From: Pseudoalteromonas shioyasakiensis
Lineage (GTDB): Bacteria; Pseudomonadota; Gammaproteobacteria; Enterobacterales; Alteromonadaceae
DNA length: 64,000 bases
Assembly (NCBI RefSeq): GCF_019134595.1
Contig: NZ_CP077771.1
Span: 186,001 to 250,000 of the forward strand
Reading direction: 5' to 3'
Part shown: in pieces, positions 1-64,000 of the stretch
How the letters are laid out: each line of letters starts with the position of its first letter
Position numbering within the stretch: the first letter of the stretch is position 1
Notes under the pieces: model-generated
Database searches by the model: none
What the model was told of the DNA's origin: nothing
The model's input: only the letters and a program-made list of their open reading frames with translations
Program-made: the position numbers and the translations under genes

Positions 1-92
1 CACCATAAAACACTTGATAAAACAAACACAGTAATAAAAATACTGCCTACCGTAAGCCATAATAACTTTTTCGCTAATGCTAACTGCCGCAT
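1..92 (-). CDS. N-terminal fragment of a membrane protein, possibly a chemoreceptor (runs off window)
   Basis: An open frame runs off the left edge on the minus strand. It begins MRQLALAKKLLWL and continues into a hydrophobic stretch, which is the look of a cytoplasmic tip followed by the first membrane helix of a chemoreceptor or sensor. An AGGAA ribosome binding site lies about 6 bases before the chosen ATG at 92; another in-frame ATG at 98 is too close to it. Only about 30 residues are visible, so the product type is inferred from the N-terminus alone. Confidence 0.5.
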   Translation of the reverse strand, partial: MRQLALAKKLLWLTVGSIFITVFVLSSVLW

Positions 93-208
93 CGACATTT
101 CCTGTTTTTATTGTAGGTTTGCTAATAGTTTAGACCATTTGCATGACTTCACAGGGACAATTAGAAAAAAAGTATGGAATTTTACTGTGATTAAGCCGCT
201 TGGTTAAG

Positions 209-1213
209 TTAGCGCAAATTTTGCTGCCATTGGGTGGGTGACACACCAAACCATAACTTAAAGCGACGACTAAAAATCGACAGCTCCGCATAGCCTAAAC
301 GCAGTGCTAAGTCGGTCATATTGATATGCTTTTGTTGTAATAGCCGCATTGCCTCTGACTTTCTAACTTCGTCCAACAATTGCCGATAACTGGTGTTATG
401 CTCGGTTAATATGCGTTGCAGCTTTTTGGGGTGTAGCCCTACACTTTTGGCGGTATTTTCTTTGTTGCACTCTCCTGTTGCTAACAACATTTTCATCGCA
501 CCTTCTATTTGCAGCATTTCATCGGGGAGCTTGTTAAGGCATTGCAGCTTAAGTTGATCAGCTATTAGAGTGTCTAAAATGGCATCATTGAGCTGGGGTT
601 TATAGGATAAAAATGCGCTTGAAAAGTAAATTGCATCAACGTCACTGTTAAACTCAACCTCGCAATTAAGCACTTTATTAAATAAGGGCTGCTGTTTCAC
701 CGCGACAGATTGCCGTAAACACACTTTATCGGCGCGCCATTTCGGGCCAACTAATTCTTTTAATATTTTATTGACCAAACACACTGCCAACTGAGACTTT
801 TGCTCAAATTCCTGTTTTTCGTCAGACAGTCGGACAAAACGTACCTCACAGCTTGTTTGCCCAAGCAAGGCAAGGTTTAGCACAATACCTTCGGCATGTA
901 AGTATATGTATTTTTGGGCAACATTGAGGGCATCAAGAATCGTAGGCTGGCGCGACATGTAAGCACCAATCAAGCCTACCGTACTCATACTTTGTGATGC
1001 ACCAAGCTTTAAGCCAAAGCACGGCTCGTCACAGGCATGAGCAGCAAGCTCAAGTAATTCAAGGTAATGAGCGTAAACAACAAAGCTGTCTGGGTCGCGT
1101 AATTGTTCGGGTAAAATACCCGCCTTCTCCAACAAAGCAATTGGATTTACACCATATTGCCTCACTAAATTCTCAAACCCAGCTAAACTAGAAGAGCGAA
1201 TTAAACTTTCCAC
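209..1213 (-). CDS. AraC-family transcriptional regulator with arabinose-binding-type N-terminal domain
   Basis: A 334-residue regulator. Residues 20-200 resemble the AraC-type arabinose-binding N-terminal domain found in OruR/ArgR-like regulators (GLKLGAS...MSTVGLIGAYM). Residues 245-332 form the AraC helix-turn-helix pair, with the typical end LGYAELSIFSRRFKLWFG followed by SPTQW. It is divergent from the aldehyde dehydrogenase at 1320 and most likely controls that gene and the two after it; a direct-repeat site of the right spacing lies between them. The effector is unknown; an alkyl alcohol, aldehyde or sulfate ester is a guess from context. Confidence 0.88.
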   Translation of the reverse strand: MESLIRSSSLAGFENLVRQYGVNPIALLEKAGILPEQLRDPDSFVVYAHYLELLELAAHACDEPCFGLKLGASQSMSTVGLIGAYMSRQPTILDALNVAQKYIYLHAEGIVLNLALLGQTSCEVRFVRLSDEKQEFEQKSQLAVCLVNKILKELVGPKWRADKVCLRQSVAVKQQPLFNKVLNCEVEFNSDVDAIYFSSAFLSYKPQLNDAILDTLIADQLKLQCLNKLPDEMLQIEGAMKMLLATGECNKENTAKSVGLHPKKLQRILTEHNTSYRQLLDEVRKSEAMRLLQQKHINMTDLALRLGYAELSIFSRRFKLWFGVSPTQWQQNLR

Positions 1214-1226
1214 GCAGTGTGCCTTT

Positions 1227-1262
1227 TGTCCTAAAGAGTCATTTCAGTGTCCTAAAAAGTCA
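1227..1262. promoter_or_regulatory. direct-repeat operator, probable AraC-family site
   Basis: Two near-identical 15-mers, TGTCCTAAAGAGTCA at 1227-1241 and TGTCCTAAAAAGTCA at 1248-1262, have start points 21 bases apart, two helical turns, as expected for the two half-sites of an AraC-type regulator. They lie just upstream of the regulator gene and about 60 bases before the divergent dehydrogenase. Confidence 0.6.
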
Positions 1263-1319
1263 AATCAACTGCAAGCGATTTATTTATGCTAGAACAAACA
1301 CTGACAACAGAACATACAG

Positions 1320-2753
1320 ATGAACATTGCAGCACAACCGATAAGCATCGACAACATTTTAATGGCCGACTTAGACGCGCAGCGCAGCCACGCTAAAGCA
1401 GAAGGTATTGAAAGCTACCAGCAAAGACGTGAACACTTACTTGCGCTAAAAGCTATGATTACTGAGAACCAAGCACGTATTATTAGTGCTATTAACCAAG
1501 ACTATGGTAATCGCTCTCGCCATGAAACCTTGCTGGCCGAAATCATTAATGCGTGTGCAGATATCAATAGCACTTTAAAGCACCTTAAAAAGTGGATGAA
1601 AGTGCAAAAGCGACATGTTGATCACCGAATGTATTTAGGGGCAAAAAACCGAGTTATTCCCCAGCCACTTGGTGTAGTAGGGTTAATTGTGCCATGGAAT
1701 TTCCCGATAAATTTAGCATTCAGTCAATTAGCTGCTGCATTTGCAGCAGGTAATAAGGCGATGGTTAAAATGTCTGAAAACTCTCGGCATTTAAGTGCAC
1801 TTTTAGGCGAGCTAGTGGGCCACTATTTCAAACCAGAAAAGCTGCAATTTTACTGTGAGACAGGTGAAGTAGGCATCGCCTTTTCAAAGCTTACCTTTGA
1901 CCATTTAATGTTCACTGGTTCAGGTGAAACCGGTAAAAAAGTGATGGCTGCAGCGGCGCAAAACCTAACGCCTGTAACCCTTGAGTTAGGTGGTAAATCT
2001 CCTGCTGTGATTGCTACTGATTACCCGATGCAAAAAGCTGTTGAGCGCATCATGTATGTAAAGCAAATGAACGCAGGGCAAATTTGTACCAATGTTGATT
2101 ATGTGTTTGTGCATCAGTCTCAACTTACGCTATTTATCGATACAGCAACTCGCTGGGCGAAGAAACATGTGCCAGATATTCATAGCCAAGATTACACAGC
2201 CATTATTGATGATCGCGCATTTAAACGCCTTACAAACTGTATTGAAGAAGCCAAACAACTCGGTGCTGACGTTATTACGCTTAGCGACCAAGTGGCTGAT
2301 GCCAACACGCGAAAGCTGCCACTGACATTAATTTTAAATAGCAATGACAGTATGAGCATTGATACCCGCGAGACATTTGGGCCTATTTTAATGGTAAAAA
2401 CCTATCAAGACTCGCAGCAGGTCGTTGATTATATTGCAGTGCGAGATAGGCCTTTAGCGTTTTACCCTTTTAGCTACAACACACAGCTTGTTAACTTTTA
2501 TATTGAGCAGGTGATGTCGGGTGGTGTAAGCGTTAATGATGCCCTGTTTCATGTTGGTCAGCACGACCTACCATTTGGTGGTGTAGGTGCCAGTGGCATG
2601 GGACATTACCATGGCTATGAAGGCTTTTTAACCTTTTCAAAATTACGCCCGGTGTTTTATCAAGCCAAGTTTTCGAGCGTGAAATTTCTAATGCCCCCTT
2701 ACGGCACATTTGCTGATAAGCTTTTAGCCTTTTTAAGTAAATTAAATTCATAA
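1320..2753 (+). CDS. aldehyde dehydrogenase, coniferyl-aldehyde-dehydrogenase-like
   Basis: A 477-residue NAD(P)-dependent aldehyde dehydrogenase that would oxidise an aldehyde to its carboxylate in the cytoplasm. The fold motifs are clear: PWNFPIN near residue 124, FTGSGETGKK, the general base in LELGGKSP (Glu222) and the nucleophile in GQICTN (Cys256). The short N-terminus and lack of a C-terminal extension match the coniferyl aldehyde / class 3 fatty aldehyde group. It is first in a same-strand run with a GMC oxidoreductase (25 bases downstream) and an alkylsulfatase, so the likely substrate is a long-chain aldehyde, not coniferyl aldehyde. Substrate is inferred. Confidence 0.9.
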   Translation: MNIAAQPISIDNILMADLDAQRSHAKAEGIESYQQRREHLLALKAMITENQARIISAINQDYGNRSRHETLLAEIINACADINSTLKHLKKWMKVQKRHVDHRMYLGAKNRVIPQPLGVVGLIVPWNFPINLAFSQLAAAFAAGNKAMVKMSENSRHLSALLGELVGHYFKPEKLQFYCETGEVGIAFSKLTFDHLMFTGSGETGKKVMAAAAQNLTPVTLELGGKSPAVIATDYPMQKAVERIMYVKQMNAGQICTNVDYVFVHQSQLTLFIDTATRWAKKHVPDIHSQDYTAIIDDRAFKRLTNCIEEAKQLGADVITLSDQVADANTRKLPLTLILNSNDSMSIDTRETFGPILMVKTYQDSQQVVDYIAVRDRPLAFYPFSYNTQLVNFYIEQVMSGGVSVNDALFHVGQHDLPFGGVGASGMGHYHGYEGFLTFSKLRPVFYQAKFSSVKFLMPPYGTFADKLLAFLSKLNS

Positions 2754-2778
2754 TAATAAACACCAACAGGTGATAATA

Positions 2779-4497
2779 ATGCAGCAACACACATTTGATT
2801 TTGACCAAATTATTATAGGCTCTGGATTTGGCGGCTCTGTGAGTGCGCTTCGGCTAAGCGAAAAAGGCAACCGGGTTTTAGTACTCGAAAAAGGCCTACG
2901 CCGCGACGATAAAGAATTTCCAGAAACCAACTTAGATATAAAAAACTATATGTGGCAGCCAGAAATTGGCCTAAAAGGCTGCATTCAATTTTCGTTTACC
3001 AGCAAAGTTACTGTGCTGCATGGTGTGGGTGTTGGCGGTGGCTCACAGATTTATGCCAATGTGCACCTTATTCCTGATGATGAAGTTTTTCAATCTCCAG
3101 CGTGGAAACGGATAAAATCAGACTGGAAAGAAAGCCTCATGCCCTACTACGGCCTTGCACAGCGTATGTTAGGCAGTGCCAAAAATACCTATACCAATGT
3201 TGCCGACCACACACTAAAAGACATTGCTGAGCAGATGGGTCAAGGCGACTCGTTCAAAACCGTGAACACTGGGGTGCTTTTTGCAAAACCCGGCGAAGCC
3301 TATAACAAAGAGCTACCCGACCCATACTTTAATGGCGATGGCCCAAGGCGAAATACCTGTCATTATTGTGGTAGCTGCATGATTGGTTGTCGCCATAATG
3401 CAAAAAACACCTTAATGAAAAACTATCTGTACTTTGCCGAGCGCAACGGCGTAGAGATAAGACCTAGCTCTGAAGTAATCAAAATCACCCCGCTCAATGC
3501 AGATGGCAGCGCCGGATACAAAATTAAGATTAAAGATACCAGTCATCGCAATAGCCATATTTATACCCTGAAAACACGTGGCGTTGTGCTAAGCGCAGGG
3601 GTCATGGGCACCGTGCCGTTGCTTTTAAAAATGCGTGATAAAGACAAAACACTGCCCAATATTTCAGCTTGGCTAGGTCAGCAAATTCGTACTAATTCAG
3701 AAACTCTCACCACCGCGAACAACACCACGAAGAAAGTTGATGATGGCGTTGCGATCAGCTCATTTATTTCGGTCGATAAAGACACCAACATTGAAATTTG
3801 CCGATTTAAAGAAGGTGCCGATGGCACATGGCTATATTTACCTTACGTTCCTATGGTGACTGGCAAAGGCCTCAAGCGTATTGCTAAGTTTTTAGTGAAT
3901 ACACTGCGCCATCCAATTAAAACAGCCAAAGTATTGCGTCCAAAAGGCAAAGCCCGCAGCTCGATTCTATTTTTGGTGATGCAAAAATCCGAGGCATTTA
4001 TTCACCTTGAGTGGCGACGTAAATGGTATCGCTTATTTAAAAATGGCATTACTGCGGTGCAAAAAGACAATGACACACCGCTTAGTGTTAGTTTTCCAAA
4101 AGCAGAAGAAGCAACTAAGCTCTACGCCGAAAAACTCGGTGGAGTACCAGGCTCAGCCTTAACTGAAGTGCTCTTTGGTGCCCCGATGACAGCACATATA
4201 ATGAGTGGCGTCGCTATGGGAAGTGATGCTTCTAACGGCGTAGTTGATAGCTCCGGAGAAGTGTTCGGCTATCAAAACCTACGTGTTATTGACGGCTCAA
4301 TCATACCGGGAAATTTAGGGGTAAATCCATCATTAACCATTACCGCATTGTCTGAATACGCAATGAGCCAAATACCGGTATTCGATGAGCATCGCGCAAA
4401 AACAATTAAGCCCATTTTATTTAGCGAGCCTTTAGCCGGTCAAACATCATCCCTAACAGGCTCTGGTGATTTATTAGCACAAATAAAAAACATATAA
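2779..4497 (+). CDS. GMC-family FAD oxidoreductase (alcohol oxidase/dehydrogenase or cholesterol-oxidase-like)
   Basis: About 572 residues. The N-terminal dinucleotide fold IIIGSGFGGSVSALRLSE binds FAD. A cysteine-rich insert HYCGSCMIGCRHNAK and the C-terminal GMC segment (GYQNLRVIDGSIIPGN, NPSLTITALSEYA) identify the family; the cholesterol oxidase and long-chain alcohol dehydrogenase branches share this layout. The frame extends upstream to a GTG at 2770, but ATG 2779 sits 8 bases after an AGG ribosome binding site and is preferred. Between an aldehyde dehydrogenase and an alkylsulfatase, oxidation of the released fatty alcohol is the simplest role, which is an inference from neighbours. 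Confidence 0.87.
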   Translation: MQQHTFDFDQIIIGSGFGGSVSALRLSEKGNRVLVLEKGLRRDDKEFPETNLDIKNYMWQPEIGLKGCIQFSFTSKVTVLHGVGVGGGSQIYANVHLIPDDEVFQSPAWKRIKSDWKESLMPYYGLAQRMLGSAKNTYTNVADHTLKDIAEQMGQGDSFKTVNTGVLFAKPGEAYNKELPDPYFNGDGPRRNTCHYCGSCMIGCRHNAKNTLMKNYLYFAERNGVEIRPSSEVIKITPLNADGSAGYKIKIKDTSHRNSHIYTLKTRGVVLSAGVMGTVPLLLKMRDKDKTLPNISAWLGQQIRTNSETLTTANNTTKKVDDGVAISSFISVDKDTNIEICRFKEGADGTWLYLPYVPMVTGKGLKRIAKFLVNTLRHPIKTAKVLRPKGKARSSILFLVMQKSEAFIHLEWRRKWYRLFKNGITAVQKDNDTPLSVSFPKAEEATKLYAEKLGGVPGSALTEVLFGAPMTAHIMSGVAMGSDASNGVVDSSGEVFGYQNLRVIDGSIIPGNLGVNPSLTITALSEYAMSQIPVFDEHRAKTIKPILFSEPLAGQTSSLTGSGDLLAQIKNI

Positions 4498-4520
4498 AAA
4501 TAACACCAAGGACAAAATAA

Positions 4521-6491
4521 ATGATAACAAAATCATTAAATTTCAGTATATTAGCTTTTATAGCCTGTACTCATTACGCACAGGCAGATAATAATTTAAG
4601 CAGTAAACCTGCTAGTAAATTCACAGTTCAAAAGAATCAACAGTTGTTACAAACATTACCTTTTAATGATAAAGCTGACTTTGCACTTGCGAGTAAAGGA
4701 ATAATTGCGAAACCTCAAAATAAACAAATTTTTAATGCAAATGGTGACGTAGTTTGGGACTTCAATCAATTTGATTTTTTAAAAGAGCATGACTTTATCC
4801 CCTCAATAAACCCAAGCCTTCATCGACAAGCTGTACTCAATCTAAATTACGGACTTTTTAAGGTTTCTGAGAATATATATCAAGTAAGAGGCTTTGATTT
4901 AGCTAATGTAACTTATGTCAAAGGCGATACAGGTTGGATTATATTTGATCCCCTTACCGTTCCTGAAACAGCCAAGGCAGCACACGATTTAATAACAAAG
5001 CACCTTGGGGATAGACCCATTAAAGCCATAGTTTACAGCCATGCACATGCGGATCATTTTGGCGGGGTAAAAGGCATCATTAGTCAACAACAAGTCGATA
5101 ATAACGAAATACAAGTAATTGCCCCTGCACATTTTATGGAACATGTTGTCAAAGAGTCTGTTTTGGCTGGCAATGCAATGCAGCGTCGCGCTGGATATCA
5201 ATATGGAAGTATTATTGGTAAAAATGAACTATCCACTGTTGATAGTGCACTGGGTAAAGGGATTGCATTTGGCTATGTTAGCCTTATTGCGCCTACCCGC
5301 ATCATTGAGCAGCCTCAAGAAACCATCATGGTCGACGGTATTGAGATGGTCATGAAAAACACACCGAACACCGAGTCGCCTTCAGAAATGAATACTTGGT
5401 TTCCTCAATTTAAAACTTTATGGATGGCTGAAAATACTGTCGCAGGTATGCATAATATTTATACAATACGTGGGGCAGAAACAAGAGATGCATTACAATG
5501 GAGTAAAAAAATAAATCAAACTCTACAACAGTTTGGTAAGCAAGCCGACATACTTATTGCCTCACACCATTGGCCTCGATGGGGTAATAAGAATATTGTT
5601 CACTATCTTGAAAAACAGCGAGATATGTATGGTTACATGCACGATCAAGCGCTTAATTTAGCGAATCAAGGGGTTACGATAAACGAAATTCATAACCAAT
5701 TTTCAGTACCGGAAAGTTTATCTAATGAATGGTTTAATCGCGGCTATCATGGCTCTGTTAGTCACAACGTAAGAGGCATCATTAATAAATATCTTGGTTT
5801 TTTTGATATGAACCCCGCCACACTTAATAAACTAAGCCCTTCCGATTCTGCAAAGCGATACGTTAAACTCGCAGGCGGCAGCATCGCAATGCTAAATGAG
5901 GCGCAAACGGCATTTGATAATGGTGAATATAGATGGGTGGCAGAATTACTAAATCACTTAGTTTATGCAGAACCCGAGAATCAAGCAGCTATTGCACTAC
6001 AAGCTGATACATTAGAACAACTTGGCTACCAAGCTGAGAATGCTGGTTGGAGAAATGCATATTTATCTGCAGCATATGAGCTGAGGAATGGAATGCCAAA
6101 TAGTGTAAATAAAACAGAAATTGGGCCTGACATCATTAAAGCTATGAGTACTGAGCTTGTCTTTGACTATTTAGGTGTAAGATTAAATGCCGAAAAAGCT
6201 GTTCAACATCAGTTTATTATAAATATTCAGCTTCCCGATACTCAAGAAAAGTTTACTTTAGAGTTAAACAACGCCCACTTAAACAACCTAGCAAACACAC
6301 AAAGTGAGCATGCTGATTTAACGTTAACACTTAATCGCACTGACTTAGACTTACTTTTATTGAAACAAGTGAACTTCAAGAGCTTACTTGAAAGTAAAAA
6401 GGCCAGTTTTAAAGGGGATATTCAAAAGTTCGCCTTGTTGATTAGCTTAATTGATAGCTTTGACTATTGGTTTGAGATTGTAAAACCTTAA
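4521..6491 (+). CDS. alkylsulfatase of the SdsA1/BDS1 metallo-beta-lactamase family
   Basis: A 656-residue secreted enzyme predicted to hydrolyse primary alkyl sulfates (SDS-like) to alcohol plus sulfate. It has an N-terminal signal peptide ending near TQAHYAQA-type residues (MITKSLNFSILAFIACTHYA). The binuclear zinc motif HAHADHFGG starts at His174, with later ligands in the ENT and HHWPRWG regions. The central helical domain (AKRYVKLAGG, ALQADTLEQLGYQ) and the C-terminal SCP2-like domain (LTLNRTDLDLLLL) are those of SdsA1. Length matches the family (about 650). It lies 23 bases after the GMC gene. Codon use is slightly more AT-rich than that of the two genes before it. Confidence 0.92.
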   Translation: MITKSLNFSILAFIACTHYAQADNNLSSKPASKFTVQKNQQLLQTLPFNDKADFALASKGIIAKPQNKQIFNANGDVVWDFNQFDFLKEHDFIPSINPSLHRQAVLNLNYGLFKVSENIYQVRGFDLANVTYVKGDTGWIIFDPLTVPETAKAAHDLITKHLGDRPIKAIVYSHAHADHFGGVKGIISQQQVDNNEIQVIAPAHFMEHVVKESVLAGNAMQRRAGYQYGSIIGKNELSTVDSALGKGIAFGYVSLIAPTRIIEQPQETIMVDGIEMVMKNTPNTESPSEMNTWFPQFKTLWMAENTVAGMHNIYTIRGAETRDALQWSKKINQTLQQFGKQADILIASHHWPRWGNKNIVHYLEKQRDMYGYMHDQALNLANQGVTINEIHNQFSVPESLSNEWFNRGYHGSVSHNVRGIINKYLGFFDMNPATLNKLSPSDSAKRYVKLAGGSIAMLNEAQTAFDNGEYRWVAELLNHLVYAEPENQAAIALQADTLEQLGYQAENAGWRNAYLSAAYELRNGMPNSVNKTEIGPDIIKAMSTELVFDYLGVRLNAEKAVQHQFIINIQLPDTQEKFTLELNNAHLNNLANTQSEHADLTLTLNRTDLDLLLLKQVNFKSLLESKKASFKGDIQKFALLISLIDSFDYWFEIVKP

Positions 6492-6497
6492 CTAATG

Positions 6498-6521
6498 TAG
6501 GTGGGCACTTAAGCCCACCTA
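6498..6521. terminator. intrinsic hairpin between convergent genes
   Basis: A 9-bp perfect stem TAGGTGGGC / GCCCACCTA with a 6-base loop lies between the convergent alkylsulfatase and Ohr genes. There is no long T run on either side, so it is a plausible but not textbook bidirectional terminator. Confidence 0.55.
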
Positions 6522-6529
6522 TCAACACA

Positions 6530-6958
6530 CTAGATCACTGATAGTTCTACTGCAATGTTGCCGCGCGTTGCATTTGAGTATGGGCATACTTCGTGCGCTT
6601 TATTAACCAGTGCAAGGGCGGTGTCTTTATCCAGATCACCCACCGATACCGCAAGCTTAACAGCAATACCAAAACCACCTTCGATAGGACCAATTGATAC
6701 TTCAGAGTTAATGTGAGTATCTGCAGGTAGTTTAATTTTTGCTTGACCAGCAACTAACTTTAATGCACCGATAAAACAAGCCGCGTAACCTGCTGCAAAT
6801 AACTGCTCAGGGTTTGTACCTTGACCATCATCACCACCTAACCCCTTAGGAGTTGATAGTGCCACATCTAAACGACCATCATCTGATTTTGCTGTGCCTT
6901 CACGGCCACCTGTTGCTGTTGCTTTTGCTGTGTATGCGACGCTTTGTAGTTCTTTCAT
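6530..6958 (-). CDS. ohr: organic hydroperoxide resistance protein, Ohr family
   Basis: A 142-residue OsmC/Ohr-fold thiol peroxidase that reduces organic hydroperoxides using lipoyl-type dithiols. Both catalytic cysteines are present: Cys61 in GYAACFIGA and Cys125 in HEVCPYSNATRGN; the segment TNPEQLFAAGYAAC is diagnostic. The open frame continues upstream to 7096, but that part overlaps the operator region and the divergent regulator, and the family's usual start MKELQSVAYTAKAT at 6958, with a GGAGAG ribosome binding site before it, is chosen. It is divergent from its likely repressor at 7082. Confidence 0.95.
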   Translation of the reverse strand: MKELQSVAYTAKATATGGREGTAKSDDGRLDVALSTPKGLGGDDGQGTNPEQLFAAGYAACFIGALKLVAGQAKIKLPADTHINSEVSIGPIEGGFGIAVKLAVSVGDLDKDTALALVNKAHEVCPYSNATRGNIAVELSVI

Positions 6959-6987
6959 GATTACTCTCCTAATTGAGTGACAATATG

Positions 6988-7047
6988 TTTTGCATGCAAA
7001 ATATATTAGATCAGCTTTTTCGGGATTGCAAATACTTTGTATGCAAA
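6988..7047. promoter_or_regulatory. OhrR operator pair in the ohr/ohrR intergenic region
   Basis: Two related palindromes lie between the divergent genes: TTTTGCATGCAAAA at 6988-7001 (perfect) and TTTGTATGCAAA at 7036-7047 (one mismatch). The core resembles MarR/OhrR operators. Binding of the oxidised-thiol-sensitive repressor here would shut off both genes until organic peroxide is present. Confidence 0.65.
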
Positions 7048-7081
7048 TTAAAATACTCGTATTGAATTTTGAGGATCGAGT

Positions 7082-7513
7082 ATGAAATACCCACAACTAA
7101 AATTAGATAACCAGCTATGCCATCGCTTATATATGGCATCGAATGGGATTGCCCGTGCGTATCGAGATTCTCTCAATCAATTAGATTTAACCTACCCGCA
7201 ATACGTCGTAATGATGGCGCTGTGGGAAAAAGATCAGATCAGCATTGCTGAATTACTTGAAAAAACCGCCATTGATGGCGGTGCAATGACGCAAATTTTG
7301 AAAAAAATGAGCGATAAAGCATTGTTGTCGATCACCAAAGATAGCCAAGATAAACGCAAACGACTCGTGCAGCTCGAAGCCAAAGGCAAGGCGATGCAAG
7401 ATCAAGCGGCTGAGATACCGTCGCAAATTCGTTGTCGCTTCCCAAGCATTAACGAACAACAAGCACTGCAACTGATTGAGTTACTCGATTTAGTAAATAG
7501 TGACCTCAATTAA
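7082..7513 (+). CDS. ohrR: MarR-family organic hydroperoxide sensor/repressor OhrR
   Basis: A 143-residue winged-helix MarR protein. The N-terminal KLDNQLCHRLYMASN carries Cys13, the position of the peroxidatic sensing cysteine of OhrR; LTYPQYVVMMALWE and the wing DSQDKRKRLVQLEAKGK are typical of OhrR. A divergent arrangement with ohr, with palindromes between them, supports autoregulation and control of ohr. The start is set by GAGGATCGAGT just before ATG 7082. Confidence 0.92.
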   Translation: MKYPQLKLDNQLCHRLYMASNGIARAYRDSLNQLDLTYPQYVVMMALWEKDQISIAELLEKTAIDGGAMTQILKKMSDKALLSITKDSQDKRKRLVQLEAKGKAMQDQAAEIPSQIRCRFPSINEQQALQLIELLDLVNSDLN

Positions 7514-7606
7514 CAAAAATTATTTGAAAGTGAATTTGGATTACACCGCTTTTTAATAAAACTAGATGCGCTATAGTGTTCAAAACTCATCAATACGGAC
7601 ACCATC

Positions 7607-8620
7607 ATGAAAGCATTTGGATACACTACAGCAACCCCAACGTTATCTGACTCATCACTACAAGCGATTGAATTACCTGATCCCGTTGCCACAGGTCACG
7701 ACATTCTTGTCGCCGTAGAAGCAATTTCAGTAAACCCTGTTGATACTAAAATTCGCGCCAATGTATCGCCAGACAGTGGCTACAAAGTTATTGGCTGGGA
7801 TGCCGTGGGAACCGTTAAAGCTGTTGGCGACAAGGTTTCGTTATTTAATGTCGGTGATCGTGTGTTTTATGCTGGCGACTTAACGCGCCAAGGCAGTAAT
7901 GCTGAGCTGCAACTTGTTGATGAACGCATTGTCGGTCTTGCACCAACAAGCCTTAGTAATAGTGAAGCAGCCGCCCTGCCCTTAACCAGTATCACCGCAT
8001 GGGAGTTATTGTTTGACCGCTTACAGATTGAAAAATCTAAGAACAATAAGCCAGCCTCTGTATTAGTGATAGGTGCCGCCGGTGGTGTAGGCTCAATTTT
8101 AGTGCAGCTTGCCAAACAGCTTACCAATTTAACGGTTGTTGGTACCGCCGCACGAGAAGAAAGCGCCAACTGGCTTAAAGACTTAGGTGTTGATCATGTG
8201 CTTGATCATAGCAAAAACCTTAACGAGCAACGTCTTGCGGCCGACTTAAATGAATTTGATTACGTAGTGAGCTTAACGCACACCGACCAACATCTTGATA
8301 GCATTATAGAAGTGATCAAGCCACAAGGTAAATTGGCATTGATCGACGACCCTGCAAGCTTTGATATTTTAAAGTTAAAGCGTAAAAGTATTTCGTTGCA
8401 TTGGGAGTTTATGTATACCCGCTCAATGTTCCAAACCGATGATATGATTGTCCAGCATCAGCTTCTTTCAGAGCTCGCGACCTTAGTGGATAACGGCACA
8501 ATCAAAACAACATTGGGTGAGCATTTAGGTAAGATAAACGTAGCAAACCTTATTAAAGCCCATGGGATTTTAGAATCTCATAAAGCTCGCGGAAAGCTTG
8601 TATTGGAAGGGTTTGAATAG
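7607..8620 (+). CDS. zinc-type alcohol dehydrogenase-like / quinone oxidoreductase-like MDR protein
   Basis: A 337-residue medium-chain dehydrogenase/reductase. The N-terminal GroES-like domain contains SVNPVDTKIRAN and GWDAVGTVKAVGDKV; the Rossmann half has VLVIGAAGGVGSILVQLAKQ for NADPH. The zinc ligands of classical alcohol dehydrogenases are absent, so it belongs to the zinc-independent quinone/enone reductase-like group (zinc-binding alcohol dehydrogenase family TIGR02817 by style). It stands alone, about 90 bases after ohrR; a role in oxidative or electrophile stress is possible from position only. Confidence 0.88.
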   Translation: MKAFGYTTATPTLSDSSLQAIELPDPVATGHDILVAVEAISVNPVDTKIRANVSPDSGYKVIGWDAVGTVKAVGDKVSLFNVGDRVFYAGDLTRQGSNAELQLVDERIVGLAPTSLSNSEAAALPLTSITAWELLFDRLQIEKSKNNKPASVLVIGAAGGVGSILVQLAKQLTNLTVVGTAAREESANWLKDLGVDHVLDHSKNLNEQRLAADLNEFDYVVSLTHTDQHLDSIIEVIKPQGKLALIDDPASFDILKLKRKSISLHWEFMYTRSMFQTDDMIVQHQLLSELATLVDNGTIKTTLGEHLGKINVANLIKAHGILESHKARGKLVLEGFE

Positions 8621-8650
8621 CTAGTTACGAGAGTAAAGTTGCGAGATACG

Positions 8651-9045
8651 AGCATGTAGCAGCGATTTCACATCGCGTTTTATTCTCGTATCTCTCCGAC
8701 CTCACCCATGTCGCGGCATAAAGCGCTGCTACCTGTAGGCGTCACGCTTGCTTGGCGCGCAAAACAAGTTTCACGCCTACGGCCAAGGTTTTACTTTTGT
8801 GTGGTGGTTAGTTATTCATGACTAAAGTCATTCCTACAAGAAATAGATGCGAGCATGTAGCTGCGATTTCACATCGCGTTTTATTCTCCTATCGCCGCTA
8901 CCTCACCCATGTCGCGGCATATAGCGCTGCTACCTGTAGGTGTCACGCTTGCTTGGCGCGCAAAACAAAAAAATTAAGATTCAAGTTACAAAAAACGAGA
9001 TACGAGGTGCGAGGCACGCGCATGTAGCAGCGATTTCACATCGCT
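8651..9045. repeat. tandem copies of a ~115-bp hairpin-forming intergenic repeat
   Basis: Copy A (about 8651-8768) and copy B (about 8851-8967) share, nearly base for base, GCATGTAGCAGCGATTTCAC, then ACATCGCG, a TTTTATTCTC segment, CCTCACCCATGTCGCGGCAT, and GTCACGCTTGCTTGGCGCGC. A truncated copy C lies at 9020-9045. Within each copy GTAGCAGCG (8656-8664 in A) pairs with CGCTGCTAC (8724-8732), so the unit can fold as one long hairpin. The open frame 8818-9027 across it has no ribosome binding site and is not called. Confidence 0.75.
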
Positions 9046-9245
9046 TATTTCCTCACTCAACAATAATAACACGCATCATTAAAGTGCATTACTACGCTTG
9101 CCTTTCACTATTTTAGTGCCTGATTTTGGGGACGCCCTTATCGCCCAGCATTAACCAATTGATTTTTAATGCATTTAATTTTAATAAAGGTTTGGCACAG
9201 ATCTTCCAATAGTTAGTATGAACTGGCACTAACAAGGAGACTAAC

Positions 9246-9365
9246 GTGACTAACTTCTTTCACACTCTTTATCTACTTTGGCGATTAGACATCAGCACAT
9301 GGCATATGCATGAAGCAAATGATCCGCATAATGTTGCTGATTTGGAGCGTCGCTATGTTAAATAA
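9246..9365 (+). CDS. small protein, 39 residues, unknown function
   Basis: A short frame begins with GTG at 9246, 7 bases after a strong AAGGAG, and reads TNFFHTLYLLWRLDISTWHM, then a C-terminal ADLERRYVK. The last segment resembles the DLERR-containing end of small DUF3563-like proteins, which is only a weak resemblance. Its stop overlaps the start of the next small gene (ATG 9355), an arrangement that suggests translational coupling. It is real if the coupling and ribosome binding site are conserved. Confidence 0.5.
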   Translation: MTNFFHTLYLLWRLDISTWHMHEANDPHNVADLERRYVK

Positions 9366-9585
9366 TGACCCCGTATTTATTGAAGCGCTGAAAAAAATTT
9401 CGGTTCATCAACTAACAATCACCGAAGCATCTGAGCAGTACGACATTCCTAAGCGTGTGTTATACAAAGCCGCACGACAGCAACAAGTTAAACAGAACAA
9501 ACAAAAAGCGTATTTAATTGCCACTCAGAAGCGACTTCAACAAAGTCTACGTAATGTAGAAATGGAGTTAGCTAGCTTCAGCTAA
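9355..9585 (+). CDS. small helix-turn-helix-like protein
   Basis: A 76-residue protein, MLNNDPVFIEALKK, then ISVHQLTITEASEQYDIPKR and VLYKAARQQQ, which reads as a small helix-turn-helix (TEASEQYDIPKRVLYKA) followed by a basic, glutamine-rich helix. The open frame extends upstream to 9310, but GGAG 8 bases before ATG 9355 and the overlap with the preceding small gene favour 9355. It is upstream of and co-directional with astB. Function unknown. Confidence 0.6.
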   Translation: MLNNDPVFIEALKKISVHQLTITEASEQYDIPKRVLYKAARQQQVKQNKQKAYLIATQKRLQQSLRNVEMELASFS

Positions 9586-9633
9586 ATAACTTCTGTATGG
9601 TTAAAATACACGCACAATAATGACGGATTAAGT

Positions 9634-10977
9634 ATGCACGCAGTAGAAGTAAACTTTGATGGCTTAGTGGGGCCTACTCACAATTACGCGGGATTATCGT
9701 ATGGCAATGTCGCTTCACTAAGTCACGCCTCTTCGCATTCAAACCCTAAAGAGGCCGTACTACAAGGCCTTGAAAAAATGAAGGCGATGCACGAATTAGG
9801 ACTAGAACAAGGTATTTTTGCACCTCATGCTCGCCCTGATATTAATGTGCTAAAGCGTTTAGGCTTTACAGGCAGCGATAGCCAAATTATTGAAAAAGCA
9901 TTTAATGCCGACCCTGTTTTACTGCGAGCTTGTTACAGTGCATCGGCCATGTGGACAGCCAATGCTGGCACTATTTCGCCTTCAGTCGATACGCTTGATG
10001 GCAAAGTTCACTTTACGGCTGCTAACTTAAATAACAAATTTCACCGCTCGTTAGAACCCGTTACAACTACGGCTTTATTAAAAGCCATGTTTAACGATGA
10101 GCGTTACTTTAGCCATCATACACACTTACCTGATCAAGGTTTTTTTGGTGATGAAGGCGCCGCAAATCATAATCGATTATGCGACAGCCATGCAGATGCA
10201 GGGCTTGAGATCTTTGTTTATGGGGCAAGTAGTTTTAATAGCGCCTTACCAAAACCTGTTAAATTTCCTGCAAGACAATCTCTTGAAGCATCTCAAGCAA
10301 TTGCTCGTTTACATGAGCTTAAGCCAGAAAATCAGTTATTTATTCAACAAAACCCAGATGTAATAGACCAAGGTGTCTTTCATAACGATGTAATCGCTGT
10401 GGCCAATGGCAATGTACTTTTATGCCACGAGCAAGCGTTTTTGCATCAAGCTGATACGCTAAAACAGATTAAACAAGCTTACCTAGGCAACAAGCCGCTA
10501 CATATTATTGAAGTGCCAACCAATAAAGTGAGCATTACAGATGCTGTAGGAAGCTATTTATTTAATAGCCAATTAATTACCTTAAGTGATGACAGCATGA
10601 TGCTGGTTGCACCTAAAGAGTGTCAGCGTAATCAAGCTGTTCACGATTACATTCAAGAAATGATTTTGGCAGATAACCCAGTTCAGCAAGTGCGCTTTTT
10701 TGACTTGCGCCAAAGCATGCAAAATGGCGGTGGCCCTGCTTGTTTACGTTTGCGTGTTGCACTCAATACTGACGAACTAGCCGCGGTCAATCCGGGTGTA
10801 CGGTTCAGCGAAGAAAAATATACCCAATTAGTGAGTTGGGCAAATAAGCATTACCGTGACTCTTTAAGTAGTGACGACTTTGCCGATCCAATGCTTTTAA
10901 CCGAAAGCTACCAGGCACTTGATGAGTTAACCAGCTTGCTTAACTTAGGCTCTGTGTATCCATTCCAACAAGAATAA
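9634..10977 (+). CDS. astB: N-succinylarginine dihydrolase
   Basis: A 447-residue enzyme of the arginine succinyltransferase pathway, converting succinylarginine to succinylornithine with release of CO2 and ammonia. The N-terminus VNFDGLVGPTHNYAGLSYGN and the segment QNGGGPACLRLRVAL (nucleophile Cys370) are diagnostic, and the length equals that of E. coli AstB. The remaining ast genes are not next to it in this window. The next gene, an acetyltransferase, starts 4 bases after the stop and is probably co-transcribed. Confidence 0.95.
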   Translation: MHAVEVNFDGLVGPTHNYAGLSYGNVASLSHASSHSNPKEAVLQGLEKMKAMHELGLEQGIFAPHARPDINVLKRLGFTGSDSQIIEKAFNADPVLLRACYSASAMWTANAGTISPSVDTLDGKVHFTAANLNNKFHRSLEPVTTTALLKAMFNDERYFSHHTHLPDQGFFGDEGAANHNRLCDSHADAGLEIFVYGASSFNSALPKPVKFPARQSLEASQAIARLHELKPENQLFIQQNPDVIDQGVFHNDVIAVANGNVLLCHEQAFLHQADTLKQIKQAYLGNKPLHIIEVPTNKVSITDAVGSYLFNSQLITLSDDSMMLVAPKECQRNQAVHDYIQEMILADNPVQQVRFFDLRQSMQNGGGPACLRLRVALNTDELAAVNPGVRFSEEKYTQLVSWANKHYRDSLSSDDFADPMLLTESYQALDELTSLLNLGSVYPFQQE

Positions 10978-10980
10978 ATA

Positions 10981-11490
10981 ATGAAAATTAAAGCAGTACA
11001 CTCTATTAAAGGGGTGTCTAAATCACTCAATAGTTTACTGATTGATAGCGTTGCCAGTGGCGCATCAATCGGCTTTATTGCCCCGCTATCATTACAGTCA
11101 GCACATGACTACTGGCAAGGGGTTGATGGGGATTTAGCAACGCCTTACCGTAGGCTTTATCTTGCCCTTGATGGTGATACAGTGATTGGCTCAGTGCAGC
11201 TTTCTTTGTGCGCTAAAGCCAATGGCGCTCACCGTGGCGAGGTTGAAAAGCTCATGGTACACAGCGAATATCAAGGCAAAGGAATAGCAAAACAGTTGAT
11301 GAATAGCCTAGAAACCGACGCCCATACATTAGGGATTCAATTATTGGTACTTGATACCCGCCAAGGCGACACTGCTTCATATTTGTATCGCAAACTCGAT
11401 TATATTGAAGCTGGTACTATTCCTGGTTTTGCGAAAAGTTCATCCGGTGAATTTGACGCAACGGTGTATTTTTATAAGCAGGTCGCCTAG
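10981..11490 (+). CDS. GNAT-family N-acetyltransferase
   Basis: A 169-residue acetyl-CoA-dependent acetyltransferase. Motif A is clear: VEKLMVHSEYQGKGIAKQLM (the QGKGIA loop binds acetyl-CoA), followed by LLVLDTRQGDTASYLYRKLDY, typical of the branch related to tabtoxin resistance and other small-molecule acetyltransferases. It begins 4 bases after astB, so it may act on an amino acid or derivative in arginine catabolism, though the substrate cannot be read from sequence. Confidence 0.85.
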   Translation: MKIKAVHSIKGVSKSLNSLLIDSVASGASIGFIAPLSLQSAHDYWQGVDGDLATPYRRLYLALDGDTVIGSVQLSLCAKANGAHRGEVEKLMVHSEYQGKGIAKQLMNSLETDAHTLGIQLLVLDTRQGDTASYLYRKLDYIEAGTIPGFAKSSSGEFDATVYFYKQVA

Positions 11491-11530
11491 ATCTGCTTTT
11501 TATAGCCAATTGATATAATCATAAAGTCGA

Positions 11531-11580
11531 CTAATAAAAATCTTTAAACGTACTAAACTAGTACTGCGGATTTTTATTAG
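11531..11580 (+). promoter_or_regulatory. nested inverted repeat ending at the ribosome binding site of the Cache chemoreceptor
   Basis: A perfect 12-bp inverted repeat, CTAATAAAAATC (11531-11542) and GATTTTTATTAG (11569-11580), encloses a second dyad GTACTA (11550-11555) / TAGTAC (11559-11564). The right arm ends at the first G of the AGGAG that serves ATG 11590. In RNA this AU-rich stem would abut the ribosome binding site; in DNA it could be an operator. Confidence 0.5.
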
Positions 11581-11589
11581 GAGCGATAA

Positions 11590-13278
11590 ATGGCGCTATC
11601 AATACAGCAACGGGTACTCTTTCTAGCCCTACTACCCCCTCTACTCATTGCAATTATGCTGACACTCTACAACTATGTGCAATCAAAACACAGTGGTGCA
11701 CAAACCGTTGAAAGTTTTGCTACACAAATGGAAAACGACCGAAAAGCAGAAGTCAGTAACTATCAAAAAATTGCCATGAGTTCGATTGCTCATCTCATCG
11801 CACAAGATGATGGTTCTAATACTGAACAATTGCAAAACCAAGCAAAAAGCATCTTACGTAATTTGCGTTTTGATGATGCTGGCGATACAGGCTATGTGTT
11901 TGTCTATGATGATAAAGGTGTCAACATTGCCCATGGTGTTAACGCCTCACTTGAGGGTAAAAACCTTTATGATTTTAAAGATCCTAATGGGGTTTATCTG
12001 ATACGTGAACTCATTGATGCTGCGAAGAAAGGCGGTGGATATGTGCAATATTCTTGGAAAAATACCAATGGCAGTGTGAACCCTAAACTCGGTTATGCCG
12101 CTTTACTACCAAAATGGAATTGGGTGCTAGGAACCGGTTTTTGGATCAGTGGCCTTGAGCAACAAGTTGCAGCAACAGAACAACGGGTTAATGAAGGTAT
12201 CGATAATGCCTTTATAAACACCATAATCGCTTCAGTATTTGCAGTTGCAATTACCGCAGCAATTGCTGTAGTGGTATCGCGCAGTATTACCAGCCCACTG
12301 CACACAACCGTACTAGCAATGAACGATATATCACAAGGTGATGGTGATTTAACCCAACGTTTAATGGTGAAACGAGATGATGAACTCGGCAAGCTTGGCA
12401 GTTCGTTTAACCGTTTTGCCGATGACGTTGGTAAGATGGTTATTGATATTCGCCAATCATCGCAATCGATGAATCAAGCGTCACACAAACTCAACGAGCT
12501 ACTTGCCAATATGCATGCAGGCATTAATCGTCAACATGAAGAAAGTGAACAAGTTGCAACCGCAATAAACGAAATGTCGGCGGCGTCAATGGAAGTTGCC
12601 CGCAGCGCCCAAGAGGCCTCAACGGCTGCTGAACATGCCGATCATTTAGTTAAGCAAGCTAACAATCAATTACTCATTGCCATAAAGGTGATTAATGGCC
12701 TTGCCAAACACGTTGATGAAGGGGCTAATGCGGTCGATCAGCTTAATCAACAATCGAGTCAAATTGGTAGTGTGCTTGATGTGATCAGAAATATTGCCGA
12801 GCAAACAAATCTACTGGCACTGAACGCAGCTATTGAATCTGCCCGAGCTGGTGAAGCGGGTCGTGGCTTTGCGGTGGTGGCTGATGAAGTGCGAACTCTT
12901 GCAAAGCGCACGCAAGATAGTACTCATGAAATAGAGGCAATGATTGAGCAAGTACAGCAAGGAACAACAACTGTAAATAGCATTATGCAGTCAATCAAAT
13001 CTGGCAGTGCAACCAGTGTTAATGAGGCAGGCGAAGTCGAAAAAGCGCTTAATGAGGTACTGCTTTCGGTTAACACCATCACATCACAAAATGCACAAAT
13101 TGCCACAGCCGCTGAAGAGCAAACATCAGTGTCTGAAGCGATTAATCAAAACATGACGACCATTGTCGATATTGCTAACAAAACCGCCAATGATACCGAT
13201 GTAGCCACATCGTACATGCATGAACTAACAGACACCGCAACGCAGTTAGAGCAAAATGTAAGTCGCTATAAAACCTAA
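11590..13278 (+). CDS. methyl-accepting chemotaxis protein with single Cache sensor domain
   Basis: A 562-residue transmembrane receptor. TM1 lies at about residues 9-29, a periplasmic sCache_2-type domain at 35-195 ([41 protein letters not shown]), TM2 at about 208-230, HAMP to about 285 and the signalling domain with the hairpin tip [20 protein letters not shown]. Such Cache domains sense small organic acids or similar ligands. It lacks a CheR-binding pentapeptide at the C-terminus. Confidence 0.93.
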
Positions 13279-13290
13279 TATTTTGCGCGA

Positions 13291-13322
13291 TTGTTAGGCA
13301 GGAAAATACGCCTGCTTAACAA
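13291..13322. terminator. hairpin between convergent genes
   Basis: TTGTTAGGCAGG and CCTGCTTAACAA form a 12-bp stem with one mismatch and an 8-base loop, just after the chemoreceptor and overlapping the end of the convergent gene. Confidence 0.5.
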
Positions 13323-13756
13323 AAATCATTAGTCTTTTGTAAGTTCTTTAACCAATCAAACAAGTCGTTATCGTAGTGCTTAAGACGCTGTTGTTGCTTA
13401 TCGCTGAGGCTGTAAAACGGTGCAAAACAGACATATTTTTCACCCATAATAAGTACTAAGCGCAAACCAAAAAATGAGTAATGGTGAATAAACTGCACTT
13501 GTCTTGCATGCATATGACGGCACTGCCCAAATAAATTACGGTAATGTACACCATGGCGACACACCGTTAAATTACGCTTTGAATTAAACACTAACAGAGC
13601 TAGTAGTAATGAAACAGTGCACAGTAAAAAACTAAAAAGTAAATTACTTACCTCCGATTTACTACTCATAAAGCCCATAAGTAAGAGCACATTAATTGCA
13701 CTTAATAATGCCCAGCTCATAAGCTCAAAACGCTTTTCCAAGTCAATAACCTTCAT
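13316..13756 (-). CDS. hypothetical inner-membrane protein with two membrane helices
   Basis: A 146-residue protein not recognised as a named family. Two hydrophobic segments (about LLSAINVLLLMGFM and FSFLLCTVSLLLALLVF) are followed by a cytoplasmic part with a beta-rich look (YVCFAPFYSLSDKQQQRL). This is the layout of small bacterial PH-like membrane proteins, but the match is by style only. ATG 13756 is chosen because AGGAACGAAA precedes it; the frame extends to ATG 13786, which has no ribosome binding site. Confidence 0.65.
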   Translation of the reverse strand: MKVIDLEKRFELMSWALLSAINVLLLMGFMSSKSEVSNLLFSFLLCTVSLLLALLVFNSKRNLTVCRHGVHYRNLFGQCRHMHARQVQFIHHYSFFGLRLVLIMGEKYVCFAPFYSLSDKQQQRLKHYDNDLFDWLKNLQKTNDFC

Positions 13757-13982
13757 TTTCGTTCCTAGGTTCTTATTTTTTGTCATGGTGTCAGCAAAAT
13801 GTGGAAGAAAAATGGATTTACCTAAAAGCAGTCTAATTTTTTATTAGTAGTTTTTTGCGGCTTTCAACTTGTTAGATAAAAGGTACAAAGGTGTTAATCG
13901 AAACTTATTATTAGCAATTCAAGTTACATTAATCTTTAGTTATTAAACTGCTGATGAATTTTTAAGAACACAAAGGGAAGAA

Positions 13983-14984
13983 ATGATGAACTTTAAAACT
14001 ACATTACTTAGCAGCGCCGTTTTATTTGCACTTGTTGGTTGTGGCTCAGATAACGACAAGAACAACTCGGTTGATCCTCAGCCGCAAACTGCACAGTTCA
14101 CATTAGGTGTGTCTGATGCACCTGTGACAGGTTTAAAAGCTGTAAATGTTGTGTTTGATTCAATCACATTGAAAACCCAAGGTGGTGAAGAGTTCACTTT
14201 TGAGACCCGTGAAGATGATGATGAAACCATGCCTGAAATGGTTAACTTATTAGACTACACAGGTGATGATGTATTTTCTTTATTAGAAGATGAAGAAGTA
14301 CCTGCTGGCGAATATCAATGGATCCGTGCAGATGTGATCAATGGTGACACAAACGATTTAACCATGACTTCGCATGTTGTATACGAAGATGACAGCATTG
14401 CACCACTGGTTGTTAAACGTAAAGGCAACGATGGTATCGGTGAAATCCAACTTGATGGTTTTACCCTTAACCAAGCTGGTAACGACTTTGTTATTGAATT
14501 TGACCTTAAAAAGTCATTAGTTGATCCACAAAATAGTGATGAGATCTTCTTAAAACCACGGGGTGTTCGCTTAGAAAACCTTGCTGAATCTGAAGATATC
14601 GAAGGCACTATTAGCGACGTACTTATCGCTAACTGTGAAACTGATAATATCGATATCGCACTAGAAGATGGCTCATTCGGTCATGCTGTTTACCTATACA
14701 GCAGCGATGTTGAAATGCCAATGGACAACTATGAAGTTAACGAAGATGAAACACCATTAGATGCACCTCTTGCAACGGCGGATGTTGTTTTCGATAGCGA
14801 AGATAACCAATACGAATTTGAACTTGCGTTCATTCAACCAGATGACTACCAACTAGCTTACACATGTGCAGCACATATCGATGACGTAGAAACGCAAGAC
14901 GAAGCATTTACGCTGTATCAAGTAAAACCAATTACAGTAACATCAGGTGAAGACTTAGACGTGTCTTTCACTGTTTCTGAATAA
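13983..14984 (+). CDS. DUF4382 domain lipoprotein
   Basis: A 333-residue acidic lipoprotein. The lipobox ALVGCGS gives a lipidated Cys20. Residues 38-195 match the DUF4382 pattern: FTLGVSDAPVTGLKAVNVVF, the acidic loop, then EYQWIRADV and IVIEFDLKKSLVDPQ-type strands. The family is exported and common in marine gammaproteobacteria; its function is not known. The 5' untranslated region is about 120 bases or longer and the gene is monocistronic, ending in a strong terminator. Confidence 0.88.
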   Translation: MMNFKTTLLSSAVLFALVGCGSDNDKNNSVDPQPQTAQFTLGVSDAPVTGLKAVNVVFDSITLKTQGGEEFTFETREDDDETMPEMVNLLDYTGDDVFSLLEDEEVPAGEYQWIRADVINGDTNDLTMTSHVVYEDDSIAPLVVKRKGNDGIGEIQLDGFTLNQAGNDFVIEFDLKKSLVDPQNSDEIFLKPRGVRLENLAESEDIEGTISDVLIANCETDNIDIALEDGSFGHAVYLYSSDVEMPMDNYEVNEDETPLDAPLATADVVFDSEDNQYEFELAFIQPDDYQLAYTCAAHIDDVETQDEAFTLYQVKPITVTSGEDLDVSFTVSE

Positions 14985-15006
14985 TATTGGAATCAATACC
15001 CCCATT

Positions 15007-15031
15007 AAAAAGCCCGCACTGCGGGCTTTTT
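15007..15031. terminator. bidirectional intrinsic terminator
   Basis: AAAAAGCCCGC and GCGGGCTTTTT form an 11-bp stem with a 3-base loop, with T runs on both strands, between the convergent DUF4382 gene and a chemoreceptor gene. Confidence 0.9.
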
Positions 15032-15036
15032 GTTGT

Positions 15037-16353
15037 TTAGAGTGTATCGTAACGAATAATCACTTCGGATATTTGATCCACAACTTTATCTGCACCGGTT
15101 TTAATGTCTTCCATGATCATGCTGACTTCTTCAACATTTTGCTGAGACTCACCAGACAGAGCTTCGATTTCTTCGATAAGAGCCGTCATTTTTGCTGCGA
15201 TTTCTTGCGTCTTACCAATTAAGCCTGATATTTCACTGGTCGACACAGAAGTACGTTGCGATAAATTTCTTACTTCATCGGCAACCACAGCAAAACCGCG
15301 ACCATGCTCCCCGGCTCTGGCAGCTTCAATCGCTGCATTTAAGGCAAGTAAGTTTGTTTGTTCTGCGATGCTATTAATGGTTGTTACAATTTCACCTATT
15401 TGTGATGACTGCTGCGCTAACACATCCGACAGCTCACGGGTTTGATGAACTTGCTCGCTCACTTTTTTTGAAGACGCAACACTGCTTAAAATTCGCTGCT
15501 GACCATTCGTCACGACTTGCGAGGTTTCCTCAGACGTGTGGCCAGCATTTTCTGCTGCATGTTTAACTTCTTCGGTGCTGTTAACTCTGGCGGTGACATC
15601 AGATGCAAACTTAATGATCTGCGCCACTTTACCCTGTTTATTAAAAATAGGGTTGTAAGTTGCCTCTAAATAAAGCGGGCTGCCATCACGTTTTTTACGA
15701 GAAAATTGCCCAGAGAAAATGCGACCGTTCGCCAGCTCTTGCCAAAAGTTAGGGTTCTTTTGATAAAAGTCATCATAACAAAACAGTTTATGATGCTGAC
15801 CTTGGATTTCAGCGAGACTGTAACCCACAACATTTAAGAAATTATCATTTGCAGAAATAATATGACCATCCGGCGTAAAACGGATCATTGCAGTGCTTTT
15901 ATTAACGGCATCATAGATTGCCGACATTTCATCAAGTTTTTCGACTTCTTTAGTAATCTCTGAAGCGAACTTAATTGCACAGCGTACCTTGCCATCATCA
16001 CCGCGTACCGGAAAATACGTTGCACGTAGCCAAATATTTTCGCCAGCACCATTTATGCGCGAGAAAACCCCTGACTTTGCTTGGCCTCTAGCAATATCTT
16101 GCCAAAAAGTTTGATACTCTTTTGAGCTGCTATATTCAGGCGCACAAAAATTACTATGATGCTGACCAATAATATCGCCCGCTTGCACTTTCATTGTTTT
16201 ACAAAACAAATCATTGGCTTCGAGAACAGTTCCATCTGGTGTAAATTCGATATAAGCAATATTTTCTCTGATCCCAGCTAAATATTGCTGACTTTTATCA
16301 ACATCATGCTGCAAGGCATCAATGAGTTGATCTTTATTTTTACTAAACCACAT
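15037..16353 (-). CDS. PAS-PAS methyl-accepting chemotaxis protein (soluble, Aer-like)
   Basis: A 438-residue chemoreceptor with no membrane segment. It begins MWFSKNKDQ, has PAS1 at about 38-150, PAS2 at about 160-270 (each followed by a PAC-type segment such as [16 protein letters not shown]), and a short signalling domain with [20 protein letters not shown]. The same architecture and the MWF start recur at 21896-23216, 23413 and 55595, so this is a paralogous family in this genome. PAS domains usually bind flavin or haem and sense redox or oxygen; no cofactor residue was identified here. Confidence 0.9.
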
Positions 16354-16546
16354 TGAAACACCAGTTATTAAGGTAGTTAAGTAATATTAGCTTAGTAGCA
16401 TAAGAAATAGAATTACAAAATGGTTCTTTTTTCTTAATGATTAACAGGTTAACTAACTGCCTGTTCTTACACTAAAGCGCTTTCTTCTTAAACATTGAGC
16501 AAATATATAATATTATAAGCCTTACCTAAACAGCCTAGGCTTTGTT

Positions 16547-18139
16547 ATGACATCGCGTATTCTCAAATCGATTTTTTACTCATCTTTTCTATTAGGCTCT
16601 GCTGTATTTTTACAAGGCTGCCAAGAACAACCTCAATCAGATCAAATTGCCGTCACAGGCGGGCTCATCCAAGGGCAAAAAGAAGGGCGTTTTATTGCCT
16701 ATAAAGGCATTCCGTATGCTGCAGCTCCGGTGGGAGAGTTACGCTGGCGAGCACCAGAGCCTGTGCCCAAGTGGCAAGATGTAAAAGTACTTAACGATTA
16801 CGCGCCTGACTGTATGCAAAAGCCGTTTGCAGCAGATGCTGCACCGCTAACAACAACTCCTTCGGAAGATTGCCTTTATTTAAATGTATTTAAACCCACT
16901 AAACACAGCGATACTGCTTACCCTGTTGTGGTGTGGATACACGGTGGTGGCTTTGTAAATGGTGGCGCATCACCTGCTGTTTATTCAGGTGAAAGCTTTG
17001 CTAAACAAGGGGTTATTTTTGTTAGCTTTAATTATCGTCTAGGCCGATTTGGCTTTTTTGCGCACCCTGCTCTTAGTCGTTTTGAGAACGATGCGCTTGG
17101 CAACTACGCTCTAATGGATCAAATTGCGGCTCTTGAGTGGGTTAAACAAAATATTGCTCAATTTGGTGGTGATGCTGCAAAAGTGACGCTTATGGGTGAA
17201 TCTGCAGGAGGCGCATCGGTACACGCGATGATGCAAACCCCTGCAGCTAATGGCTTATTCCAACAAGCGATTATTATGTCAGCGGGTGGACGAGAGCTAT
17301 TTAAGCAGTTGCCACTTAATAGTGATGATGACACCGTATTAAGCGCCGAAAAAATTGGCGAAAACTTTGCCAAACAACACACTATTTTAGGCAGTGATGA
17401 AAATGCCCTTGCTGCACTGCGTGAGTTAACTGCCGAAGAGGTGGTTGATAACCTAAATTTGAGCACATTAAACCAACAAAATGATGATGAGTCTACGTAC
17501 GTTGGCGGGCCAATTATAGATGGCACCATCATCAATTCGGCGACAGAAGCGCGCTTAAGTAAAGGCTCATTTAGCCATGTTGCGACCATGGTTGGCACAA
17601 CAGATATGGATTTAGGCTTTGCTAATTTTGCTTCTAAAGAGGCGCTATTCGCAAGTTTTGCCCAGCAAAGTACACAAGCAAAAATGACTTACGATGCAAG
17701 CGGCGAAACGCCACTGCCTTTACTCAATTACCAAGTTGGGCAAGATGCTTTAATGCAAGAGCCTGCAAGGTTCGTTGCAAAACGTGTGACAGATATGGGT
17801 AACGATGCCTTTTTGTATCGTTTTGGTTATGTGGCGCAAACTTTAGATAAACCCGGTGCAGAGCACGCCAGCGAAATTCCGTACTTTTTTAATACTGTGG
17901 CAGCGAAATATGGTCATGTCACCACTGAGCAAGATAAGCAAGCCGCTAAAATAATGCACCGTTATGTGACTAATTTTATTAAATTAGGCACACCAAATGG
18001 CCCAGGTTTACCGACTTGGCAAGCATATAAAAATGATGAATCTTTTATACTGCAAATGAGTAAATCAGGGACTGCAGAGTTTTTACCGGATCCCTTACAA
18101 GCAAGGTTAAACATCACAGAAACAAAAGCTGAAAATTAA
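16547..18139 (+). CDS. type B carboxylesterase, lipoprotein
   Basis: A 530-residue alpha/beta-hydrolase of the carboxylesterase/cholinesterase type. The nucleophile elbow GESAGG places Ser219; GIPYAAAPVGELRWRAPEP and SEDCLYLNVFKP are family signatures, and HASEIPYFF near the C-terminus supplies the catalytic His region. The N-terminus FLLGSAVFLQGC is a lipobox (Cys25), so the enzyme is probably anchored in an envelope membrane. Substrate not predictable. It is monocistronic with a terminator at 18146. Confidence 0.92.
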   Translation: MTSRILKSIFYSSFLLGSAVFLQGCQEQPQSDQIAVTGGLIQGQKEGRFIAYKGIPYAAAPVGELRWRAPEPVPKWQDVKVLNDYAPDCMQKPFAADAAPLTTTPSEDCLYLNVFKPTKHSDTAYPVVVWIHGGGFVNGGASPAVYSGESFAKQGVIFVSFNYRLGRFGFFAHPALSRFENDALGNYALMDQIAALEWVKQNIAQFGGDAAKVTLMGESAGGASVHAMMQTPAANGLFQQAIIMSAGGRELFKQLPLNSDDDTVLSAEKIGENFAKQHTILGSDENALAALRELTAEEVVDNLNLSTLNQQNDDESTYVGGPIIDGTIINSATEARLSKGSFSHVATMVGTTDMDLGFANFASKEALFASFAQQSTQAKMTYDASGETPLPLLNYQVGQDALMQEPARFVAKRVTDMGNDAFLYRFGYVAQTLDKPGAEHASEIPYFFNTVAAKYGHVTTEQDKQAAKIMHRYVTNFIKLGTPNGPGLPTWQAYKNDESFILQMSKSGTAEFLPDPLQARLNITETKAEN

Positions 18140-18145
18140 TCAAAT

Positions 18146-18172
18146 AAGGCGCTTAATATAAGCGCCTTATTT
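18146..18172. terminator. intrinsic terminator after carboxylesterase
   Basis: AAGGCGCTT and AAGCGCCTT form a 9-bp stem followed by ATTTTTATT, directly after the esterase stop and before the convergent sirtuin stop. Confidence 0.85.
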
Positions 18173-18892
18173 TTATTCTTGCTGCTGAACATACTCAAGC
18201 GCTGTCATCTTGTGATATGTCACATTAGGATGAAATACGTGAGTAGGATCTGGGTCTACTACTTCAATTGGCGTGCCTTGACTGCGTGCAATATCGAGTG
18301 CCATTTGGGTAATATTGACGCTAAACGAGGTGCCAATAAAGACGATTTTATCGGCATCAAGCATGCGCTGTTGCGCCTCTGAAATTCGATAAAGCTCTGT
18401 GTAGTATTCATCAAATAACAACACGTAAGGCTTAAACGACTCGTTGAGCTTGGGGCTTTCATTATTAATATTGAACACCTCAAGTAGTGAGAGGTGGAGG
18501 TTGTCTTCGTTGACATTATCCCACGGCGCGTTAAAAGCCATCACATCGTCACCTTGATGGTGAAACAGTGTCATTTGATCTAAGCGACCATGAATAGAAA
18601 TAAAATCGGTGTTACCTGCTTTGCCATCAAGGCCATCGATATTTTGCGTAATGAGATTTTTATCACTCAACCAATGATGCACTTCATTGGGACCGTGATG
18701 GCGATAGGTTGCAAAACGATGATAATACCAAGCTAAAAATTCGCGGGGGTTATTTTCGTACATAGCACGCGTTGCCATTTCCATCGGCGTATAATTTTTG
18801 CTGCCAATGGTCCAAAAGCCATCTTCGCCACGAAAGGTCGGTATACCACTAGCGGCACTCACTCCCGCCCCTGTAATATAGAGTGTATTCAT
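18173..18892 (-). CDS. Sir2-family protein lacking the zinc cysteines
   Basis: A 239-residue sirtuin-like protein with the NAD-binding signatures GAGVSAASGIPTFRG, TQNIDGLDG and the catalytic histidine in SIHGRLD, plus FIGTSFSV for the ribose-binding loop. It contains no cysteine at all, so the four-cysteine zinc module of CobB-type deacylases is missing; the segment between SIHGRLDQ and FIGTS is instead acidic and aromatic. It may be a deacylase of a zinc-free type or an NAD hydrolase. Its start overlaps the stop of the upstream kelch gene by 4 bases, so the two are translationally coupled. Confidence 0.83.
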   Translation of the reverse strand: MNTLYITGAGVSAASGIPTFRGEDGFWTIGSKNYTPMEMATRAMYENNPREFLAWYYHRFATYRHHGPNEVHHWLSDKNLITQNIDGLDGKAGNTDFISIHGRLDQMTLFHHQGDDVMAFNAPWDNVNEDNLHLSLLEVFNINNESPKLNESFKPYVLLFDEYYTELYRISEAQQRMLDADKIVFIGTSFSVNITQMALDIARSQGTPIEVVDPDPTHVFHPNVTYHKMTALEYVQQQE

Positions 18893-19911
18893 AGAGATAA
18901 CTTTACCTTGTATCCAAGTGCATCGGCTGTCACTTGTTGATTATTGTCCATACCACCCAAGCGATACAAACTTCCTTGGTGCTCTAATAAACCTCGATGA
19001 TCCATGCTCGCGGTATCGGCTTTTGGCATTACTTGCCATGTGTTTTTATCAACATCAAAGCGCCAAACATGATCACTCGCTGGCGCTGGTTTGCCATCGT
19101 ACCCCATACCATTGTAGTTATATGGGTTATCAGAGCCGCCCATCATATAAATGTCGCCATTAAAGCTGGTTGCTGCCATACGGTAATGGGCAACACCTGT
19201 TGGGTGTGGCACGGTACGCCAATCTATCTTTAATGGGTTATCTGCATCAATTGTACCTTTTAAACACTGTGCAACCGCAGCAAAAGAACGACGTTTATCA
19301 GCATTCGCCTGTGTTTTAACGCCATCACACACCAATATAGTGTTACCACTGATTGCCGCTGCTTGGCCAAACACCGGTTGACCTAAAAATGGCGAAGCCT
19401 GTTGCCAAGTATCTGTATGCGTATCATACACTTGTACTAAGTTAACATTGCCATCGTTATGCCAACCACTGACTAAATAGATATAACGCTGCTGGTACGA
19501 AAGCGCCACGCTGTCATCCACCGGTACTGGCATATTGGCAAGTTGCGTATATGAATTAGAGAGCACATCATAGCGATATACATCGGGTGAAGAGATTTCT
19601 TGATGATCGGCACTTACCGTATAACCACCAAATACATAGGCATGTTGACCAACACCCACCGCAGTACTCGCCAAACGACCAGTAAGGGGCAATGTACTTG
19701 GCACAGCTTTAGCTGTTTTCCACGCGTTATCTCCCACTTTAAGGACCCACACTTTATTGTGAACATCGGTATGTGCTTTGCCTGAGCTCAAGCCCATAAA
19801 GCTTAAGAAGTAGGCTTGTTCATCAATAACAACTTTGGCGACAGCGTTGTTCGCGACGGCTTCTGGTAAGGCCGGAATGGTTGCAAGTGCAATAGAAAAT
19901 AGCAGGCTCAT
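18889..19911 (-). CDS. exported kelch-repeat beta-propeller protein
   Basis: A 340-residue protein with an N-terminal signal-like segment (MSLLFSIALATIPALPEAVA) and at least five kelch blades with the typical pattern, for example AYVFGGYTVSADH, YLVSGWHNDG, IYMMGGSDNPYNYNG and LYRLGGMDNN. This matches six-bladed propellers such as the NanM sialate mutarotase group, but no catalytic residues could be assigned. It is first of a two-gene unit with the Sir2-like gene. Confidence 0.8.
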   Translation of the reverse strand: MSLLFSIALATIPALPEAVANNAVAKVVIDEQAYFLSFMGLSSGKAHTDVHNKVWVLKVGDNAWKTAKAVPSTLPLTGRLASTAVGVGQHAYVFGGYTVSADHQEISSPDVYRYDVLSNSYTQLANMPVPVDDSVALSYQQRYIYLVSGWHNDGNVNLVQVYDTHTDTWQQASPFLGQPVFGQAAAISGNTILVCDGVKTQANADKRRSFAAVAQCLKGTIDADNPLKIDWRTVPHPTGVAHYRMAATSFNGDIYMMGGSDNPYNYNGMGYDGKPAPASDHVWRFDVDKNTWQVMPKADTASMDHRGLLEHQGSLYRLGGMDNNQQVTADALGYKVKLSL

Positions 19912-19979
19912 AAATTAAATAGGTAACTTAACACATCGCTAAAGAATACCATTTTATGAGCCTGAAGAAAGGCTCGCTA

Positions 19980-20609
19980 TTAGTAAGCAATACTAATACG
20001 TTGATTTAAATGAGCTGCCGACTGTGCTTCATCAAGCATCGCTTTCGCATAATCGGTTACTGATATTTTGCTTTCGCCGTTTGCATCAGTAAAGAAGCTG
20101 TCGCCACCAACGCGGTAAGGGCCTTCTGACTCACCTGGGTAGATTACCGCTGCTGGTGATACAAAGGTCCAAGCTGTAGCTGCTGTTGATGCTCTAAATA
20201 CATCAAGTGCCTCACCTTGAGCTATGGCTTCTGCTTTGTATTCAGCAGGAAAATCTGGGCTTGATACCAGTGTTACACCCGGTGCCACTTCTAAGCTACC
20301 TGCACCGCCCACCCATAAAATGCGTGTGTTAGTACCTGCAAGAGCGTTTAGTAATTGTTTTGCTGTGTTTGCCACAATTTCATGGTTTCCTAAAGCACGA
20401 CCACCAATTGCAGCAATAACAACATCACTGCCTTCAGCTGCAGTTGCGATATCGTCTTTTGTTAAATCAAATTCAGTTACAGTAACGTTTTCTTGGGTTA
20501 CTTTACCTGCGTCTCTAACTAATGCATTCACTTGATGGCCACGTGCGATTGCTTCTGAAGTAATGTGGCTGCCAATCCAACCTGTTGCGCCAATAACTGC
20601 TAATTTCAT
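19980..20609 (-). CDS. NAD(P)-dependent oxidoreductase, atypical SDR (NmrA/YwnB-like)
   Basis: A 209-residue single-domain Rossmann protein. LAVIGATGWIGSHITSEAIAR is the extended dinucleotide motif, and VIAAIGG and ILWVGGAGSLEV follow at the expected spacing; residues 140-200 match the NAD(P)H-binding PF13460-type family (FRASTAATAWTFVSPAAV). It lacks the classical YxxxK dyad. It is divergent from a LysR regulator 102 bases away that probably controls it. Confidence 0.87.
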   Translation of the reverse strand: MKLAVIGATGWIGSHITSEAIARGHQVNALVRDAGKVTQENVTVTEFDLTKDDIATAAEGSDVVIAAIGGRALGNHEIVANTAKQLLNALAGTNTRILWVGGAGSLEVAPGVTLVSSPDFPAEYKAEAIAQGEALDVFRASTAATAWTFVSPAAVIYPGESEGPYRVGGDSFFTDANGESKISVTDYAKAMLDEAQSAAHLNQRISIAY

Positions 20610-20711
20610 GAGGAATTCTCCGTTGTTTGTTTCAATGATTGCAGTTTACTTGTTCACTATTTACTGATAAATACACTATATAGATACACATTATTTCATT
20701 TTAAGATACCA

Positions 20712-21596
20712 ATGGATAAACTCACTTCAATTACTAGCTTTGTCGAAGTTGCCCGTACAGGCAGCTTTACTCAAGCCGCTGAGCATATAGGCTTAAGCCG
20801 ATTACAAGTTTCTAGGCATATTCAAGATATTGAAAAGTGGCTAAATTTAAGGTTATTTCATCGCACAACACGCAAAGTCAGTTTAACTCTTCAAGGCGAA
20901 GAGGCCCTTAGCTATTGCCAGCAAATACTAAATCAAGTGTCTGACTTACAAAGCCGAGCACACAGCCACAACAACGAATTAGTGGGTACCATTCGAGTTG
21001 CCTCTCCTATTGGGCTTGGCCAACATAAACTGTTTGATGCCATTGAAGTGTTCACCAAACGCCATCCTCAGACGCGGTTTGAGCTGTTACTTTCAGATAG
21101 TTTATCGCAGTTGGTTGATGACCGCGTTGATATCGCTTTGCGTTACATCCACCAGCCCGATGAAGGTCTTATTGCCCGTAAGCTAATGTATATCGCAACT
21201 GCAGTATGTGCTTCTAACGATTATTTAGCTGCGAACCCACAGATTAATGAGCCAAATGACTTAACTGCACATAATTGCCTTATTCATAACAAACACACTA
21301 TTTGGCAATTTCAACACGACGACAACACACAAAAAGTGACAGTAAAGGGCAACATTGTTGCCAACGATATGGGGGTGCTTTTAAAAGCAGCGAAACAAGG
21401 AATGGGGATTGCTCACCTACCATGCGATCTCGCCAATGACTATTTGGCATCAGGTGAGCTTGTAAAAGTACTGCCAGAGCATACTACTATGGGCTCTCAC
21501 TTATGGGCGGTGTATTTATCGCGTAACTTCCAACAAAATGTGGTCAGAGCATTCATCGATTTTTTAGCAGAGCACTGGCAACACGATATCTTATAA
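20712..21596 (+). CDS. LysR-family transcriptional regulator
   Basis: A 294-residue regulator with the N-terminal helix-turn-helix (FTQAAEHIGLSRLQVSRHI, LNLRLFHRTTRKVSLT) and a periplasmic-binding-like effector domain from about residue 90. It is divergent from the short dehydrogenase-like gene at 20609 and would bind the ~100 bp between them. The sequence is of the CrgA-like branch (FVEVARTGSFTQAAEHIG). The inducer is unknown. Confidence 0.92.
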   Translation: MDKLTSITSFVEVARTGSFTQAAEHIGLSRLQVSRHIQDIEKWLNLRLFHRTTRKVSLTLQGEEALSYCQQILNQVSDLQSRAHSHNNELVGTIRVASPIGLGQHKLFDAIEVFTKRHPQTRFELLLSDSLSQLVDDRVDIALRYIHQPDEGLIARKLMYIATAVCASNDYLAANPQINEPNDLTAHNCLIHNKHTIWQFQHDDNTQKVTVKGNIVANDMGVLLKAAKQGMGIAHLPCDLANDYLASGELVKVLPEHTTMGSHLWAVYLSRNFQQNVVRAFIDFLAEHWQHDIL

Positions 21597-21641
21597 TCTA
21601 AACCTGCTGCAAATACGTATAAGCAACAAAAAGGAGCCGTA

Positions 21642-21893
21642 ATGCAGCACTTAGATCATGAAATATCACGCATCATAGAGATGGCGTGGGAAGACAGAAC
21701 CCCGTTTGAAGCAATAAACCAACAGTTTGGTTTAAATGAAAAAAGCGTTATCGCGCTAATGCGTGAGCAATTAACAAGCTCGAGTTTTAAACTTTGGCGA
21801 AAACGCGCAGCGGGTAGGCAAACCAAACACTTAAAACTACGCCATCCAGATATATCCCGTGGCTACTGTAAAACCCAGTACAAACATAGATAA
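21642..21893 (+). CDS. TIGR03643 / DUF2805 family small protein
   Basis: An 83-residue basic protein starting MQHLDHEISRIIEMAWEDRT, then PFEAINQQFGLNEKSVIALM and FKLWRKRAAGRQTKH. The residues EISRIIEMAWEDRTPFEAI and the end LKLWRKR..GR.TKH match the TIGR03643 family, found in marine bacteria near photolyase-type genes elsewhere. A good AAGGAG precedes the start. Function unknown. Confidence 0.85.
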   Translation: MQHLDHEISRIIEMAWEDRTPFEAINQQFGLNEKSVIALMREQLTSSSFKLWRKRAAGRQTKHLKLRHPDISRGYCKTQYKHR

Positions 21894-21895
21894 AG

Positions 21896-23216
21896 TTACT
21901 TTATCTTTTGTGAAAACTGGCCAACCGCATCCACTACTTTTTGAGCGCCATGTTGAATGTCGCTCATCACACGCCCTGATTCTGAGGCGAGGTTAAATCC
22001 TTGCTCAGCTTTGGTTTTTCCTAATTCAATAACCTCTACCGTATGTTTAGTCAAAGACCTATTCTGTTTTACAACATCAACAATCTCGACTGTCGAATTA
22101 GAGGTTCTTAAAGCAAGCTGCCTGACTTCATCAGCAACTACTGCAAAACCCCTGCCTTGCTCGCCGGCACGGGCCGCTTCAATTGCCGCATTAAGGGCTA
22201 ATAAATTTGTTTGCTCCGCAATACTACTAATACTTTGTACTATGGCAGCAATTTGCTGTGATTGTTTATCAAGCTCTGCCATTTCAGCTGCAGCTTGCTC
22301 CATTTGCTTTGCTAGACCGTCCATTACATGAACCATTTCATCTAAAACAGTGGCACCTTGCTTAGCTGCTTTATCAGTTTCGGTTGATGTGCTGTAAGCG
22401 ATGTCTGCCGCTTGAGACACAGCCATTTCTAAATTCACTTGTTCGGTGATCACAGTGGCAAACTTAACGACTTTATAAAGCACATCTTGCTCGTTAAAAA
22501 CCGGATTGTAAGTCGCCTCCAACCAAATGGGTTCACCAAATTTATTCACTCGCTTAAATCGTGACGAGATAAATTGGCCTTTTTGTAATTTCTGCCAAAA
22601 CTCAGCATAGCCAGTTGAATTTGCTTCATCAGGTTCACAAAACATGCGGTGATGTTTACCGATAATTTCGTCTTTTGTATAACCAACCAACCCCCGCTAG
22701 AAATTGGTTATTCGCTTTTAAAACATGGCCTTCTAAATCAAACTCAATAACCGCCATAGAGCGATTAATTGCTTTAACTAAGTCTTTATTTTCTCGCGAT
22801 GTTTCAATTGTTCGAGTCAGCACACTGGCATGAAGATCAAACTTTTCAAAGCCCTGCTGTTTATTTAAGATTGGATGAAAAAATGCCCTTAACCAAACAT
22901 GCTGGTCCTGTGCATTTAAAAGCTGAATAGCACCGACCCAAGCTGATTTGTCTAAAATAGCTCGTTTGAACTGAAGGGAATGCTTAGCTTGTTTAGCGGT
23001 GCTAGGCACCAAATCAAGCAGAGGTTTTCCTATTAATTGGGCTTCTGTATAGCCGAGCTCTGCTAATACTTGCGTATTGGCAAACGTGATACAACCTTCC
23101 TTATCAAGTTCCAGCGTAAACATTCTATTATCTAATGTATCTTTCACTTGAGATACGTTAAACAACTCCTCTTCTAACTGAGCTATCCTTTCTTTCAATG
23201 GTTGGGTAAAAAACAT
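21896..23216 (-). pseudogene. PAS-PAS chemoreceptor split by a 4-bp duplication
   Basis: Two overlapping frames are halves of one 440-residue receptor. 22656-23216 encodes MFFTQPLKERI, PAS1 and the beginning of PAS2, ending [18 protein letters not shown]; 21896-22690 encodes the rest from [17 protein letters not shown] to the signalling domain ([20 protein letters not shown]). At 22683-22694 (minus strand) the sequence is GGTTGGTTGGTT; removing one 4-base unit restores LAGVGYTKDE exactly as in the paralogue at 23413. So the gene is broken by expansion of a tetranucleotide repeat, by phase variation, or by a sequencing error. Confidence 0.85.
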
Positions 23217-23386
23217 AAATCATCCCACCTTTAATACTAAAATCATCACAGAGTAGCTCGATAAGGACTACTAAATCTGTACCGTTCGATGATATTAGCG
23301 TAAAAAAGTTGGATAAATACCCGCTTTCAAGACAATAGGAAGTTTCTTGAAGCAAAATAAGAAATGATTTAATTAAATAGCATTAT

Positions 23387-23411
23387 AAAAGCCTAACTGA
23401 GTAGGCTTTTT
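23387..23411. terminator. intrinsic terminator after the second chemoreceptor
   Basis: AAAAGCCTA and TAGGCTTTTT flank a 6-base loop directly downstream of the minus-strand receptor gene that ends at 23413; T runs occur on both strands. Confidence 0.8.
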
Positions 23412-23412
23412 G

Positions 23413-24732
23413 TCAGTGATTCAGTTGATTTGCAAATTGTCCAACTGCATCAACCACTTGCTGCGCACCGTGTTGTATATCTTCCATCACTTGGCCAGAC
23501 TCATTTGATAAAGACACACCTTGCTCAGCTTTCACCTTGCCTTGCTCAATAACCTTTACCGTATTTTGCGTAAGTGACTGATTGTTATTTACTACTTCAA
23601 CAATTTCTTCAGTGGCTTTTGAGGTTCTTGAAGCAAGCTGTCTGACTTCATCAGCCACCACCGCAAAACCTCGGCCTTGCTCACCGGCACGAGCGGCTTC
23701 AATGGCCGCATTTAGCGCCAGCAAGTTTGTTTGCTCTGCAATGCTACTAATACTTTGCACAATGGCTGCAATTTGTTGTGACTGTTTATCGAGGGCTGAA
23801 ATCTCTTGGGCTGCTTGCTCCATCTGCTGAGCTAATTCATTCATCACCGTCATGGTATTTTGTAACACCTCAGCCCCTTGTTGAGCGAGTTTATCGGTCT
23901 CGGTTGATGTGCCATACGCAATCTCGGCCGCTTGTGAAATTGCCTGTTCACGATTAACTTGCTCAGTGATCACTGTGGCAAACTTCATCACTTTGTAAAG
24001 CTCACCAAAATCATTTGAAATGGGGTTGTATGAAGCTTCAAGCCACACTTCATTACCATGACGGTCAACACGTTTAAAACGATCAACAACAAACTCACCG
24101 CGTTTTAGGCGCTGCCAAAACTTCTCATACTCAGCTGACTCAGCAAGTTCAGGCTCACAAAGCATACTATGGTGCTTACCTACTATCTCTTCTTTTTTAT
24201 AACCCATACTCTCTAAAAACGGTTCATTTGCGTTAATAACCTTACCCTCAAGGTCAAACTCAATAACCGCCATCGAGCGATAGATAGCATTTATAGTGTC
24301 GCGCTGTTCACGAGAAGTAGAAATTGCATCGGTAAGCACTGTGCCATAAATAGCAAAGTAATTAAGCTCACCTTTCTCTGTGTGTACCGGGTGTGCAATC
24401 AAACGGAGCCACTCAAGCTTGCCGTCATAGCGAGTTATTTGTAAGTGCCCTACTCCATGCTGTTGATTTTCAATGGCGTTTTTTAGTTCTGCAAACTGGT
24501 CAGTATTTCGAGATTGTTCAGTAATAATATCTTGAAAGGGCGAGTCAATTAGCTGGTTGTGCGAGTAGCCTAATTCATCTAAAAAGTTCTGGTTTATATA
24601 GGCCATTGTGCCATCTGCACGCAGCCTAAGCACCAACATCTCTTCATCAATACCTGAAGTGAGATCTTTTAGCGGATAAAGCTCAGCTTTTAACGCATCA
24701 ACTTCAGCCTGTAAGGATTTACTAAACCACAT
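23413..24732 (-). CDS. PAS-PAS methyl-accepting chemotaxis protein
   Basis: A 439-residue soluble chemoreceptor beginning [21 protein letters not shown]1 is at about 25-135, PAS2 at about 150-260 ([31 protein letters not shown]), then the signalling domain with [20 protein letters not shown]. It is very similar over its whole length to the frameshifted neighbour at 21896-23216, implying a tandem duplication. No transmembrane segments, so it would sense cytoplasmic redox or oxygen state through PAS cofactors; this is inferred from the family. Confidence 0.92.
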
Positions 24733-24837
24733 AAAGCGCCCTGATTTTTTATTAACGTGTTGTTAATAAAATTGTAGAACAATTATCGCAGGGTGCTACT
24801 TTAGGATAAGCAAAAAGAATTAAGAAAAGTAATTTAA

Positions 24838-25092
24838 TTAAGAAGCTTGAGAAGTCAATTTAACGTATTTCTCTGCTAGCTCATCTAAAGTTTCACGATG
24901 ATTTGGATCTGGCTTAATGCAATCAATAGGACACACACTCACACAAGTAGGGTTATCGTAGTGCCCTACACACTCAGTGCATTTGTTTGGGTCTATTTGA
25001 TATATCTTCGCGCCCATATAAATAGCCTCATTCGGGCACTCCGGATCACACATATCACAGTTAATACATTTGTTATTGATGAGTAATGCCAT
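24838..25092 (-). CDS. yfhL: YfhL-family 4Fe-4S dicluster ferredoxin; island target gene
   Basis: An 84-residue ferredoxin with two cluster motifs, CINCDMCDPECPNEAI and CTECVGHYDNPTCVSVCPI; the eight-residue insertion in the second motif is typical of YfhL/FdxA-type 2[4Fe-4S] ferredoxins. The first 13 codons are part of a 40-bp sequence repeated at 50879-50918, so the genomic island is inserted at this 5' end and has restored the reading frame while replacing everything upstream of the start codon. Expression now depends on sequence carried by the island end. Confidence 0.95.
   Translation of the reverse strand: MALLINNKCINCDMCDPECPNEAIYMGAKIYQIDPNKCTECVGHYDNPTCVSVCPIDCIKPDPNHRETLDELAEKYVKLTSQAS
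25053..25092. other. island attachment site, left copy (attL/attR core)
   Basis: This 40-bp stretch, running from TATCACAGTTAATAC to GAGTAATGCCAT, is identical to 50879-50918. It covers codons 1-13 of the ferredoxin gene. It lies 247 bases before the first recombinase gene, the expected place for the integrase-proximal attachment site. Confidence 0.85.
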
Positions 25093-25283
25093 TTAATGCC
25101 CTCGAACATAAATCACTATAAAACAAATAGTTACATGAGTAGGTATGTAACACATATATTTTTCAAACAAGCTTAGTTTGAAAAATATTCGATAAATAAT
25201 AACACAATTCGTAGCACACTCTGTTTATGAGCAGCCGTTACAAAAGCGGTCGCGCATTCTACTTTACCCCACTCTAAATTTTG

Positions 25284-25297
25284 TTGATCTAGATCAA
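25284..25297. promoter_or_regulatory. FNR-type box, left island end
   Basis: TTGATCTAGATCAA fits the FNR/EtrA consensus TTGATnnnnATCAA perfectly. It is 43 bases before the first recombinase start and 192 bases before the ferredoxin start, so it could affect either of these divergent genes. The same 14-mer appears at 51029-51042 beyond the other attachment site. Confidence 0.6.
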
Positions 25298-25339
25298 ACG
25301 ACAGGCCTGCAGGGCTTAATAAACCTGAGTTTTAGAGAA

Positions 25340-26998
25340 ATGAAAAACACGAAAAAACCCATTACAAAAGCCGAATACATCAAAGCAAAAGCAGTTTGGA
25401 AAGAGACGAAGGCACCTTTTTCAATGTTGTACATAAAAAAGTGTGTTACTGCGATTCAAATAATTTCAAATTTTGAGAGAAAAGTTGCTTTAAAACAAGG
25501 GATTAAAAATAAGCCCTTGGTTCGTTTGTCTAAATATGAGCAACAACACAATTTACGGCTCGTTTTCACCCCAAAAGGTAAGGTCATCTTCTATTCTAAT
25601 TTCCCAAAAAAATTAGAGATCCGAAACGTAAAGCTAGGGGAGTTACCAGAACTCACCATTGCAAAAGCAAGAGAGCTTACGCAAACGATATTAGAGGGAA
25701 GAACGATATTCGCCGATTTAAACACTATTTTTAAAGAGTATGAGCAGAACCTGACAAACCGACATTTACTCGCACCAACAAAGTTTGCAGCCGGTTCATT
25801 GAGAACATATAAGTGCAGAGTAAAAAAGCTTAAGCAGTACTTTAATATGAAAACGAGATTTCAAAGTATTACGGCAGGGGATCTTGAGCGAATCATTGAT
25901 AAAATTATTGCTAGCGAATCCAACAACCAAGCCATAGAGCTATTTGCTCAAATAAGGCGTATATGGAAGTTTGCCAAAAATAAGTTTAACAATGGCCGTA
26001 ATCCTGCTGCTGACATCGATGATTATTATGTTTCGGATCGAGTTGATACTCCCCGCCCGTGCCAAGCCTACACTGACTTAGATTCAATTGCAGAGTTGTG
26101 GATCAACCTTGCAACTACGCCATGCATTCACCAGAAGAACGCAGCCAGGTTTATGATTTTAACGGGCTTGAGGCCTATCAACATTCCTCAAATGAAATGG
26201 TCATGGCTGAATAGTATTACCTTTCCGACCTTAATAACTTTTCCGTCATCCATCGTAGGTGTACGTGGTGAAATGAAAAACCAAAAAGAATACAGACTCC
26301 CACTAACAAAAATGATGCGAACTATTATCCTTGAACAAAGGGCATGGATGGAATCGGCACGACCTAATTGCAATCAAGAGTTCATTTTTCTGCAACCACG
26401 CGACCCTATGAAGCAATTTTCTAAACGCTCCCTCGATAAAATTATCAAAGACTATTCTCCATTTGATGCAGTAAAAGGCGATATCGAACAGATTGTAATG
26501 AAAGGCTCTGCGGGTGCATTTTGTACTATGTGTAGAAGCTTTTTTAAATCCAATACAAAAGAGCTGTTGGTATCAAACGGCTACCACTTTAAGCATGCAG
26601 AAGACTTAACCCGGTTAGCACTTCATCATTTGAGAAAGTCTGATGATCCGAATGGGCTTAACTACGATAAATCTGAAGAGCTCTACGGCACTTCAACAAA
26701 ACTTAAGTTCAATGTATTTAAGTTACACGAGGTCAGCATTTTAAAACGAGTCCATGAGTTTCAAAGCTTAGAGTTAAGGCCTACAGCATTTCAGGTAAAC
26801 CAACAAAAAATAATCAAAGATAAGGAACATAAAAAAGCGCTAAGAGAGCGAATAAAAGCATCGCTTGTCCATAAAGGTGCATACATTCAATTCATAAATC
26901 AGCCTTTTGGCGATACAGGAAAATCAGTTAAAGAGTTAATTCTGACTAAAGATGGTAGAACTGTAATCGAAAGTTACCTTGATGATATTGCTGTTTAA
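25340..26998 (+). CDS. tyrosine recombinase-like integrase, first of a tandem pair
   Basis: A 552-residue protein with a tyrosine recombinase layout. The N-terminal half contains a core-binding-like SAM domain (LRTYKCRVKKLKQYFNMKT, SITAGDLERIIDKII). The catalytic half has Arg278 in ILTGLRPINIPQMKW, a second Arg in CTMCRSFFKS, His in LALHHLRKS, and candidate tyrosines in LNYDKSEELYG. The order R-R-H-Y is right but spacing in box II is longer than usual, so it is a divergent branch. It is 247 bases from the attachment site and reads into the island, as integrases do. Confidence 0.8.
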   Translation: MKNTKKPITKAEYIKAKAVWKETKAPFSMLYIKKCVTAIQIISNFERKVALKQGIKNKPLVRLSKYEQQHNLRLVFTPKGKVIFYSNFPKKLEIRNVKLGELPELTIAKARELTQTILEGRTIFADLNTIFKEYEQNLTNRHLLAPTKFAAGSLRTYKCRVKKLKQYFNMKTRFQSITAGDLERIIDKIIASESNNQAIELFAQIRRIWKFAKNKFNNGRNPAADIDDYYVSDRVDTPRPCQAYTDLDSIAELWINLATTPCIHQKNAARFMILTGLRPINIPQMKWSWLNSITFPTLITFPSSIVGVRGEMKNQKEYRLPLTKMMRTIILEQRAWMESARPNCNQEFIFLQPRDPMKQFSKRSLDKIIKDYSPFDAVKGDIEQIVMKGSAGAFCTMCRSFFKSNTKELLVSNGYHFKHAEDLTRLALHHLRKSDDPNGLNYDKSEELYGTSTKLKFNVFKLHEVSILKRVHEFQSLELRPTAFQVNQQKIIKDKEHKKALRERIKASLVHKGAYIQFINQPFGDTGKSVKELILTKDGRTVIESYLDDIAV

Positions 26999-27501
26999 GC
27001 TAAATACTCATCCGAAAAGTATACTGAAAGAGCATATAGAAACTAAATAATGACTTAGCGTAAAGCCGGGTCATTTTTCGTACAACAACAAAGGTGATGA
27101 ACACTTTTCGCTCAAAAATAATAAATAGTATTGGCAAAAATAAATTTAACGGTAGAACGAAGAAAAGTATTGAATTTTGATGAACTTACAAAGAATTTAT
27201 AAAAAGTACACAAAAATCGTTAAAAAATTTTATTAAAAAAAATTTAAAAAAGTTTAGTACCCAAAACATACTAATACACCACCAAAAAGCTCAGATTTGA
27301 TAATAAGCTTATAAACGACATATCAGTAGCTTAAACAAAGCCATTTAATTTCACCACCAAAATGATCTTAGTAGTCATAGGCTTAAAGCCATAGCTGGCA
27401 AGGCTTCCCCCCTCTTGCAGCAATCAAAAAACTCATTCAACATAATAAAAAAGCGACAAAGTTAATTCATCCCAGATGAAATAATAAAGACTTAATAAAA
27501 T
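26999..27501. other. 502-bp AT-rich gap between the two recombinase genes
   Basis: No open frame with a ribosome binding site was found. The stretch is very AT-rich (long A runs at 27220-27260). A short G/C-rich patch with CCCCCC at 27408-27413 is the only composition change. No inverted repeats long enough to call and no copy of the 40-bp attachment core were seen. Confidence 0.6.
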
Positions 27502-29088
27502 ATGAAAAAAACCAACAAGAAGTTTAAGAAAAATAAAATAAGCAGAATATTAGATAAAATTAGAAACCTATCTAAGATAACAAGTGAAAATGAGTCTGAG
27601 AAGCAAAGTGAAAGTGAGTGTATTAGCAAGTCGAAATTCGACAGTATTAAACCACCATATAGTGATAAAGATATTTTAATATTATCTGAATGCGCTGCAG
27701 CAATTGAATACCCAGAACCAGAACCAGGTCAACCAAAAAAAGATCTTAGGATGTCTAAATATGACAGTGAAAAAAACTTAAGATACGTTTTTTATCCAAA
27801 TGGAGTCGTAAAAGTTTTTGCACATTTTGATAAAAAAATTGGGTTAAAAAGTACTCTCTTAGGTAGCTTTGAAACAATGACAGTCGCTGAAGCTGCTAGG
27901 CTTAGCGCCATCATTTTATATAATCACCTATATGGTCAAACGCTTGGAGAAGTTGCTGAACTGTATATAGAAGAATTAAAACAAGAGCAAAAGAGTAATC
28001 GTCGTTCATTTTCAGATGGAACCATTAGAACGTATTCATGCTACCTTAGAAAATTTTCAACTATCATTGGTGTTGATAAAAGGTTTATTGATATTACAAG
28101 TGATGATATTCAACTAGCATTTACGAAATTAAAGAGTGATCTTACAAGGGAATATGTAGAAACCATTTTCCATCGCGTTAAAGATTTATTTAAGTTTTCA
28201 ATAGACAGACTAAATTATAAGAACAACCCTTTTAATAATGTCAAAAGTTTATATTTATCTAAGAAAAGATGTGAAATAAGAAAGTATGAAGGCTACACAG
28301 ATAATGAATCTACAGCAAAGCTATTAATCGCTCTGGAACACAACGAAAATAGAAATTTAGTAAATGCTTTAAAGCTTTGTATTTTTGCCGCATTAAGACC
28401 TCAGTGCGCTTGCACATTAAAGAGCAGCTATTTAGATAATTTAGATGATCCGAAGGTTTTGATAATACCAGGTAGTACCACAACAGAAAGAGGGCCAACA
28501 AAAAACCAACAAGAACAGAAAATAATATTAACCAGTGAAATGATAAAAGCCATAAAAGATCAATTAGCATATTCAAAAAGAGTATATGGTGAGATAAAAG
28601 AGTACTTGTTTGTAAGCATACGAAATCCTGAAAATCATTTACCATACAATACGCTTAGGGAGTTCATGCAGAAGAATGCACCTAAAAATATGGATAAGGC
28701 AAACCCTTATAAAATTAACAAGAAAGGCTCTAAAGGTTCTTGCTTAACTATGTTTAGAAAACTTGCTAAAACAAATGTACTGGTTGCATTAACAAATAAT
28801 TATTCAACACTAACGGAAGCTGAAATTGAATCAAAAGAAATATTACACCACATAAGTAACTCTGAGAAAAAGCTATCAACAGAAGAAAAAAATGAATCTG
28901 AAGCAAATAGAATGCTTCATATTATACATACAAATCATGACCGCTCCGGAATGCATTACACTTCCGCTGAAGAGCAACACAGAACGTACTCAAAAAGATC
29001 AAACAATTTATTCATATTGCATGAAAATGCAATCCTTGAAGCTATGAATAAAATAAAGAAAAGTAATGAAGAATATCAAACCATTTAA
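27502..29088 (+). CDS. tyrosine recombinase-like integrase, second of a tandem pair
   Basis: A 528-residue lysine-rich protein that is clearly related to the first recombinase. Shared blocks include RMSKYDSEKNLRYVF versus RLSKYEQQHNLRLVF, TIRTYSCYLRKF versus LRTYKCRVKKL, IFAALRPQ (catalytic Arg) and the block TMFRKLAKTN, LHHISN, HYTSAEEQH with the second Arg, His and Tyr. The charged N-terminal 60 residues are unlike the first protein. Lower GC than its neighbours suggests a separate origin. Two consecutive recombinases may act together as in paired or trio recombinase modules. Confidence 0.78.
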   Translation: MKKTNKKFKKNKISRILDKIRNLSKITSENESEKQSESECISKSKFDSIKPPYSDKDILILSECAAAIEYPEPEPGQPKKDLRMSKYDSEKNLRYVFYPNGVVKVFAHFDKKIGLKSTLLGSFETMTVAEAARLSAIILYNHLYGQTLGEVAELYIEELKQEQKSNRRSFSDGTIRTYSCYLRKFSTIIGVDKRFIDITSDDIQLAFTKLKSDLTREYVETIFHRVKDLFKFSIDRLNYKNNPFNNVKSLYLSKKRCEIRKYEGYTDNESTAKLLIALEHNENRNLVNALKLCIFAALRPQCACTLKSSYLDNLDDPKVLIIPGSTTTERGPTKNQQEQKIILTSEMIKAIKDQLAYSKRVYGEIKEYLFVSIRNPENHLPYNTLREFMQKNAPKNMDKANPYKINKKGSKGSCLTMFRKLAKTNVLVALTNNYSTLTEAEIESKEILHHISNSEKKLSTEEKNESEANRMLHIIHTNHDRSGMHYTSAEEQHRTYSKRSNNLFILHENAILEAMNKIKKSNEEYQTI

Positions 29089-29144
29089 GTCTGACGTATT
29101 ATCTAAATTGTTTATGGTCAAAAACACGTTAGAGTATTTAATCA

Positions 29145-29268
29145 GTAACGCCCAATTAAGGTGTGAAGCACGCGATCACAGAACTTCATTTGAACCCCGT
29201 AAACACTGAACTAAACCCAAACCAAAAATGCCAAGCGTGCTGAATCACTCTTAAATTGTTTGTTAGTT
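29145..29268 (-). repeat. attC site 1 (last in the array)
   Basis: TAACGCCCAATTAAGG at the left and TTGTTTGTTAGTT at the right frame an imperfect dyad (GAAGCACGC with GCGTGCT in the interior). It has the layout of the sites at 30052-32233 and abuts the stop of the protease cassette gene. Confidence 0.7.
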
Positions 29269-30033
29269 TTAAACGACTCCACCGAACCCTTTCATCTCAC
29301 CGAGAGCCGTAGCTCCAAGGAAGTTAATGAGGTTACTTCCGATCATTAGCCCTTCCTTTTTCTTATATGTATGAAATACACCGACTAATTTAGGCACTGT
29401 CCAATCAGTTGAAGTTTCATAACCGGCTGGCCACGCAAAAACTGCACCACCGCTCATTCCATTCGGGCTTGGTGGGGTCATACGTTCATCGGTACTAGGA
29501 TTGACAGTTCGCTTCATACTAAAATGAATAATCGAGCTAGTCATTGGACATAGTTTCAGTGAGTCGTAAGTTTCTTTCTGTGCTGCGACACCCCGAAAAT
29601 AGTAAAGCTCTGATTTGAAACCATCGGGTTTCTTTTTAGACTTACTTGCAGGGTAACCGACAACGGAAACCACTCCTAGTTCTTCAGACGAGGCTACTAA
29701 CTGCGATTTAGTTTGTAGAAGAGGCAAAAAATGATGGCAGAGTTCGCAAGCAAACTTTGAAGACAACCGAATATAAGCCATATCAACAGTGTCGTCAGCA
29801 CGAGCAATTTCAGGTGGTAGGTCTATGAATGCAGTATAACCATCAATTTCAGTCAACCCATTTGCCGTAGGGACTAATAGTGTTCCTTTCTCCATGTCAT
29901 CTGTAACATGTGCTGCGGTAAATAGAAATGGATGGTTATTCAAATCCACAAATACCGCGGTTCCTATTTGAACGATACGTTTAGGAACATCTGTCTTGAT
30001 AAAGATAGGAACTATTGATTTATCAACTTCCAC
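29269..30033 (-). CDS. trypsin-like serine protease in an integron cassette
   Basis: A 254-residue protein with a chymotrypsin-like serine protease fold. The triad can be read as His in FLFTAAHVTDD, Asp in DDTVDMAYIRLS and Ser in PNGMSGGAVFAW. GTAVFVDLNNHPFLFTAAHV is typical of trypsin-like peptidase domains in bacterial stress or effector proteins. There is no signal peptide, so it should act in the cytoplasm. The open frame extends to 30117 through the attC site; the GTG at 30033, preceded by AAAGGAG 6 bases away, is the likely start. Its position between attC sites marks it as a mobile cassette. Confidence 0.78.
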   Translation of the reverse strand: MEVDKSIVPIFIKTDVPKRIVQIGTAVFVDLNNHPFLFTAAHVTDDMEKGTLLVPTANGLTEIDGYTAFIDLPPEIARADDTVDMAYIRLSSKFACELCHHFLPLLQTKSQLVASSEELGVVSVVGYPASKSKKKPDGFKSELYYFRGVAAQKETYDSLKLCPMTSSIIHFSMKRTVNPSTDERMTPPSPNGMSGGAVFAWPAGYETSTDWTVPKLVGVFHTYKKKEGLMIGSNLINFLGATALGEMKGFGGVV

Positions 30034-30049
30034 TGAACTCTCCTTTAAA

Positions 30050-30139
30050 ACTAACGCCGCAAATAAACGGCTAAAATTTGTGAGGTACGAACAAAGCCAA
30101 CTGATTTTTGTCCGCACTTTTTAATTTGCTTTGTTAGGC
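30050..30139 (-). repeat. attC site 2
   Basis: CTAACGCCGC at the left end and TTTGTTAGGC at the right end enclose a ~90-bp imperfect dyad. The stop codon of the upstream membrane protein gene lies inside its right-end core. Confidence 0.85.
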
Positions 30140-30475
30140 TGAACGCAGCACTTTGCTGTTTTTAATACCTAGGACGAAGTAAATTAAACCGATAGCAAAC
30201 GCAATGTTGTAAGGAAGAGCAACAAAGAATTCAAAGTGCGGTGAATCAGCTGCAATACCAGCAATTAAAATTATTATGATAAAGGAAAATAAACTAAAAA
30301 AGGTTGAAAGTGCGAACGAAAAGAAACCCTTTGAAAGATGTGAGAGGTATTTATCACTTTTAATTTTGTAGGTTTTCTTAAGTGAAACATATGCGTAAAC
30401 GTTAACAATAATTGCAATAACTGACATTGCCACGTCAAAGAAATAATAAGGTGTAAAAATATTCGCTTCTTCCAA
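30134..30475 (-). CDS. cassette-encoded membrane protein, three or four helices
   Basis: A 113-residue protein with hydrophobic segments at about 9-29, 52-74 and 84-104 and no recognisable domain. The start is TTG at 30475, supported by GGGAG 6 bases before it. The stop lies in the GTTAGGC core of attC site 2, the standard geometry of an integron cassette gene. Function unknown. Confidence 0.7.
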   Translation of the reverse strand: MEEANIFTPYYFFDVAMSVIAIIVNVYAYVSLKKTYKIKSDKYLSHLSKGFFSFALSTFFSLFSFIIIILIAGIAADSPHFEFFVALPYNIAFAIGLIYFVLGIKNSKVLRSA

Positions 30476-30498
30476 GGTAAACTCCCTTTTTTTGTGCT

Positions 30499-30598
30499 GC
30501 CTAACGCCCCAAGCAGGGGCAATAACACGTAGGCTATAATACGGAACGAAGTGACGGAAGCCTACGTGTTAGTGTCCCGCTGACTTGGTTTGTTAGGT
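30499..30598 (-). repeat. attC site 3
   Basis: GCCTAAC (30499-30505) and GTTAGGT (30592-30598) bound a 100-bp dyad whose arms AACACGTAGGCT and AGCCTACGTGTT pair perfectly. This is a full canonical attC, close in sequence to attC 5. Confidence 0.92.
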
Positions 30599-31165
30599 AT
30601 TGCATGGTTCCCGGTTTATATTGATGCCTTTTTCTAATAATTCAGAAACCGCAGCGTTATCTAGAATCTCCATGTTGTTTATTGGTGTAATACCATCCTG
30701 TGATATGACTCCTGCCTCGGTTGGGCAAGTAGACCAACTAGTTGAGTTTGTAAATGTGTAGGTTTTTCCATTTTCGGGTGTAAACAGGTGCTTAGACATA
30801 CACTTATATCCATTTACTGGATGAATTAAACCAAAAGCTAAAAAAATGGGATTATCTGCCTTAACTTTAATTGTCGCTGGATTGCCCAATGGTAAAGCCG
30901 TTGAAATTTGTAAATCCCCAACGTAACCAAATGTAGTTTTACCGCTATCTTTTTGCTGGCAACGTTCATAGATAATTGCGGTATGAGGATGTGGTTGGAA
31001 TCCGAAACCATCTGTTTTCTTGGTGGTTTCAAGACTTAAATACGCTACCGGACCATCTTTAGGTTCCTGATATTTGTTTGGTTGACCTGAAAAAGTAATG
31101 TTATTTTCAGTGCTTGCACACCCAATTAAGCCAATGCAGCAAAGTGCGCTTATATATGTTTTCAT
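30593..31165 (-). CDS. cassette-encoded lipoprotein (DUF2846-like)
   Basis: A 190-residue lipoprotein: MKTYISALCCIGLIGCAS is a signal with lipobox (Cys16). The rest contains VAYLSLETTKK, a glycine-rich beta region and TIKVKADNPIFLAFGLI, in the style of DUF2846-type lipoproteins, which is a weak assignment. The frame continues upstream to 31255 through attC 4, but the signal sequence and GGAG place the start at 31165. Several cysteines (C81, C125-, C147-region) may form disulfides. Confidence 0.72.
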   Translation of the reverse strand: MKTYISALCCIGLIGCASTENNITFSGQPNKYQEPKDGPVAYLSLETTKKTDGFGFQPHPHTAIIYERCQQKDSGKTTFGYVGDLQISTALPLGNPATIKVKADNPIFLAFGLIHPVNGYKCMSKHLFTPENGKTYTFTNSTSWSTCPTEAGVISQDGITPINNMEILDNAAVSELLEKGININREPCNT

Positions 31166-31189
31166 TCGAACTCCGAAGTTAAACGCAAT

Positions 31190-31290
31190 ACCTAACGCCC
31201 TGTTAATGGGCGGATTACGCTTGGCTAAAATTAGCGAAGAATGAGCGCCAGCCAAGCAGTAAGGCGTCCATTTTAAACAGCTTGTTAGGT
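31190..31290 (-). repeat. attC site 4
   Basis: ACCTAAC (31190-31196) and GTTAGGT (31284-31290) bound a 101-bp dyad with arms ATTACGCTTGGCT and AGCCAAGCAGTAA. Canonical length and ends. Confidence 0.92.
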
Positions 31291-31298
31291 TACGAACC

Positions 31299-31577
31299 TC
31301 AATCTACATTGTGATACTGTGCTGCTTGTTCGTAACAGTTAACACATACGACTGACATTTGATTAAACTCTCTGAATCTTTCTGTCATGCCGTCCTCTTC
31401 CTCAAAAACAGCCTCACATTGATAACACCAAGCTTGAAGATCATTTGGAACGCTTGAATTTTCAATGAAACCGAGAGGCTCTCCCTCAGGTTTGACAAGA
31501 TGACCACATAGTACGGCAGCCACTCGCTTTCCATGCTTACCGCAATCAATATACATCGGTTCTATATCTGTACTCAT
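31299..31577 (-). CDS. cassette-encoded small protein with paired cysteines
   Basis: A 92-residue protein starting MSTDIEPMYIDCGKHGKR. Two CxxC pairs near the C-terminus (CYQC, CVNC) plus Cys12 and Cys24 suggest a zinc ribbon. The same style of small cysteine-paired protein is common in integron cassettes. The frame runs 6 codons further upstream into attC 5; ATG 31577 is preferred. No known function. Confidence 0.68.
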   Translation of the reverse strand: MSTDIEPMYIDCGKHGKRVAAVLCGHLVKPEGEPLGFIENSSVPNDLQAWCYQCEAVFEEEDGMTERFREFNQMSVVCVNCYEQAAQYHNVD

Positions 31578-31582
31578 TAGTA

Positions 31583-31696
31583 ACCTAACACCCACATAAG
31601 GGGCAGTAATGCGTGGGCTATAATAGGAGCGAAGCGACAGAGCCCACGTGTTACTGTCCCAGCGAGCCTGCGAGCGGCTTAATGTGCTTGTTAGTT
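31583..31696 (-). repeat. attC site 5
   Basis: ACCTAAC (31583-31589) and GTTAGTT (31690-31696) bound a 114-bp dyad with arms CAGTAATGCGTGGGCT and AGCCCACGTGTTACTG. Arms resemble those of attC 3. Confidence 0.9.
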
Positions 31697-32128
31697 GCCG
31701 GCATCACTAAATTTATCAAGATAGTCAGAAATTCTGGGCAATATGTCTACTCGTTTAACAACCTTATCCCGTAAGAAGAACAGCAACTCTTTGGAATTAT
31801 CAACATAATCAGTAAAACGCCCATCTTTAACTTCTAATTCTAAGTTTGGATAGTGGGTTAACAGTTCTTGTTCGGTTAACCCAATTGGAAAAAAGCCATC
31901 TAAACTTACATCCGGTGAATAGACAAAAATTCTTTCCAAGATAAAATTAAAATCAGGATCAAAGTCTAACCTTAGGCCTTGCGCTTTGTATTCCCAAACT
32001 TCAGCACGAATACCGTCTTTACCACCTTCATTTTCGACGATATCAGGTTTACCGAAGAGTTCTAAAGCATCTTCTTTGGTAGCACCGAATTTTAATACAT
32101 CCAACCCTTCAAGTGGCTCAATTTTCAT
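31691..32128 (-). CDS. cassette-encoded protein of unknown function, 145 residues
   Basis: A soluble 145-residue acidic protein, MKIEPLEGLDVLKFGATKED, then ALELFGKPDIVE. Its middle (VWEYKAQGLRLDFD, FVYSPDVSLDGF) suggests a small alpha/beta fold in the style of BamE-like or immunity proteins, with no signal peptide. No Shine-Dalgarno sequence is evident because attC 6 precedes the start closely. The stop is inside the core of attC 5. Confidence 0.65.
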   Translation of the reverse strand: MKIEPLEGLDVLKFGATKEDALELFGKPDIVENEGGKDGIRAEVWEYKAQGLRLDFDPDFNFILERIFVYSPDVSLDGFFPIGLTEQELLTHYPNLELEVKDGRFTDYVDNSKELLFFLRDKVVKRVDILPRISDYLDKFSDAGN

Positions 32129-32133
32129 AAGGC

Positions 32134-32233
32134 AACTAACGCCCTGTTAATGGGCAAAATATAGTTGGCTAAAATAAGCGACGAAGGAGCAAAAGCCAAC
32201 TGTATTTTGTCCTTGTTAAACAGCTTGTTATGC
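32134..32233 (-). repeat. attC site 6
   Basis: AACTAAC (32134-32140) and GTTATGC (32227-32233) bound a 100-bp dyad with arms AAAATATAGTTGGCT and AGCCAACTGTATTTT. Confidence 0.9.
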
Positions 32234-32629
32234 GTCTTTTTGCCATGGCAGTTGAAGATACAACAACGCAGTACACACAAAAATAATTGCAGTAAAAAAT
32301 TTGGCTAACCTTATATTTATTTCGGTGGAGCCAATACATACAGCTATAAAATAAAGTGCCAGAATTGAAAATGAAATAGCGAAAGCAAAAATAAGTGAAC
32401 TAATAAATTTGTTTATGCTTGATAGCTTTAATTTTGTATAAGTGAAAACACCAATCAATAATGTAGGTACAAAAGCTAATAGCACTAAAGGTGCTGTTGG
32501 ATCTTCAATTTCACCTTCTTGTTGTTCATCTATTGTTATTTTAATGATTAATCCAACTAACACAATACCAACGAATTTGAGTGTAATTTTTAGATTTGAC
32601 CAAAACTTAGATTTGAATTCAGAGGTCAA
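32228..32629 (-). CDS. cassette-encoded membrane protein, four helices
   Basis: A 133-residue protein with four hydrophobic segments (about 11-29, 41-58, 71-95, 103-126) and a short basic C-terminus. The start is TTG at 32629 with GGAG 8 bases before it. It is the first cassette gene of the array as transcribed. No family recognised. Confidence 0.65.
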   Translation of the reverse strand: MTSEFKSKFWSNLKITLKFVGIVLVGLIIKITIDEQQEGEIEDPTAPLVLLAFVPTLLIGVFTYTKLKLSSINKFISSLIFAFAISFSILALYFIAVCIGSTEINIRLAKFFTAIIFVCTALLYLQLPWQKDA

Positions 32630-32653
32630 TTAGAAACTCCATTTTCTCGAGAC

Positions 32654-32933
32654 GCATAACATGTTTATAGCGAGCGAATCGCGCGTTTTTCTACCACTGC
32701 GTCGCTCGCTTTTCTGAATGACTCATTTGTAACAAACTTCTTAACTAATTGCCATTAATACTAAAATGCAGTAATTCTAGCTTTTGTCTCAGGACAAAAA
32801 CGAGCGATTGGGTCGTTTTCCTGACTATGCAAGCAATATGCTTTGACGAAATAGAACAGTAATTTCGAACGGCCGAAGTTCGCTCTTTTGAGTCATGCGC
32901 CTAAACACGTTTAGGGGCAATAACAAGTTAGCC
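32654..32933 (-). repeat. long attC-like element at the head of the array (copy A)
   Basis: GCATAAC (32654-32660) and GTTAGCC (32927-32933) look like attC ends, but the span is 280 bases, more than twice the usual length. A related element lies at about 53651-53935: both share a TATAGCGAGCGAAT segment with GCGCGTTTTTCT, then TTAACTAATTGCCA, and an AACGAG.GATTG block in the same order. It may be a fused pair of attC sites or a separate element. Confidence 0.55.
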
Positions 32934-33003
32934 TTCATCAATAACTATAAATTATCACCTAACAAACATACGTATTTGCACAGTACAAATGAGGAGAATC
33001 TGT

Positions 33004-33231
33004 GTGAAGACATTTTGTTTAGAGCTCGTACTTGGGTTAGTTCGAGTCGGTGTGAATAGTATTTATCTGTTTATTTCACTTGCGATATTTTTGTGGGTTA
33101 TTAATTACCCCGAAACTTCTAGACTGGCGTCTGCTGACTTACTCGAAGGTTATGAGCAAATTATTTTGGCATACATATGTGCTGATATTTTAAGTTTCAT
33201 AGAGTCTAAATTACGAGACAAATACCTTTAA
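33004..33231 (+). CDS. small hypothetical membrane protein
   Basis: A 75-residue protein with one strong hydrophobic stretch (YLFISLAIFLWVI) and a charged C-terminus SKLRDKYL. GAGGAG 6 bases before GTG 33004 decides the start over ATG 32989. It is followed at once by a terminator, so it is a single-gene unit on the opposite strand to the cassettes. Not recognised. Confidence 0.55.
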   Translation: MKTFCLELVLGLVRVGVNSIYLFISLAIFLWVINYPETSRLASADLLEGYEQIILAYICADILSFIESKLRDKYL

Positions 33232-33235
33232 TTCT

Positions 33236-33258
33236 AAGCGCCCTATGGGCGCTTTTTT
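33236..33258 (+). terminator. intrinsic terminator
   Basis: AAGCGCCC and GGGCGCTT form an 8-bp stem with a 3-base loop followed by six T bases, directly after the small membrane protein gene. Confidence 0.9.
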
Positions 33259-33300
33259 AAATTCTGATATAACTACGATTTTACTCTCTTATAAACCGAA

Positions 33301-33321
33301 AAAGCGCCATAGAGGCGCTTT
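33301..33321 (-). terminator. intrinsic terminator after the minus-strand pair
   Basis: AAAGCGCC and GGCGCTTT form an 8-bp stem, with TTTTTC on the minus strand, 20 bases downstream of the gene ending at 33341. Confidence 0.7.
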
Positions 33322-33340
33322 GGTGGACAAACATAGGAGG

Positions 33341-33586
33341 TTAGTAAAACCTTAGTAACACATACTCAAGCATCTTTTTCATGCTGGGTGCGTGCTTTTC
33401 TGCATAGATATAGTAGCCAGTTGCACCCATTACAAATTTGGTGCAAAACAGGCTCATTACGATTAACCAAACGAGATTTTCTGTGGTCTTAAGCTGATAA
33501 AACGTAAACCCAACACCACTGATTAGAATCAGTGCGATAACAATCTCTATACGATTGCGATAGATAAATGAGTGTTTAAAACTCAT
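33341..33586 (-). CDS. small hypothetical membrane protein
   Basis: An 81-residue protein with two hydrophobic helices (about 13-29 and 38-62), MSFKHSFIYRNRIEIVIALI at the start. Its ATG lies inside the last codons of the preceding 66-residue gene (11-base overlap), so the two are coupled. Not recognised. Confidence 0.6.
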   Translation of the reverse strand: MSFKHSFIYRNRIEIVIALILISGVGFTFYQLKTTENLVWLIVMSLFCTKFVMGATGYYIYAEKHAPSMKKMLEYVLLRFY

Positions 33587-33776
33587 CTATTCCACCGCAA
33601 GAAATATCAATCCCCCAATCAGTATCATCAAATACAGAGAAAGAATCACAGCTTGTTGTATCAGAGAAATCACTGTTATCTGTGCCAAATACGTTGCCAC
33701 CTATATCTACACAATTGCCATTATCAGCATCATTGATAGGTAAACCGGTTGCAGGATTAATCGATGTAGTCGTCAT
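33576..33776 (-). CDS. small acidic protein, unknown
   Basis: A 66-residue, strongly acidic and glycine-rich protein beginning MTTTSINPATGLPINDAD and containing DIGGNVFGTDNSD and two further cysteines. The N-terminal motif SINPATGLPM/I resembles short proteins found repeatedly on mobile elements, a recollection not verified here. AGAGG lies 8 bases before ATG. It overlaps the following membrane protein gene. Confidence 0.6.
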   Translation of the reverse strand: MTTTSINPATGLPINDADNGNCVDIGGNVFGTDNSDFSDTTSCDSFSVFDDTDWGIDISCGGIDEF

Positions 33777-34561
33777 TTTTTAACCTCTTAGAGTGGGTAA
33801 GTTCTCTTTAAAAGTTAATGATTTTGTGATAAAAAACAAACTTGTTTGACTGCGAAGCTCAGCAACAAACAGTTTGGATTATCACTTTCTTCTTTTCTAT
33901 TTATCTCACTATTCACAGACAATATTACTTTGTTTTGTTACGAAGTAGACTTACTTTTTCGTCTGAAAGACATCAAATTCAGCCTAATCCGGAACGAAAT
34001 TAGGCAATAAAAAGCGTCTCAGAATGAGACCAATAAGTCGCGTAATGTGCCGTAGGCGAAGCCGAAGAAACATGGAGCAGCGCGAATGTACAGCTGGTCT
34101 GTACTCACCGCGATGATGTTTCGCCCTAGCGAAATTCGGTTGAAATTTGGCACAAATTGAAAAGCGAACCACCTTTGCGATAGAAAAGTAAGCGATATGA
34201 TGAAGGCGGATAATGGGGCACCCATCGCCTGTTCATAAAGCGGCATTGTGGCGGTGAGTACAGAGCGTAGCTCGGTACATTCGCGCTATGGCTTAATACG
34301 CTAGAGCGGTAGCTCGTTGAGTCAGCTCGTTGCGGAGCAACATCAGAGATGACGGGCGTTTTAAGCCATATGTTTGAACAACAACGTTGTGAAGACATCA
34401 GCTGAAAGCTGCCTGTTGTTGCGATAATCATCGCGACAACTCTGCCGGGCACGCGTACAAAGCATCTCGGTAGGAAAACCGGCAAACAATCGCTAAAAAG
34501 CGATAATTTGCAAGGCGGGTTGTTAGTTAAAGATTCAAACTAACAACCAGAGTCTTTAAAC
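33777..34561. other. 785-bp structured noncoding block, candidate oriT or RNA
   Basis: Between 33980 and 34540 GC content rises and hairpins crowd together: GTCTCAgaaTGAGAC near 34014, GTTGCGATaatcATCGCGACAAC near 34419, and CAATCGCTaaaaAGCGATAA near 34489. Three overlapping minus-strand frames (33984-34485) have no ribosome binding sites and read as shadows. The block precedes a replication-relaxation-like gene, as a transfer or replication origin might. Confidence 0.45.
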
Positions 34562-35437
34562 ATGACAAGCATTCAAAACAACAATACAAGTAGCCAACTT
34601 CAGCTCGCCTATCCTCGTTATTTTGATATTGATATGCGCTACTATGAAGGTGCAAACAATCATCAAAAGTTTAGCAATCGCCTGAAGCTCTCAACTCTCA
34701 TTGCCATTCGATTTACAATCATAACACCAGGCCTTGTGAGTTGGCTTTACTGCATCTCACACCGATTAGCCTTAGAGCATTTAAATAGGCTCACCAACGA
34801 TGGATTTTTAAAGCTCGTTAAAACACATCGTAGCCCCGATGGGCGCGTCTATGTTCCAACCTACAGTGCTGCAAAGTACGCTGAAGAAATAATGAATATT
34901 GATGTGTACTTCAGAGCCAATACCAACCCAGCTTTACAGTTTAACCATAACAACGTTATGCATAACCTAATTAACGCCTTTGTGATGCTAAGAGGCATTC
35001 ACAATTATCACAGTGATGGCACCTACGCCCCAATGTGGCAAAGCTTTATAACTGAACCCGAATTCAAACGCGCCAATACAAGCACAGAGACCCGAACAGT
35101 CGATGGCGCAGTACGCTTATTAGATGGCTCAATTGCAGCCATAGAAGTCGAACACTCCTTCAAGAACAAAGCAGCACGGCAAGCCATTCTTCTAAAATAC
35201 CTAGCCTCACTTAAAAATGGCGACTACGACAAAGTGTTTTTATTCTCCCAATCGCAGCAAATTTTTGACGACATAAAGCGCCTGCATGAACAACTATTCG
35301 AAGAAATGACAACACGGTTCGACAAGAAAACTCGCCACCCTCTCCTATCACCTGACGATGTCGAGCTACTGCAATCATCGATTATCTATCGAACCAAGCT
35401 ATGTGATGAAATAAGTGAGAGGTTTTATAGCATTTAG
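34562..35437 (+). CDS. winged-helix protein, replication-relaxation-like
   Basis: A 291-residue protein. Residues 30-110 look like a winged helix (LVSWLYCISHRLALEHLNRL, TNDGFLKLVKTHRSPDGR); residues 170-230 contain TRTVDGAVRLLDGSIAAIEVEHSF, an Asp...Glu-x-Glu pattern seen in replication-relaxation family proteins of plasmids and mobile elements. It may process or bind the adjacent structured block. The last ~50 bases of the gene belong to the direct repeat found again at 51095, and a decayed copy of its 3' end lies at about 53080-53235. Confidence 0.55.
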   Translation: MTSIQNNNTSSQLQLAYPRYFDIDMRYYEGANNHQKFSNRLKLSTLIAIRFTIITPGLVSWLYCISHRLALEHLNRLTNDGFLKLVKTHRSPDGRVYVPTYSAAKYAEEIMNIDVYFRANTNPALQFNHNNVMHNLINAFVMLRGIHNYHSDGTYAPMWQSFITEPEFKRANTSTETRTVDGAVRLLDGSIAAIEVEHSFKNKAARQAILLKYLASLKNGDYDKVFLFSQSQQIFDDIKRLHEQLFEEMTTRFDKKTRHPLLSPDDVELLQSSIIYRTKLCDEISERFYSI

Positions 35438-35931
35438 ATTTTGCTTACCAGTGGCGATAATAGCACCATATAAAAAGTAGAAATTTTTCGCAGAAATGGG
35501 CTATGAAGAAGGGTTCTAAATTGGGCATAACCGAGTAATGTCGGGAAAAATAAATTTAGGAGCCCTTAATGAATAACAAAGTTGGCATCTTTTGGTTTGC
35601 TGAAAACACATTAGTCTTTAAAGCTCAAAGTGCTATCGACTTAAAGCCAGATCAACTTGGATTTATTGATAGCACGCTGCAACACCAAGTTGAGTGGGAA
35701 GATAATAATATTTATCAATTGTTTGGTTTAATGCTAGACAACACTGACTACTACAACTTTCCCAGAGGTCGAGTTGTTTTTAATGTTGATCAAAATGCCT
35801 CATACGTATATTTAGACAAAAACTTGTTTAAAAAGCATATAGTTAAAAAGATAAAAGCTAATTTTTCTTTACTAGATACAAATGTCAGGTTCTTTACTGA
35901 TCCTCATTACAATTGCTTTGGTAGTATTTAG
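35380..35931 (+). repeat. ~0.55-kb direct repeat, left copy
   Basis: This segment, from within the 3' end of the winged-helix gene to the end of the 120-codon gene, is highly similar to 51095-51656 in the same orientation. The intergenic part is nearly identical, including TTTTGCTTAC, a 20-base run around AAAAAGTAGAAATTTTTCGC and GAAATGGGCTATGA. Confidence 0.88.
35569..35931 (+). CDS. hypothetical protein, duplicated at 51291
   Basis: A 120-residue protein starting MNNKVGIFWFAENTLVFKAQ, with AIDLKPDQLGFIDSTLQHQV and the end RFFTDPHYNCFG. No known domain was recognised; the style (Trp/Phe-rich N-terminus) resembles small mobile-element proteins. AGGAG 8 bases upstream sets the start. The paralogue at 51291 is about 90 percent identical and differs mainly at the C-terminus. 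Confidence 0.75.
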   Translation: MNNKVGIFWFAENTLVFKAQSAIDLKPDQLGFIDSTLQHQVEWEDNNIYQLFGLMLDNTDYYNFPRGRVVFNVDQNASYVYLDKNLFKKHIVKKIKANFSLLDTNVRFFTDPHYNCFGSI

Positions 35932-36000
35932 AACAAATAAAATACTACCAAATAACTGAGCACAGATACGCAGAGCTAAATTGGTGGCACACCTATGAAA

Positions 36001-37104
36001 CTACTTACCAGAGGGGGCTGGTGATTGACTGCGTATAAAAGCCGGTATATCAAAAATATCACTTTTACTTGATACAACAGCTTTAGTTTTTGTGGTTTTC
36101 TCTACTTTAGGTATTGTTTCATCTATATTTTTGGCATGAATTAACTGACTTTTTGCACCTGTAGCTATGATGAGTATTTCAAAGTTATTCGCCAAACTCG
36201 TAATTTTAGATGCACCACAAATAACCACTGCATTTGGGCTAACTTGATGACGTACTGTATCCATTATGGTGTTGTAACTACCTAATGAAATCTCTTCGAC
36301 ACAATTAATTTGTACGATAACACCTGTACTTGTGCTCATATCAACACTGCTAACCAGAGGGTTGCTCAGGGCTTGCGTAAGAGCCATTTGTAAATCGCTT
36401 TCATCTGCACACTTTCCAACCCCCAATACAGCATCGCCTTGGGCGTCCATTACTCTTTGAAAGTCACGCAGATCTACGTTAATTAATCCCTGATAACACA
36501 GCATATCGATGAGTGAGGTAATTAAAGAATGTAAAATTTGATTACTGTGCTTAAAGGCATCAAATAAGCCAATGTCATTACCAAGCACCTCAATAAGTTG
36601 ATCATTTGGTAAAGTAACGACAGCATTAGCGAACTGTTTTAATTCATCAAGCCCTTGCTCAGCTACTTTTCGCCTAAAATCCCCCTCACTGGTAAAGGGT
36701 AATGTTGCAATACAGATTACAGGCTTATTAAGATCTTTGGCTAACTTAGCTATGTATGGGCTAGCTCCTGTGCCAGTGCCACCTCCTAAGCCAGTTGCGC
36801 ATAAGAGAATATCGCAGCTTTTGATAAGCGCTAATAATTGCTCTTCACTTTCTTGTGCGGCGAGTAACCCTATTTCTGGGTCTGCGCCAGCGCCATAGCC
36901 GTTTGTAAGCTCAGCACCTATCAACACAAAGTCATCACTTTGAGAGTGCTCTAATACAACCTTATCAGTATTAACGCAGTAAAACTTAGTTTGCGGGTTT
37001 TGAACCTCATTAAAAATGGTATTAACAGTGTTACAACCGCAGCCACCAATACCAAATACGCCAATAGACAAGCCATCTAAATTCTCAACTAACTCAAACA
37101 TCAT
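36001..37104 (-). CDS. accessory FtsZ paralogue with intact GTPase motifs and C-terminal peptide
   Basis: A 367-residue tubulin/FtsZ protein. GTP-binding features: IGVFGIGGCGCNTVNTI, FYCVNTDK, GYGAGADPEIG, tubulin signature GLGGGTGTGASP and PNDQLIEVLG. The T7 synergy loop GLINVDLRDF retains the Asp residues for GTP hydrolysis. After a short linker the C-terminus reads DIFDIPAFIRSQ, close to the FtsZ C-terminal peptide (DYLDIPAFLRKQ in E. coli) that binds FtsA and ZipA. It is not the division-cluster ftsZ: neighbours are WYL and HNH genes. A role as a division blocker in defence is inferred, not shown. Confidence 0.88.
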   Translation of the reverse strand: MMFELVENLDGLSIGVFGIGGCGCNTVNTIFNEVQNPQTKFYCVNTDKVVLEHSQSDDFVLIGAELTNGYGAGADPEIGLLAAQESEEQLLALIKSCDILLCATGLGGGTGTGASPYIAKLAKDLNKPVICIATLPFTSEGDFRRKVAEQGLDELKQFANAVVTLPNDQLIEVLGNDIGLFDAFKHSNQILHSLITSLIDMLCYQGLINVDLRDFQRVMDAQGDAVLGVGKCADESDLQMALTQALSNPLVSSVDMSTSTGVIVQINCVEEISLGSYNTIMDTVRHQVSPNAVVICGASKITSLANNFEILIIATGAKSQLIHAKNIDETIPKVEKTTKTKAVVSSKSDIFDIPAFIRSQSPAPSGK

Positions 37105-37165
37105 TGCTCCTCATTTTTTAAAGAGCATAACAACAAGGTGCGTCAATTTTTGACGCATCTGAAAA

Positions 37166-38140
37166 TCACAAGTTATAAGTGTTTGAAGCCTCATTTAGTT
37201 TTTTGATGACTCTGTTGCGTACAGCTTGGGGCTCTATTACCTCAAGCCAATGTGATGCTCTAAACAATTCACTTGTTAATTGCTCAGTGTCCTGCACATT
37301 GAATTTAAGCAGTGATGTTTGAGCATCTAACTTTTTCTGCTCTATTAACTCACCAAATTGTACAAACCCCAGATTCAATGAAGATTGAGACAGCACTTTG
37401 ATAATCAAGTTAATACTGTCCTGACGCTTTCCTTTATTAATCGCAGATCTTAATGAGCTTAACTGCTCTAAATTTGGTTCACGCCGTGTCTTTTGTAATA
37501 CTTTCACATTACGAATACGATAAACCGGCATCTGATAGCACTTGTCATGCAGCGTCCCTACCATAAACTGCGCCATAAGAATTCCGTTGTCTTCTTCAAG
37601 ACCATAGAAGCTAAGTTCAGTAAAAGCTAACCAGTGTGCCTGATCATATAAAACGCGATAAATCTCAGCACTAACTGAACGATTATGTTTTATTGCATGC
37701 TCGATTTGTTCAACAACCTTGCTGTCAAGATTCACCTTAATCGAGCTATTATTTTCTAGGTTTAACCATTCAGGTTTGATGCCATTTAGTCGCTGTAATG
37801 CAATATCAGCTTTAGCATGAATTGTTTGTTTAATATCTACAGGGATATTCTGTGGCAGAAGCTGCTCAAGCAGTAAGTAATGCTGAGCAAGCTCAATACT
37901 TAGTAGCGGTGAGCTTCCCCGCCAATCCTTACTAATAGACCATGCATAAGGTTTTGTTCGTGTATCTTTTTCAAGGCCAAAACAGCCTTGTTCGTATAAA
38001 GATTGAAGATCACGCTGCAACATGCGTGTGGAGAGGTCAATTCCTTGGTTAGATAGCTTAACTTTCAATTTGATAATTGTTATTCTTTGCGGTGTGAAAG
38101 GAATCAAACTTAAAAGCAAATTTTGTCGCCAAGATGACAT
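37166..38140 (-). CDS. WYL-domain transcriptional regulator
   Basis: A 324-residue protein: N-terminal winged helix (SNQGIDLSTRMLQRDLQSLY), central WYL domain with the ligand-binding segment YEVRYDQAHWLAFTELSFYG-like residues, and a C-terminal WCX extension (LTSELFRASHWLEVIEPQAV). Such BrxR/CapW-type regulators repress defence genes until phage infection. The frame extends upstream to a TTG at 38161, but AGGGA before ATG 38140 is preferred. It lies 61 bases before the FtsZ-like gene on the same strand and probably controls it. Confidence 0.82.
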   Translation of the reverse strand: MSSWRQNLLLSLIPFTPQRITIIKLKVKLSNQGIDLSTRMLQRDLQSLYEQGCFGLEKDTRTKPYAWSISKDWRGSSPLLSIELAQHYLLLEQLLPQNIPVDIKQTIHAKADIALQRLNGIKPEWLNLENNSSIKVNLDSKVVEQIEHAIKHNRSVSAEIYRVLYDQAHWLAFTELSFYGLEEDNGILMAQFMVGTLHDKCYQMPVYRIRNVKVLQKTRREPNLEQLSSLRSAINKGKRQDSINLIIKVLSQSSLNLGFVQFGELIEQKKLDAQTSLLKFNVQDTEQLTSELFRASHWLEVIEPQAVRNRVIKKLNEASNTYNL

Positions 38141-38167
38141 TAATTTAATCCCTATATACAATTAATA

Positions 38168-38935
38168 TCATCCGAAATGTTCTTCCCTATGACAATTTGG
38201 GCATAAAGCTATCGTATTTTCAACTGTATCATCTCCTCCATTTGCAAGTTTAATTTTATGATGAACCTCTAAGTAAGGAGTACCATCTTTTCGTCTAATG
38301 AAAGGTGCAGGTTGATTGCAACCTTGACACACACCATTTGCTCTAATTAAAGCTTCAGCTACAACATCAGGGTTTCTTTTAAAAAAAGTCGTAGTGACTG
38401 TTAATTTTTCAGGTTTTTTTGGGGACTTTCTCAACCGCTCTTCTCTAGCTTCTTTACTAGAGTTAAGCGCTTCCTTGACTTGCTCATCAAAGTCATCTAA
38501 ATGCTCTTGCAACTGATTTTTTTTGGGAAGTAAGCTTTTTAGTATTGAAATGACTTCATTATCAAGAGGACGTTGAAAAGAGTAATTTTGCTTGCAGAAG
38601 TGCCTTTGAAAATTACTTCTACGTTTATCACCCGTTGTCTTTGGTAGTAGTTTACTTAACCCCTGTTCATCTAATTGAATTAAATCATCTAAATTTGATA
38701 GATCTCTTAGTTCAACTCTATAACGAAGCTTACCCACTTTAGTATCTTGTATTTTTACTATTTCATACAAACCACAAAGCTCATAAAAACTCTTATTTAA
38801 ATTTTGAATAATGAATACAGAATCACCTACCTTTACTTTTTTTAAAGTTTTTTCGCCAGAAACACCATAGCCTTTTTTAAAATCAAAATTATCTTTATTT
38901 TTTGGACCATGATATGCATAAAAATAGTTTCTCAT
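38168..38935 (-). CDS. HNH endonuclease with N-terminal PUA/EVE-like domain
   Basis: About 255 residues. The N-terminus (RNYFYAYHGPKNKDN, GDSVFIIQNLNKSFYELCGLYEIV) is like the EVE/PUA-type modified-base readers found in restriction enzymes. The C-terminus is an HNH nuclease: zinc pair CQGC, then LEVHHKIKLANGGDDTVENTI and CPNCHREEH. It is therefore likely a DNA-cutting restriction-type enzyme. ATG 38935 follows AAGGAT and is preferred over 38965. Its stop is close to the WYL gene start (27 bases), so HNH, WYL and FtsZ-like may form one unit. Confidence 0.82.
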   Translation of the reverse strand: MRNYFYAYHGPKNKDNFDFKKGYGVSGEKTLKKVKVGDSVFIIQNLNKSFYELCGLYEIVKIQDTKVGKLRYRVELRDLSNLDDLIQLDEQGLSKLLPKTTGDKRRSNFQRHFCKQNYSFQRPLDNEVISILKSLLPKKNQLQEHLDDFDEQVKEALNSSKEAREERLRKSPKKPEKLTVTTTFFKRNPDVVAEALIRANGVCQGCNQPAPFIRRKDGTPYLEVHHKIKLANGGDDTVENTIALCPNCHREEHFG

Positions 38936-39107
38936 GTTCAAGTTATCCTTGTCTAAAAATACCATTATATAAACTTTACTTTATTATCTAAGGTAATTGA
39001 TTTTTTAATTTACAATCATGAAATATTAATATTAAAAACTTTGCTTCTTCTCTAAGCTTAAAAAATATTAAAAGGAAAATATATCCCCCCACCAAGTAGT
39101 TTTATTT

Positions 39108-39560
39108 TTAAAGTTTCATTTCTCGTATAATTTCTTGTAAATCTTCATGCCAATGATTGCTAGCCGCTGTACTTGATTTTACTAAGTGAGTTTTATGCTT
39201 CTCGAGCTGTGATTTAATTGCGGCAATCCACTTTTCATCATTTGGTTTGGCTTCTAATACTTGTTCAAAAGCAAATAACATACTTGAGAAGAACCACAAA
39301 TATTTAGCGTATTCTGGATCATTTTTTGAATTAGCGACATACTCACCACTCGCTAATTCAGGGTGAGCGATACATAATGCTAAATACTGCTGATAAATTC
39401 CATGTGCTTGTGCTGAAGCAGAAGTATTACGCCCTACCTGAACTTGCCAGAAAGCAATAATCAAAGCCCCTATTGCCACAAATAAACTAATAATTGGAAC
39501 CCAATTTTTCCAAGTTTCAATATTTAATAAAACGGCAAAACCTGTTTCAAAACATGTCAT
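39108..39560 (-). CDS. small membrane protein partnered with the RT-nitrilase
   Basis: A 150-residue protein with one N-terminal membrane helix (WVPIISLFVAIGALIIAFW) and a helical cytoplasmic tail. Its ATG overlaps the stop of the reverse transcriptase gene by 4 bases (ATGA), so the two are translationally coupled. Small membrane partners are known beside some defence reverse transcriptases; whether it is the standard partner of DRT type 1 was not checked. Confidence 0.75.
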   Translation of the reverse strand: MTCFETGFAVLLNIETWKNWVPIISLFVAIGALIIAFWQVQVGRNTSASAQAHGIYQQYLALCIAHPELASGEYVANSKNDPEYAKYLWFFSSMLFAFEQVLEAKPNDEKWIAAIKSQLEKHKTHLVKSSTAASNHWHEDLQEIIREMKL

Positions 39561-42500
39561 CTGTTTACTCCTGCTGGTTTAGTTTTAACGGCTCTATATT
39601 TTTTTATTTTTCTTGTGAAAGCTGCTAAATCAATGTCAGCAGTACTAATTGATATTTGTTTGCTTCCATGAGCATGAGAGATTAAACGATCATAACGTTC
39701 TTTATAAGGTGCTTGTATCGTTGATCCTCCAAACTCACCAATATTAGAAATAACTATATGTTGATACATATGATATTGAAGAGCAGCAGCCATATTATCG
39801 AAGGTGTTTACATCTTGGTTATGAGCAACCACTACAAATAAATCTGTAGTATTTCTTAAATCCGCGGCTAGCTTTATATCTGTCGCGTCATAACAAATAG
39901 CCCCACTAATTCTGAAAGGTCCTTCATCATACCCATGTAATTCTAAAATGTGCTGACAAGGCCTATAACCAATGATTCCAAGAGCAAGCTCATCCTGAGT
40001 CATGTTTTCTTTACCTTGATCTCTGATCACCCATTGCCTTCCACTTTCTCTATAATCTGGTATAAACCACCTAGCTACATTAACTAACTTTCCTTCATGA
40101 TTAGTAAATACCAATCCGGCAAAAATAATAGCACCAGTTGTATCAGCAAGTCGTTTAATGAGATCTTGATCATCAATATGTACAGCTACTTCTGCAAAAA
40201 CAATTAAGTCAGCAAACGGTTTAGTTTTTTCACCTTGAGCTTGTGCTTTACTTTCTAAAGTTTTTAACGCTAGTTTACAAACCGAAGATAAGTGCTCACG
40301 GTGCTTAGTCCTATAGACTGGATTATTAAGTTCAGGATCGGAAACACTAAAGTCCGACGACATAGGCAAAAGCTGCTGAACTGTTGCAACCCTTAGGTAG
40401 TTACGTTTGCTGGGTCTTGCAACTCTCGTTGGTAATGCGGGTAAAGAAGAAGAGTTACAAATAAGACTATTTAAATAACTCAACCTTTTTTTTAAGCAAA
40501 ATTCAAATGTTTCTAAGCACTCTATAGAGCGTACATCTAAATCACTCACAAATGTTGATTCGAAGCCTGGCCATTGTAGGCAACGAATTAATAAGTCTGA
40601 AAACCAGTCTGTTACTTTAGAATATTCCCCAGTTAAAGTCTCAGGCGAATGCATCATACCCATGCGCCTTTTGAACCAACTTGTTTTCACTCCTTTATAA
40701 GCGACGATATCACCTTGCTTCCACCGGTTAGTTGTAAAGTCTGCACTACCAATTACAGAGGCCCTTAATATAATACCTATCCAATAAATGACTTTTTTAC
40801 TTTCGCTGTTTTTCTCAATCCATTCTGGAAACTCATATCGAGGATCCTTAAATGATACAGTCCCTTTTCGCTTAGATTCAGCAATCTTAACTGACGGTCT
40901 CCACAACTCAGACCATCTTGTAACCGCATCCAATTTAATTTCTATTTCAGCCGGTGTGGCACCCAGTATCGGTGTATTTCCAAAGCTCTTTTGTTGAGTT
41001 GCTTGTAATAAACTTAATGCTAACTTTATTAACGCATGCTCAAACTCAAACCCATTTGAGTCAGAATGAATAACCTTGGATAAAAGCTGCTTTTTAGCTC
41101 TAGGCTGAGCACTTGATTGAGGGGCTGCCCAATCAAATTTCTTAGTAAGCGCCTGAAGATTTTTTCTTTTTTTAAGCTGTTTCCATATCGCATTCCAAAA
41201 GAGGCCGCCTCTCTTTGCGAAAACGTCCAACGCCTTGGCTTTATTTACATCGTCAAAATCACACATTGACTTAATCAGAGAAGCAGCATAAATATCAAAC
41301 TTTCCTGTCATTTGTGCTGAGATTTCATATAAAGCGCAGTGTTCATACTTAAACTTTGATTGAGCGCCAGCTAAAATAATGTGCAACTCATTTTGGAGAG
41401 TCGAATTTGGCTTTTCTTTGATAACTGGTTTATTAGTAGCTGCAAGTAACATTAATGCTTGTCTTTCAACAAATTTAGAACTTTTATTAGCGCTTGCAAT
41501 AACTGCTAATGCATAGTTAGCAATCAAATCAATCACAGAGTTTGGTTTAATTGAACTTGGGTAGATTGACTTCTGAAATGTCATTATGAAATCAAGTCCA
41601 CATCTAAATATGTCTGCTAGCAAATAATCCATCATTTGCGCTGTAATAGTGTCATTTATTTTTGCGCTATTCGCATAACTACTACGAGAAAAAATAGCCT
41701 CAACTACTGGCTCAAATAAATCAGCTTCTGGGTGAATTTCCATTGCCTTTCTCAACACTAATGCAAGCGAAGGATCTTTCATCCAAGCTGTAATCAACTT
41801 TTTAGCTAACAGTTCTTCTCCACTATCAGCGTTACTTATTCTGCGTTTATTTCTTACAATGCTTTCTAACCTATTTGCTGCAAATCGCTTTAATGTATCT
41901 GGTCGAATATCATGATCGTAATTAGCAATTTGTAACAACGCAGAGTCATTGTGAGAACTTTTTAAAGGAGGTAAATCTATATCTTCAATATCTAAAAAGC
42001 TCTCTAAAAGACCTGTAACTGAATCTAAAACATCACGATCAGCTGGTCCACTGAGCTCTCCTTGAGCCATTTCAATCCGATTCGACATACTGCCACTATC
42101 GTCTAAATCTGAAAAAAGAGTCACCTTTGTTTTATCATTATTCAGTTTAAGATCAGCGCCACCATGCTTTTTCAAAAGATTATTTATATTTCTATTTAAA
42201 GCACGCCTTATAGAGCCTACAGATAGGTTTTTTGCACTTATAACTAAACGTAAATCATCCACATAGCGACAATAATCATGGACAAAAATCGAGCTTTGAG
42301 GGCTTAGTTTCCTACCGATTAATTCACCCACCTTTTCATCAAATTCGATTAAAAATGCATTGGCAAAAAAACCTGCAGATACCAACCCCTGCGGTAAACC
42401 TTGCTCAACATTGCCTAGCTTTAAATCGGCAGCTAGTTTTAAGTCGTGCTTTTTCCACTTCCAATCTGAAATACGGTTAAACGCTTCCCAAAATTTTGTG

Positions 42501-43234
42501 CACTCTGGGTTACCAAATTTTTTAGATATTCTTTTTAATCTAACTATTAATAAATCTCTACAAATTGTGTTGTAGAACTTTGATAAATCCAAATTAACAA
42601 CGTAAACCTCCTCCGAAGAAGAGGCTTGATTTAAAACACTTCTTCCTAACTCCATTGGTCTTTTTAAGAAGTTTTGATAATCAGTAAAAAACTTTCTGTA
42701 TGTATCGCTATTTCCCCAACGAAACCAAGCTTGATCTTTGCTTTTCCAATCACATACCAATCTGTTTCCGTAGCTATACACCTTATTACTTCTTGCTTGT
42801 GCAAAACTCTGATTTTTATCGCTGCAATTACCTTGCTCTGATTCAACCGCATCAGCCAGGCACAACATAGCAGCACTAGCCCATGTTTGATCTCTAATCG
42901 ACATATGAGCCAATGGCCTTATAGGTGGGCTTTCTTCTCGTTTATCAATACTTTTAGGATGCCAACCATCTTGATCAATAACCCATGTTTCACTTTTTGC
43001 AGCAGGTACCATCTCTAAAGGTTTAAGCTTGTTTCTAATAATCTGCCTTTTCCATTCGCTTACATTGTCCTCAATATTTAAGGCAGATACATCTAACTCC
43101 AATGTATCTGCATACCAGTTAAACGCACGAATGTAATTATGTGTTTTTTTCCAAGCTTGAGTGAGCACGACTTCATCAGCAAGATATTCAATCGTTGGTT
43201 TTAAAGTACGGTATTTTGGGTTAATTAGTTTCAT
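39557..43234 (-). CDS. defence-associated reverse transcriptase, RT-nitrilase fusion (DRT type 1)
   Basis: A 1225-residue fusion. The reverse transcriptase core spans about 190-420: motif A VNLDLSKFYNTI (Asp216), LPQGLVSAGFFANAF and the YVDD box at 324-327. The middle is alpha-helical. The last 220 residues are a carbon-nitrogen hydrolase (nitrilase) domain with Glu1015 (VFAEVAV), a candidate Lys1075 (DQGKENM) and Cys1114 (GAICYDATD). RT fused to nitrilase defines UG1/DRT type 1 anti-phage systems. An AGGGAT lies just before ATG. Shared strand with the small membrane protein, HNH and WYL genes; the 140-base gap before HNH suggests a separate unit. Confidence 0.9.
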   Translation of the reverse strand: MKLINPKYRTLKPTIEYLADEVVLTQAWKKTHNYIRAFNWYADTLELDVSALNIEDNVSEWKRQIIRNKLKPLEMVPAAKSETWVIDQDGWHPKSIDKREESPPIRPLAHMSIRDQTWASAAMLCLADAVESEQGNCSDKNQSFAQARSNKVYSYGNRLVCDWKSKDQAWFRWGNSDTYRKFFTDYQNFLKRPMELGRSVLNQASSSEEVYVVNLDLSKFYNTICRDLLIVRLKRISKKFGNPECTKFWEAFNRISDWKWKKHDLKLAADLKLGNVEQGLPQGLVSAGFFANAFLIEFDEKVGELIGRKLSPQSSIFVHDYCRYVDDLRLVISAKNLSVGSIRRALNRNINNLLKKHGGADLKLNNDKTKVTLFSDLDDSGSMSNRIEMAQGELSGPADRDVLDSVTGLLESFLDIEDIDLPPLKSSHNDSALLQIANYDHDIRPDTLKRFAANRLESIVRNKRRISNADSGEELLAKKLITAWMKDPSLALVLRKAMEIHPEADLFEPVVEAIFSRSSYANSAKINDTITAQMMDYLLADIFRCGLDFIMTFQKSIYPSSIKPNSVIDLIANYALAVIASANKSSKFVERQALMLLAATNKPVIKEKPNSTLQNELHIILAGAQSKFKYEHCALYEISAQMTGKFDIYAASLIKSMCDFDDVNKAKALDVFAKRGGLFWNAIWKQLKKRKNLQALTKKFDWAAPQSSAQPRAKKQLLSKVIHSDSNGFEFEHALIKLALSLLQATQQKSFGNTPILGATPAEIEIKLDAVTRWSELWRPSVKIAESKRKGTVSFKDPRYEFPEWIEKNSESKKVIYWIGIILRASVIGSADFTTNRWKQGDIVAYKGVKTSWFKRRMGMMHSPETLTGEYSKVTDWFSDLLIRCLQWPGFESTFVSDLDVRSIECLETFEFCLKKRLSYLNSLICNSSSLPALPTRVARPSKRNYLRVATVQQLLPMSSDFSVSDPELNNPVYRTKHREHLSSVCKLALKTLESKAQAQGEKTKPFADLIVFAEVAVHIDDQDLIKRLADTTGAIIFAGLVFTNHEGKLVNVARWFIPDYRESGRQWVIRDQGKENMTQDELALGIIGYRPCQHILELHGYDEGPFRISGAICYDATDIKLAADLRNTTDLFVVVAHNQDVNTFDNMAAALQYHMYQHIVISNIGEFGGSTIQAPYKERYDRLISHAHGSKQISISTADIDLAAFTRKIKKYRAVKTKPAGVNR

Positions 43235-43621
43235 GGCATCCCTGCATAGTTTTAATTAATATTATTTTAAAAAGTAGAATTATTGAAACTTATTAGTTTA
43301 AGAAAAGAACTGCCTGGCTCAGTTTTTTTGGAATATAAAACTATAACTATTTAAGTGAAAATTGACCTCACGTCTCGCTATTTCACTTATTGGCGAATTT
43401 GTGTCATATCATTCAAACTTACTTTTTTAACCGCAGTCATAGTGAATTTAGAAATGATACCTGTTTCGCTGAGCTTTCTTTTATCCATAACCTAACGTGT
43501 CCCTAAATATTACGCAATTAGCCAACAAGGCTTTGCATACAACTCGTTGATTAAACGTATTTCATACTTTTAGTGATGCTATATAAAATATGATGAATTA
43601 GCAAAAATAAAAGGTAAAACT
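43235..43621. other. noncoding stretch before the RT-nitrilase gene
   Basis: About 390 bases with no supported gene. It carries the promoter of the RT unit by position. ACCTAACGTGTCC at 43491 recalls an attC end, but no matching right end or dyad follows. No structured RNA could be identified by eye, although a noncoding RNA for the RT might lie here. Confidence 0.4.
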
Positions 43622-43650
43622 AAAAGCGAGAGACACTGTCTCTCGCTTTA
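43622..43650 (-). terminator. intrinsic terminator after the viperin unit
   Basis: TAAAGCGAGAGA and TCTCTCGCTTTA form a perfect 12-bp stem with a 5-base loop, 37 bases downstream of the Sel1/SEC-C gene. Confidence 0.85.
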
Positions 43651-43686
43651 ATTTAAGGTAAACCTTTTGAGACATACCTCGATTAT

Positions 43687-44994
43687 TTATTTTCCACAGC
43701 AATTTTTATACTTTGCATTAAAGCCGCACGAACAAAGTTCATTTCGCCCTAATTTAGTAGTTTTAGTAAAAGACCTCTGTGGCCCTCTTTGCACTTTGGC
43801 ACCTTTGATTTCCTCTAGTAAGCCAGAAAATAGATCTCTTATTTTTAAGTACTTTTCATCAAAGTACAAAGCTGCATCTAAGTTACCAGTAGCGATTGCT
43901 TGGAATAAATATTTTTGAGCTAGTTTGTCATCTTTTGGAACTAACTCACCTTTGTAATAGATTTTACCTAATTCAAACATTGATTTATTACAGCCTCGCA
44001 TTGCTGCTGCTTGAAAACTCTCAACAGCTTTATCACCATTAACAACGCAAGCTTTGCCTGAAGAATATAAAACACCTAACTTTTGAAAAAGAAAAACTGT
44101 GTCTTCAGCTTTTTTATGGGTAAGGTATTTATGTGCTTTTTTATAGTCTTCATTCAAATAATGACACCACCCCAAATAAGCGTAAGCAGCGTAAAATCCC
44201 CTTTTTACTAATGCGCTTAGTAATATTGTTATCTCAGTAATTTGAAGGTTATCTACTTTATGATTGAGACATAAAAGAGCATATTTAAATAGAATTTGAT
44301 GGCTTTGCTGAGCAATACTGACTTGTTTATCATCAGAGCTAATAACATCGGTTATCGTTTTTTTTGAGCAAAGTTGAAAAGCACTTTTATAAGACTCCGC
44401 TGCAAAAGCATACATACTCTGTGCTCGCGCAGTGAAAGATTTATCATCAAAGTCTTCACTTTCAAAAACTTCGCCCATTTTTTTGTAAAAATCACCTAAG
44501 CTTAAATACTCTTTATAGTCACAAGACATTAAACAGTTAAACCATAAATCTTTATGTTCTTGGCCCCCCACATTTATTAACTCGTATTTTGGTATACATT
44601 TACCAAGCCCAAAGCTCAAGTAAGCACTCTCCAGCAAGTTTAAAACTTGTGTTCTTGAAACTAACGCGTTACTCACCAATATCTCTTTACTTAACTCCTT
44701 ATTATGTACTCCATCATTTGTTAACTCCCTAACACCATGAAATAGCTCTCTATCAGCTCCGTGAATTGCGTTGATTTCTGCTAGTTCGTTTATTTGCTCC
44801 CATAAGTTTTTACTAGTAAATTCATAACTATGGCGTTGAGCATAAAGTAAACATAAGGTCTCAAGTATCCTGCGAAATTTAAATAAACTAACATCAGGGC
44901 TTACATTCATCAGTAATAGTGCATTTTTGTAATCTGACGCAATGGACTCTTTGAACAATGCTACGAATTGCTCATCATTATTTACAAAGCTCAT
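43687..44994 (-). CDS. DUF4145-like / Sel1-repeat / SEC-C protein, viperin partner
   Basis: A 435-residue protein with three parts: an N-terminal DUF4145-like helical domain (FRRILETLCLLYAQR, LFHGVRELTNDGVHN), middle Sel1/TPR-type repeats (AAYAYLGWCHYLNEDYKKAHKY, KAVESFQAAAMRG, AQKYLFQAIATGN), and a C-terminal SEC-C zinc motif GRNELCSCGFNAKYKNCCGK. Its ATG overlaps the viperin stop by 4 bases. The layout suggests a sensing or scaffold role; it may be the least described part of this viperin locus. Confidence 0.75.
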   Translation of the reverse strand: MSFVNNDEQFVALFKESIASDYKNALLLMNVSPDVSLFKFRRILETLCLLYAQRHSYEFTSKNLWEQINELAEINAIHGADRELFHGVRELTNDGVHNKELSKEILVSNALVSRTQVLNLLESAYLSFGLGKCIPKYELINVGGQEHKDLWFNCLMSCDYKEYLSLGDFYKKMGEVFESEDFDDKSFTARAQSMYAFAAESYKSAFQLCSKKTITDVISSDDKQVSIAQQSHQILFKYALLCLNHKVDNLQITEITILLSALVKRGFYAAYAYLGWCHYLNEDYKKAHKYLTHKKAEDTVFLFQKLGVLYSSGKACVVNGDKAVESFQAAAMRGCNKSMFELGKIYYKGELVPKDDKLAQKYLFQAIATGNLDAALYFDEKYLKIRDLFSGLLEEIKGAKVQRGPQRSFTKTTKLGRNELCSCGFNAKYKNCCGK

Positions 44995-45959
44995 GCTAAT
45001 ACTCCCTGTTTTAAGGCAATGTTATTTTGTTTATTCTTGTGCTGATACTCACTATTACTAATGAGGCTAATTGTATTATCTTTTTTATATCGGCTAGCAA
45101 ACGTCTCCCAGTTTATCTGGCAAACCTCTAATGCTTTCTCTACCCCTACATCTAAAATTAAATCACCATAAATATATCCATTTTGAGTTGAACTATTTTG
45201 ATAAAAACGCCCTTGAGGGTTAATCATCAAATAAGAAGTCGTCATCGCTTCATTATCTTCTGCCACCATGACTTCTTTTAATGAAGCGTGACGGTTTACA
45301 AAAACAGTAAACTGCTCATCAGAAATTAATAAGTTGTCATTTAATACAGGTAGTACTTGGAAAACTTTCCATTTTTCAGGTTTTATTTCTGCTATTAGCT
45401 GCTCGAATGACTCTTGGTAATTAAGGCTATTAACAACGGTGTTTATTTTTATTGTGATGGATGGGTTAACTTTACGAAGCTGTTTAACAGCTTTAATTAA
45501 ATCGTGAGTATCAAAAGAATTATCTTTGCGATCTATTCGACCAATATCTTCACGTGTAGTCATATATTGGCTATCAAAACTTATCCCGATCATTGAAAAC
45601 ATAGCGCCATAATTGTTTATGAAGGAGCTTGTTAGGTAATGGCCATTAGTAATTAAAGACAAATTAAAGCCAAGTGACTTTGCTTTCATAATCAATTGTG
45701 CAAATCGCTTTTTAAGTATTAAAGGCTCCCCACCTGCAAAATTAATACGCACTGTTTTATAAGGGAAAACCGCTTTTACTTGATTGCTATTAACATCAAA
45801 AAAGTAACTGGCTAACTTTTCAAGCATTAACTCTGCGCTATTTTCATTTGCATGTAATTCGTTGGGCCGGTCCCACTTTGCATAGCAAAATTTGCATGAA
45901 TAATTACATACTTCTGTAACGTGATAATTAATTACCAACTCATCAATCGTCTTATTCAT
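44991..45959 (-). CDS. prokaryotic viperin (radical SAM nucleotide dehydratase)
   Basis: A 322-residue radical SAM enzyme. The cluster motif VCNYSCKFCYAKW (Cys18, Cys22, Cys25) and its flanks NYHVTEVCNY match viperins, which convert CTP, UTP or GTP to 3'-deoxy-3',4'-didehydro nucleotides that end viral RNA chains. NFAGGEPLI binds the SAM amino group, and ISFDSQ and KINTVVN follow at the expected places. It has no transmembrane helix, as in other bacterial viperins. It is coupled on both sides: a 37-codon ORF overlaps its start and the Sel1/SEC-C gene overlaps its stop. Confidence 0.88.
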   Translation of the reverse strand: MNKTIDELVINYHVTEVCNYSCKFCYAKWDRPNELHANENSAELMLEKLASYFFDVNSNQVKAVFPYKTVRINFAGGEPLILKKRFAQLIMKAKSLGFNLSLITNGHYLTSSFINNYGAMFSMIGISFDSQYMTTREDIGRIDRKDNSFDTHDLIKAVKQLRKVNPSITIKINTVVNSLNYQESFEQLIAEIKPEKWKVFQVLPVLNDNLLISDEQFTVFVNRHASLKEVMVAEDNEAMTTSYLMINPQGRFYQNSSTQNGYIYGDLILDVGVEKALEVCQINWETFASRYKKDNTISLISNSEYQHKNKQNNIALKQGVLA

Positions 45960-46065
45960 ATGAACCTCCTAATACAAGGTTCAATAACGCTGTTTTCACA
46001 GCCGCATCTGCTGATGAAAGTTCATTGGTTTCACTGAGTAATGAAAAAAGAATTAAATGATACAT
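45952..46065 (-). CDS. 37-residue small ORF coupled to viperin
   Basis: A small frame MYHLILFSLLSETNELSSAD, then AAVKTALLNLVLGGSYE, starts at ATG 46065, 7 bases after AGGAG, and its stop TAA at 45952 overlaps the viperin ATG at 45959 by 8 bases. It also contains a second internal AGGAGG that serves viperin. This may be a real small hydrophobic protein, a leader that couples translation, or a peptide substrate. Nothing similar was recognised. Confidence 0.6.
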   Translation of the reverse strand: MYHLILFSLLSETNELSSADAAVKTALLNLVLGGSYE

Positions 46066-46139
46066 AATGTACTCCTAATATCACCGCGGACTGCGGTGAC
46101 TTCAGGAGGAAGTATCGAACTGTGAAATTCACAAAAAAG
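46066..46139 (-). promoter_or_regulatory. duplicated leader with dyad and hairpin, copy in front of viperin
   Basis: Read on the minus strand: dyad TGTGAATTTCACA (46121-46133), spacer, hairpin TCACCGC/GCGGTGA (46081-46099), then ATTAGGAG and the start at 46065. The same layout and much of the same sequence occurs at 47169-47241 in front of the kinase. Likely a shared operator and a post-transcriptional element. Confidence 0.7.
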
Positions 46140-46562
46140 GGAAATAACAAATTATTTAAACTTAAACCTGCAAAACCATTTCAATCATTAATATGATGAT
46201 TGTTACGCGACCATTTAGCTAGATAAGTTGTTAATACAATACACCCATCGAGCATTGAGAAACGATATCAGCTTTACTTATTGCCGAGTGGGATGACGAT
46301 ACATTTAGTGGATGATTAACTTGAGAGAGGGCGGTCTAACTTCAATCACGGTTAAAGGTCACAAAAAAGTGATAAGTGTTTAATCAAGTCTGGGCTGGTA
46401 AGCTTCACGAGTCATTTACAGCCGTTCAAAAGAACTTAATCGCTGTATAGTTGATTGAGAATACAATTTCTATTCTACTTGTTTGCTGCCGAAAATATGG
46501 CATTGCTGTCTAAAAGGGAAATGACTCATGTGCTCACTTCCCTCTTAATTGATAAACTATTT
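46140..46562. other. intergenic stretch between kinase and viperin unit
   Basis: About 420 bases with no supported gene. It holds the kinase terminator at 46516-46542 and, by position, the promoter of the viperin unit. No other structure was recognised. Confidence 0.45.
46516..46542 (-). terminator. intrinsic terminator after the kinase
   Basis: GGGAAATGA and TCACTTCCC form a 9-bp stem with one mismatch 20 bases downstream of the kinase stop, followed on the minus strand by TTTTA. The kinase and viperin are therefore separate transcripts. Confidence 0.65.
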
Positions 46563-47168
46563 TTAGATGCGGCTACACGATAGGGCACGCTCAACTTGAG
46601 CTTTCATTAGTTGGTAGTTTTCTTCAATCGAGCGCCCATTCTTTTCGGATGTATCAATCTCGACTACTGGAATATTAAACCATTGAAAGATCTTTTTATA
46701 GGCTGTTTCTACACAACTATTTTGTGTAATAGCATCTCCATACCACTGAATACTGCCACATCTAGCCCCTATCCTACTATTTATTGTTTCGGCATCGGCC
46801 TTAACAAATATAATGACTTCTGGCAGAAGAATGTTTTGAGAGATATTAAGTGTATCAAAGACATTCTTAACGATTTTTTCTCCAAGCATGATCGTCTGAT
46901 ACGCTAAAGTTGAAAAAATATACCTGTCGACTACGACATCCTGTGACTTTATTGCTCCGGAGACAGTATGACTTCTCAGAAAGTTATTAAGTAAAAAAAA
47001 CAAAAAAGCACTCTCTTTCGACTCAAAAGAATCAATGTTCTTTCTCAACTCCAGTGCTTCTTCCACTATAGCTGAATGAACAACAACATTTTTTTCTTTT
47101 GCATATAAAGAACTTAGTGTAGTTTTTCCGCAGGCATCAAGCCCTTCAAAAACTATAAATCTATTCAT
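46563..47168 (-). CDS. dTMP/CMP kinase-like nucleotide kinase associated with viperin
   Basis: A 201-residue P-loop kinase. The N-terminus FIVFEGLDACGKTTLSSLYA is the Walker A of thymidylate kinases; DVVVDRYIFSTLAYQ holds the DR(Y) substrate motif, and RIGARCGSI occupies the lid. The family supplies nucleoside triphosphates by phosphorylating monophosphates; beside viperin it corresponds to the CMPK2-type partner also linked to viperin in vertebrates. It shares the same leader as the viperin unit but has its own terminator. Confidence 0.85.
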   Translation of the reverse strand: MNRFIVFEGLDACGKTTLSSLYAKEKNVVVHSAIVEEALELRKNIDSFESKESAFLFFLLNNFLRSHTVSGAIKSQDVVVDRYIFSTLAYQTIMLGEKIVKNVFDTLNISQNILLPEVIIFVKADAETINSRIGARCGSIQWYGDAITQNSCVETAYKKIFQWFNIPVVEIDTSEKNGRSIEENYQLMKAQVERALSCSRI

Positions 47169-47241
47169 TAGAATCTCCTAATGTCACCGCATTGTGCGGT
47201 GACTTCAAGAGCAAGTATCAAACTGTGAAAGTCACAAAAAA
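47169..47241 (-). promoter_or_regulatory. duplicated leader with dyad and hairpin, copy in front of the kinase
   Basis: Minus-strand order: dyad TGTGACTTTCACA (47224-47236), spacer with GATACTT and CTTGAAG, hairpin GTCACCGCA/TGCGGTGAC (9-bp stem, 47183-47203), then ATTAGGAG and ATG 47168. The dyads match at both copies (TGTGAn3TCACA) and compensatory changes are visible in the hairpin loop, which supports a functional duplicate. Confidence 0.7.
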
Positions 47242-47258
47242 GAAAAAGATTAAATATT

Positions 47259-47930
47259 TTAATATTTATTGAGCAACATACTATATTCTTCGTACTCTGC
47301 TTTTTTAGTGTTGTATAAATTTACTAGCCACTGACCGTGTTCGCTGATAAAAGCACCAGGATTATTAGAAATCAATTTACCTAAAGCCCCAAACTCTCCG
47401 TCAATAACAGCTTTTAGCGCTAAATCATATGGGCTCGATTGGTTATCAAGTTCTATAGAATTAGCAATCAACTCCATTGAACTATATTTACCATCACTAA
47501 ATGGGTATGGGATTTCATCTTGTGACCAATCTATATTTTTATTTATTAAAAAAAACCTTAAATCTCCGATTCGCCTATCTAGTGCTTGAAAGAGTAATTT
47601 TTTAGCCTTCCATTCCTTAGCAAATTGCTCAAAATTTTCAGAATTGACTTTTTCACCGTTTAACCACTTTACGACTAACTTTTTATCTTCAAAAAGCGTG
47701 TCTAAAATTACAAGGTTTCGTATAAATATGTGATTACCTGCTTTAATAGGCTTAGGTACATAGTCGACTGACTCAGATTTTATATCGGCCTCATCCAGTA
47801 GTTTGGCATTGAGATTTTTATCTTTAACGTAATAATTTAAACGACTTCTTAACCGCTCTGGTAACAAATTACGGTCAATTCCTAATGCCTGACAAGCAAC
47901 AGCCGCAATACTTGTATTTTTACCAGCCAT
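47259..47930 (-). CDS. hypothetical protein, third gene of a membrane/secreted module
   Basis: A 223-residue cytoplasmic protein, MAGKNTSIAAVACQALGIDR, rich in Leu, Lys and Asp, not matched to any family. The frame extends upstream to 47966, but ATG 47930 overlaps the stop of the exported gene by 11 bases (ATGGCTGGTAA) and is preferred. It lies 17 bases from the kinase leader and on the same strand, so it could be co-transcribed with the kinase only by read-through. Confidence 0.65.
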   Translation of the reverse strand: MAGKNTSIAAVACQALGIDRNLLPERLRSRLNYYVKDKNLNAKLLDEADIKSESVDYVPKPIKAGNHIFIRNLVILDTLFEDKKLVVKWLNGEKVNSENFEQFAKEWKAKKLLFQALDRRIGDLRFFLINKNIDWSQDEIPYPFSDGKYSSMELIANSIELDNQSSPYDLALKAVIDGEFGALGKLISNNPGAFISEHGQWLVNLYNTKKAEYEEYSMLLNKY

Positions 47931-48348
47931 AAGTATTTCCGTAGCAACCGAGGCGCTGCTCAACAATTTCTACCGTAATGCTTCCTCTAGCGATATCAGT
48001 GTAATCAATGTTGTAAGTATCTGCTTTACACTCTTTGGCTAATTTATAAATAGCGCCAACACACATACCTGCCAGATTAGCTTCTTTTAAAGAGGTACTT
48101 AAAGAGCTTAATAGCGATGCTTTTTGCTCTAAAAACTCAGAGCAAGCTTCTTTCAAATTAATCCTATGTACAGATTTAAAACCAGTACATTGTCCAGCTA
48201 AATGAGCTTCAGTAAGAGATGTTGATAGTCTTTCTAGTAGAGAATATTGCTGTTCTTTCTTTTCTTTGCAGGCGAGGTCAATATCTATTTTTGCTAAGCA
48301 TGTAGTGCTAAAAGCCATAAGGGCAATAAAGATACTCCACTTAAACAT
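47920..48348 (-). CDS. small exported cysteine protein with an internal repeat
   Basis: A 142-residue protein with signal peptide MFKWSIFIALMAFSTTCLA. Two repeats of about 40 residues are visible: LLERLSTSLTEAHLAGQC and LLSSLSTSLKEANLAGMC, each ending in a conserved cysteine; a third partial lies in CKADTYNI. ATG 48348 with GAGAG is preferred over TTG 48360. It overlaps both neighbours (8 and 11 bases), a tight three-gene set. Periplasmic binding partner of the membrane protein is a guess. Confidence 0.65.
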   Translation of the reverse strand: MFKWSIFIALMAFSTTCLAKIDIDLACKEKKEQQYSLLERLSTSLTEAHLAGQCTGFKSVHRINLKEACSEFLEQKASLLSSLSTSLKEANLAGMCVGAIYKLAKECKADTYNIDYTDIARGSITVEIVEQRLGCYGNTYGW

Positions 48349-49195
48349 TTGCACTCTCAACTCTTGTAATTTCCTGTTTATTTAACTCTTCAGTCGGCTC
48401 ATCATCGAGTTTAAAGTTAATAACACAAGACAGAAATAAACCAATAATTATAAAATCATCAATCCAATATTTGTTGTAACTTAAGATAAAAACAAAAGGT
48501 ATAACCCATAAGGTAATTACTTTTAGTAAAATATTTACAGAGTGAATGCCTAACAAGCTAACGCTAAAGCGAAAAGGAGTACTAGCGACTTGTTTGTATT
48601 TACTTACTAAGTGTGCGGAGCTTTTAATACTTTCAATCCAAAACCACCCCAGCAATAATTTTACAAACAAATTGCCCTGGGTCTTTTGTAAAATCAAAAG
48701 ACTAATTCCTCCCAAAGTCAAAATAATAATTAACAACATTAAAAGGTGAAAAAGTGAATGTATCCAGCTACTCATTTTTAGCCGTTGCTCAAGTTGCTTA
48801 GTTCTTGAGAAAAAGTAGAATTTTGCAGGTGATTTATTAGGATTAAATTTTTCTAGCCCAGACAAGTACTCAAAAGCAACATGATACTTGGCTTTATAAG
48901 CCTCAAATCCATCGTCTGTAAACTGAAAATCTTCATTTTCGTCTAGTAGAGTATTTTTCTTATCTAAATACTCTAACGCTTCAAGAGCAGCTAATAAACT
49001 TTCATTCGTATTATCAGGCTCTGAGGGGAGCTCAAAGCTAATATCATTCTTAATAGATTCCAGATTTAATCGCCATTGCTTAACTAGCTCATGATTAGAT
49101 GAGAGCTTATCTTGGCCATTACTTTCTGCTTGGTGATCTTTTTCATCGAGGTGTGTGGGGTCATTGCTACTTTCCATATTACTTACAATATCCAT
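48341..49195 (-). CDS. hypothetical membrane protein, first gene of the module
   Basis: A 284-residue protein: about 130 cytoplasmic acidic residues, then three to five hydrophobic helices between residues 140 and 265 (LFHLLMLLIIILTLGGISLLI, LLLGWFWIESIKSS, LSYNKYWIDDFIIIGLFLS). The frame starts at a TTG; ATG 49195 is taken. No domain recognised. Stop overlaps the start of the exported gene. Confidence 0.6.
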   Translation of the reverse strand: MDIVSNMESSNDPTHLDEKDHQAESNGQDKLSSNHELVKQWRLNLESIKNDISFELPSEPDNTNESLLAALEALEYLDKKNTLLDENEDFQFTDDGFEAYKAKYHVAFEYLSGLEKFNPNKSPAKFYFFSRTKQLEQRLKMSSWIHSLFHLLMLLIIILTLGGISLLILQKTQGNLFVKLLLGWFWIESIKSSAHLVSKYKQVASTPFRFSVSLLGIHSVNILLKVITLWVIPFVFILSYNKYWIDDFIIIGLFLSCVINFKLDDEPTEELNKQEITRVESANV

Positions 49196-49330
49196 ATTCA
49201 AACAACTGAAATAGATTACTTTTTAAATGTAAAAACTTCAATGTAAATATGCGTAAGATATTGAATTTATAAATGCTCGAGCATTAGTCTGAAAAACCGA
49301 TCTCCAAGTTTTCTTTCGTAATAAATTAAA

Positions 49331-49353
49331 AAGGAGTAGCACGCTACTCCTTT
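49331..49353 (-). terminator. intrinsic terminator
   Basis: AAGGAGTAGC and GCTACTCCTT form a 10-bp stem followed by TTTT on the minus strand, downstream of the gene ending at 49572. The same hairpin occurs at 55558 and 60485, as the leading part of a dispersed repeat. Confidence 0.75.
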
Positions 49354-49373
49354 ATTGCCCTTAAGCCCCGCCC

Positions 49374-49434
49374 TACATTATCGTTGGCAATACGCTTTTG
49401 CATTACCACAATAGAAAAGTATATTTGCGTACAA
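49374..49434. repeat. dispersed repeat, copy 1
   Basis: A 61-base stretch, from TACATTATCGTTGGCAATAC to ATATTTGCGTACAA, is identical to 57103-57163; similarity fades over 30 bases beyond. A related, more diverged copy lies at about 60500-60590. Confidence 0.85.
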
Positions 49435-49571
49435 TTCCCTCACTAGTATTATCAGAGTGAACTCTGACTACCCAGGCATTGAGTAGTGAGCCGGCAAATA
49501 ACGGCTCGTGGCGTATTTCGTGAGTTATGATTAGGCCGCTATTTTAAAATGCAAAAATAGCTTTATTTATC

Positions 49572-50018
49572 CTATGAATGCGTTTGTTTGATTTGCGATA
49601 TGGTCTCTTTTATAGAATTTTGAGTACGCTCATTACTCAGCTCTGGCTCGAATTCACGCGCAATTTTTTCCTTAAAGTCATCATCGAAGTCATTCTCTAA
49701 TTCCGTATCGAATAAATCATCAAAGCGCTCAGGGTTTTCGTTGCAAGGTTGATCATCGTAATCCGAATAATCAAAAGTGCCCTCCTGAATATCTTCAAGC
49801 AGAAACACCATCATTTTATAAAACAGCACTTTTACACCACGATAGTTCAGTTGCTTATTAGCATAAACATCAGGCTCGATAATTGACCAAAGCGCCTCAA
49901 AATCAGGATTTTCTTTATTTAACATTAAATGATTAATTTTATGGTCGTTTTTGAGAATGATACTGCGGATTGAGTCAACTAAAGTTAGAAGATCCTGCGT
50001 TGATATATATCTAAACAT
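49572..50018 (-). CDS. hypothetical acidic protein
   Basis: A 148-residue protein, MFRYISTQDLLTLVDSIRS, with an acidic middle (DYSDYDDQPCNENPERFDD) and a Glu/Asp-rich C-terminus. Small helical acidic proteins of this kind can mimic DNA or bind basic partners, but no family was recognised and this is only a description. Orientation fits the gene at 50129-50530; a promoter region of about 110 bases separates them. Confidence 0.55.
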   Translation of the reverse strand: MFRYISTQDLLTLVDSIRSIILKNDHKINHLMLNKENPDFEALWSIIEPDVYANKQLNYRGVKVLFYKMMVFLLEDIQEGTFDYSDYDDQPCNENPERFDDLFDTELENDFDDDFKEKIAREFEPELSNERTQNSIKETISQIKQTHS

Positions 50019-50105
50019 ATATATGCTCCTTTATTTTTAATAGGTTTTAAACCGCTGTTACGGCTTTTAACTAAAAAGGAACGAGGAATGGGAAATATTA
50101 AGAAA

Positions 50106-50123
50106 GCGAACCCGAAGGTTCGC
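50106..50123 (-). terminator. intrinsic terminator
   Basis: GCGAACC and GGTTCGC with a 4-base loop lie immediately downstream of the gene ending at 50129 and are followed on the minus strand by TTTCTT. Confidence 0.7.
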
Positions 50124-50128
50124 CAGTT

Positions 50129-50530
50129 TTAACTTTTTTCGATGATTTCTAACCAGCTCTCTTCAGCGTGACTGAAGAAGGTTGTTGGTTTTATTAAAAA
50201 TATCGCTTCGAACTCCGCTGAAAATAAATGACAGAATTCTTTTATTTGCTCAATGTACAGAAGCAAAAAAGCATACATTTCTACACCATCTAAATAGCGC
50301 CCTGAAAAATCAGGATTATCATCAAAAAGCTGCTTTGAGATGCTTATACCCAATACACTGCCTACCCTATCTCTGTGCATATAAATGTAATGGCTAAAAC
50401 TAAGCTCGATTGAGTCACTTGTAGACGCTTCGTCAACATCTGCTAAAAGTAGAATTGTTGAATTGTCATCCCAAGGTGATTTACTCGCGCGTTGATACTC
50501 TCTGATGAATTGTGATTTTGATGAACTCAT
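50129..50530 (-). CDS. hypothetical protein, 133 residues
   Basis: A soluble protein, MSSSKSQFIREYQRASKSPW, continuing DDNSTILLLADVDEASTSDS with an aromatic C-terminal half. No motif recognised. GAGGAAA 5 bases before ATG 50530 favours this start over the TTG at 50560. It stands last before the right attachment site. Confidence 0.6.
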   Translation of the reverse strand: MSSSKSQFIREYQRASKSPWDDNSTILLLADVDEASTSDSIELSFSHYIYMHRDRVGSVLGISISKQLFDDNPDFSGRYLDGVEMYAFLLLYIEQIKEFCHLFSAEFEAIFLIKPTTFFSHAEESWLEIIEKS

Positions 50531-50878
50531 GAGTTTCCTCGTTAGTGTTTGACCTAACACTAACTAGGCTTATGTGATGGTAACGAATAGTAAGTAACAG
50601 AGGTAAGTTTCATCTCTGTGTTACGCATTTATCATTCTGTGTTACGAACTAATAGCGCTGTGTTACGTCGTAATTTAAGTGAAAATAAAGGAGGGAAAGC
50701 GTGTGAAAAAATGCATAAAATTGATAAAAAGTCGATTTAGTTAATACAATTTGCTTTTCCATCAAACTTAGTTAATACTTAGGTTTGTTGTTGATTAGTC
50801 AAAAATCACCAACACAAAAAAGAACACAGCAAAATTCAACTATTTGTTTTTCCTCATTAAATTCTGGCACCTAGTACT

Positions 50879-50918
50879 TATCACAGTTAATACATTTGTT
50901 ATTGATGAGTAATGCCAT
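50879..50918. other. island attachment site, right copy, with ferredoxin 5' fragment
   Basis: Identical over 40 bases to 25053-25092. Here the fragment encodes only the first 13 codons of the ferredoxin on the minus strand and then stops being homologous. The sequence at 50919-51060 is therefore probably the original upstream region of the ferredoxin gene. Confidence 0.85.
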
Positions 50919-51290
50919 AACACACCTTTAAGCACGATGATGGAGTATTGCCTTTAAAAGCTAATCTAGATTCAAAAAGCAGCGAAAATTGCAGCCGCGT
51001 AATATAGATTGCTACGAATGAAGTTTCTTTGATCTAGATCAAATTTAAAAGTAGTTAAGATTCTCAATCCGATATTACAGGACTAATGCACTGAGACTAT
51101 CTATCTAACTAAGCTATGTGATGAGGTAAGTGAGAGGTTTTATAACATCTAGATTTTGCTTACTCATACCAGTGGCGATAATAAGCACCATATAAAAAGT
51201 AGAAATTTTTCGCAGAAATGGGCTATGAGGAAGGTCTCTAAATTGGACTTAACCGAGTAATATCGGGAAAAATAAATTTAGGAGCCCTTC
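50919..51290. other. noncoding junction right of the attachment site
   Basis: From 50919 to about 51094 the sequence is probably the ancestral ferredoxin promoter region, with the FNR-type box at 51029. From 51095 the ~0.55-kb repeat begins. No gene of its own was found in the first 375 bases. Confidence 0.5.
51029..51042. promoter_or_regulatory. FNR-type box, probable ancestral ferredoxin control site
   Basis: TTGATCTAGATCAA, a perfect TTGATnnnnATCAA site, lies 111 bases from the 5' ferredoxin fragment. The same 14-mer is at 25284 in the island. Confidence 0.6.
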
Positions 51291-51656
51291 ATGAATAGCA
51301 AAGTTGGCATCTTTTGGTTTGCTGAAAATACATTAGTCTTTAAAGCTCAAAGTGCTATCGACTTAAAGTCAGATCAACTTGGATTTATTGATAGCACGCT
51401 GCAACACCAAGTTGAGTGGGAAGATAATAATATTTATCAATTGTTTGGTTTAATGCTAGACAACACTGACTACTACAACTTCCCTAGAGGTCGAGTTGTT
51501 TTTAATGCTGAGCAAAATACCTCATACGTATATTTAGACAAAACCTTATTTAAAAAGCATATAGTGAAGATGATAAAAAGCACGTTTTCACTTGATAACA
51601 CTGCGGTCAAGTTCTTCACTGATCCGCATTACACTTGCTTTAATAGCACATTTTAA
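51095..51656 (+). repeat. ~0.55-kb direct repeat, right copy
   Basis: Nearly identical to 35380-35931 in the same orientation, with a 10-base difference near 51171 and divergence at the C-terminal end of its gene. The two copies bracket 15.2 kb of defence genes. Confidence 0.88.
51291..51656 (+). CDS. hypothetical protein, paralogue of 35569
   Basis: A 121-residue protein, MNSKVGIFWFAENTLVFKAQ onwards, differing from the copy at 35569 mainly in the last 25 residues (KFFTDPHYTCFNSTF). Both have the same AGGAG ribosome binding site. Divergence is concentrated at the end, so the 3' parts may have different histories. Function unknown. Confidence 0.75.
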   Translation: MNSKVGIFWFAENTLVFKAQSAIDLKSDQLGFIDSTLQHQVEWEDNNIYQLFGLMLDNTDYYNFPRGRVVFNAEQNTSYVYLDKTLFKKHIVKMIKSTFSLDNTAVKFFTDPHYTCFNSTF

Positions 51657-51901
51657 TAGCAAAAGTTTACTCCTTGGTAAACAGTAGCAACAATTGACTA
51701 CAGGAGGGTTACCAAAAAGCTCACATTAAACTACAAAGATTATCTGTATTAGTGTGATTACGTCACGAACGCTTGGTACTTATACCATCAGTCCCCCCTT
51801 GGTAATCACCCTAGTAAAATTTAACCATAACAATCAGCTTAGGCTTGTGTTTAGACGTAGTAGCTCACTTAGTATTTAACTTACAACTCGGCTATTGCAT
51901 C

Positions 51902-52993
51902 CTAGCCTAGCTGAGTTTTTAAATGCTGAATTAATCTTTTTGCTTTTTCACTCGCAATAGAGCAACTCGTAGTATATGGGTGGTGGATATTGAAGTCCGC
52001 TTTAAGTACGCTTGGAGCAATAGCCCCATTAAAGTCATCATTTGAAGTATAAAGCCATTTAACTTTTAAACGATGTAAGTGATATTCTGAAACAGGATCA
52101 TTCTTTACTGACTTTGAAAGACATTTATAACCATTCTCTGGTGATTGACGAATTTCTGCGACACCTACTGCACCATACCCATTTACATAAGCAATTAATT
52201 TATCTCCCTTAATAAAACTATTAAGTAGCTCGGTCCCTTTATCACCCTCTTTCCCATCAAAACCAGCTGAAACAATTGACTCACTTTTTAAAAAAGCCCA
52301 ATTATCAAAATCAGTAGTGCCAATGTTATACCAAAAATATTTAGGCTCTCGTTCTATTGCACTAAACTCCAAAGGAAAAGTTGATTCAGGGGAACGATCA
52401 AATACAACTGAAAAATCAATATATTGCGTTCCATCACTATGCTTGGAAACACTATATTGAATACACTTAAAACCAACACCTTTTTCTGAAAGCCACTCCC
52501 CCATCGAAAATAGTGTTTTATCAAACGAATTGGCAATCAAAATAATACGATTTTTGGTATTTATATCCTCTCTTTCTAAAGAGGCTGATTCAATAAAAGA
52601 TTCTATGGATTCTATAAATTTCTTCTCGATAAGCCGGCTATTTGATATAAACTTTTCACCTTTAAATCGTGAAATATCTGCTAAATATTGAAGTGCTTGG
52701 GTTTCAACACCTAACCTTCCGCCATCTTTTTTTAACTCAATTACAACGCCATTACCATTTCTATCCAAGGCTAATATATCTGCCCTTTTTTTATTCACAA
52801 CCTTTATTTGATTCTTCAATAGTATGAGCTCTTCACCAAAGATACCCTCATTAAGTAACTGAGTTGTAGTGTTATCATTATCATCCCTTTGATTAGCTAA
52901 AATAAGCTTTTCAAGCTTTAACTCCCCCATACTTTCAGGCTTAACAGGCTCCAAAACTTGACCATTATTTTCTTCAACTATTTTAAATAACAT
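51902..52993 (-). CDS. PD-(D/E)XK nuclease-like protein with C-terminal PUA/EVE-like domain
   Basis: A 363-residue protein. The N-terminal half has the nuclease core RADILALDRNGNGVVIELKK (Asp...Glu-x-Lys), as in NucS/DUF91-type nucleases, after an insertion NDNTTTQLLNEGIFGEELIL. The C-terminal part (FIKGDKLIAYVNGYGAVGVAEI, YHLHRLKVKWLYTS) recalls PUA/EVE modules that read modified bases. This combination could restrict modified DNA, but the family identity is inferred. Located outside the 40-bp attachment sites, in the rearranged right border. Confidence 0.68.
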   Translation of the reverse strand: MLFKIVEENNGQVLEPVKPESMGELKLEKLILANQRDDNDNTTTQLLNEGIFGEELILLKNQIKVVNKKRADILALDRNGNGVVIELKKDGGRLGVETQALQYLADISRFKGEKFISNSRLIEKKFIESIESFIESASLEREDINTKNRIILIANSFDKTLFSMGEWLSEKGVGFKCIQYSVSKHSDGTQYIDFSVVFDRSPESTFPLEFSAIEREPKYFWYNIGTTDFDNWAFLKSESIVSAGFDGKEGDKGTELLNSFIKGDKLIAYVNGYGAVGVAEIRQSPENGYKCLSKSVKNDPVSEYHLHRLKVKWLYTSNDDFNGAIAPSVLKADFNIHHPYTTSCSIASEKAKRLIQHLKTQLG

Positions 52994-53079
52994 TTTTTTC
53001 CTTAATTTTGAGCGTAATATTTCATCTTTGTTCGAGCACTTCAGCTAACTAGTCTCATCTAATTTCAGTTGTTTAGTTT

Positions 53080-53235
53080 GGACATAAAGCACCTTCATGA
53101 ACAATTATTCGAAGAAATGACAACACGATTCGATAAGAAAACCCTCCCCTATCACCTGGGGATGTCGGGCTACTTCAATCGCCGATTATCTATCGAACCA
53201 AGTTATGTGATGAGATAAGCGAGAGGTTTTATGAT
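53080..53235 (+). pseudogene. decayed 3' fragment of the winged-helix/replication-relaxation-like gene
   Basis: Compared with 35266-35425 the sequence keeps GAAGAAATGACAACACGRTTCGA, ATTATCTATCGAACCAAG and GTGATGAGATAAG, but a deletion near 53145 and base changes destroy the frame. It is the third copy of this 3' end in the window. Confidence 0.65.
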
Positions 53236-53320
53236 GACTAAGTTAGTTTTCGGTTCGGGCAATTGTCATACGAACGTAACTCGTTACTGGACAGTTATGA
53301 GTTAGAGGATGTAATCGGTA

Positions 53321-53409
53321 AACACCCTAATAGTGGGCAAAAAATTGTTTGCTACAATGTTGAAGAACAAAATAGAAACTTTTTATCCTTATTTATTAGT
53401 TTGTTATAA
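53321..53409 (-). repeat. degenerate attC of an isolated cassette
   Basis: TAAACACCCTAATAGTGGGC at the left and TTAGTTTGTTATAA at the right enclose ~89 bases with partly pairing arms (AAATTGTTTGCT, AGAAAC...). It resembles attC 6 and abuts the stop of the gene at 53404. Confidence 0.6.
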
Positions 53410-53616
53410 CTCGACTTCTAATCTCGGCTTCTTTATTGACCAGTACCAGCAATATAACCAACTAGCAGGAGCGAAAAGGAAACTTAGCAGGAAAGTATAA
53501 AGCCCTACAAGTGGTAAGTTATCAGATTTTCCTTTGGCAAACTTCAAAGTTAAATACAGCATAATTAAGAAATTAATAAATATGATTTGACCTGCAACTG
53601 TTGCATTTATGTTCAT
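53404..53616 (-). CDS. small cassette-encoded membrane protein
   Basis: A 70-residue protein with two hydrophobic helices (MNINATVAGQIIFINFLIML and VGLYTFLLSFLFAPASWLY) and a basic end KKPRLEVEL. The stop overlaps the attC-like end, the standard cassette geometry. AAGGAT precedes the ATG. Unknown function. Confidence 0.62.
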   Translation of the reverse strand: MNINATVAGQIIFINFLIMLYLTLKFAKGKSDNLPLVGLYTFLLSFLFAPASWLYCWYWSIKKPRLEVEL

Positions 53617-53650
53617 TTGTGCATCCTTACACTCTGCAGTGTGGTGAGTT

Positions 53651-53935
53651 ATGTTATAGCGAGCGAATTGCGCGTTTTTCTTATTAGTATATTTTTAACA
53701 AACTAGTTAACTAATTGCCAGTGTTATTAAAATCTAGACATGCTTGCTTTTTTTCACTGAATAGAACGAGTGATTGAAAATGAAAATTCGCTTTTCCAAT
53801 TTAAATTACATTGTAGACTCTATGCTCACCCGACACTATTCATTAATAACTATTCTTGAACGCTCATAGCGCCCCTTAGAGCATTTACGTTAACTGGTCT
53901 TGGGGGAGAAACAAGTTGAAATACTAGTCATTTTT
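53651..53935 (-). repeat. long attC-like element, copy B
   Basis: Shares with copy A (32654-32933) the TATAGCGAGCGAATTGCGCG block, TTAACTAATTGCCA, an AACGAG.GATTG segment and a GGGG-AA-AACAAGTT end, in the same order and orientation relative to the cassette gene it precedes. Identity is moderate over the middle part. Confidence 0.55.
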
Positions 53936-54176
53936 CTAATTACATTAAATGATAAGTAAACAATCTACCAACATTCAAAACTTACTGCTTTCAGAGTTTA
54001 TAGTTTAAGCAAGAATTGAAGTTCTTGGTTTAAAACAACTGCGAAGGAAGAAACGCTATAAATCAATATATTATGTGCTAGAAGTAACTACCACAGTTTA
54101 TAAAGTCGCACCTCAAACATTACAGAAACTGTATTATTATGATATAAAACAATAAGAATAAAGGAGGATAACTCAA
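53936..54176. other. upstream region of the diguanylate cyclase
   Basis: AT-rich with no gene; contains the AAAGGAGG ribosome binding site of the next gene at 54161-54168. No island border repeat was found here. Confidence 0.4.
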
Positions 54177-55340
54177 ATGGACCAAGTAAGCATGACGGCT
54201 GCAGCGGCAGCTTGCGCAATCATTATGATGATAACTAGCATGTTGCTTTATAACGTCAGCAGAAATGAACGTTATTTGTTTGATTGGATGATTGCGGCTA
54301 TTTTATTTAGCATTTATGGCGTTATAGCCATTTGTTCTGCTTACCTTGAAACACACAGGCTCATATTTCCTGCAGCTCCTAATGCCTTATATATGGCTGG
54401 CTTTACTGCTATCTACAGCGGTGTTAGCCAACTGACACTCAAGCGTTCGCATTGGAAGTTGGTTGCCAGTGTCCTTGTAATTAGTTATTTGGTTCAGCTA
54501 ATTCCCGCTGTTATACAGTCAGTTAACCTTCGGCTTTTAATTTTTTATCCTTTCCTGATTTTTATAAATTCTTTAAGCTTTTACACCTTATGGAAGCATA
54601 GAAAGCAAGAGGACAGAAATTCATTCATCTTATTGATGATCGTGTTATTTCTTTTCACCCTCCAATTAATTATTAGGGGTGTTGTAATTGCTTTTGGTGA
54701 GAAACTTGAAATATTCGGTAGCGAATTTATTCAAACTTCAGGTACTTTGGCTTTGGTATGTTTGTTTTTTATGCTTACTATAAGTTTCGCATTTGTTTCA
54801 TTTTGGAAAAAAGAAGCCCATTTACGTGCACTGGCAATAACAGACCATTTAACCGGCTGGCTTAATAGAACCGTTCTAAATAGTATCTCACAGAATATGA
54901 AAAGTGAGTGTCTTCGTAACGACAGTTGTCTCGGATTCATGTTGATTGACATAGATAACTTTAAAAGCATAAATGACAAGTATGGCCATTCAGTTGGAGA
55001 CACAGTTATAAAGGAAGTATGCGATCGGGCTAAAAGTAATGTAAGAGCTTGTGATTATGCTTTCAGGCTAGGCGGTGAAGAGTTTTTAATTCTCATCAAG
55101 AACGCTGATAATAACCTTATGGAGAACTTGTCCAATCGAATATTGAGGAAAATCAGTTGTACTGAAATAGATACTGTAAGCGACAGTCTAAAAGTAACTG
55201 TAAGCATTGGGTATTCTCTTTGTTCAAAAGCTGACAAGTCGTGGGAGTGTGTTTTAGAGCGAGCTGACCTAGCTCTTTACCATTCGAAAGAGTCCGGTAA
55301 AAACACATCAACAGATTTTAATATGATTCAGATTGCTTGA
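54177..55340 (+). CDS. membrane-bound diguanylate cyclase (GGDEF)
   Basis: A 387-residue protein. Seven or so hydrophobic helices occupy residues 5-205 and no known periplasmic domain is evident. A GGDEF domain follows (220-385) with RLGGEEFLI, the catalytic GGEEF, and an upstream RxxD inhibitory site (RACD) five residues before it. It should synthesise c-di-GMP with product feedback. Start follows a perfect AAAGGAGG. Confidence 0.9.
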   Translation: MDQVSMTAAAAACAIIMMITSMLLYNVSRNERYLFDWMIAAILFSIYGVIAICSAYLETHRLIFPAAPNALYMAGFTAIYSGVSQLTLKRSHWKLVASVLVISYLVQLIPAVIQSVNLRLLIFYPFLIFINSLSFYTLWKHRKQEDRNSFILLMIVLFLFTLQLIIRGVVIAFGEKLEIFGSEFIQTSGTLALVCLFFMLTISFAFVSFWKKEAHLRALAITDHLTGWLNRTVLNSISQNMKSECLRNDSCLGFMLIDIDNFKSINDKYGHSVGDTVIKEVCDRAKSNVRACDYAFRLGGEEFLILIKNADNNLMENLSNRILRKISCTEIDTVSDSLKVTVSIGYSLCSKADKSWECVLERADLALYHSKESGKNTSTDFNMIQIA

Positions 55341-55557
55341 TTACTATGTGATCGTGTCTTTTACTGAGTATGTAATCAATTTTCGTTATAAATGGTTTAT
55401 GAAACAAACTACCACTGACAAGTAGATCTAAGTGAATGTTTGTATTTCCAATCCAATCATAGAGAATCGGTCTTAGCATTCAGAGTTAATTGATAACTAC
55501 AAAACAAGCTGGCAGCAATACACCTAGCAAGGCTTTAACCACGCCAAATTCATAAAA

Positions 55558-55575
55558 GGAGTAGCACACTACTCC
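55558..55575 (-). terminator. intrinsic terminator after chemoreceptor
   Basis: GGAGTAG and CTACTCC pair over a 4-base loop, with TTTTATG on the minus strand, 20 bases after the receptor stop. It is a shortened version of the hairpin at 49331. Confidence 0.65.
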
Positions 55576-55594
55576 CTTATTCGATACCCCTTTA

Positions 55595-56893
55595 CTAAAG
55601 GTTAGTTTTAAATTGACTAACGGCCTCAACCACTTCTTTAGCACCTTTTTGAATATCATCGATTACACTACCTGCGCTATTAGATAACTCTAATGCATCT
55701 TTTGCTTCTACTAGGCTAGATTCAATTTGAGTTACCGCATCTTGTGTTAGTACTTTATTTTCAGCCACGACACCTATTATCTGCTCAGTAGCGGCACTCG
55801 TTCTTGAAGCAAGCTGCCTTACTTCATCAGCCACAACAGAGAACCCGCGTCCTTGCTCTCCTGCTCTTGCTGCTTCTATTGCAGCATTGAGAGCAAGTAG
55901 ATTAGTTTGGTCTGCAATACCTTTAATACTATCAACCAGTTGAGCTACTTTAGCCGACTGTACATCTAATTTATTGATACCTTCACTGGCTGTTTCGAGT
56001 TTCTTCGAGAGGGCTTTCATTGTTGATATTGTTTGCTTAACAACTTCTAAACCGTTTTCTGCATCTGCGTCTGTTTGCTTTGAAATATCGTAAGCAATCT
56101 CTGCAGTCTGTGAGATTGCTTGCTCTCTTCTCATTTGCTCTGTAATGACAGTAGCGAACTTAGCAACTTTATATAAATCACCATTGTCGTCATGAATTGG
56201 GTTATATGAGGCTTCAAGCCATACCTCATTACCGTGGCTATCAATCCTTTTAAAGCGATCTGAAATAAAGCGCCCTTGCTTCAGCTCAGACCAAAACTGT
56301 TTATAAGCACTCGATTCAACTTCATGTGGGTCACAAAACATACTGTGGTGCTTTCCTAAAATTTGATTTTGAGAGTACCCCATAGCTTGCAAAAAGTTAT
56401 CGTTAGCATTGAGTATTATGCCATCTAGGCTAAATTCAATCACAGCAGAAGAGCGACTGAGAGCTGTAAGCATATCTTCTTTCTCTCTTGATTGAGATAT
56501 GGTTCTTGTCAGTTCAGCTGAATACACGGCAAGTTCGCCATTTATTGGTTGTAAAATGCTCCTGAGCCACAGTTCGCGACCTGTATTAGTTTGTAATTGT
56601 AAGGCACCGTGCCAATGGTTTAACTTATTTATTGCCGAGAGTAATTTTTGTGTGTGGGGTTTATTAATTGATTTTTTTAGGAGCAAATCATTTAGGGTTT
56701 TACCAACTAGATCATTCGCTTGAAGATCTAGCGCTGCTGCAAATCGCTCATTTACTTCAATGATGGTGCTATTTTTGTTCAGTAGAAAATACAACATCTC
56801 TTCTTTGAGCTCATGCTTTATATTTTCGTATTCAGCAGCCTGCTCTTTTAAATAAATATTTTCGGATAACAGTTTGCGATTAGTAAACCACAT
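55595..56893 (-). CDS. PAS-PAS methyl-accepting chemotaxis protein
   Basis: A 432-residue soluble receptor beginning [20 protein letters not shown], with PAS1 at about 25-135, PAS2 at about 145-255 ([20 protein letters not shown]) and the signalling domain ([20 protein letters not shown]). It belongs to the same family as the receptors at 15037 and 21896-24732, but is more diverged in PAS1. No transmembrane helix. Confidence 0.9.
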
Positions 56894-57233
56894 TAGGTGT
56901 GTTCCTTTGGATTATGCACTCAAGATTTGAGTAATTTTTATCATCATACAAATATAATTGGTTATTAATAGTACATTAAGATGAATGGGTACAAAGAGAA
57001 GTTAGAAACCATGTAAGTTAACTCTAAGCTCCAAGCATAGTTTACAAAGAGTTTATTTACTGCTGGAGGATTATAAAAGATCACTTTTCTAGTTCAGAGC
57101 CTTACATTATCGTTGGCAATACGCTTTTGCATTACCACAATAGAAAAGTATATTTGCGTACAACTCCCTCTCTTGTATTTTCAGTGTGAACTCTGTCTCT
57201 TGAGCAAAAAACCACCACCTTATAAAACAAAAA
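56894..57233. other. intergenic stretch with dispersed repeat, copy 2
   Basis: Contains the 61-base repeat at 57103-57163 (identical to 49374-49434) and a similar extension to about 57199. No gene. Confidence 0.7.
57103..57163. repeat. dispersed repeat, copy 2
   Basis: Identical over 61 bases to 49374-49434; the flanks beyond differ. One copy is inside the island and this one outside, so it is a genome-wide interspersed element and not cargo. Confidence 0.85.
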
Positions 57234-57251
57234 ACGAACCCGAAGGTTCGT
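57234..57251 (-). terminator. intrinsic terminator after the TonB receptor
   Basis: ACGAACC and GGTTCGT with a 4-base loop, preceded on the plus strand by an A-run that becomes TTTTT on the minus strand, 90 bases after the receptor stop. Confidence 0.8.
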
Positions 57252-57341
57252 TTTACTTTAAATTCTAACAGTGTCAGCGGCGCTCTTACTCAAGAAAGTG
57301 AGTAAGAACTAAGTGCTCTAGCCTGTAGTATTTAGTCTAGT

Positions 57342-59441
57342 TTAAAAATTATATTTTAAGCTTACCTTATAATTTAACGGCTCACCTGGTTGAGTCCAAA
57401 TTGCAGAGTATGAATTAGCGTAATAAGTTTTATCCAATACGTTATTTACAACAAACTGTAAGCTCAAATCATCATTAACATGGTAATTTGCAAATAGATT
57501 TACCAAGGTATACGAAGGTAAATAATAGGTAGGATCAATCGCTTCACCTAAACGCTCACCAACATATTGAACAGACACACCAACCGTTGAATTCGAACCG
57601 ATTAAATCGCTTAGATCTCGTTTAATTTGCAGATTGGCGCTGTGCTTTGGAATATTTAGTAAAGGGCTACCTTTTGGCAAACTAACCCACCAATCGGTAT
57701 TAACCGTATCTTTTGCTGTTTTGGCATCAGTATAAGTGTATGCAAGATCAAACGAAGTTTGGCTAGTAATATTACCGTGTAAGTCTAGTTCAACACCTTC
57801 ACTCGTAACCTCGCCTAGAGCCCTAGATACACCTGCTTGTAAGTCTGTGGTTAGCATGTTGCTCTTTTGCGCATTAAATACTGTAAAGCTACCACTGACA
57901 ATGTCGGTATTAAACTTAACTCCAGCTTCAATAGAGGTTGTTTCTTCAGGCTCAAATGCTTCTCCATCAGCATCGAAACCGCTATTAGGTCTAAACCCTT
58001 CAGAGTAACTGCTATAAAATTGTAGATCATCAGAATGAGCATACACTAAACCTGCTCGAGGGCTGAATGTGCTTTTGTCAGCCTCTGAACGGGTTACGTT
58101 TTTATGGTTATCAATTTTTTGATCAAACCAATCGTAACGACCCCCAATTTGCATTTTCCATTTTTCAGTGATGTCGACTTGGTCTTGAATATAAATACCA
58201 TAGCTATTCTGTACTTCTGTGGTGTCGAATAACAGTGAACCTTCAGGCGCCGTTTTACCGTATTCAGGCTCATACATATTTATAGCGTAACTCGTGTCAT
58301 CAAGAGTCGGGCGATATCTGTACCAAACCTTATCAAAATCAAACTTACTGGCATCAACACCAATTAAAAGATGATGAGTGAAACCAGCAGCTTTTATACT
58401 ACCGCTAAGCTCTGTACGTGCAGACATATAGTTAGTTTGAAAGTCACGCTGATTATGTTGTCTGCTCAGTGTCACGCCATCAATAAAATAAACTTGTCGG
58501 CTTGGAGCAAGCTCAGCATCACTTGATTCACTCAAAAACTCTGAATCGCTATAACTAATACCTGTTAGAAGCGACCATTCTCCTAATTGATGCTCAAGAG
58601 TAAGCTGATGAGAAATAGCCTTAACTTTTGTAGGTTTATCACTTGGCTCACCTAAAAAAGTTTCAATGGGTAGCGCATCAATTTTACCATCTACAGCAAC
58701 AATACCTCGATCGAAAGTTAAACTTTGATCAACGTACTCTAGCTCGTAATTCAACTTAGTTTTATCTGAAATAAGCCATAAAATTGAAGGCGTTAATACC
58801 GTTTTTTCCGATTCATGATAATCTCTAAAACCTTCACTATCTTCCACAGCACCATTAATTCTAAAGGCCACTTGGTCCGTAATTGCGTTAGTATAGTCGC
58901 CTTCTGCGCGATAACTTTGCCAGCTACCCGCTGTCACTTTTACATAGCCTTGTTGTTCAAACTGCGGTTTCTTTGTAATGATATTAATGGTACCGCCAGG
59001 CTCAGAGCGTCCATAGAGTGCAGAGCCAGTTCCTTTCATGATTTCTACATAATCAATATTACTCGTATCACGAACACCGCTAAAGCTACGTCCAGACGAG
59101 AAACCGTTAATTAAAAAACCTGATGGAATATTCTCATCGCCCACTAAACCACGTATTGCGAAGCTTTCCCATAAACCACCAAAGTCATTTTGTTCTGAAA
59201 TACTTGGGGTTAAATCGAAAATGTCACTTAAGGTGGTTACACCAGCCTCATTAAGTGTGTCTGATGAAATAAATTCGACAGATTGTGGCTGCTCATTTAA
59301 AGGAACATCCCCACGAAAAGCTTGTCTTACACCCGACACAGATATTTTTTCTATGTCTGATGGCTCTGTAGTGGCATATACGGAAGATGTAAAAATTGCG
59401 CTAATCATGATTGAAAGGGCTGATTTTTGGTATCTGTTCAT
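57342..59441 (-). CDS. TonB-dependent siderophore receptor
   Basis: A 699-residue outer-membrane receptor. Signal peptide MNRYQKSALSIMISAIF...VYA; TonB box-like region SDIEKISVSG; plug domain with FSGVRDTSNIDYVEIMKGTG and ALYGRSEPGGTINIITKK; 22-strand barrel ending in an aromatic (YNF). The frame begins upstream at 59474, but ATG 59441 fits the signal peptide better. The gene is divergent from a DUF4198 exported protein and the intergenic region has a Fur-like site, consistent with iron-siderophore uptake. Confidence 0.92.
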   Translation of the reverse strand: MNRYQKSALSIMISAIFTSSVYATTEPSDIEKISVSGVRQAFRGDVPLNEQPQSVEFISSDTLNEAGVTTLSDIFDLTPSISEQNDFGGLWESFAIRGLVGDENIPSGFLINGFSSGRSFSGVRDTSNIDYVEIMKGTGSALYGRSEPGGTINIITKKPQFEQQGYVKVTAGSWQSYRAEGDYTNAITDQVAFRINGAVEDSEGFRDYHESEKTVLTPSILWLISDKTKLNYELEYVDQSLTFDRGIVAVDGKIDALPIETFLGEPSDKPTKVKAISHQLTLEHQLGEWSLLTGISYSDSEFLSESSDAELAPSRQVYFIDGVTLSRQHNQRDFQTNYMSARTELSGSIKAAGFTHHLLIGVDASKFDFDKVWYRYRPTLDDTSYAINMYEPEYGKTAPEGSLLFDTTEVQNSYGIYIQDQVDITEKWKMQIGGRYDWFDQKIDNHKNVTRSEADKSTFSPRAGLVYAHSDDLQFYSSYSEGFRPNSGFDADGEAFEPEETTSIEAGVKFNTDIVSGSFTVFNAQKSNMLTTDLQAGVSRALGEVTSEGVELDLHGNITSQTSFDLAYTYTDAKTAKDTVNTDWWVSLPKGSPLLNIPKHSANLQIKRDLSDLIGSNSTVGVSVQYVGERLGEAIDPTYYLPSYTLVNLFANYHVNDDLSLQFVVNNVLDKTYYANSYSAIWTQPGEPLNYKVSLKYNF

Positions 59442-59531
59442 TCTATCTCTCAGGTATGAATTGTACTTATTCAATAAAGCTTGTAGTTATTAGGTAAGGG
59501 CTTACATTATCAATTACACGCACATGCAATT

Positions 59532-59550
59532 AATAATACTTATCATTTAC
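59532..59550. promoter_or_regulatory. Fur-like box between the TonB receptor and the DUF4198 gene
   Basis: AATAATACTTATCATTTAC matches the 19-bp Fur consensus GATAATGATAATCATTATC at 13 of 19 positions. It could regulate both divergent genes. Confidence 0.5.
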
Positions 59551-59649
59551 AATATGATATACAATTAGACAACCGAGCACTAGCCTCGCAAACAACAGAA
59601 ATTAAAAAACTTAAATCAACGCTCAATTTATAAACACTTAGAGAAAAAA

Positions 59650-60387
59650 ATGAACAAAGTTACTTTAGCCTGCATTACATTAGCTATATCAATTTCCAGC
59701 ATTTACAGCGCAAAAACACAAGCGCATGCAATTTGGTTTGCTGAGCGCTCATCACAACTAGCACTGATATATGGTGAAGGTGCACAAGATTTAGACACCG
59801 TTAAGCGCCAAGACAAAGTTAAAACAGTTACTGGCTATAACAAAAATTGGCAAAAACAAAGTGTAAAACTTATTGAGTCAGGGCATATGATGATACTGAG
59901 CGATAACACGGTTTATGCTGTTACAGGAATGCTCGATAACGGTTTATGGAGCAAAACTAAAGATGGTAAATGGTTTGCTAGTGGCCGTGATCAAATCCCT
60001 GATGCAGTTTTAAGCGAGCATACAAAAAAACATGCTGTACACTTACGTGGCCCGCTTACAGAAATTCCTCAACTTAAAGAACAACAGTTACAAATTATCC
60101 CAATAGGTGAGAGCTTTTCAGGTCAAAAAGGTGCATTGGTCAGTTATCGTATAATATTTGATGGTAAGGCAGTTCAAGGCGCTAAAGTGATAAATGATAT
60201 TGTGAACGACCCAGATCAAAAGCCTCTGATAAGCAATCATGAAGGCGTAGTAACATTGCCACTACGTAATCAAGGTTTAAACGTAGTTGCCGCTATATAT
60301 GATGAAAAAAGTACCAATCTCGCTGTATTTGATAAGACCGAGCACTTAGCAACACTTTCATTTGTTTTACCCCATGCTGCAGAGTAG
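59650..60387 (+). CDS. exported DUF4198 protein
   Basis: A 245-residue protein with a signal peptide ending at TQAHA. It has the beta-rich DUF4198 arrangement (HAIWFAERSSQLALIYGEGA, HAVHLRGPLTEIPQL, VSYRIIFDGKAVQGAKVIND) of proteins linked to metal uptake. Divergent from the TonB receptor 175 bases away. It would act in the periplasm. Substrate unknown. Confidence 0.82.
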   Translation: MNKVTLACITLAISISSIYSAKTQAHAIWFAERSSQLALIYGEGAQDLDTVKRQDKVKTVTGYNKNWQKQSVKLIESGHMMILSDNTVYAVTGMLDNGLWSKTKDGKWFASGRDQIPDAVLSEHTKKHAVHLRGPLTEIPQLKEQQLQIIPIGESFSGQKGALVSYRIIFDGKAVQGAKVINDIVNDPDQKPLISNHEGVVTLPLRNQGLNVVAAIYDEKSTNLAVFDKTEHLATLSFVLPHAAE

Positions 60388-60749
60388 TTTTTAATTAGCT
60401 ACTTATATTCAAGCAAAACTTTGTGGGCCTAGACTTACAATAAGTCTAAGCCCTCATGCACTTTTAATGGCCCTTTAAATAAATGAGTAGCACGCTACTC
60501 CCTCATTGCATTCAAGCCTCGCCAAGTATAGTTAAAAACAGCACATTTAATTATTACAGTAGAAAGCATGTTTACGAACAGCTCTAAACTTCTATGTTAA
60601 GGTGCACATTTTAACTTGAAAATTCACAAGCAAAACCGAGCACCACCATTCCATTAAATCAATCGCTACAATCCTTTTATTCCATTTTAAAGATTGAAAA
60701 TAATGAGCAATACTAAACTCATCAAATTATGAGAGTTAGGGTATTCGAA
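60388..60749. other. intergenic stretch with hairpin and diverged dispersed repeat
   Basis: The hairpin GAGTAGC/GCTACTC (60485-60500) and the following ~90 bases form a diverged copy of the repeat at 49331-49434 (ATTGCATTCAAGCCTCGCC; TTTACGAACA). It also serves as a possible terminator for the DUF4198 gene. Confidence 0.55.
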
Positions 60750-60962
60750 ATGATTAAGACAGTTACTTTTGCAATGATGCACTTCGCAATCGCTTTTACA
60801 GTGACTTACTTTTTAACCGGTAGTTTTTTAATTGGCGGCTTGGTTGCTATTGTTGAGCCAGCTGTGAACACTGTTGCGTTTTACTTCCACGAAAAAGTGT
60901 GGCGTAAAGTTGAGAGTCAGAATCGCTTTAAACAAGATTCAGATGGGATAATGTTTGCTTAA
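60750..60962 (+). CDS. DUF2061 small membrane protein
   Basis: A 70-residue protein, MIKTVTFAMMHFAIAFTVTY, with two membrane helices and the signature VEPAVNTVAFYFHEKVWRKV of DUF2061. ATG 60750 is favoured by family length over the frame start at 60729, which has no ribosome binding site either. Function unknown; members are common in marine bacteria. Confidence 0.85.
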   Translation: MIKTVTFAMMHFAIAFTVTYFLTGSFLIGGLVAIVEPAVNTVAFYFHEKVWRKVESQNRFKQDSDGIMFA

Positions 60963-61329
60963 CTATTAATAAGGGGAAAGTTAAGCATTTAACAAATTTC
61001 GCATTCACATTCTGTTTAGTGAACTAAAAAGCACGCACCTTACTTTTTAAATTTTGACTAGCATTATTGATAGCTCAAATAAACTTTAAAAACAGCCTTT
61101 CTCACTGTTTTAATTAAACAAATAAAAAATAAAATATATTCATATCTATTATTAAAATATAGTGTATAGTTTCTGCAGCTCAAATAGCGAGCTATTAATG
61201 AAAATATTTAGTACAAGTTCATCTCAGTTTCTTTTCGAATCTATTCGTCATATATGCCCTGCGACTCTTTTTCCTTCATTTCCGATTTAGTAGCTAGAAA
61301 TTAAAATTTATAAATATATCGAGGTATAT
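60963..61329. promoter_or_regulatory. long leader region of the cold shock gene
   Basis: About 190 bases separate a TTGACT-like -35 candidate near 61055 from the cspA-like start; a hairpin AGCTC/GAGCT lies at 61178-61193. Such long leaders are typical of cold shock genes. No other gene was found in the 367-base gap. Confidence 0.45.
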
Positions 61330-61542
61330 ATGTCTAACAAGACAACTGGTTCAGTAAAGTTCTTTAACGAAGCTAAAGGCTTTGGCTTTATCTCTCCTGA
61401 CAATGGCAGTCAAGATGTTTTTGTTCATTTCAAATCAATTGAAGTTGATGGATTCAAAACTTTGCAAGAAGGGCAAAAAGTAGCTTTCAATATAGAGAAA
61501 GGGACTAAAGGTCCACAAGCAAACAACGTCACACTAGGCTAA
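61330..61542 (+). CDS. cold shock protein, CspA family
   Basis: A 70-residue OB-fold RNA/DNA-binding protein, [20 protein letters not shown]. Both RNP motifs are present (KGFGFI and DVFVHF). It melts mRNA structure in the cold or during growth. No cold induction motif could be confirmed, but the leader is long. Confidence 0.95.
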
Positions 61543-61695
61543 GCAGCAACTAAAGAGGTATGGCAAAACTGTATCTCTTTATTTTCATCACTACTATTCA
61601 TTTAGTTCCAGTTCTTAATTGAGAAAATCCAAACTCTCTCTTTTAAATTAATAGTTAATTGAGAATGGGAAAACACGAAGAGCATCGGGAGTTCA

Positions 61696-61839
61696 ATGAA
61701 GAAGAAAATCAAAAAATCAAACCGCGTTGATGACATGAACAACCAAAATGGCATCAAGTATAAAGATATTCACTCGATTAGGCGAAAAATTGAAGACATT
61801 CTAATTGAACGTGAACGTTTAAAATTACTGGAATTGTAA
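61696..61839 (+). CDS. small basic protein, PA3496-like
   Basis: A 47-residue protein MKKKIKKSNRVDDMNNQNGI ending DIHSIRRKIEDILIERERLK. The last part resembles the RRKIEDxxERRLRKEL segment of PA3496-type small envelope-integrity proteins. GGGAG precedes the ATG. It is followed 3 bases later by another small basic gene, so the two form a pair. Confidence 0.6.
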   Translation: MKKKIKKSNRVDDMNNQNGIKYKDIHSIRRKIEDILIERERLKLLEL

Positions 61840-61841
61840 AA

Positions 61842-62051
61842 ATGAAAAAATCAAGAAAACCACAGAAAAGTACAAAAAGAATTAAAAAAAGTAATTTCGA
61901 AGAAAAACTAGAACAAGTTGTTAGCGAATACCGCAAAGAAAAAGAATTTTTAGATACTTTGGTAGAAGACAGTATTGAGTTTAATCAGCAAAAGATAAAA
62001 TGCGACTCTCTATACTCAAAAGCAGAAAGATTTATTAATAAACAAAGTTAA
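61842..62051 (+). CDS. small basic coiled-coil protein
   Basis: A 69-residue, strongly basic protein, MKKSRKPQKSTKRIKKSNFE, with a helical charged middle (EEKLEQVVSEYRKEKEFLDT). Not recognised. Likely co-transcribed with the gene at 61696, whose stop is 3 bases upstream. Confidence 0.6.
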   Translation: MKKSRKPQKSTKRIKKSNFEEKLEQVVSEYRKEKEFLDTLVEDSIEFNQQKIKCDSLYSKAERFINKQS

Positions 62052-62131
62052 TCCTTATGGTTTAAAACCTCCTACCAAAATCAAAAACCTATTATATAAA
62101 AAACAATTTAAAACATTCATAAAGTTCATTA

Positions 62132-62299
62132 ATGCATCAAAAAAATTATGGCTCTGTTATTGAAGCCATCCCCCCTATTCAATCAATTTCAGCAAACAAA
62201 CTCTGTGTAGTTTTCAGAGATAGAAGAAACCTAAAACGTGTCAATTTCAAAAATTCAATAGAAAAACACGCTTTTATTTCTTGGTTAATAAAAATATAA
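62132..62299 (+). CDS. possible small protein, 55 residues
   Basis: A frame beginning MHQKNYGSVIEAIPPIQSIS and containing a basic stretch RDRRNLKRVNFK. No ribosome binding site is visible and codon use does not settle the matter, so it is weakly supported. Confidence 0.3.
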   Translation: MHQKNYGSVIEAIPPIQSISANKLCVVFRDRRNLKRVNFKNSIEKHAFISWLIKI

Positions 62300-62466
62300 C
62301 CAAGCAGATATGTAAAAACCGAGCATATCCATATTCCCAATACAAACAATCATAGACTTACCGATACTGAGCTCTATCGAGGCTAAGTTAAGTTAGTCAA
62401 ATACTCGATAATGATCACCTTTTATTAGAGCAAACACTCAAATTACACTTGCAATTATCACTTTTC

Positions 62467-62507
62467 AGCTTACACTTGTGCGCTAATTGAGCGCACACTT
62501 GTAAGCT
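62467..62507. promoter_or_regulatory. two FabR/DesT-like operators before the desaturase operon
   Basis: AGCTTACACTTGTGCGCT (62467-62484) and AGCGCACACTTGTAAGCT (62490-62507) are two inverted 18-bp palindromes around ACACTTGT. They resemble TetR-type FabR/DesT sites that control unsaturated fatty acid genes. They lie 12-52 bases before the reductase start. Confidence 0.65.
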
Positions 62508-62518
62508 AAAGACGAAAA

Positions 62519-63562
62519 ATGAGAGCGTTATTAAATTCATTATCAAAACATTTATTGCATCATCAGTCATGGTCAGGGTACTGGGAGCCTGTGGTTCAGT
62601 GCTTTAAACCAGGCTGGCGCGAAGGCTACTTTCGTGCACAAGTAAAACATGTACAGGTGTTTTCTGAACAAAGCGTTGAGCTGGTTATTGAGCCAGAAAA
62701 AGCATGGCCAGTTCATCAAGCAGGCCAGCACATTGCGTTAACAATCCAAACGAATGGGCGACTACTAACGCGGGTGTTTACCATCGCAAGCGAACCACAA
62801 TTGGCAAGGCAGCAGCGACAAATTCGTTTATTGATCCGCAGCCAAGAGTTCGGCGCATTTACATCAAAGTTAACAAACTTGAGGTCTGGGCAATGGCTTA
62901 ATATTTCTGAGCCTAAAGGCCAGTTTGTTATGCCAAATACCGCGCGCTCTTTAATCATGCTTGCCGGTGGCTCAGGCATTACGCCATTTATAGCCATGCT
63001 TAAATCCTTGCCGGCAGATAGTAAACACACTATAACCCTGCTTTACTATGCAAAGCCGAACAGCCACTGGCTTAAAGATGAGCTTGAGCAACTAAAGCAA
63101 TCGCTGAGCAATTTTGATTACCACTTACTTGAGCGCAACAAAGATGGCGATGCGACGACATGGCTGACAACAAATGCGCATAAACACTGGTTAGTCTGCG
63201 GCCCAGCTGCTTTGTATAAGCAAGCAGCCGCTTTAGCTAAGCAATTAAATACGCCTATAGACAGTGAGCATTTCAGTGCAGTCCCTGCTGTTTTAGCAAC
63301 CTCTGATAAGCACGAATTAACACTCACTCATCAGGGCAAAACATTCACTATTGATAACCAACAGACCTTACTGACCCACTTACAAGCGAATAAGCAACCG
63401 GTGACAGTTGGCTGTGGTATGGGAATTTGCCATCAATGCCAATGCGTTAAAAAGCAAGGCATCGTGCGTGATATTCGTACCGGTGAGCTCTCTGATAGCT
63501 CAGAGCAGTTAATTCAACTTTGTATTTCGCAACCAGTCAGTGACGTGGAGTTATCAGCATGA
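62519..63562 (+). CDS. ferredoxin-type oxidoreductase (FAD/NAD + 2Fe-2S), desaturase partner
   Basis: A 347-residue electron-transfer protein: FAD domain (GQHIALTIQTNGRLLTRVFTIAS), NAD(P)H domain (LIMLAGGSGITPFIAMLKSL) and a C-terminal plant-type [2Fe-2S] domain with VGCGMGICHQCQCVKK and LCISQPVSDVEL. It should pass electrons from NAD(P)H to the adjacent fatty acid desaturase. Its stop overlaps the desaturase start, and two FabR/DesT-like sites precede it. Confidence 0.92.
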   Translation: MRALLNSLSKHLLHHQSWSGYWEPVVQCFKPGWREGYFRAQVKHVQVFSEQSVELVIEPEKAWPVHQAGQHIALTIQTNGRLLTRVFTIASEPQLARQQRQIRLLIRSQEFGAFTSKLTNLRSGQWLNISEPKGQFVMPNTARSLIMLAGGSGITPFIAMLKSLPADSKHTITLLYYAKPNSHWLKDELEQLKQSLSNFDYHLLERNKDGDATTWLTTNAHKHWLVCGPAALYKQAAALAKQLNTPIDSEHFSAVPAVLATSDKHELTLTHQGKTFTIDNQQTLLTHLQANKQPVTVGCGMGICHQCQCVKKQGIVRDIRTGELSDSSEQLIQLCISQPVSDVELSA

Positions 63563-64000
63563 AGACAACAAAAACAGTCAATTTTGAAAAATTAGCAGCT
63601 CAACTCGATAGCGTTAAAGCAGATATAAAATCAAAACTCGGTGAGCAAGATGCGAAATATATTCGTCGCATTATTGTTTGCCAGCGAGTGTTTGAATGGA
63701 GTGGCCGAATTCTATTAATGCTAGGCTTTATTCAGCCTGTTTTATGGCTAGTGGGTGTGCTTAGTTTAGCCACAGCAAAAATCCTCGATAACATGGAAAT
63801 TGGCCATAATGTGATGCATGGCCAATACGACTGGATGAATGATAAATACATAAATTCAAAGTCTTATGAGTGGGATATAGCGTGTGATGGTGCTAGCTGG
63901 AACCGCGTTCACAACTATGAGCACCACACCTATACCAATATTATTGGTAAAGATCGCGACTTCGGCTATGGATTACTGCGCTTATCGAATGACTTTCGTT
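63559..64000 (+). CDS. fatty acid desaturase, N-terminal part (runs off window)
   Basis: The first 147 residues of a membrane-bound fatty acid desaturase. Two histidine boxes are visible, HNVMHGQYDW (HxxxH) and HNYEHHTYTN (HxxHH), with a hydrophobic helix pair between residues 55 and 80; the third box lies beyond the window. Such DesA/DesB-type enzymes act on acyl-CoA or phospholipid chains. ATG 63559 overlaps the TGA of the reductase. Confidence 0.9.
   Translation, partial: MKTTKTVNFEKLAAQLDSVKADIKSKLGEQDAKYIRRIIVCQRVFEWSGRILLMLGFIQPVLWLVGVLSLATAKILDNMEIGHNVMHGQYDWMNDKYINSKSYEWDIACDGASWNRVHNYEHHTYTNIIGKDRDFGYGLLRLSNDFR

Follow-up and report, generated by a model that had tools for sequence, protein, structure and literature searches.

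A WYL regulator gene paired with a second ftsZ in Pseudoalteromonas, with a promoter layout that points to a DriD-type switch

Results

The window analysed is a stretch of 64,000 nucleotides from Pseudoalteromonas shioyasakiensis, and positions are counted from its first letter. On the reverse strand it carries ftsZ2 (36001..37104), which by ORF, Pfam and alignment encodes an FtsZ paralogue of 367 amino acids with a short linker and the docking peptide DIFDIPAFIRSQ. Upstream on the same strand are a gene for a WYL-family regulator (37166..38140) and a nuclease gene (38168..38935) that ends 27 bp before the WYL ATG. A 120-amino acid protein is encoded convergently with ftsZ2 (35569..35931, forward strand), and comparison of ORFs and loci found a similar copy at 51291-51656. 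Further upstream, again on the reverse strand, PADLOC identifies a DRT type 1 system (39108..43234; Drt1b at 39108-39560 and Drt1a at 39557-43234), and a neighbouring defence cassette (43687..45959) encodes a DUF4145 protein and the prokaryotic viperin pVip (Pfam, PADLOC). These PADLOC matches near ftsZ2 agree with the preliminary description of a defence-rich island. In the locus comparison the edge of the island is found at 24841..29088, with the yfhL ferredoxin gene (24841-25092, reverse strand) and recombinase-like genes on the forward strand (25340-26998 and 27502-29088). A member of the same cluster as an island recombinase-like gene, in locus L099, has a Pfam match to Phage_integrase.

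FtsZ2 is a second, complete FtsZ, encoded on contig 2 of the Pseudoalteromonas genome (4.7 Mb), which also holds the native ftsZ at C1:554496. The gene is therefore not the only ftsZ of its genome, a possibility raised in the preliminary description, and the two proteins are about 35% identical. Pfam matches to Tubulin (E 5.2e-39) and FtsZ_C (E 1.1e-16) are both above the cut-off. In an alignment of 22 family members the GGGTGTG signature is invariant apart from a single T that is nearly so, and the T7 residues N209, D211 and D214 as well as the proline of the C-terminal tail are invariant, so the GTP-binding signature, T7 aspartates and docking tail first read from the window are borne out. 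An ORF in L114, outside the 22 aligned members, lacks such a tail.

The score of FtsZ2 against the NCBIfam ftsZ equivalog (TIGR00065) is 281.7 bits, below the cut-off of 295.2. In a tree the 22 FtsZ2 rows separate from 16 native and 2 Gram-positive FtsZ rows with a support of 100/100 and do not group with the native FtsZ of the same genera; the window's FtsZ2 is represented in this tree by that of L089 (98% identity), and the program gave a long-branch warning. The nearest solved structures are FtsZs, and PADLOC assigned FtsZ2 to no family at E 0.001. An FtsZ2 profile matched 323 of 369 genomes of the class, with FtsZ nearly everywhere, and this result was not used because the profile did not tell FtsZ2 apart from native FtsZ. 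No confirmed relative was found among the viral contigs searched. Among phage records 23 had a match, each below 60% identity; for the 20 listed the identity is 27.7-39.7%, close to that of cellular FtsZ, so the search revealed no copy of FtsZ2 in phages.

The regulator is assigned to the WYL family by PADLOC (E 2.4e-9). Two single-sequence searches of the PDB and one with a profile of close relatives reached no WYL structure, and a profile of 22 WYL relatives reached five chain sequences of WYL regulators (best E 2.8e-7), in a match that spans only about 110 C-terminal residues. Four of these chains we take to be DriD. The fifth, 8tp8, is DriD according to the available part of PMC11804915. 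In Pfam the protein matches WCX alone, at 21.4 bits and below the cut-off of 23.9, and the AlphaFold model is poor (pLDDT 49). For an architecture of wHTH, three-helix bundle, WYL and WCX, the evidence is the WYL match, the WCX match below cut-off, the C-terminal PDB match and this model. The likeness to DriD at the protein level is remote. The start is placed at the ATG at 38140; a TTG at 38161 would give a longer ORF.

The nuclease is of a type IV restriction type by Pfam, PADLOC and structure matches. Its HNH half (Pfam E 9.6e-12) matches EcoKMcrA (6ghc) and its N-terminal half the UPF0310 protein 2p5d and PH1033 (1wmm), which we take to be EVE-type folds, in keeping with the HNH nuclease with a reader-like domain recognised earlier.

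A WYL gene adjoins or lies near FtsZ2 in 27 of 33 loci, including 17 of the 18 FtsZ2-bearing Pseudoalteromonas genomes, and is absent from six loci. The pairing is kept in other genera. WYL and FtsZ2 distances are correlated (Mantel r 0.905, 0 of 5000 permutations); among the 27 WYL rows compared, that of L092, a locus with two WYL genes, was not the adjacent WYL. The preliminary description had proposed HNH, WYL and FtsZ as a conserved trio. In the seven closest loci (L003-L009) WYL is beside FtsZ2 in all seven and the HNH nuclease in none, and the nuclease was rejected as a constant partner; the trio may be present in one further strain, with 98% identity for HNH and 92% for WYL.

The palindrome TGCGTCAA-AAA-TTGACGCA (37139..37157) lies between the WYL gene and ftsZ2 and is the sole copy in the genome by exact and relaxed search. 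The -10 element TATGCT (37124..37129, reverse strand, numbered from the sequence) is 9 bp from this operator and has an upstream TG, with G at -14; no -35 hexamer of good quality was seen at the ftsZ2 promoter. A palindrome TGCGWC-N7-GWCGCA precedes ftsZ2 in 27/27 loci with WYL and in 0/6 without, with operator scores of 10-12 of 12 in all of the former and 7-8 of 12, which is background, in all of the latter. The exact palindrome occurs in 14 of 107 Pseudoalteromonas genomes, as a single site always just before ftsZ2, and in none of the 89 among them that lack FtsZ2. Operator and TAnnnT are separated by exactly 9 bp in 24 of the 27 loci (the runner-up offset has 4), and G at -14 was counted by hand in 25 of 27 promoter rows. 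This palindrome before ftsZ2, tied to the presence of WYL, is newly found here, and a regulatory link between WYL and ftsZ2 is well supported by these sequence comparisons.

In other genera operator-N9-TAnnnT was also found at the promoter of WYL itself in 17/17 loci checked, ten of which had been picked since the site was already visible and seven of which belong to one genus (f25 g38). In the seven pairs of that genus the operator is just before WYL and not directly upstream of ftsZ. In the source genome it is absent from the promoter of WYL and was not found at the nuclease gene in the relaxed genome search. The half sites in Pseudoalteromonas are CGTC/GACG, an A/T swap relative to DriD, and the exact CGAC-N7-GTCG core stands before ftsZ2 in 7 of 10 other-genus loci. 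The palindrome was also considered as a terminator of the WYL gene, which was rejected because WYL is downstream and convergent in L116 and L119 while the palindrome still precedes ftsZ2.

In 16 of the 21 loci from Pseudoalteromonas, a restriction or defence gene is found no more than eight genes upstream. The count includes L096, L100, L101 and L102 by homology to scanned genes (L102 by an IetA-like ATPase only) and L122, L123 and L125 through record annotation. Outside it are L104 (weak match, E 2.2e-5), L124 (HipA only), L091 (adjacent gene related to L102:8025-8792, without PADLOC match), L093 (upstream gene on the opposite strand, unscanned) and L103 (transposase piece, close to a contig end). 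The same-strand upstream gene ends at most 51 bp from the WYL ORF, or overlaps it, in 10 of 17 WYL-bearing loci of the genus. The HNH nuclease is this strain's upstream neighbour, one among many. Neighbours in other genera are mixed: the scanned upstream gene has no PADLOC match in five of seven loci (L113, L115, L116, L119 and L121) and has one in L110 and L120.

Among annotated chromids, where the gene table is incomplete, RM, McrBC, GmrSD-like or HipA genes are annotated near the yfhL site in 4/4 records with FtsZ2 and 0/3 without. L131 lacks WYL-FtsZ2 but carries a GmrSD operon at the yfhL site, and its neighbours are 91-99% identical to those of L089. In 8 of 23 genomes lacking FtsZ2, 6-27 bp separate the yegQ and yfhL matches, and the remaining 15 have a wider gap or one unclosed within the stretch; 20 such comparison genomes were chosen by closeness and contig extent, not randomly. 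Of 150 proteins in this interval ten were scanned and three had PADLOC matches (L129, L131 and L145), so the yfhL site without FtsZ2 is not free of defence genes.

Discussion

The features of FtsZ2, its pairing with WYL, the seemingly dedicated operator and the promoter geometry can all be read from the genomes compared. We propose that WYL and ftsZ2 together make up a DriD-type switch of two genes, independent of SOS, in which FtsZ2 slows or blocks division, and consider the prospects of this proposal to be about even. The WYL protein, probably as a dimer, would bind directly to the palindrome, which covers the -35 region upstream of ftsZ2. Its ligand would most likely be single-stranded DNA from cut or damaged DNA, the signal that activates the Caulobacter WYL activator DriD. 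When bound to it, WYL would bring RNA polymerase to a promoter with only a -10. We infer activation and not repression; a palindrome over the -35 could also suit a repressor. FtsZ2 would be the sole visible output of WYL in the source genome. Since FtsZ2 retains the GTPase, polymer and docking-peptide features, it could join the division ring or compete with it, and division would be slowed or blocked until the damage is dealt with. FtsZ2 is probably a division brake, which might be of benefit during infection.

In most Pseudoalteromonas loci the module lies downstream of varying restriction or defence genes, and cutting by their products would give rise to the signal. The arrangement of the promoter favours a DriD-type switch responsive to DNA damage over a dedicated phage sensor. 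A more general version, a new kind of immune accessory in which a mobile DriD-like WYL sensor with an FtsZ-paralogue brake plugs in downstream of many DNA-cutting defences so that division stops during restriction, is tentative and rather doubtful. The C-terminal extent of the structure match, the narrower PDB searches that reached no WYL structure, the poor AlphaFold model, the six FtsZ2 loci without WYL, the A/T swap in the half sites, the lack of an operator at the promoter of WYL in the source genome and its position in the f25 g38 pairs all count against the DriD-type reading.

The preliminary description saw FtsZ2 as a possible abortive-infection or growth-arrest effector of phage defence; in this reading it would be released on infection through WYL and act together with the adjoining nuclease. 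The accessory FtsZ, its docking tail, the apparently conditional control and the recurrent place beside varied defence genes in 16 of 21 Pseudoalteromonas loci all suit that idea, as do the tight spacing or overlap with WYL in 10 of 17 and the chromid records (4/4 against 0/3). However, the trio is not a unit, the effector has no known defence model (no PADLOC family at E 0.001), the nuclease gene lacks the operator in the source genome, the GmrSD operon of L131 is at the yfhL site without WYL-FtsZ2, and five of seven loci in other genera have no PADLOC match upstream. The idea has support in part; as a whole, this explanation appears unlikely. The proximity to defence genes might also arise merely through the yegQ-yfhL site as an insertion hotspot, with an accessory FtsZ carried as a passenger and controlled by a BrxR/CapW-like WYL repressor. 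The short yegQ-yfhL distance in 8 of 23 genomes lacking FtsZ2 and the PADLOC-positive genes at this site in at least three FtsZ2-less genomes are consistent with this, and defence-linked WYL repressors with inverted repeats exist (PMC9122601, in the part available). An operator upstream of the -10 with one fixed spacing across genera is unlike R-BOX1 of BrxR, and the correlated distances and the pairing kept in other genera also argue against a passenger, which makes this quite improbable.

FtsZ2 could instead be a reserve or decoy, not bound by SulA or phage FtsZ inhibitors or soaking them up, so that cells under damage or infection go on dividing or resume division. It has kept its catalytic residues yet is only about 35% identical to the native FtsZ, and phage T7 Gp0.4 sequesters FtsZ in a complex that can trigger immunity (as far as the accessible text of PMC13423816 goes). 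The studied switch with the same promoter layout, DriD, has a division inhibitor among its outputs, and a reserve or decoy seems very unlikely. The recombinase-like genes in the neighbourhood, together with one that is weakly MobC-like, might suggest a TubZ-like partition cytoskeleton of a mobile island. This was set aside because FtsZ2 has FtsZ_C and the divisome docking tail; its sequence is that of a cell-division FtsZ and its nearest structures are FtsZs, so such a role is hardly credible.

To our knowledge, known damage checkpoints halt division through small inhibitors (SulA, SidA and DidA). In the DriD-type switch proposed here the output would be an additional FtsZ that retains its catalytic residues, under an apparent one-gene regulon. 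If true, this would be a new mode of Z-ring control, would extend DriD-type control to gammaproteobacteria and would link restriction with the cell cycle. The analysis suggests that some marine bacteria may pause or alter division during DNA cutting by means of a spare FtsZ with an apparently dedicated switch. With a single promoter, a single target and a single effector, the module lends itself to work in laboratory strains. No published account of an FtsZ-WYL pair was found in excerpts on FtsZ and WYL with anti-phage functions or defence islands, or in lists of papers on FtsZ with defence and on a second FtsZ.

Comparison with known systems

FtsZ2 has the GTPase, T7 loop, FtsZ_C domain and docking tail in common with canonical FtsZ (TIGR00065), and differs in its low equivalog score, its separate group in the tree, its status as a second gene in the genome and its T1, which is GGCGCNT where canonical FtsZ has GGGGGNA. 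The HNH gene of the window is similar to type IV enzymes of the McrA type (EcoKMcrA, VcaM4I), with nothing unusual.

CapW is presumably a WYL repressor of defence islands, like BrxR, and the WYL-ftsZ2 pair shares with both a WYL gene and an inverted repeat amid diverse defence systems. In the available part of PMC9122601, defence systems are found alongside WYL repressors that have inverted repeats, and R-BOX1 of BrxR lies just downstream of the promoter and represses, whereas here the repeat is upstream of the -10, over the -35 and at a fixed spacing. The mycobacterial PafBC, as described in the excerpt of PMC11804915, is a WYL activator that responds to single-stranded DNA and acts where sigma domain 4 would meet the -35. 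PafBC is a heterodimer, in contrast to the one WYL gene and symmetric palindrome found here.

The DriD site is ATACGAC(X)7GTCGTAT, located over the -35 of promoters with weak -35 matches, a constant distance to the -10 and a conserved G-14 (PMC12340889, in the sections available), and DriD switches on didA, which encodes a division inhibitor, independently of recA (PMC4211646, likewise in part). The WYL-ftsZ2 promoter appears to have the same arrangement: a CGAC-N7-GTCG palindrome, A/T-swapped to CGTC-N7-GACG in Pseudoalteromonas loci, placed over a poor -35 with G-14 and a fixed -10 spacing, the likeness in spacing being one of constancy. The pair also shares with DriD-DidA, the SOS-independent division checkpoint of Caulobacter crescentus, a WYL regulator and a target acting in cell division. 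The effector here is an FtsZ paralogue and there a small inhibitor, and the pair differs further in having one target site in the source genome, paired genes that are often near defence genes, and a remote likeness to DriD at the protein level.

The accessory FtsZ

The window (bases 186001-250000 of C2, one of two contigs in this 4.72 Mb genome) has its nearest relatives in Pseudoalteromonas and carries at 36001-37104 (-) the gene for an FtsZ, here called FtsZ2, that is complete and has both the Tubulin and the FtsZ_C domain. A native ftsZ, 35% identical to FtsZ2, is also present on the other contig (C1), which confirms the preliminary description of an accessory paralogue. Close relatives of FtsZ2 were found in 18 of 108 genomes searched in the genus (52-100% identity), and all 18 have a second, native-like match, split into two pieces in one genome (G059). 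FtsZ2 scores under the NCBIfam ftsZ equivalog cut-off. In a maximum-likelihood tree, in which the program flagged long branches and the window is represented by a 98% relative (locus L089) instead of its own row, 22 FtsZ2 rows are separate from 16 native and two Gram-positive FtsZs with 100/100 support.

In an alignment of 22 FtsZ2 sequences the nucleotide-binding glycines and GGGTGTG are invariant (one T of the latter nearly so), as are the T7 residues N209, D211 and D214, and the C-terminal docking peptide has an invariant Pro and a nearly invariant Arg. Because the GTP-binding, T7 and docking-peptide residues are kept, FtsZ2 is not an obviously dead copy. The tails in the 17 WYL-bearing Pseudoalteromonas loci read DIPAFIRNQ, DIPAFIRSQ, DIPALIRKQ or DIPAYIRTK, compared with DIPAFLRKQ in native FtsZ. 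The tail is absent from the ORF of one FtsZ2 outside this alignment (L114). Locus L106 (G043:C4:668-988) holds what is left of another FtsZ2-like copy, interrupted by stops and 70% identical over residues 197-304.

Pairing with a WYL regulator

The preliminary description placed ftsZ2 after a WYL regulator gene and an HNH nuclease gene; this trio is not conserved: in the seven nearest loci WYL always adjoins FtsZ2 and HNH is never present. The HNH protein is an ordinary type IV-like restriction enzyme, with a C-terminal half similar to EcoKMcrA (E 6.7e-30), an N-terminal half similar to the EVE-type UPF0310 protein 2p5d (E 1.9e-4), and a predicted model (pLDDT 89) consistent with both matches.

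Altogether 33 FtsZ2 loci were compared: the window, 17 other loci in the genus and 15 from order-wide searches, including one (L121) picked for its WYL match and then found to bear FtsZ2 too. WYL is present in 27 of them, directly upstream and co-directional in 24, as a convergent neighbour in two (L116, L119) and separated from ftsZ2 by two genes in one (L114). FtsZ2 and WYL distances are correlated over these 27 loci (Mantel r 0.905, 0/5000 permutations), one of the WYL rows being a second, non-adjacent WYL. WYL is absent from L105, L107, L108, L109, L111 and L112. A gene for a SPOR-domain protein adjoins ftsZ2 in L105 (10587-11138, -) and one for an FtsK-gamma-domain protein in L107 (8399-9238, -), hinting at other division partners.

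A search starting from WYL gave 29 loci besides the window, spanning about 1.5 kb per side, with a stop inside the matched span flagged in L063, L068, L076 and L078. Twelve have an FtsZ neighbour: 7/7 in a genus of another family (f25 g38), 0/15 in its sister genus (f25 g47) and 5/7 of the others. The f25 g38 proteins are likely, but not proven, to be FtsZ2, since all seven carry GVGGCGGN and are 34-37% identical to FtsZ2 of the window.

Operator and promoter

Upstream of ftsZ2 lies a palindrome with the consensus TGCGWC-N7-GWCGCA, through which WYL very probably controls ftsZ2. This operator scores 10-12 of 12 in all 27 WYL-bearing loci and 7-8 in all six WYL-less loci; scores of at least 10 were reached in 77 of 3300 random windows of the same loci, possibly including true sites. 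The exact form TGCGTCAA-N3-TTGACGCA was found in 14 of 107 genus genomes, as a single copy always directly before ftsZ2, and in none of 89 genus genomes without FtsZ2. Three of the remaining four FtsZ2 genomes have one mismatch (L091, L092, L097) and the fourth (L105) has no WYL. The relaxed form is found only once in the window's own genome, and thus the WYL gene itself has no operator there.

The spacing from operator to TAnnnT is exactly 9 bp in 24 of the 27 WYL-bearing loci (runner-up offset 4/27). With the first base of TAnnnT taken as -12, the window operator covers positions -40 to -22 and has the -35 region at its centre, and there is a G at -14 in 25 of 27 loci. In other genera, operator-N9-TAnnnT stands at WYL's own promoter in all 17 loci checked (L060-L065, L074, L079, L080 and L081, picked since the site was already seen, and seven f25 g38 loci, where the operator carries one mismatch); the layout thus travels with the WYL protein. 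In f25 g47 (L063, L064, L066-L075, L077, L080, L081) the WYL relative is preceded by the same kind of operator, with no FtsZ neighbour within the stretch of about 1.5 kb per side.

Neighbouring genes

A hotspot flanked by yegQ and yfhL is a frequent site of WYL-ftsZ2 in Pseudoalteromonas; the matches to these two genes are 6-27 bp apart in 8 of 23 FtsZ2-less genomes examined. In this genus most of the pairs have genes for DNA cutting or other defence close by. A restriction or defence gene was found upstream of WYL, within eight genes, in 16 of 21 Pseudoalteromonas loci: EVE-HNH (window), GmrSD or GmrSD-like (L089, L122), HNH_2 (L090; L100 by homology), PD-T4-3 GIY-YIG (L098), ZorE (L097), helicase/PLD proteins with type I restriction (L094; L096 by homology), PDC-S11 (L095), IetA-like ATPase (L099; L102 by homology), SoFic (L092), viperin (L101, by homology), McrBC (L123, by annotation) and type I restriction (L125, by annotation). 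In the chromid collection, whose gene table is incomplete, RM, McrBC, GmrSD-like or HipA genes are near the site in all four FtsZ2-bearing records, and none of these is annotated near it in the three FtsZ2-less records. At FtsZ2-less sites, 3 of 10 proteins scanned had a PADLOC match.

The yfhL site of L131 counts against a strict link, as it has a GmrSD operon without WYL-FtsZ2; its GmrSD proteins are 52-55% identical to those of L089 and the neighbours 91-99%, the site of L089 being assigned by likeness only because its contig stops just past ftsZ2. The two loci form a natural pair, without and with WYL-FtsZ2, for examining what WYL-FtsZ2 adds. Outside Pseudoalteromonas the neighbours are mixed, with PDC-S01 in L110 and RT UG34 in L120; the scanned upstream gene had no PADLOC match in L113 (substrate-binding), L115 (exo/endonuclease-phosphatase), L116, L119 and L121.

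Elsewhere in the window, at 43687-47168, a block also present in L101 consists of a pVip viperin with its DUF4145 partner and of a further gene (46563-47168). What seems to be the counterpart of this last gene, next to viperin in L122 (P. shioyasakiensis), is annotated as deoxynucleoside kinase. Similar copies of a 120-aa gene lie at 35569-35931 and 51291-51656, about 15.7 kb apart, with relatives adjoining ftsZ2 or near yfhL in L090, L098, L129 and L131 and, by position, L122 and L123. The protein encoded at 34562-35437 weakly resembles the MobC replication-relaxation family, its match (E 1.2e-8) being far under the cut-off.

Possible function and comparison with known systems

FtsZ2 had been proposed to be an abortive or growth-arrest effector upon infection. 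This is one reading among several, and a benefit during phage attack is somewhat less likely than not. The sequence comparisons better support a damage-type transcription switch, of which the FtsZ paralogue would be the only visible output. The chances are about even that FtsZ2 acts as a brake on division. WYL is likely to be an activator of the DriD kind, and ssDNA or DNA damage has a somewhat better than even chance of being its signal.

In Caulobacter, ssDNA activates DriD, which switches on the division inhibitor DidA without the need for recA (PMC4211646, PMC11804915, PMC12340889). DriD binds ATACGAC(X)7GTCGTAT; its sites lie over the -35, their distance from the -10 is constant, the -35 hexamers are poor and a G-14 is conserved (PMC12340889). 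The core of this site, CGAC-N7-GTCG, is exact before ftsZ2 in 7 of 10 other-genus loci, whereas in Pseudoalteromonas it reads CGTC-N7-GACG. Among PDB entries, the WYL regulators matched by a profile built from 22 WYLs are five chain sequences (best E 2.8e-7). Four of these are DriD structures; the fifth, 8tp8, is DriD according to PMC11804915. The protein likeness is thus weak, the match being limited to about 110 C-terminal residues, but the promoter likeness is strong. The mycobacterial PafBC promoter has a similar spacing.
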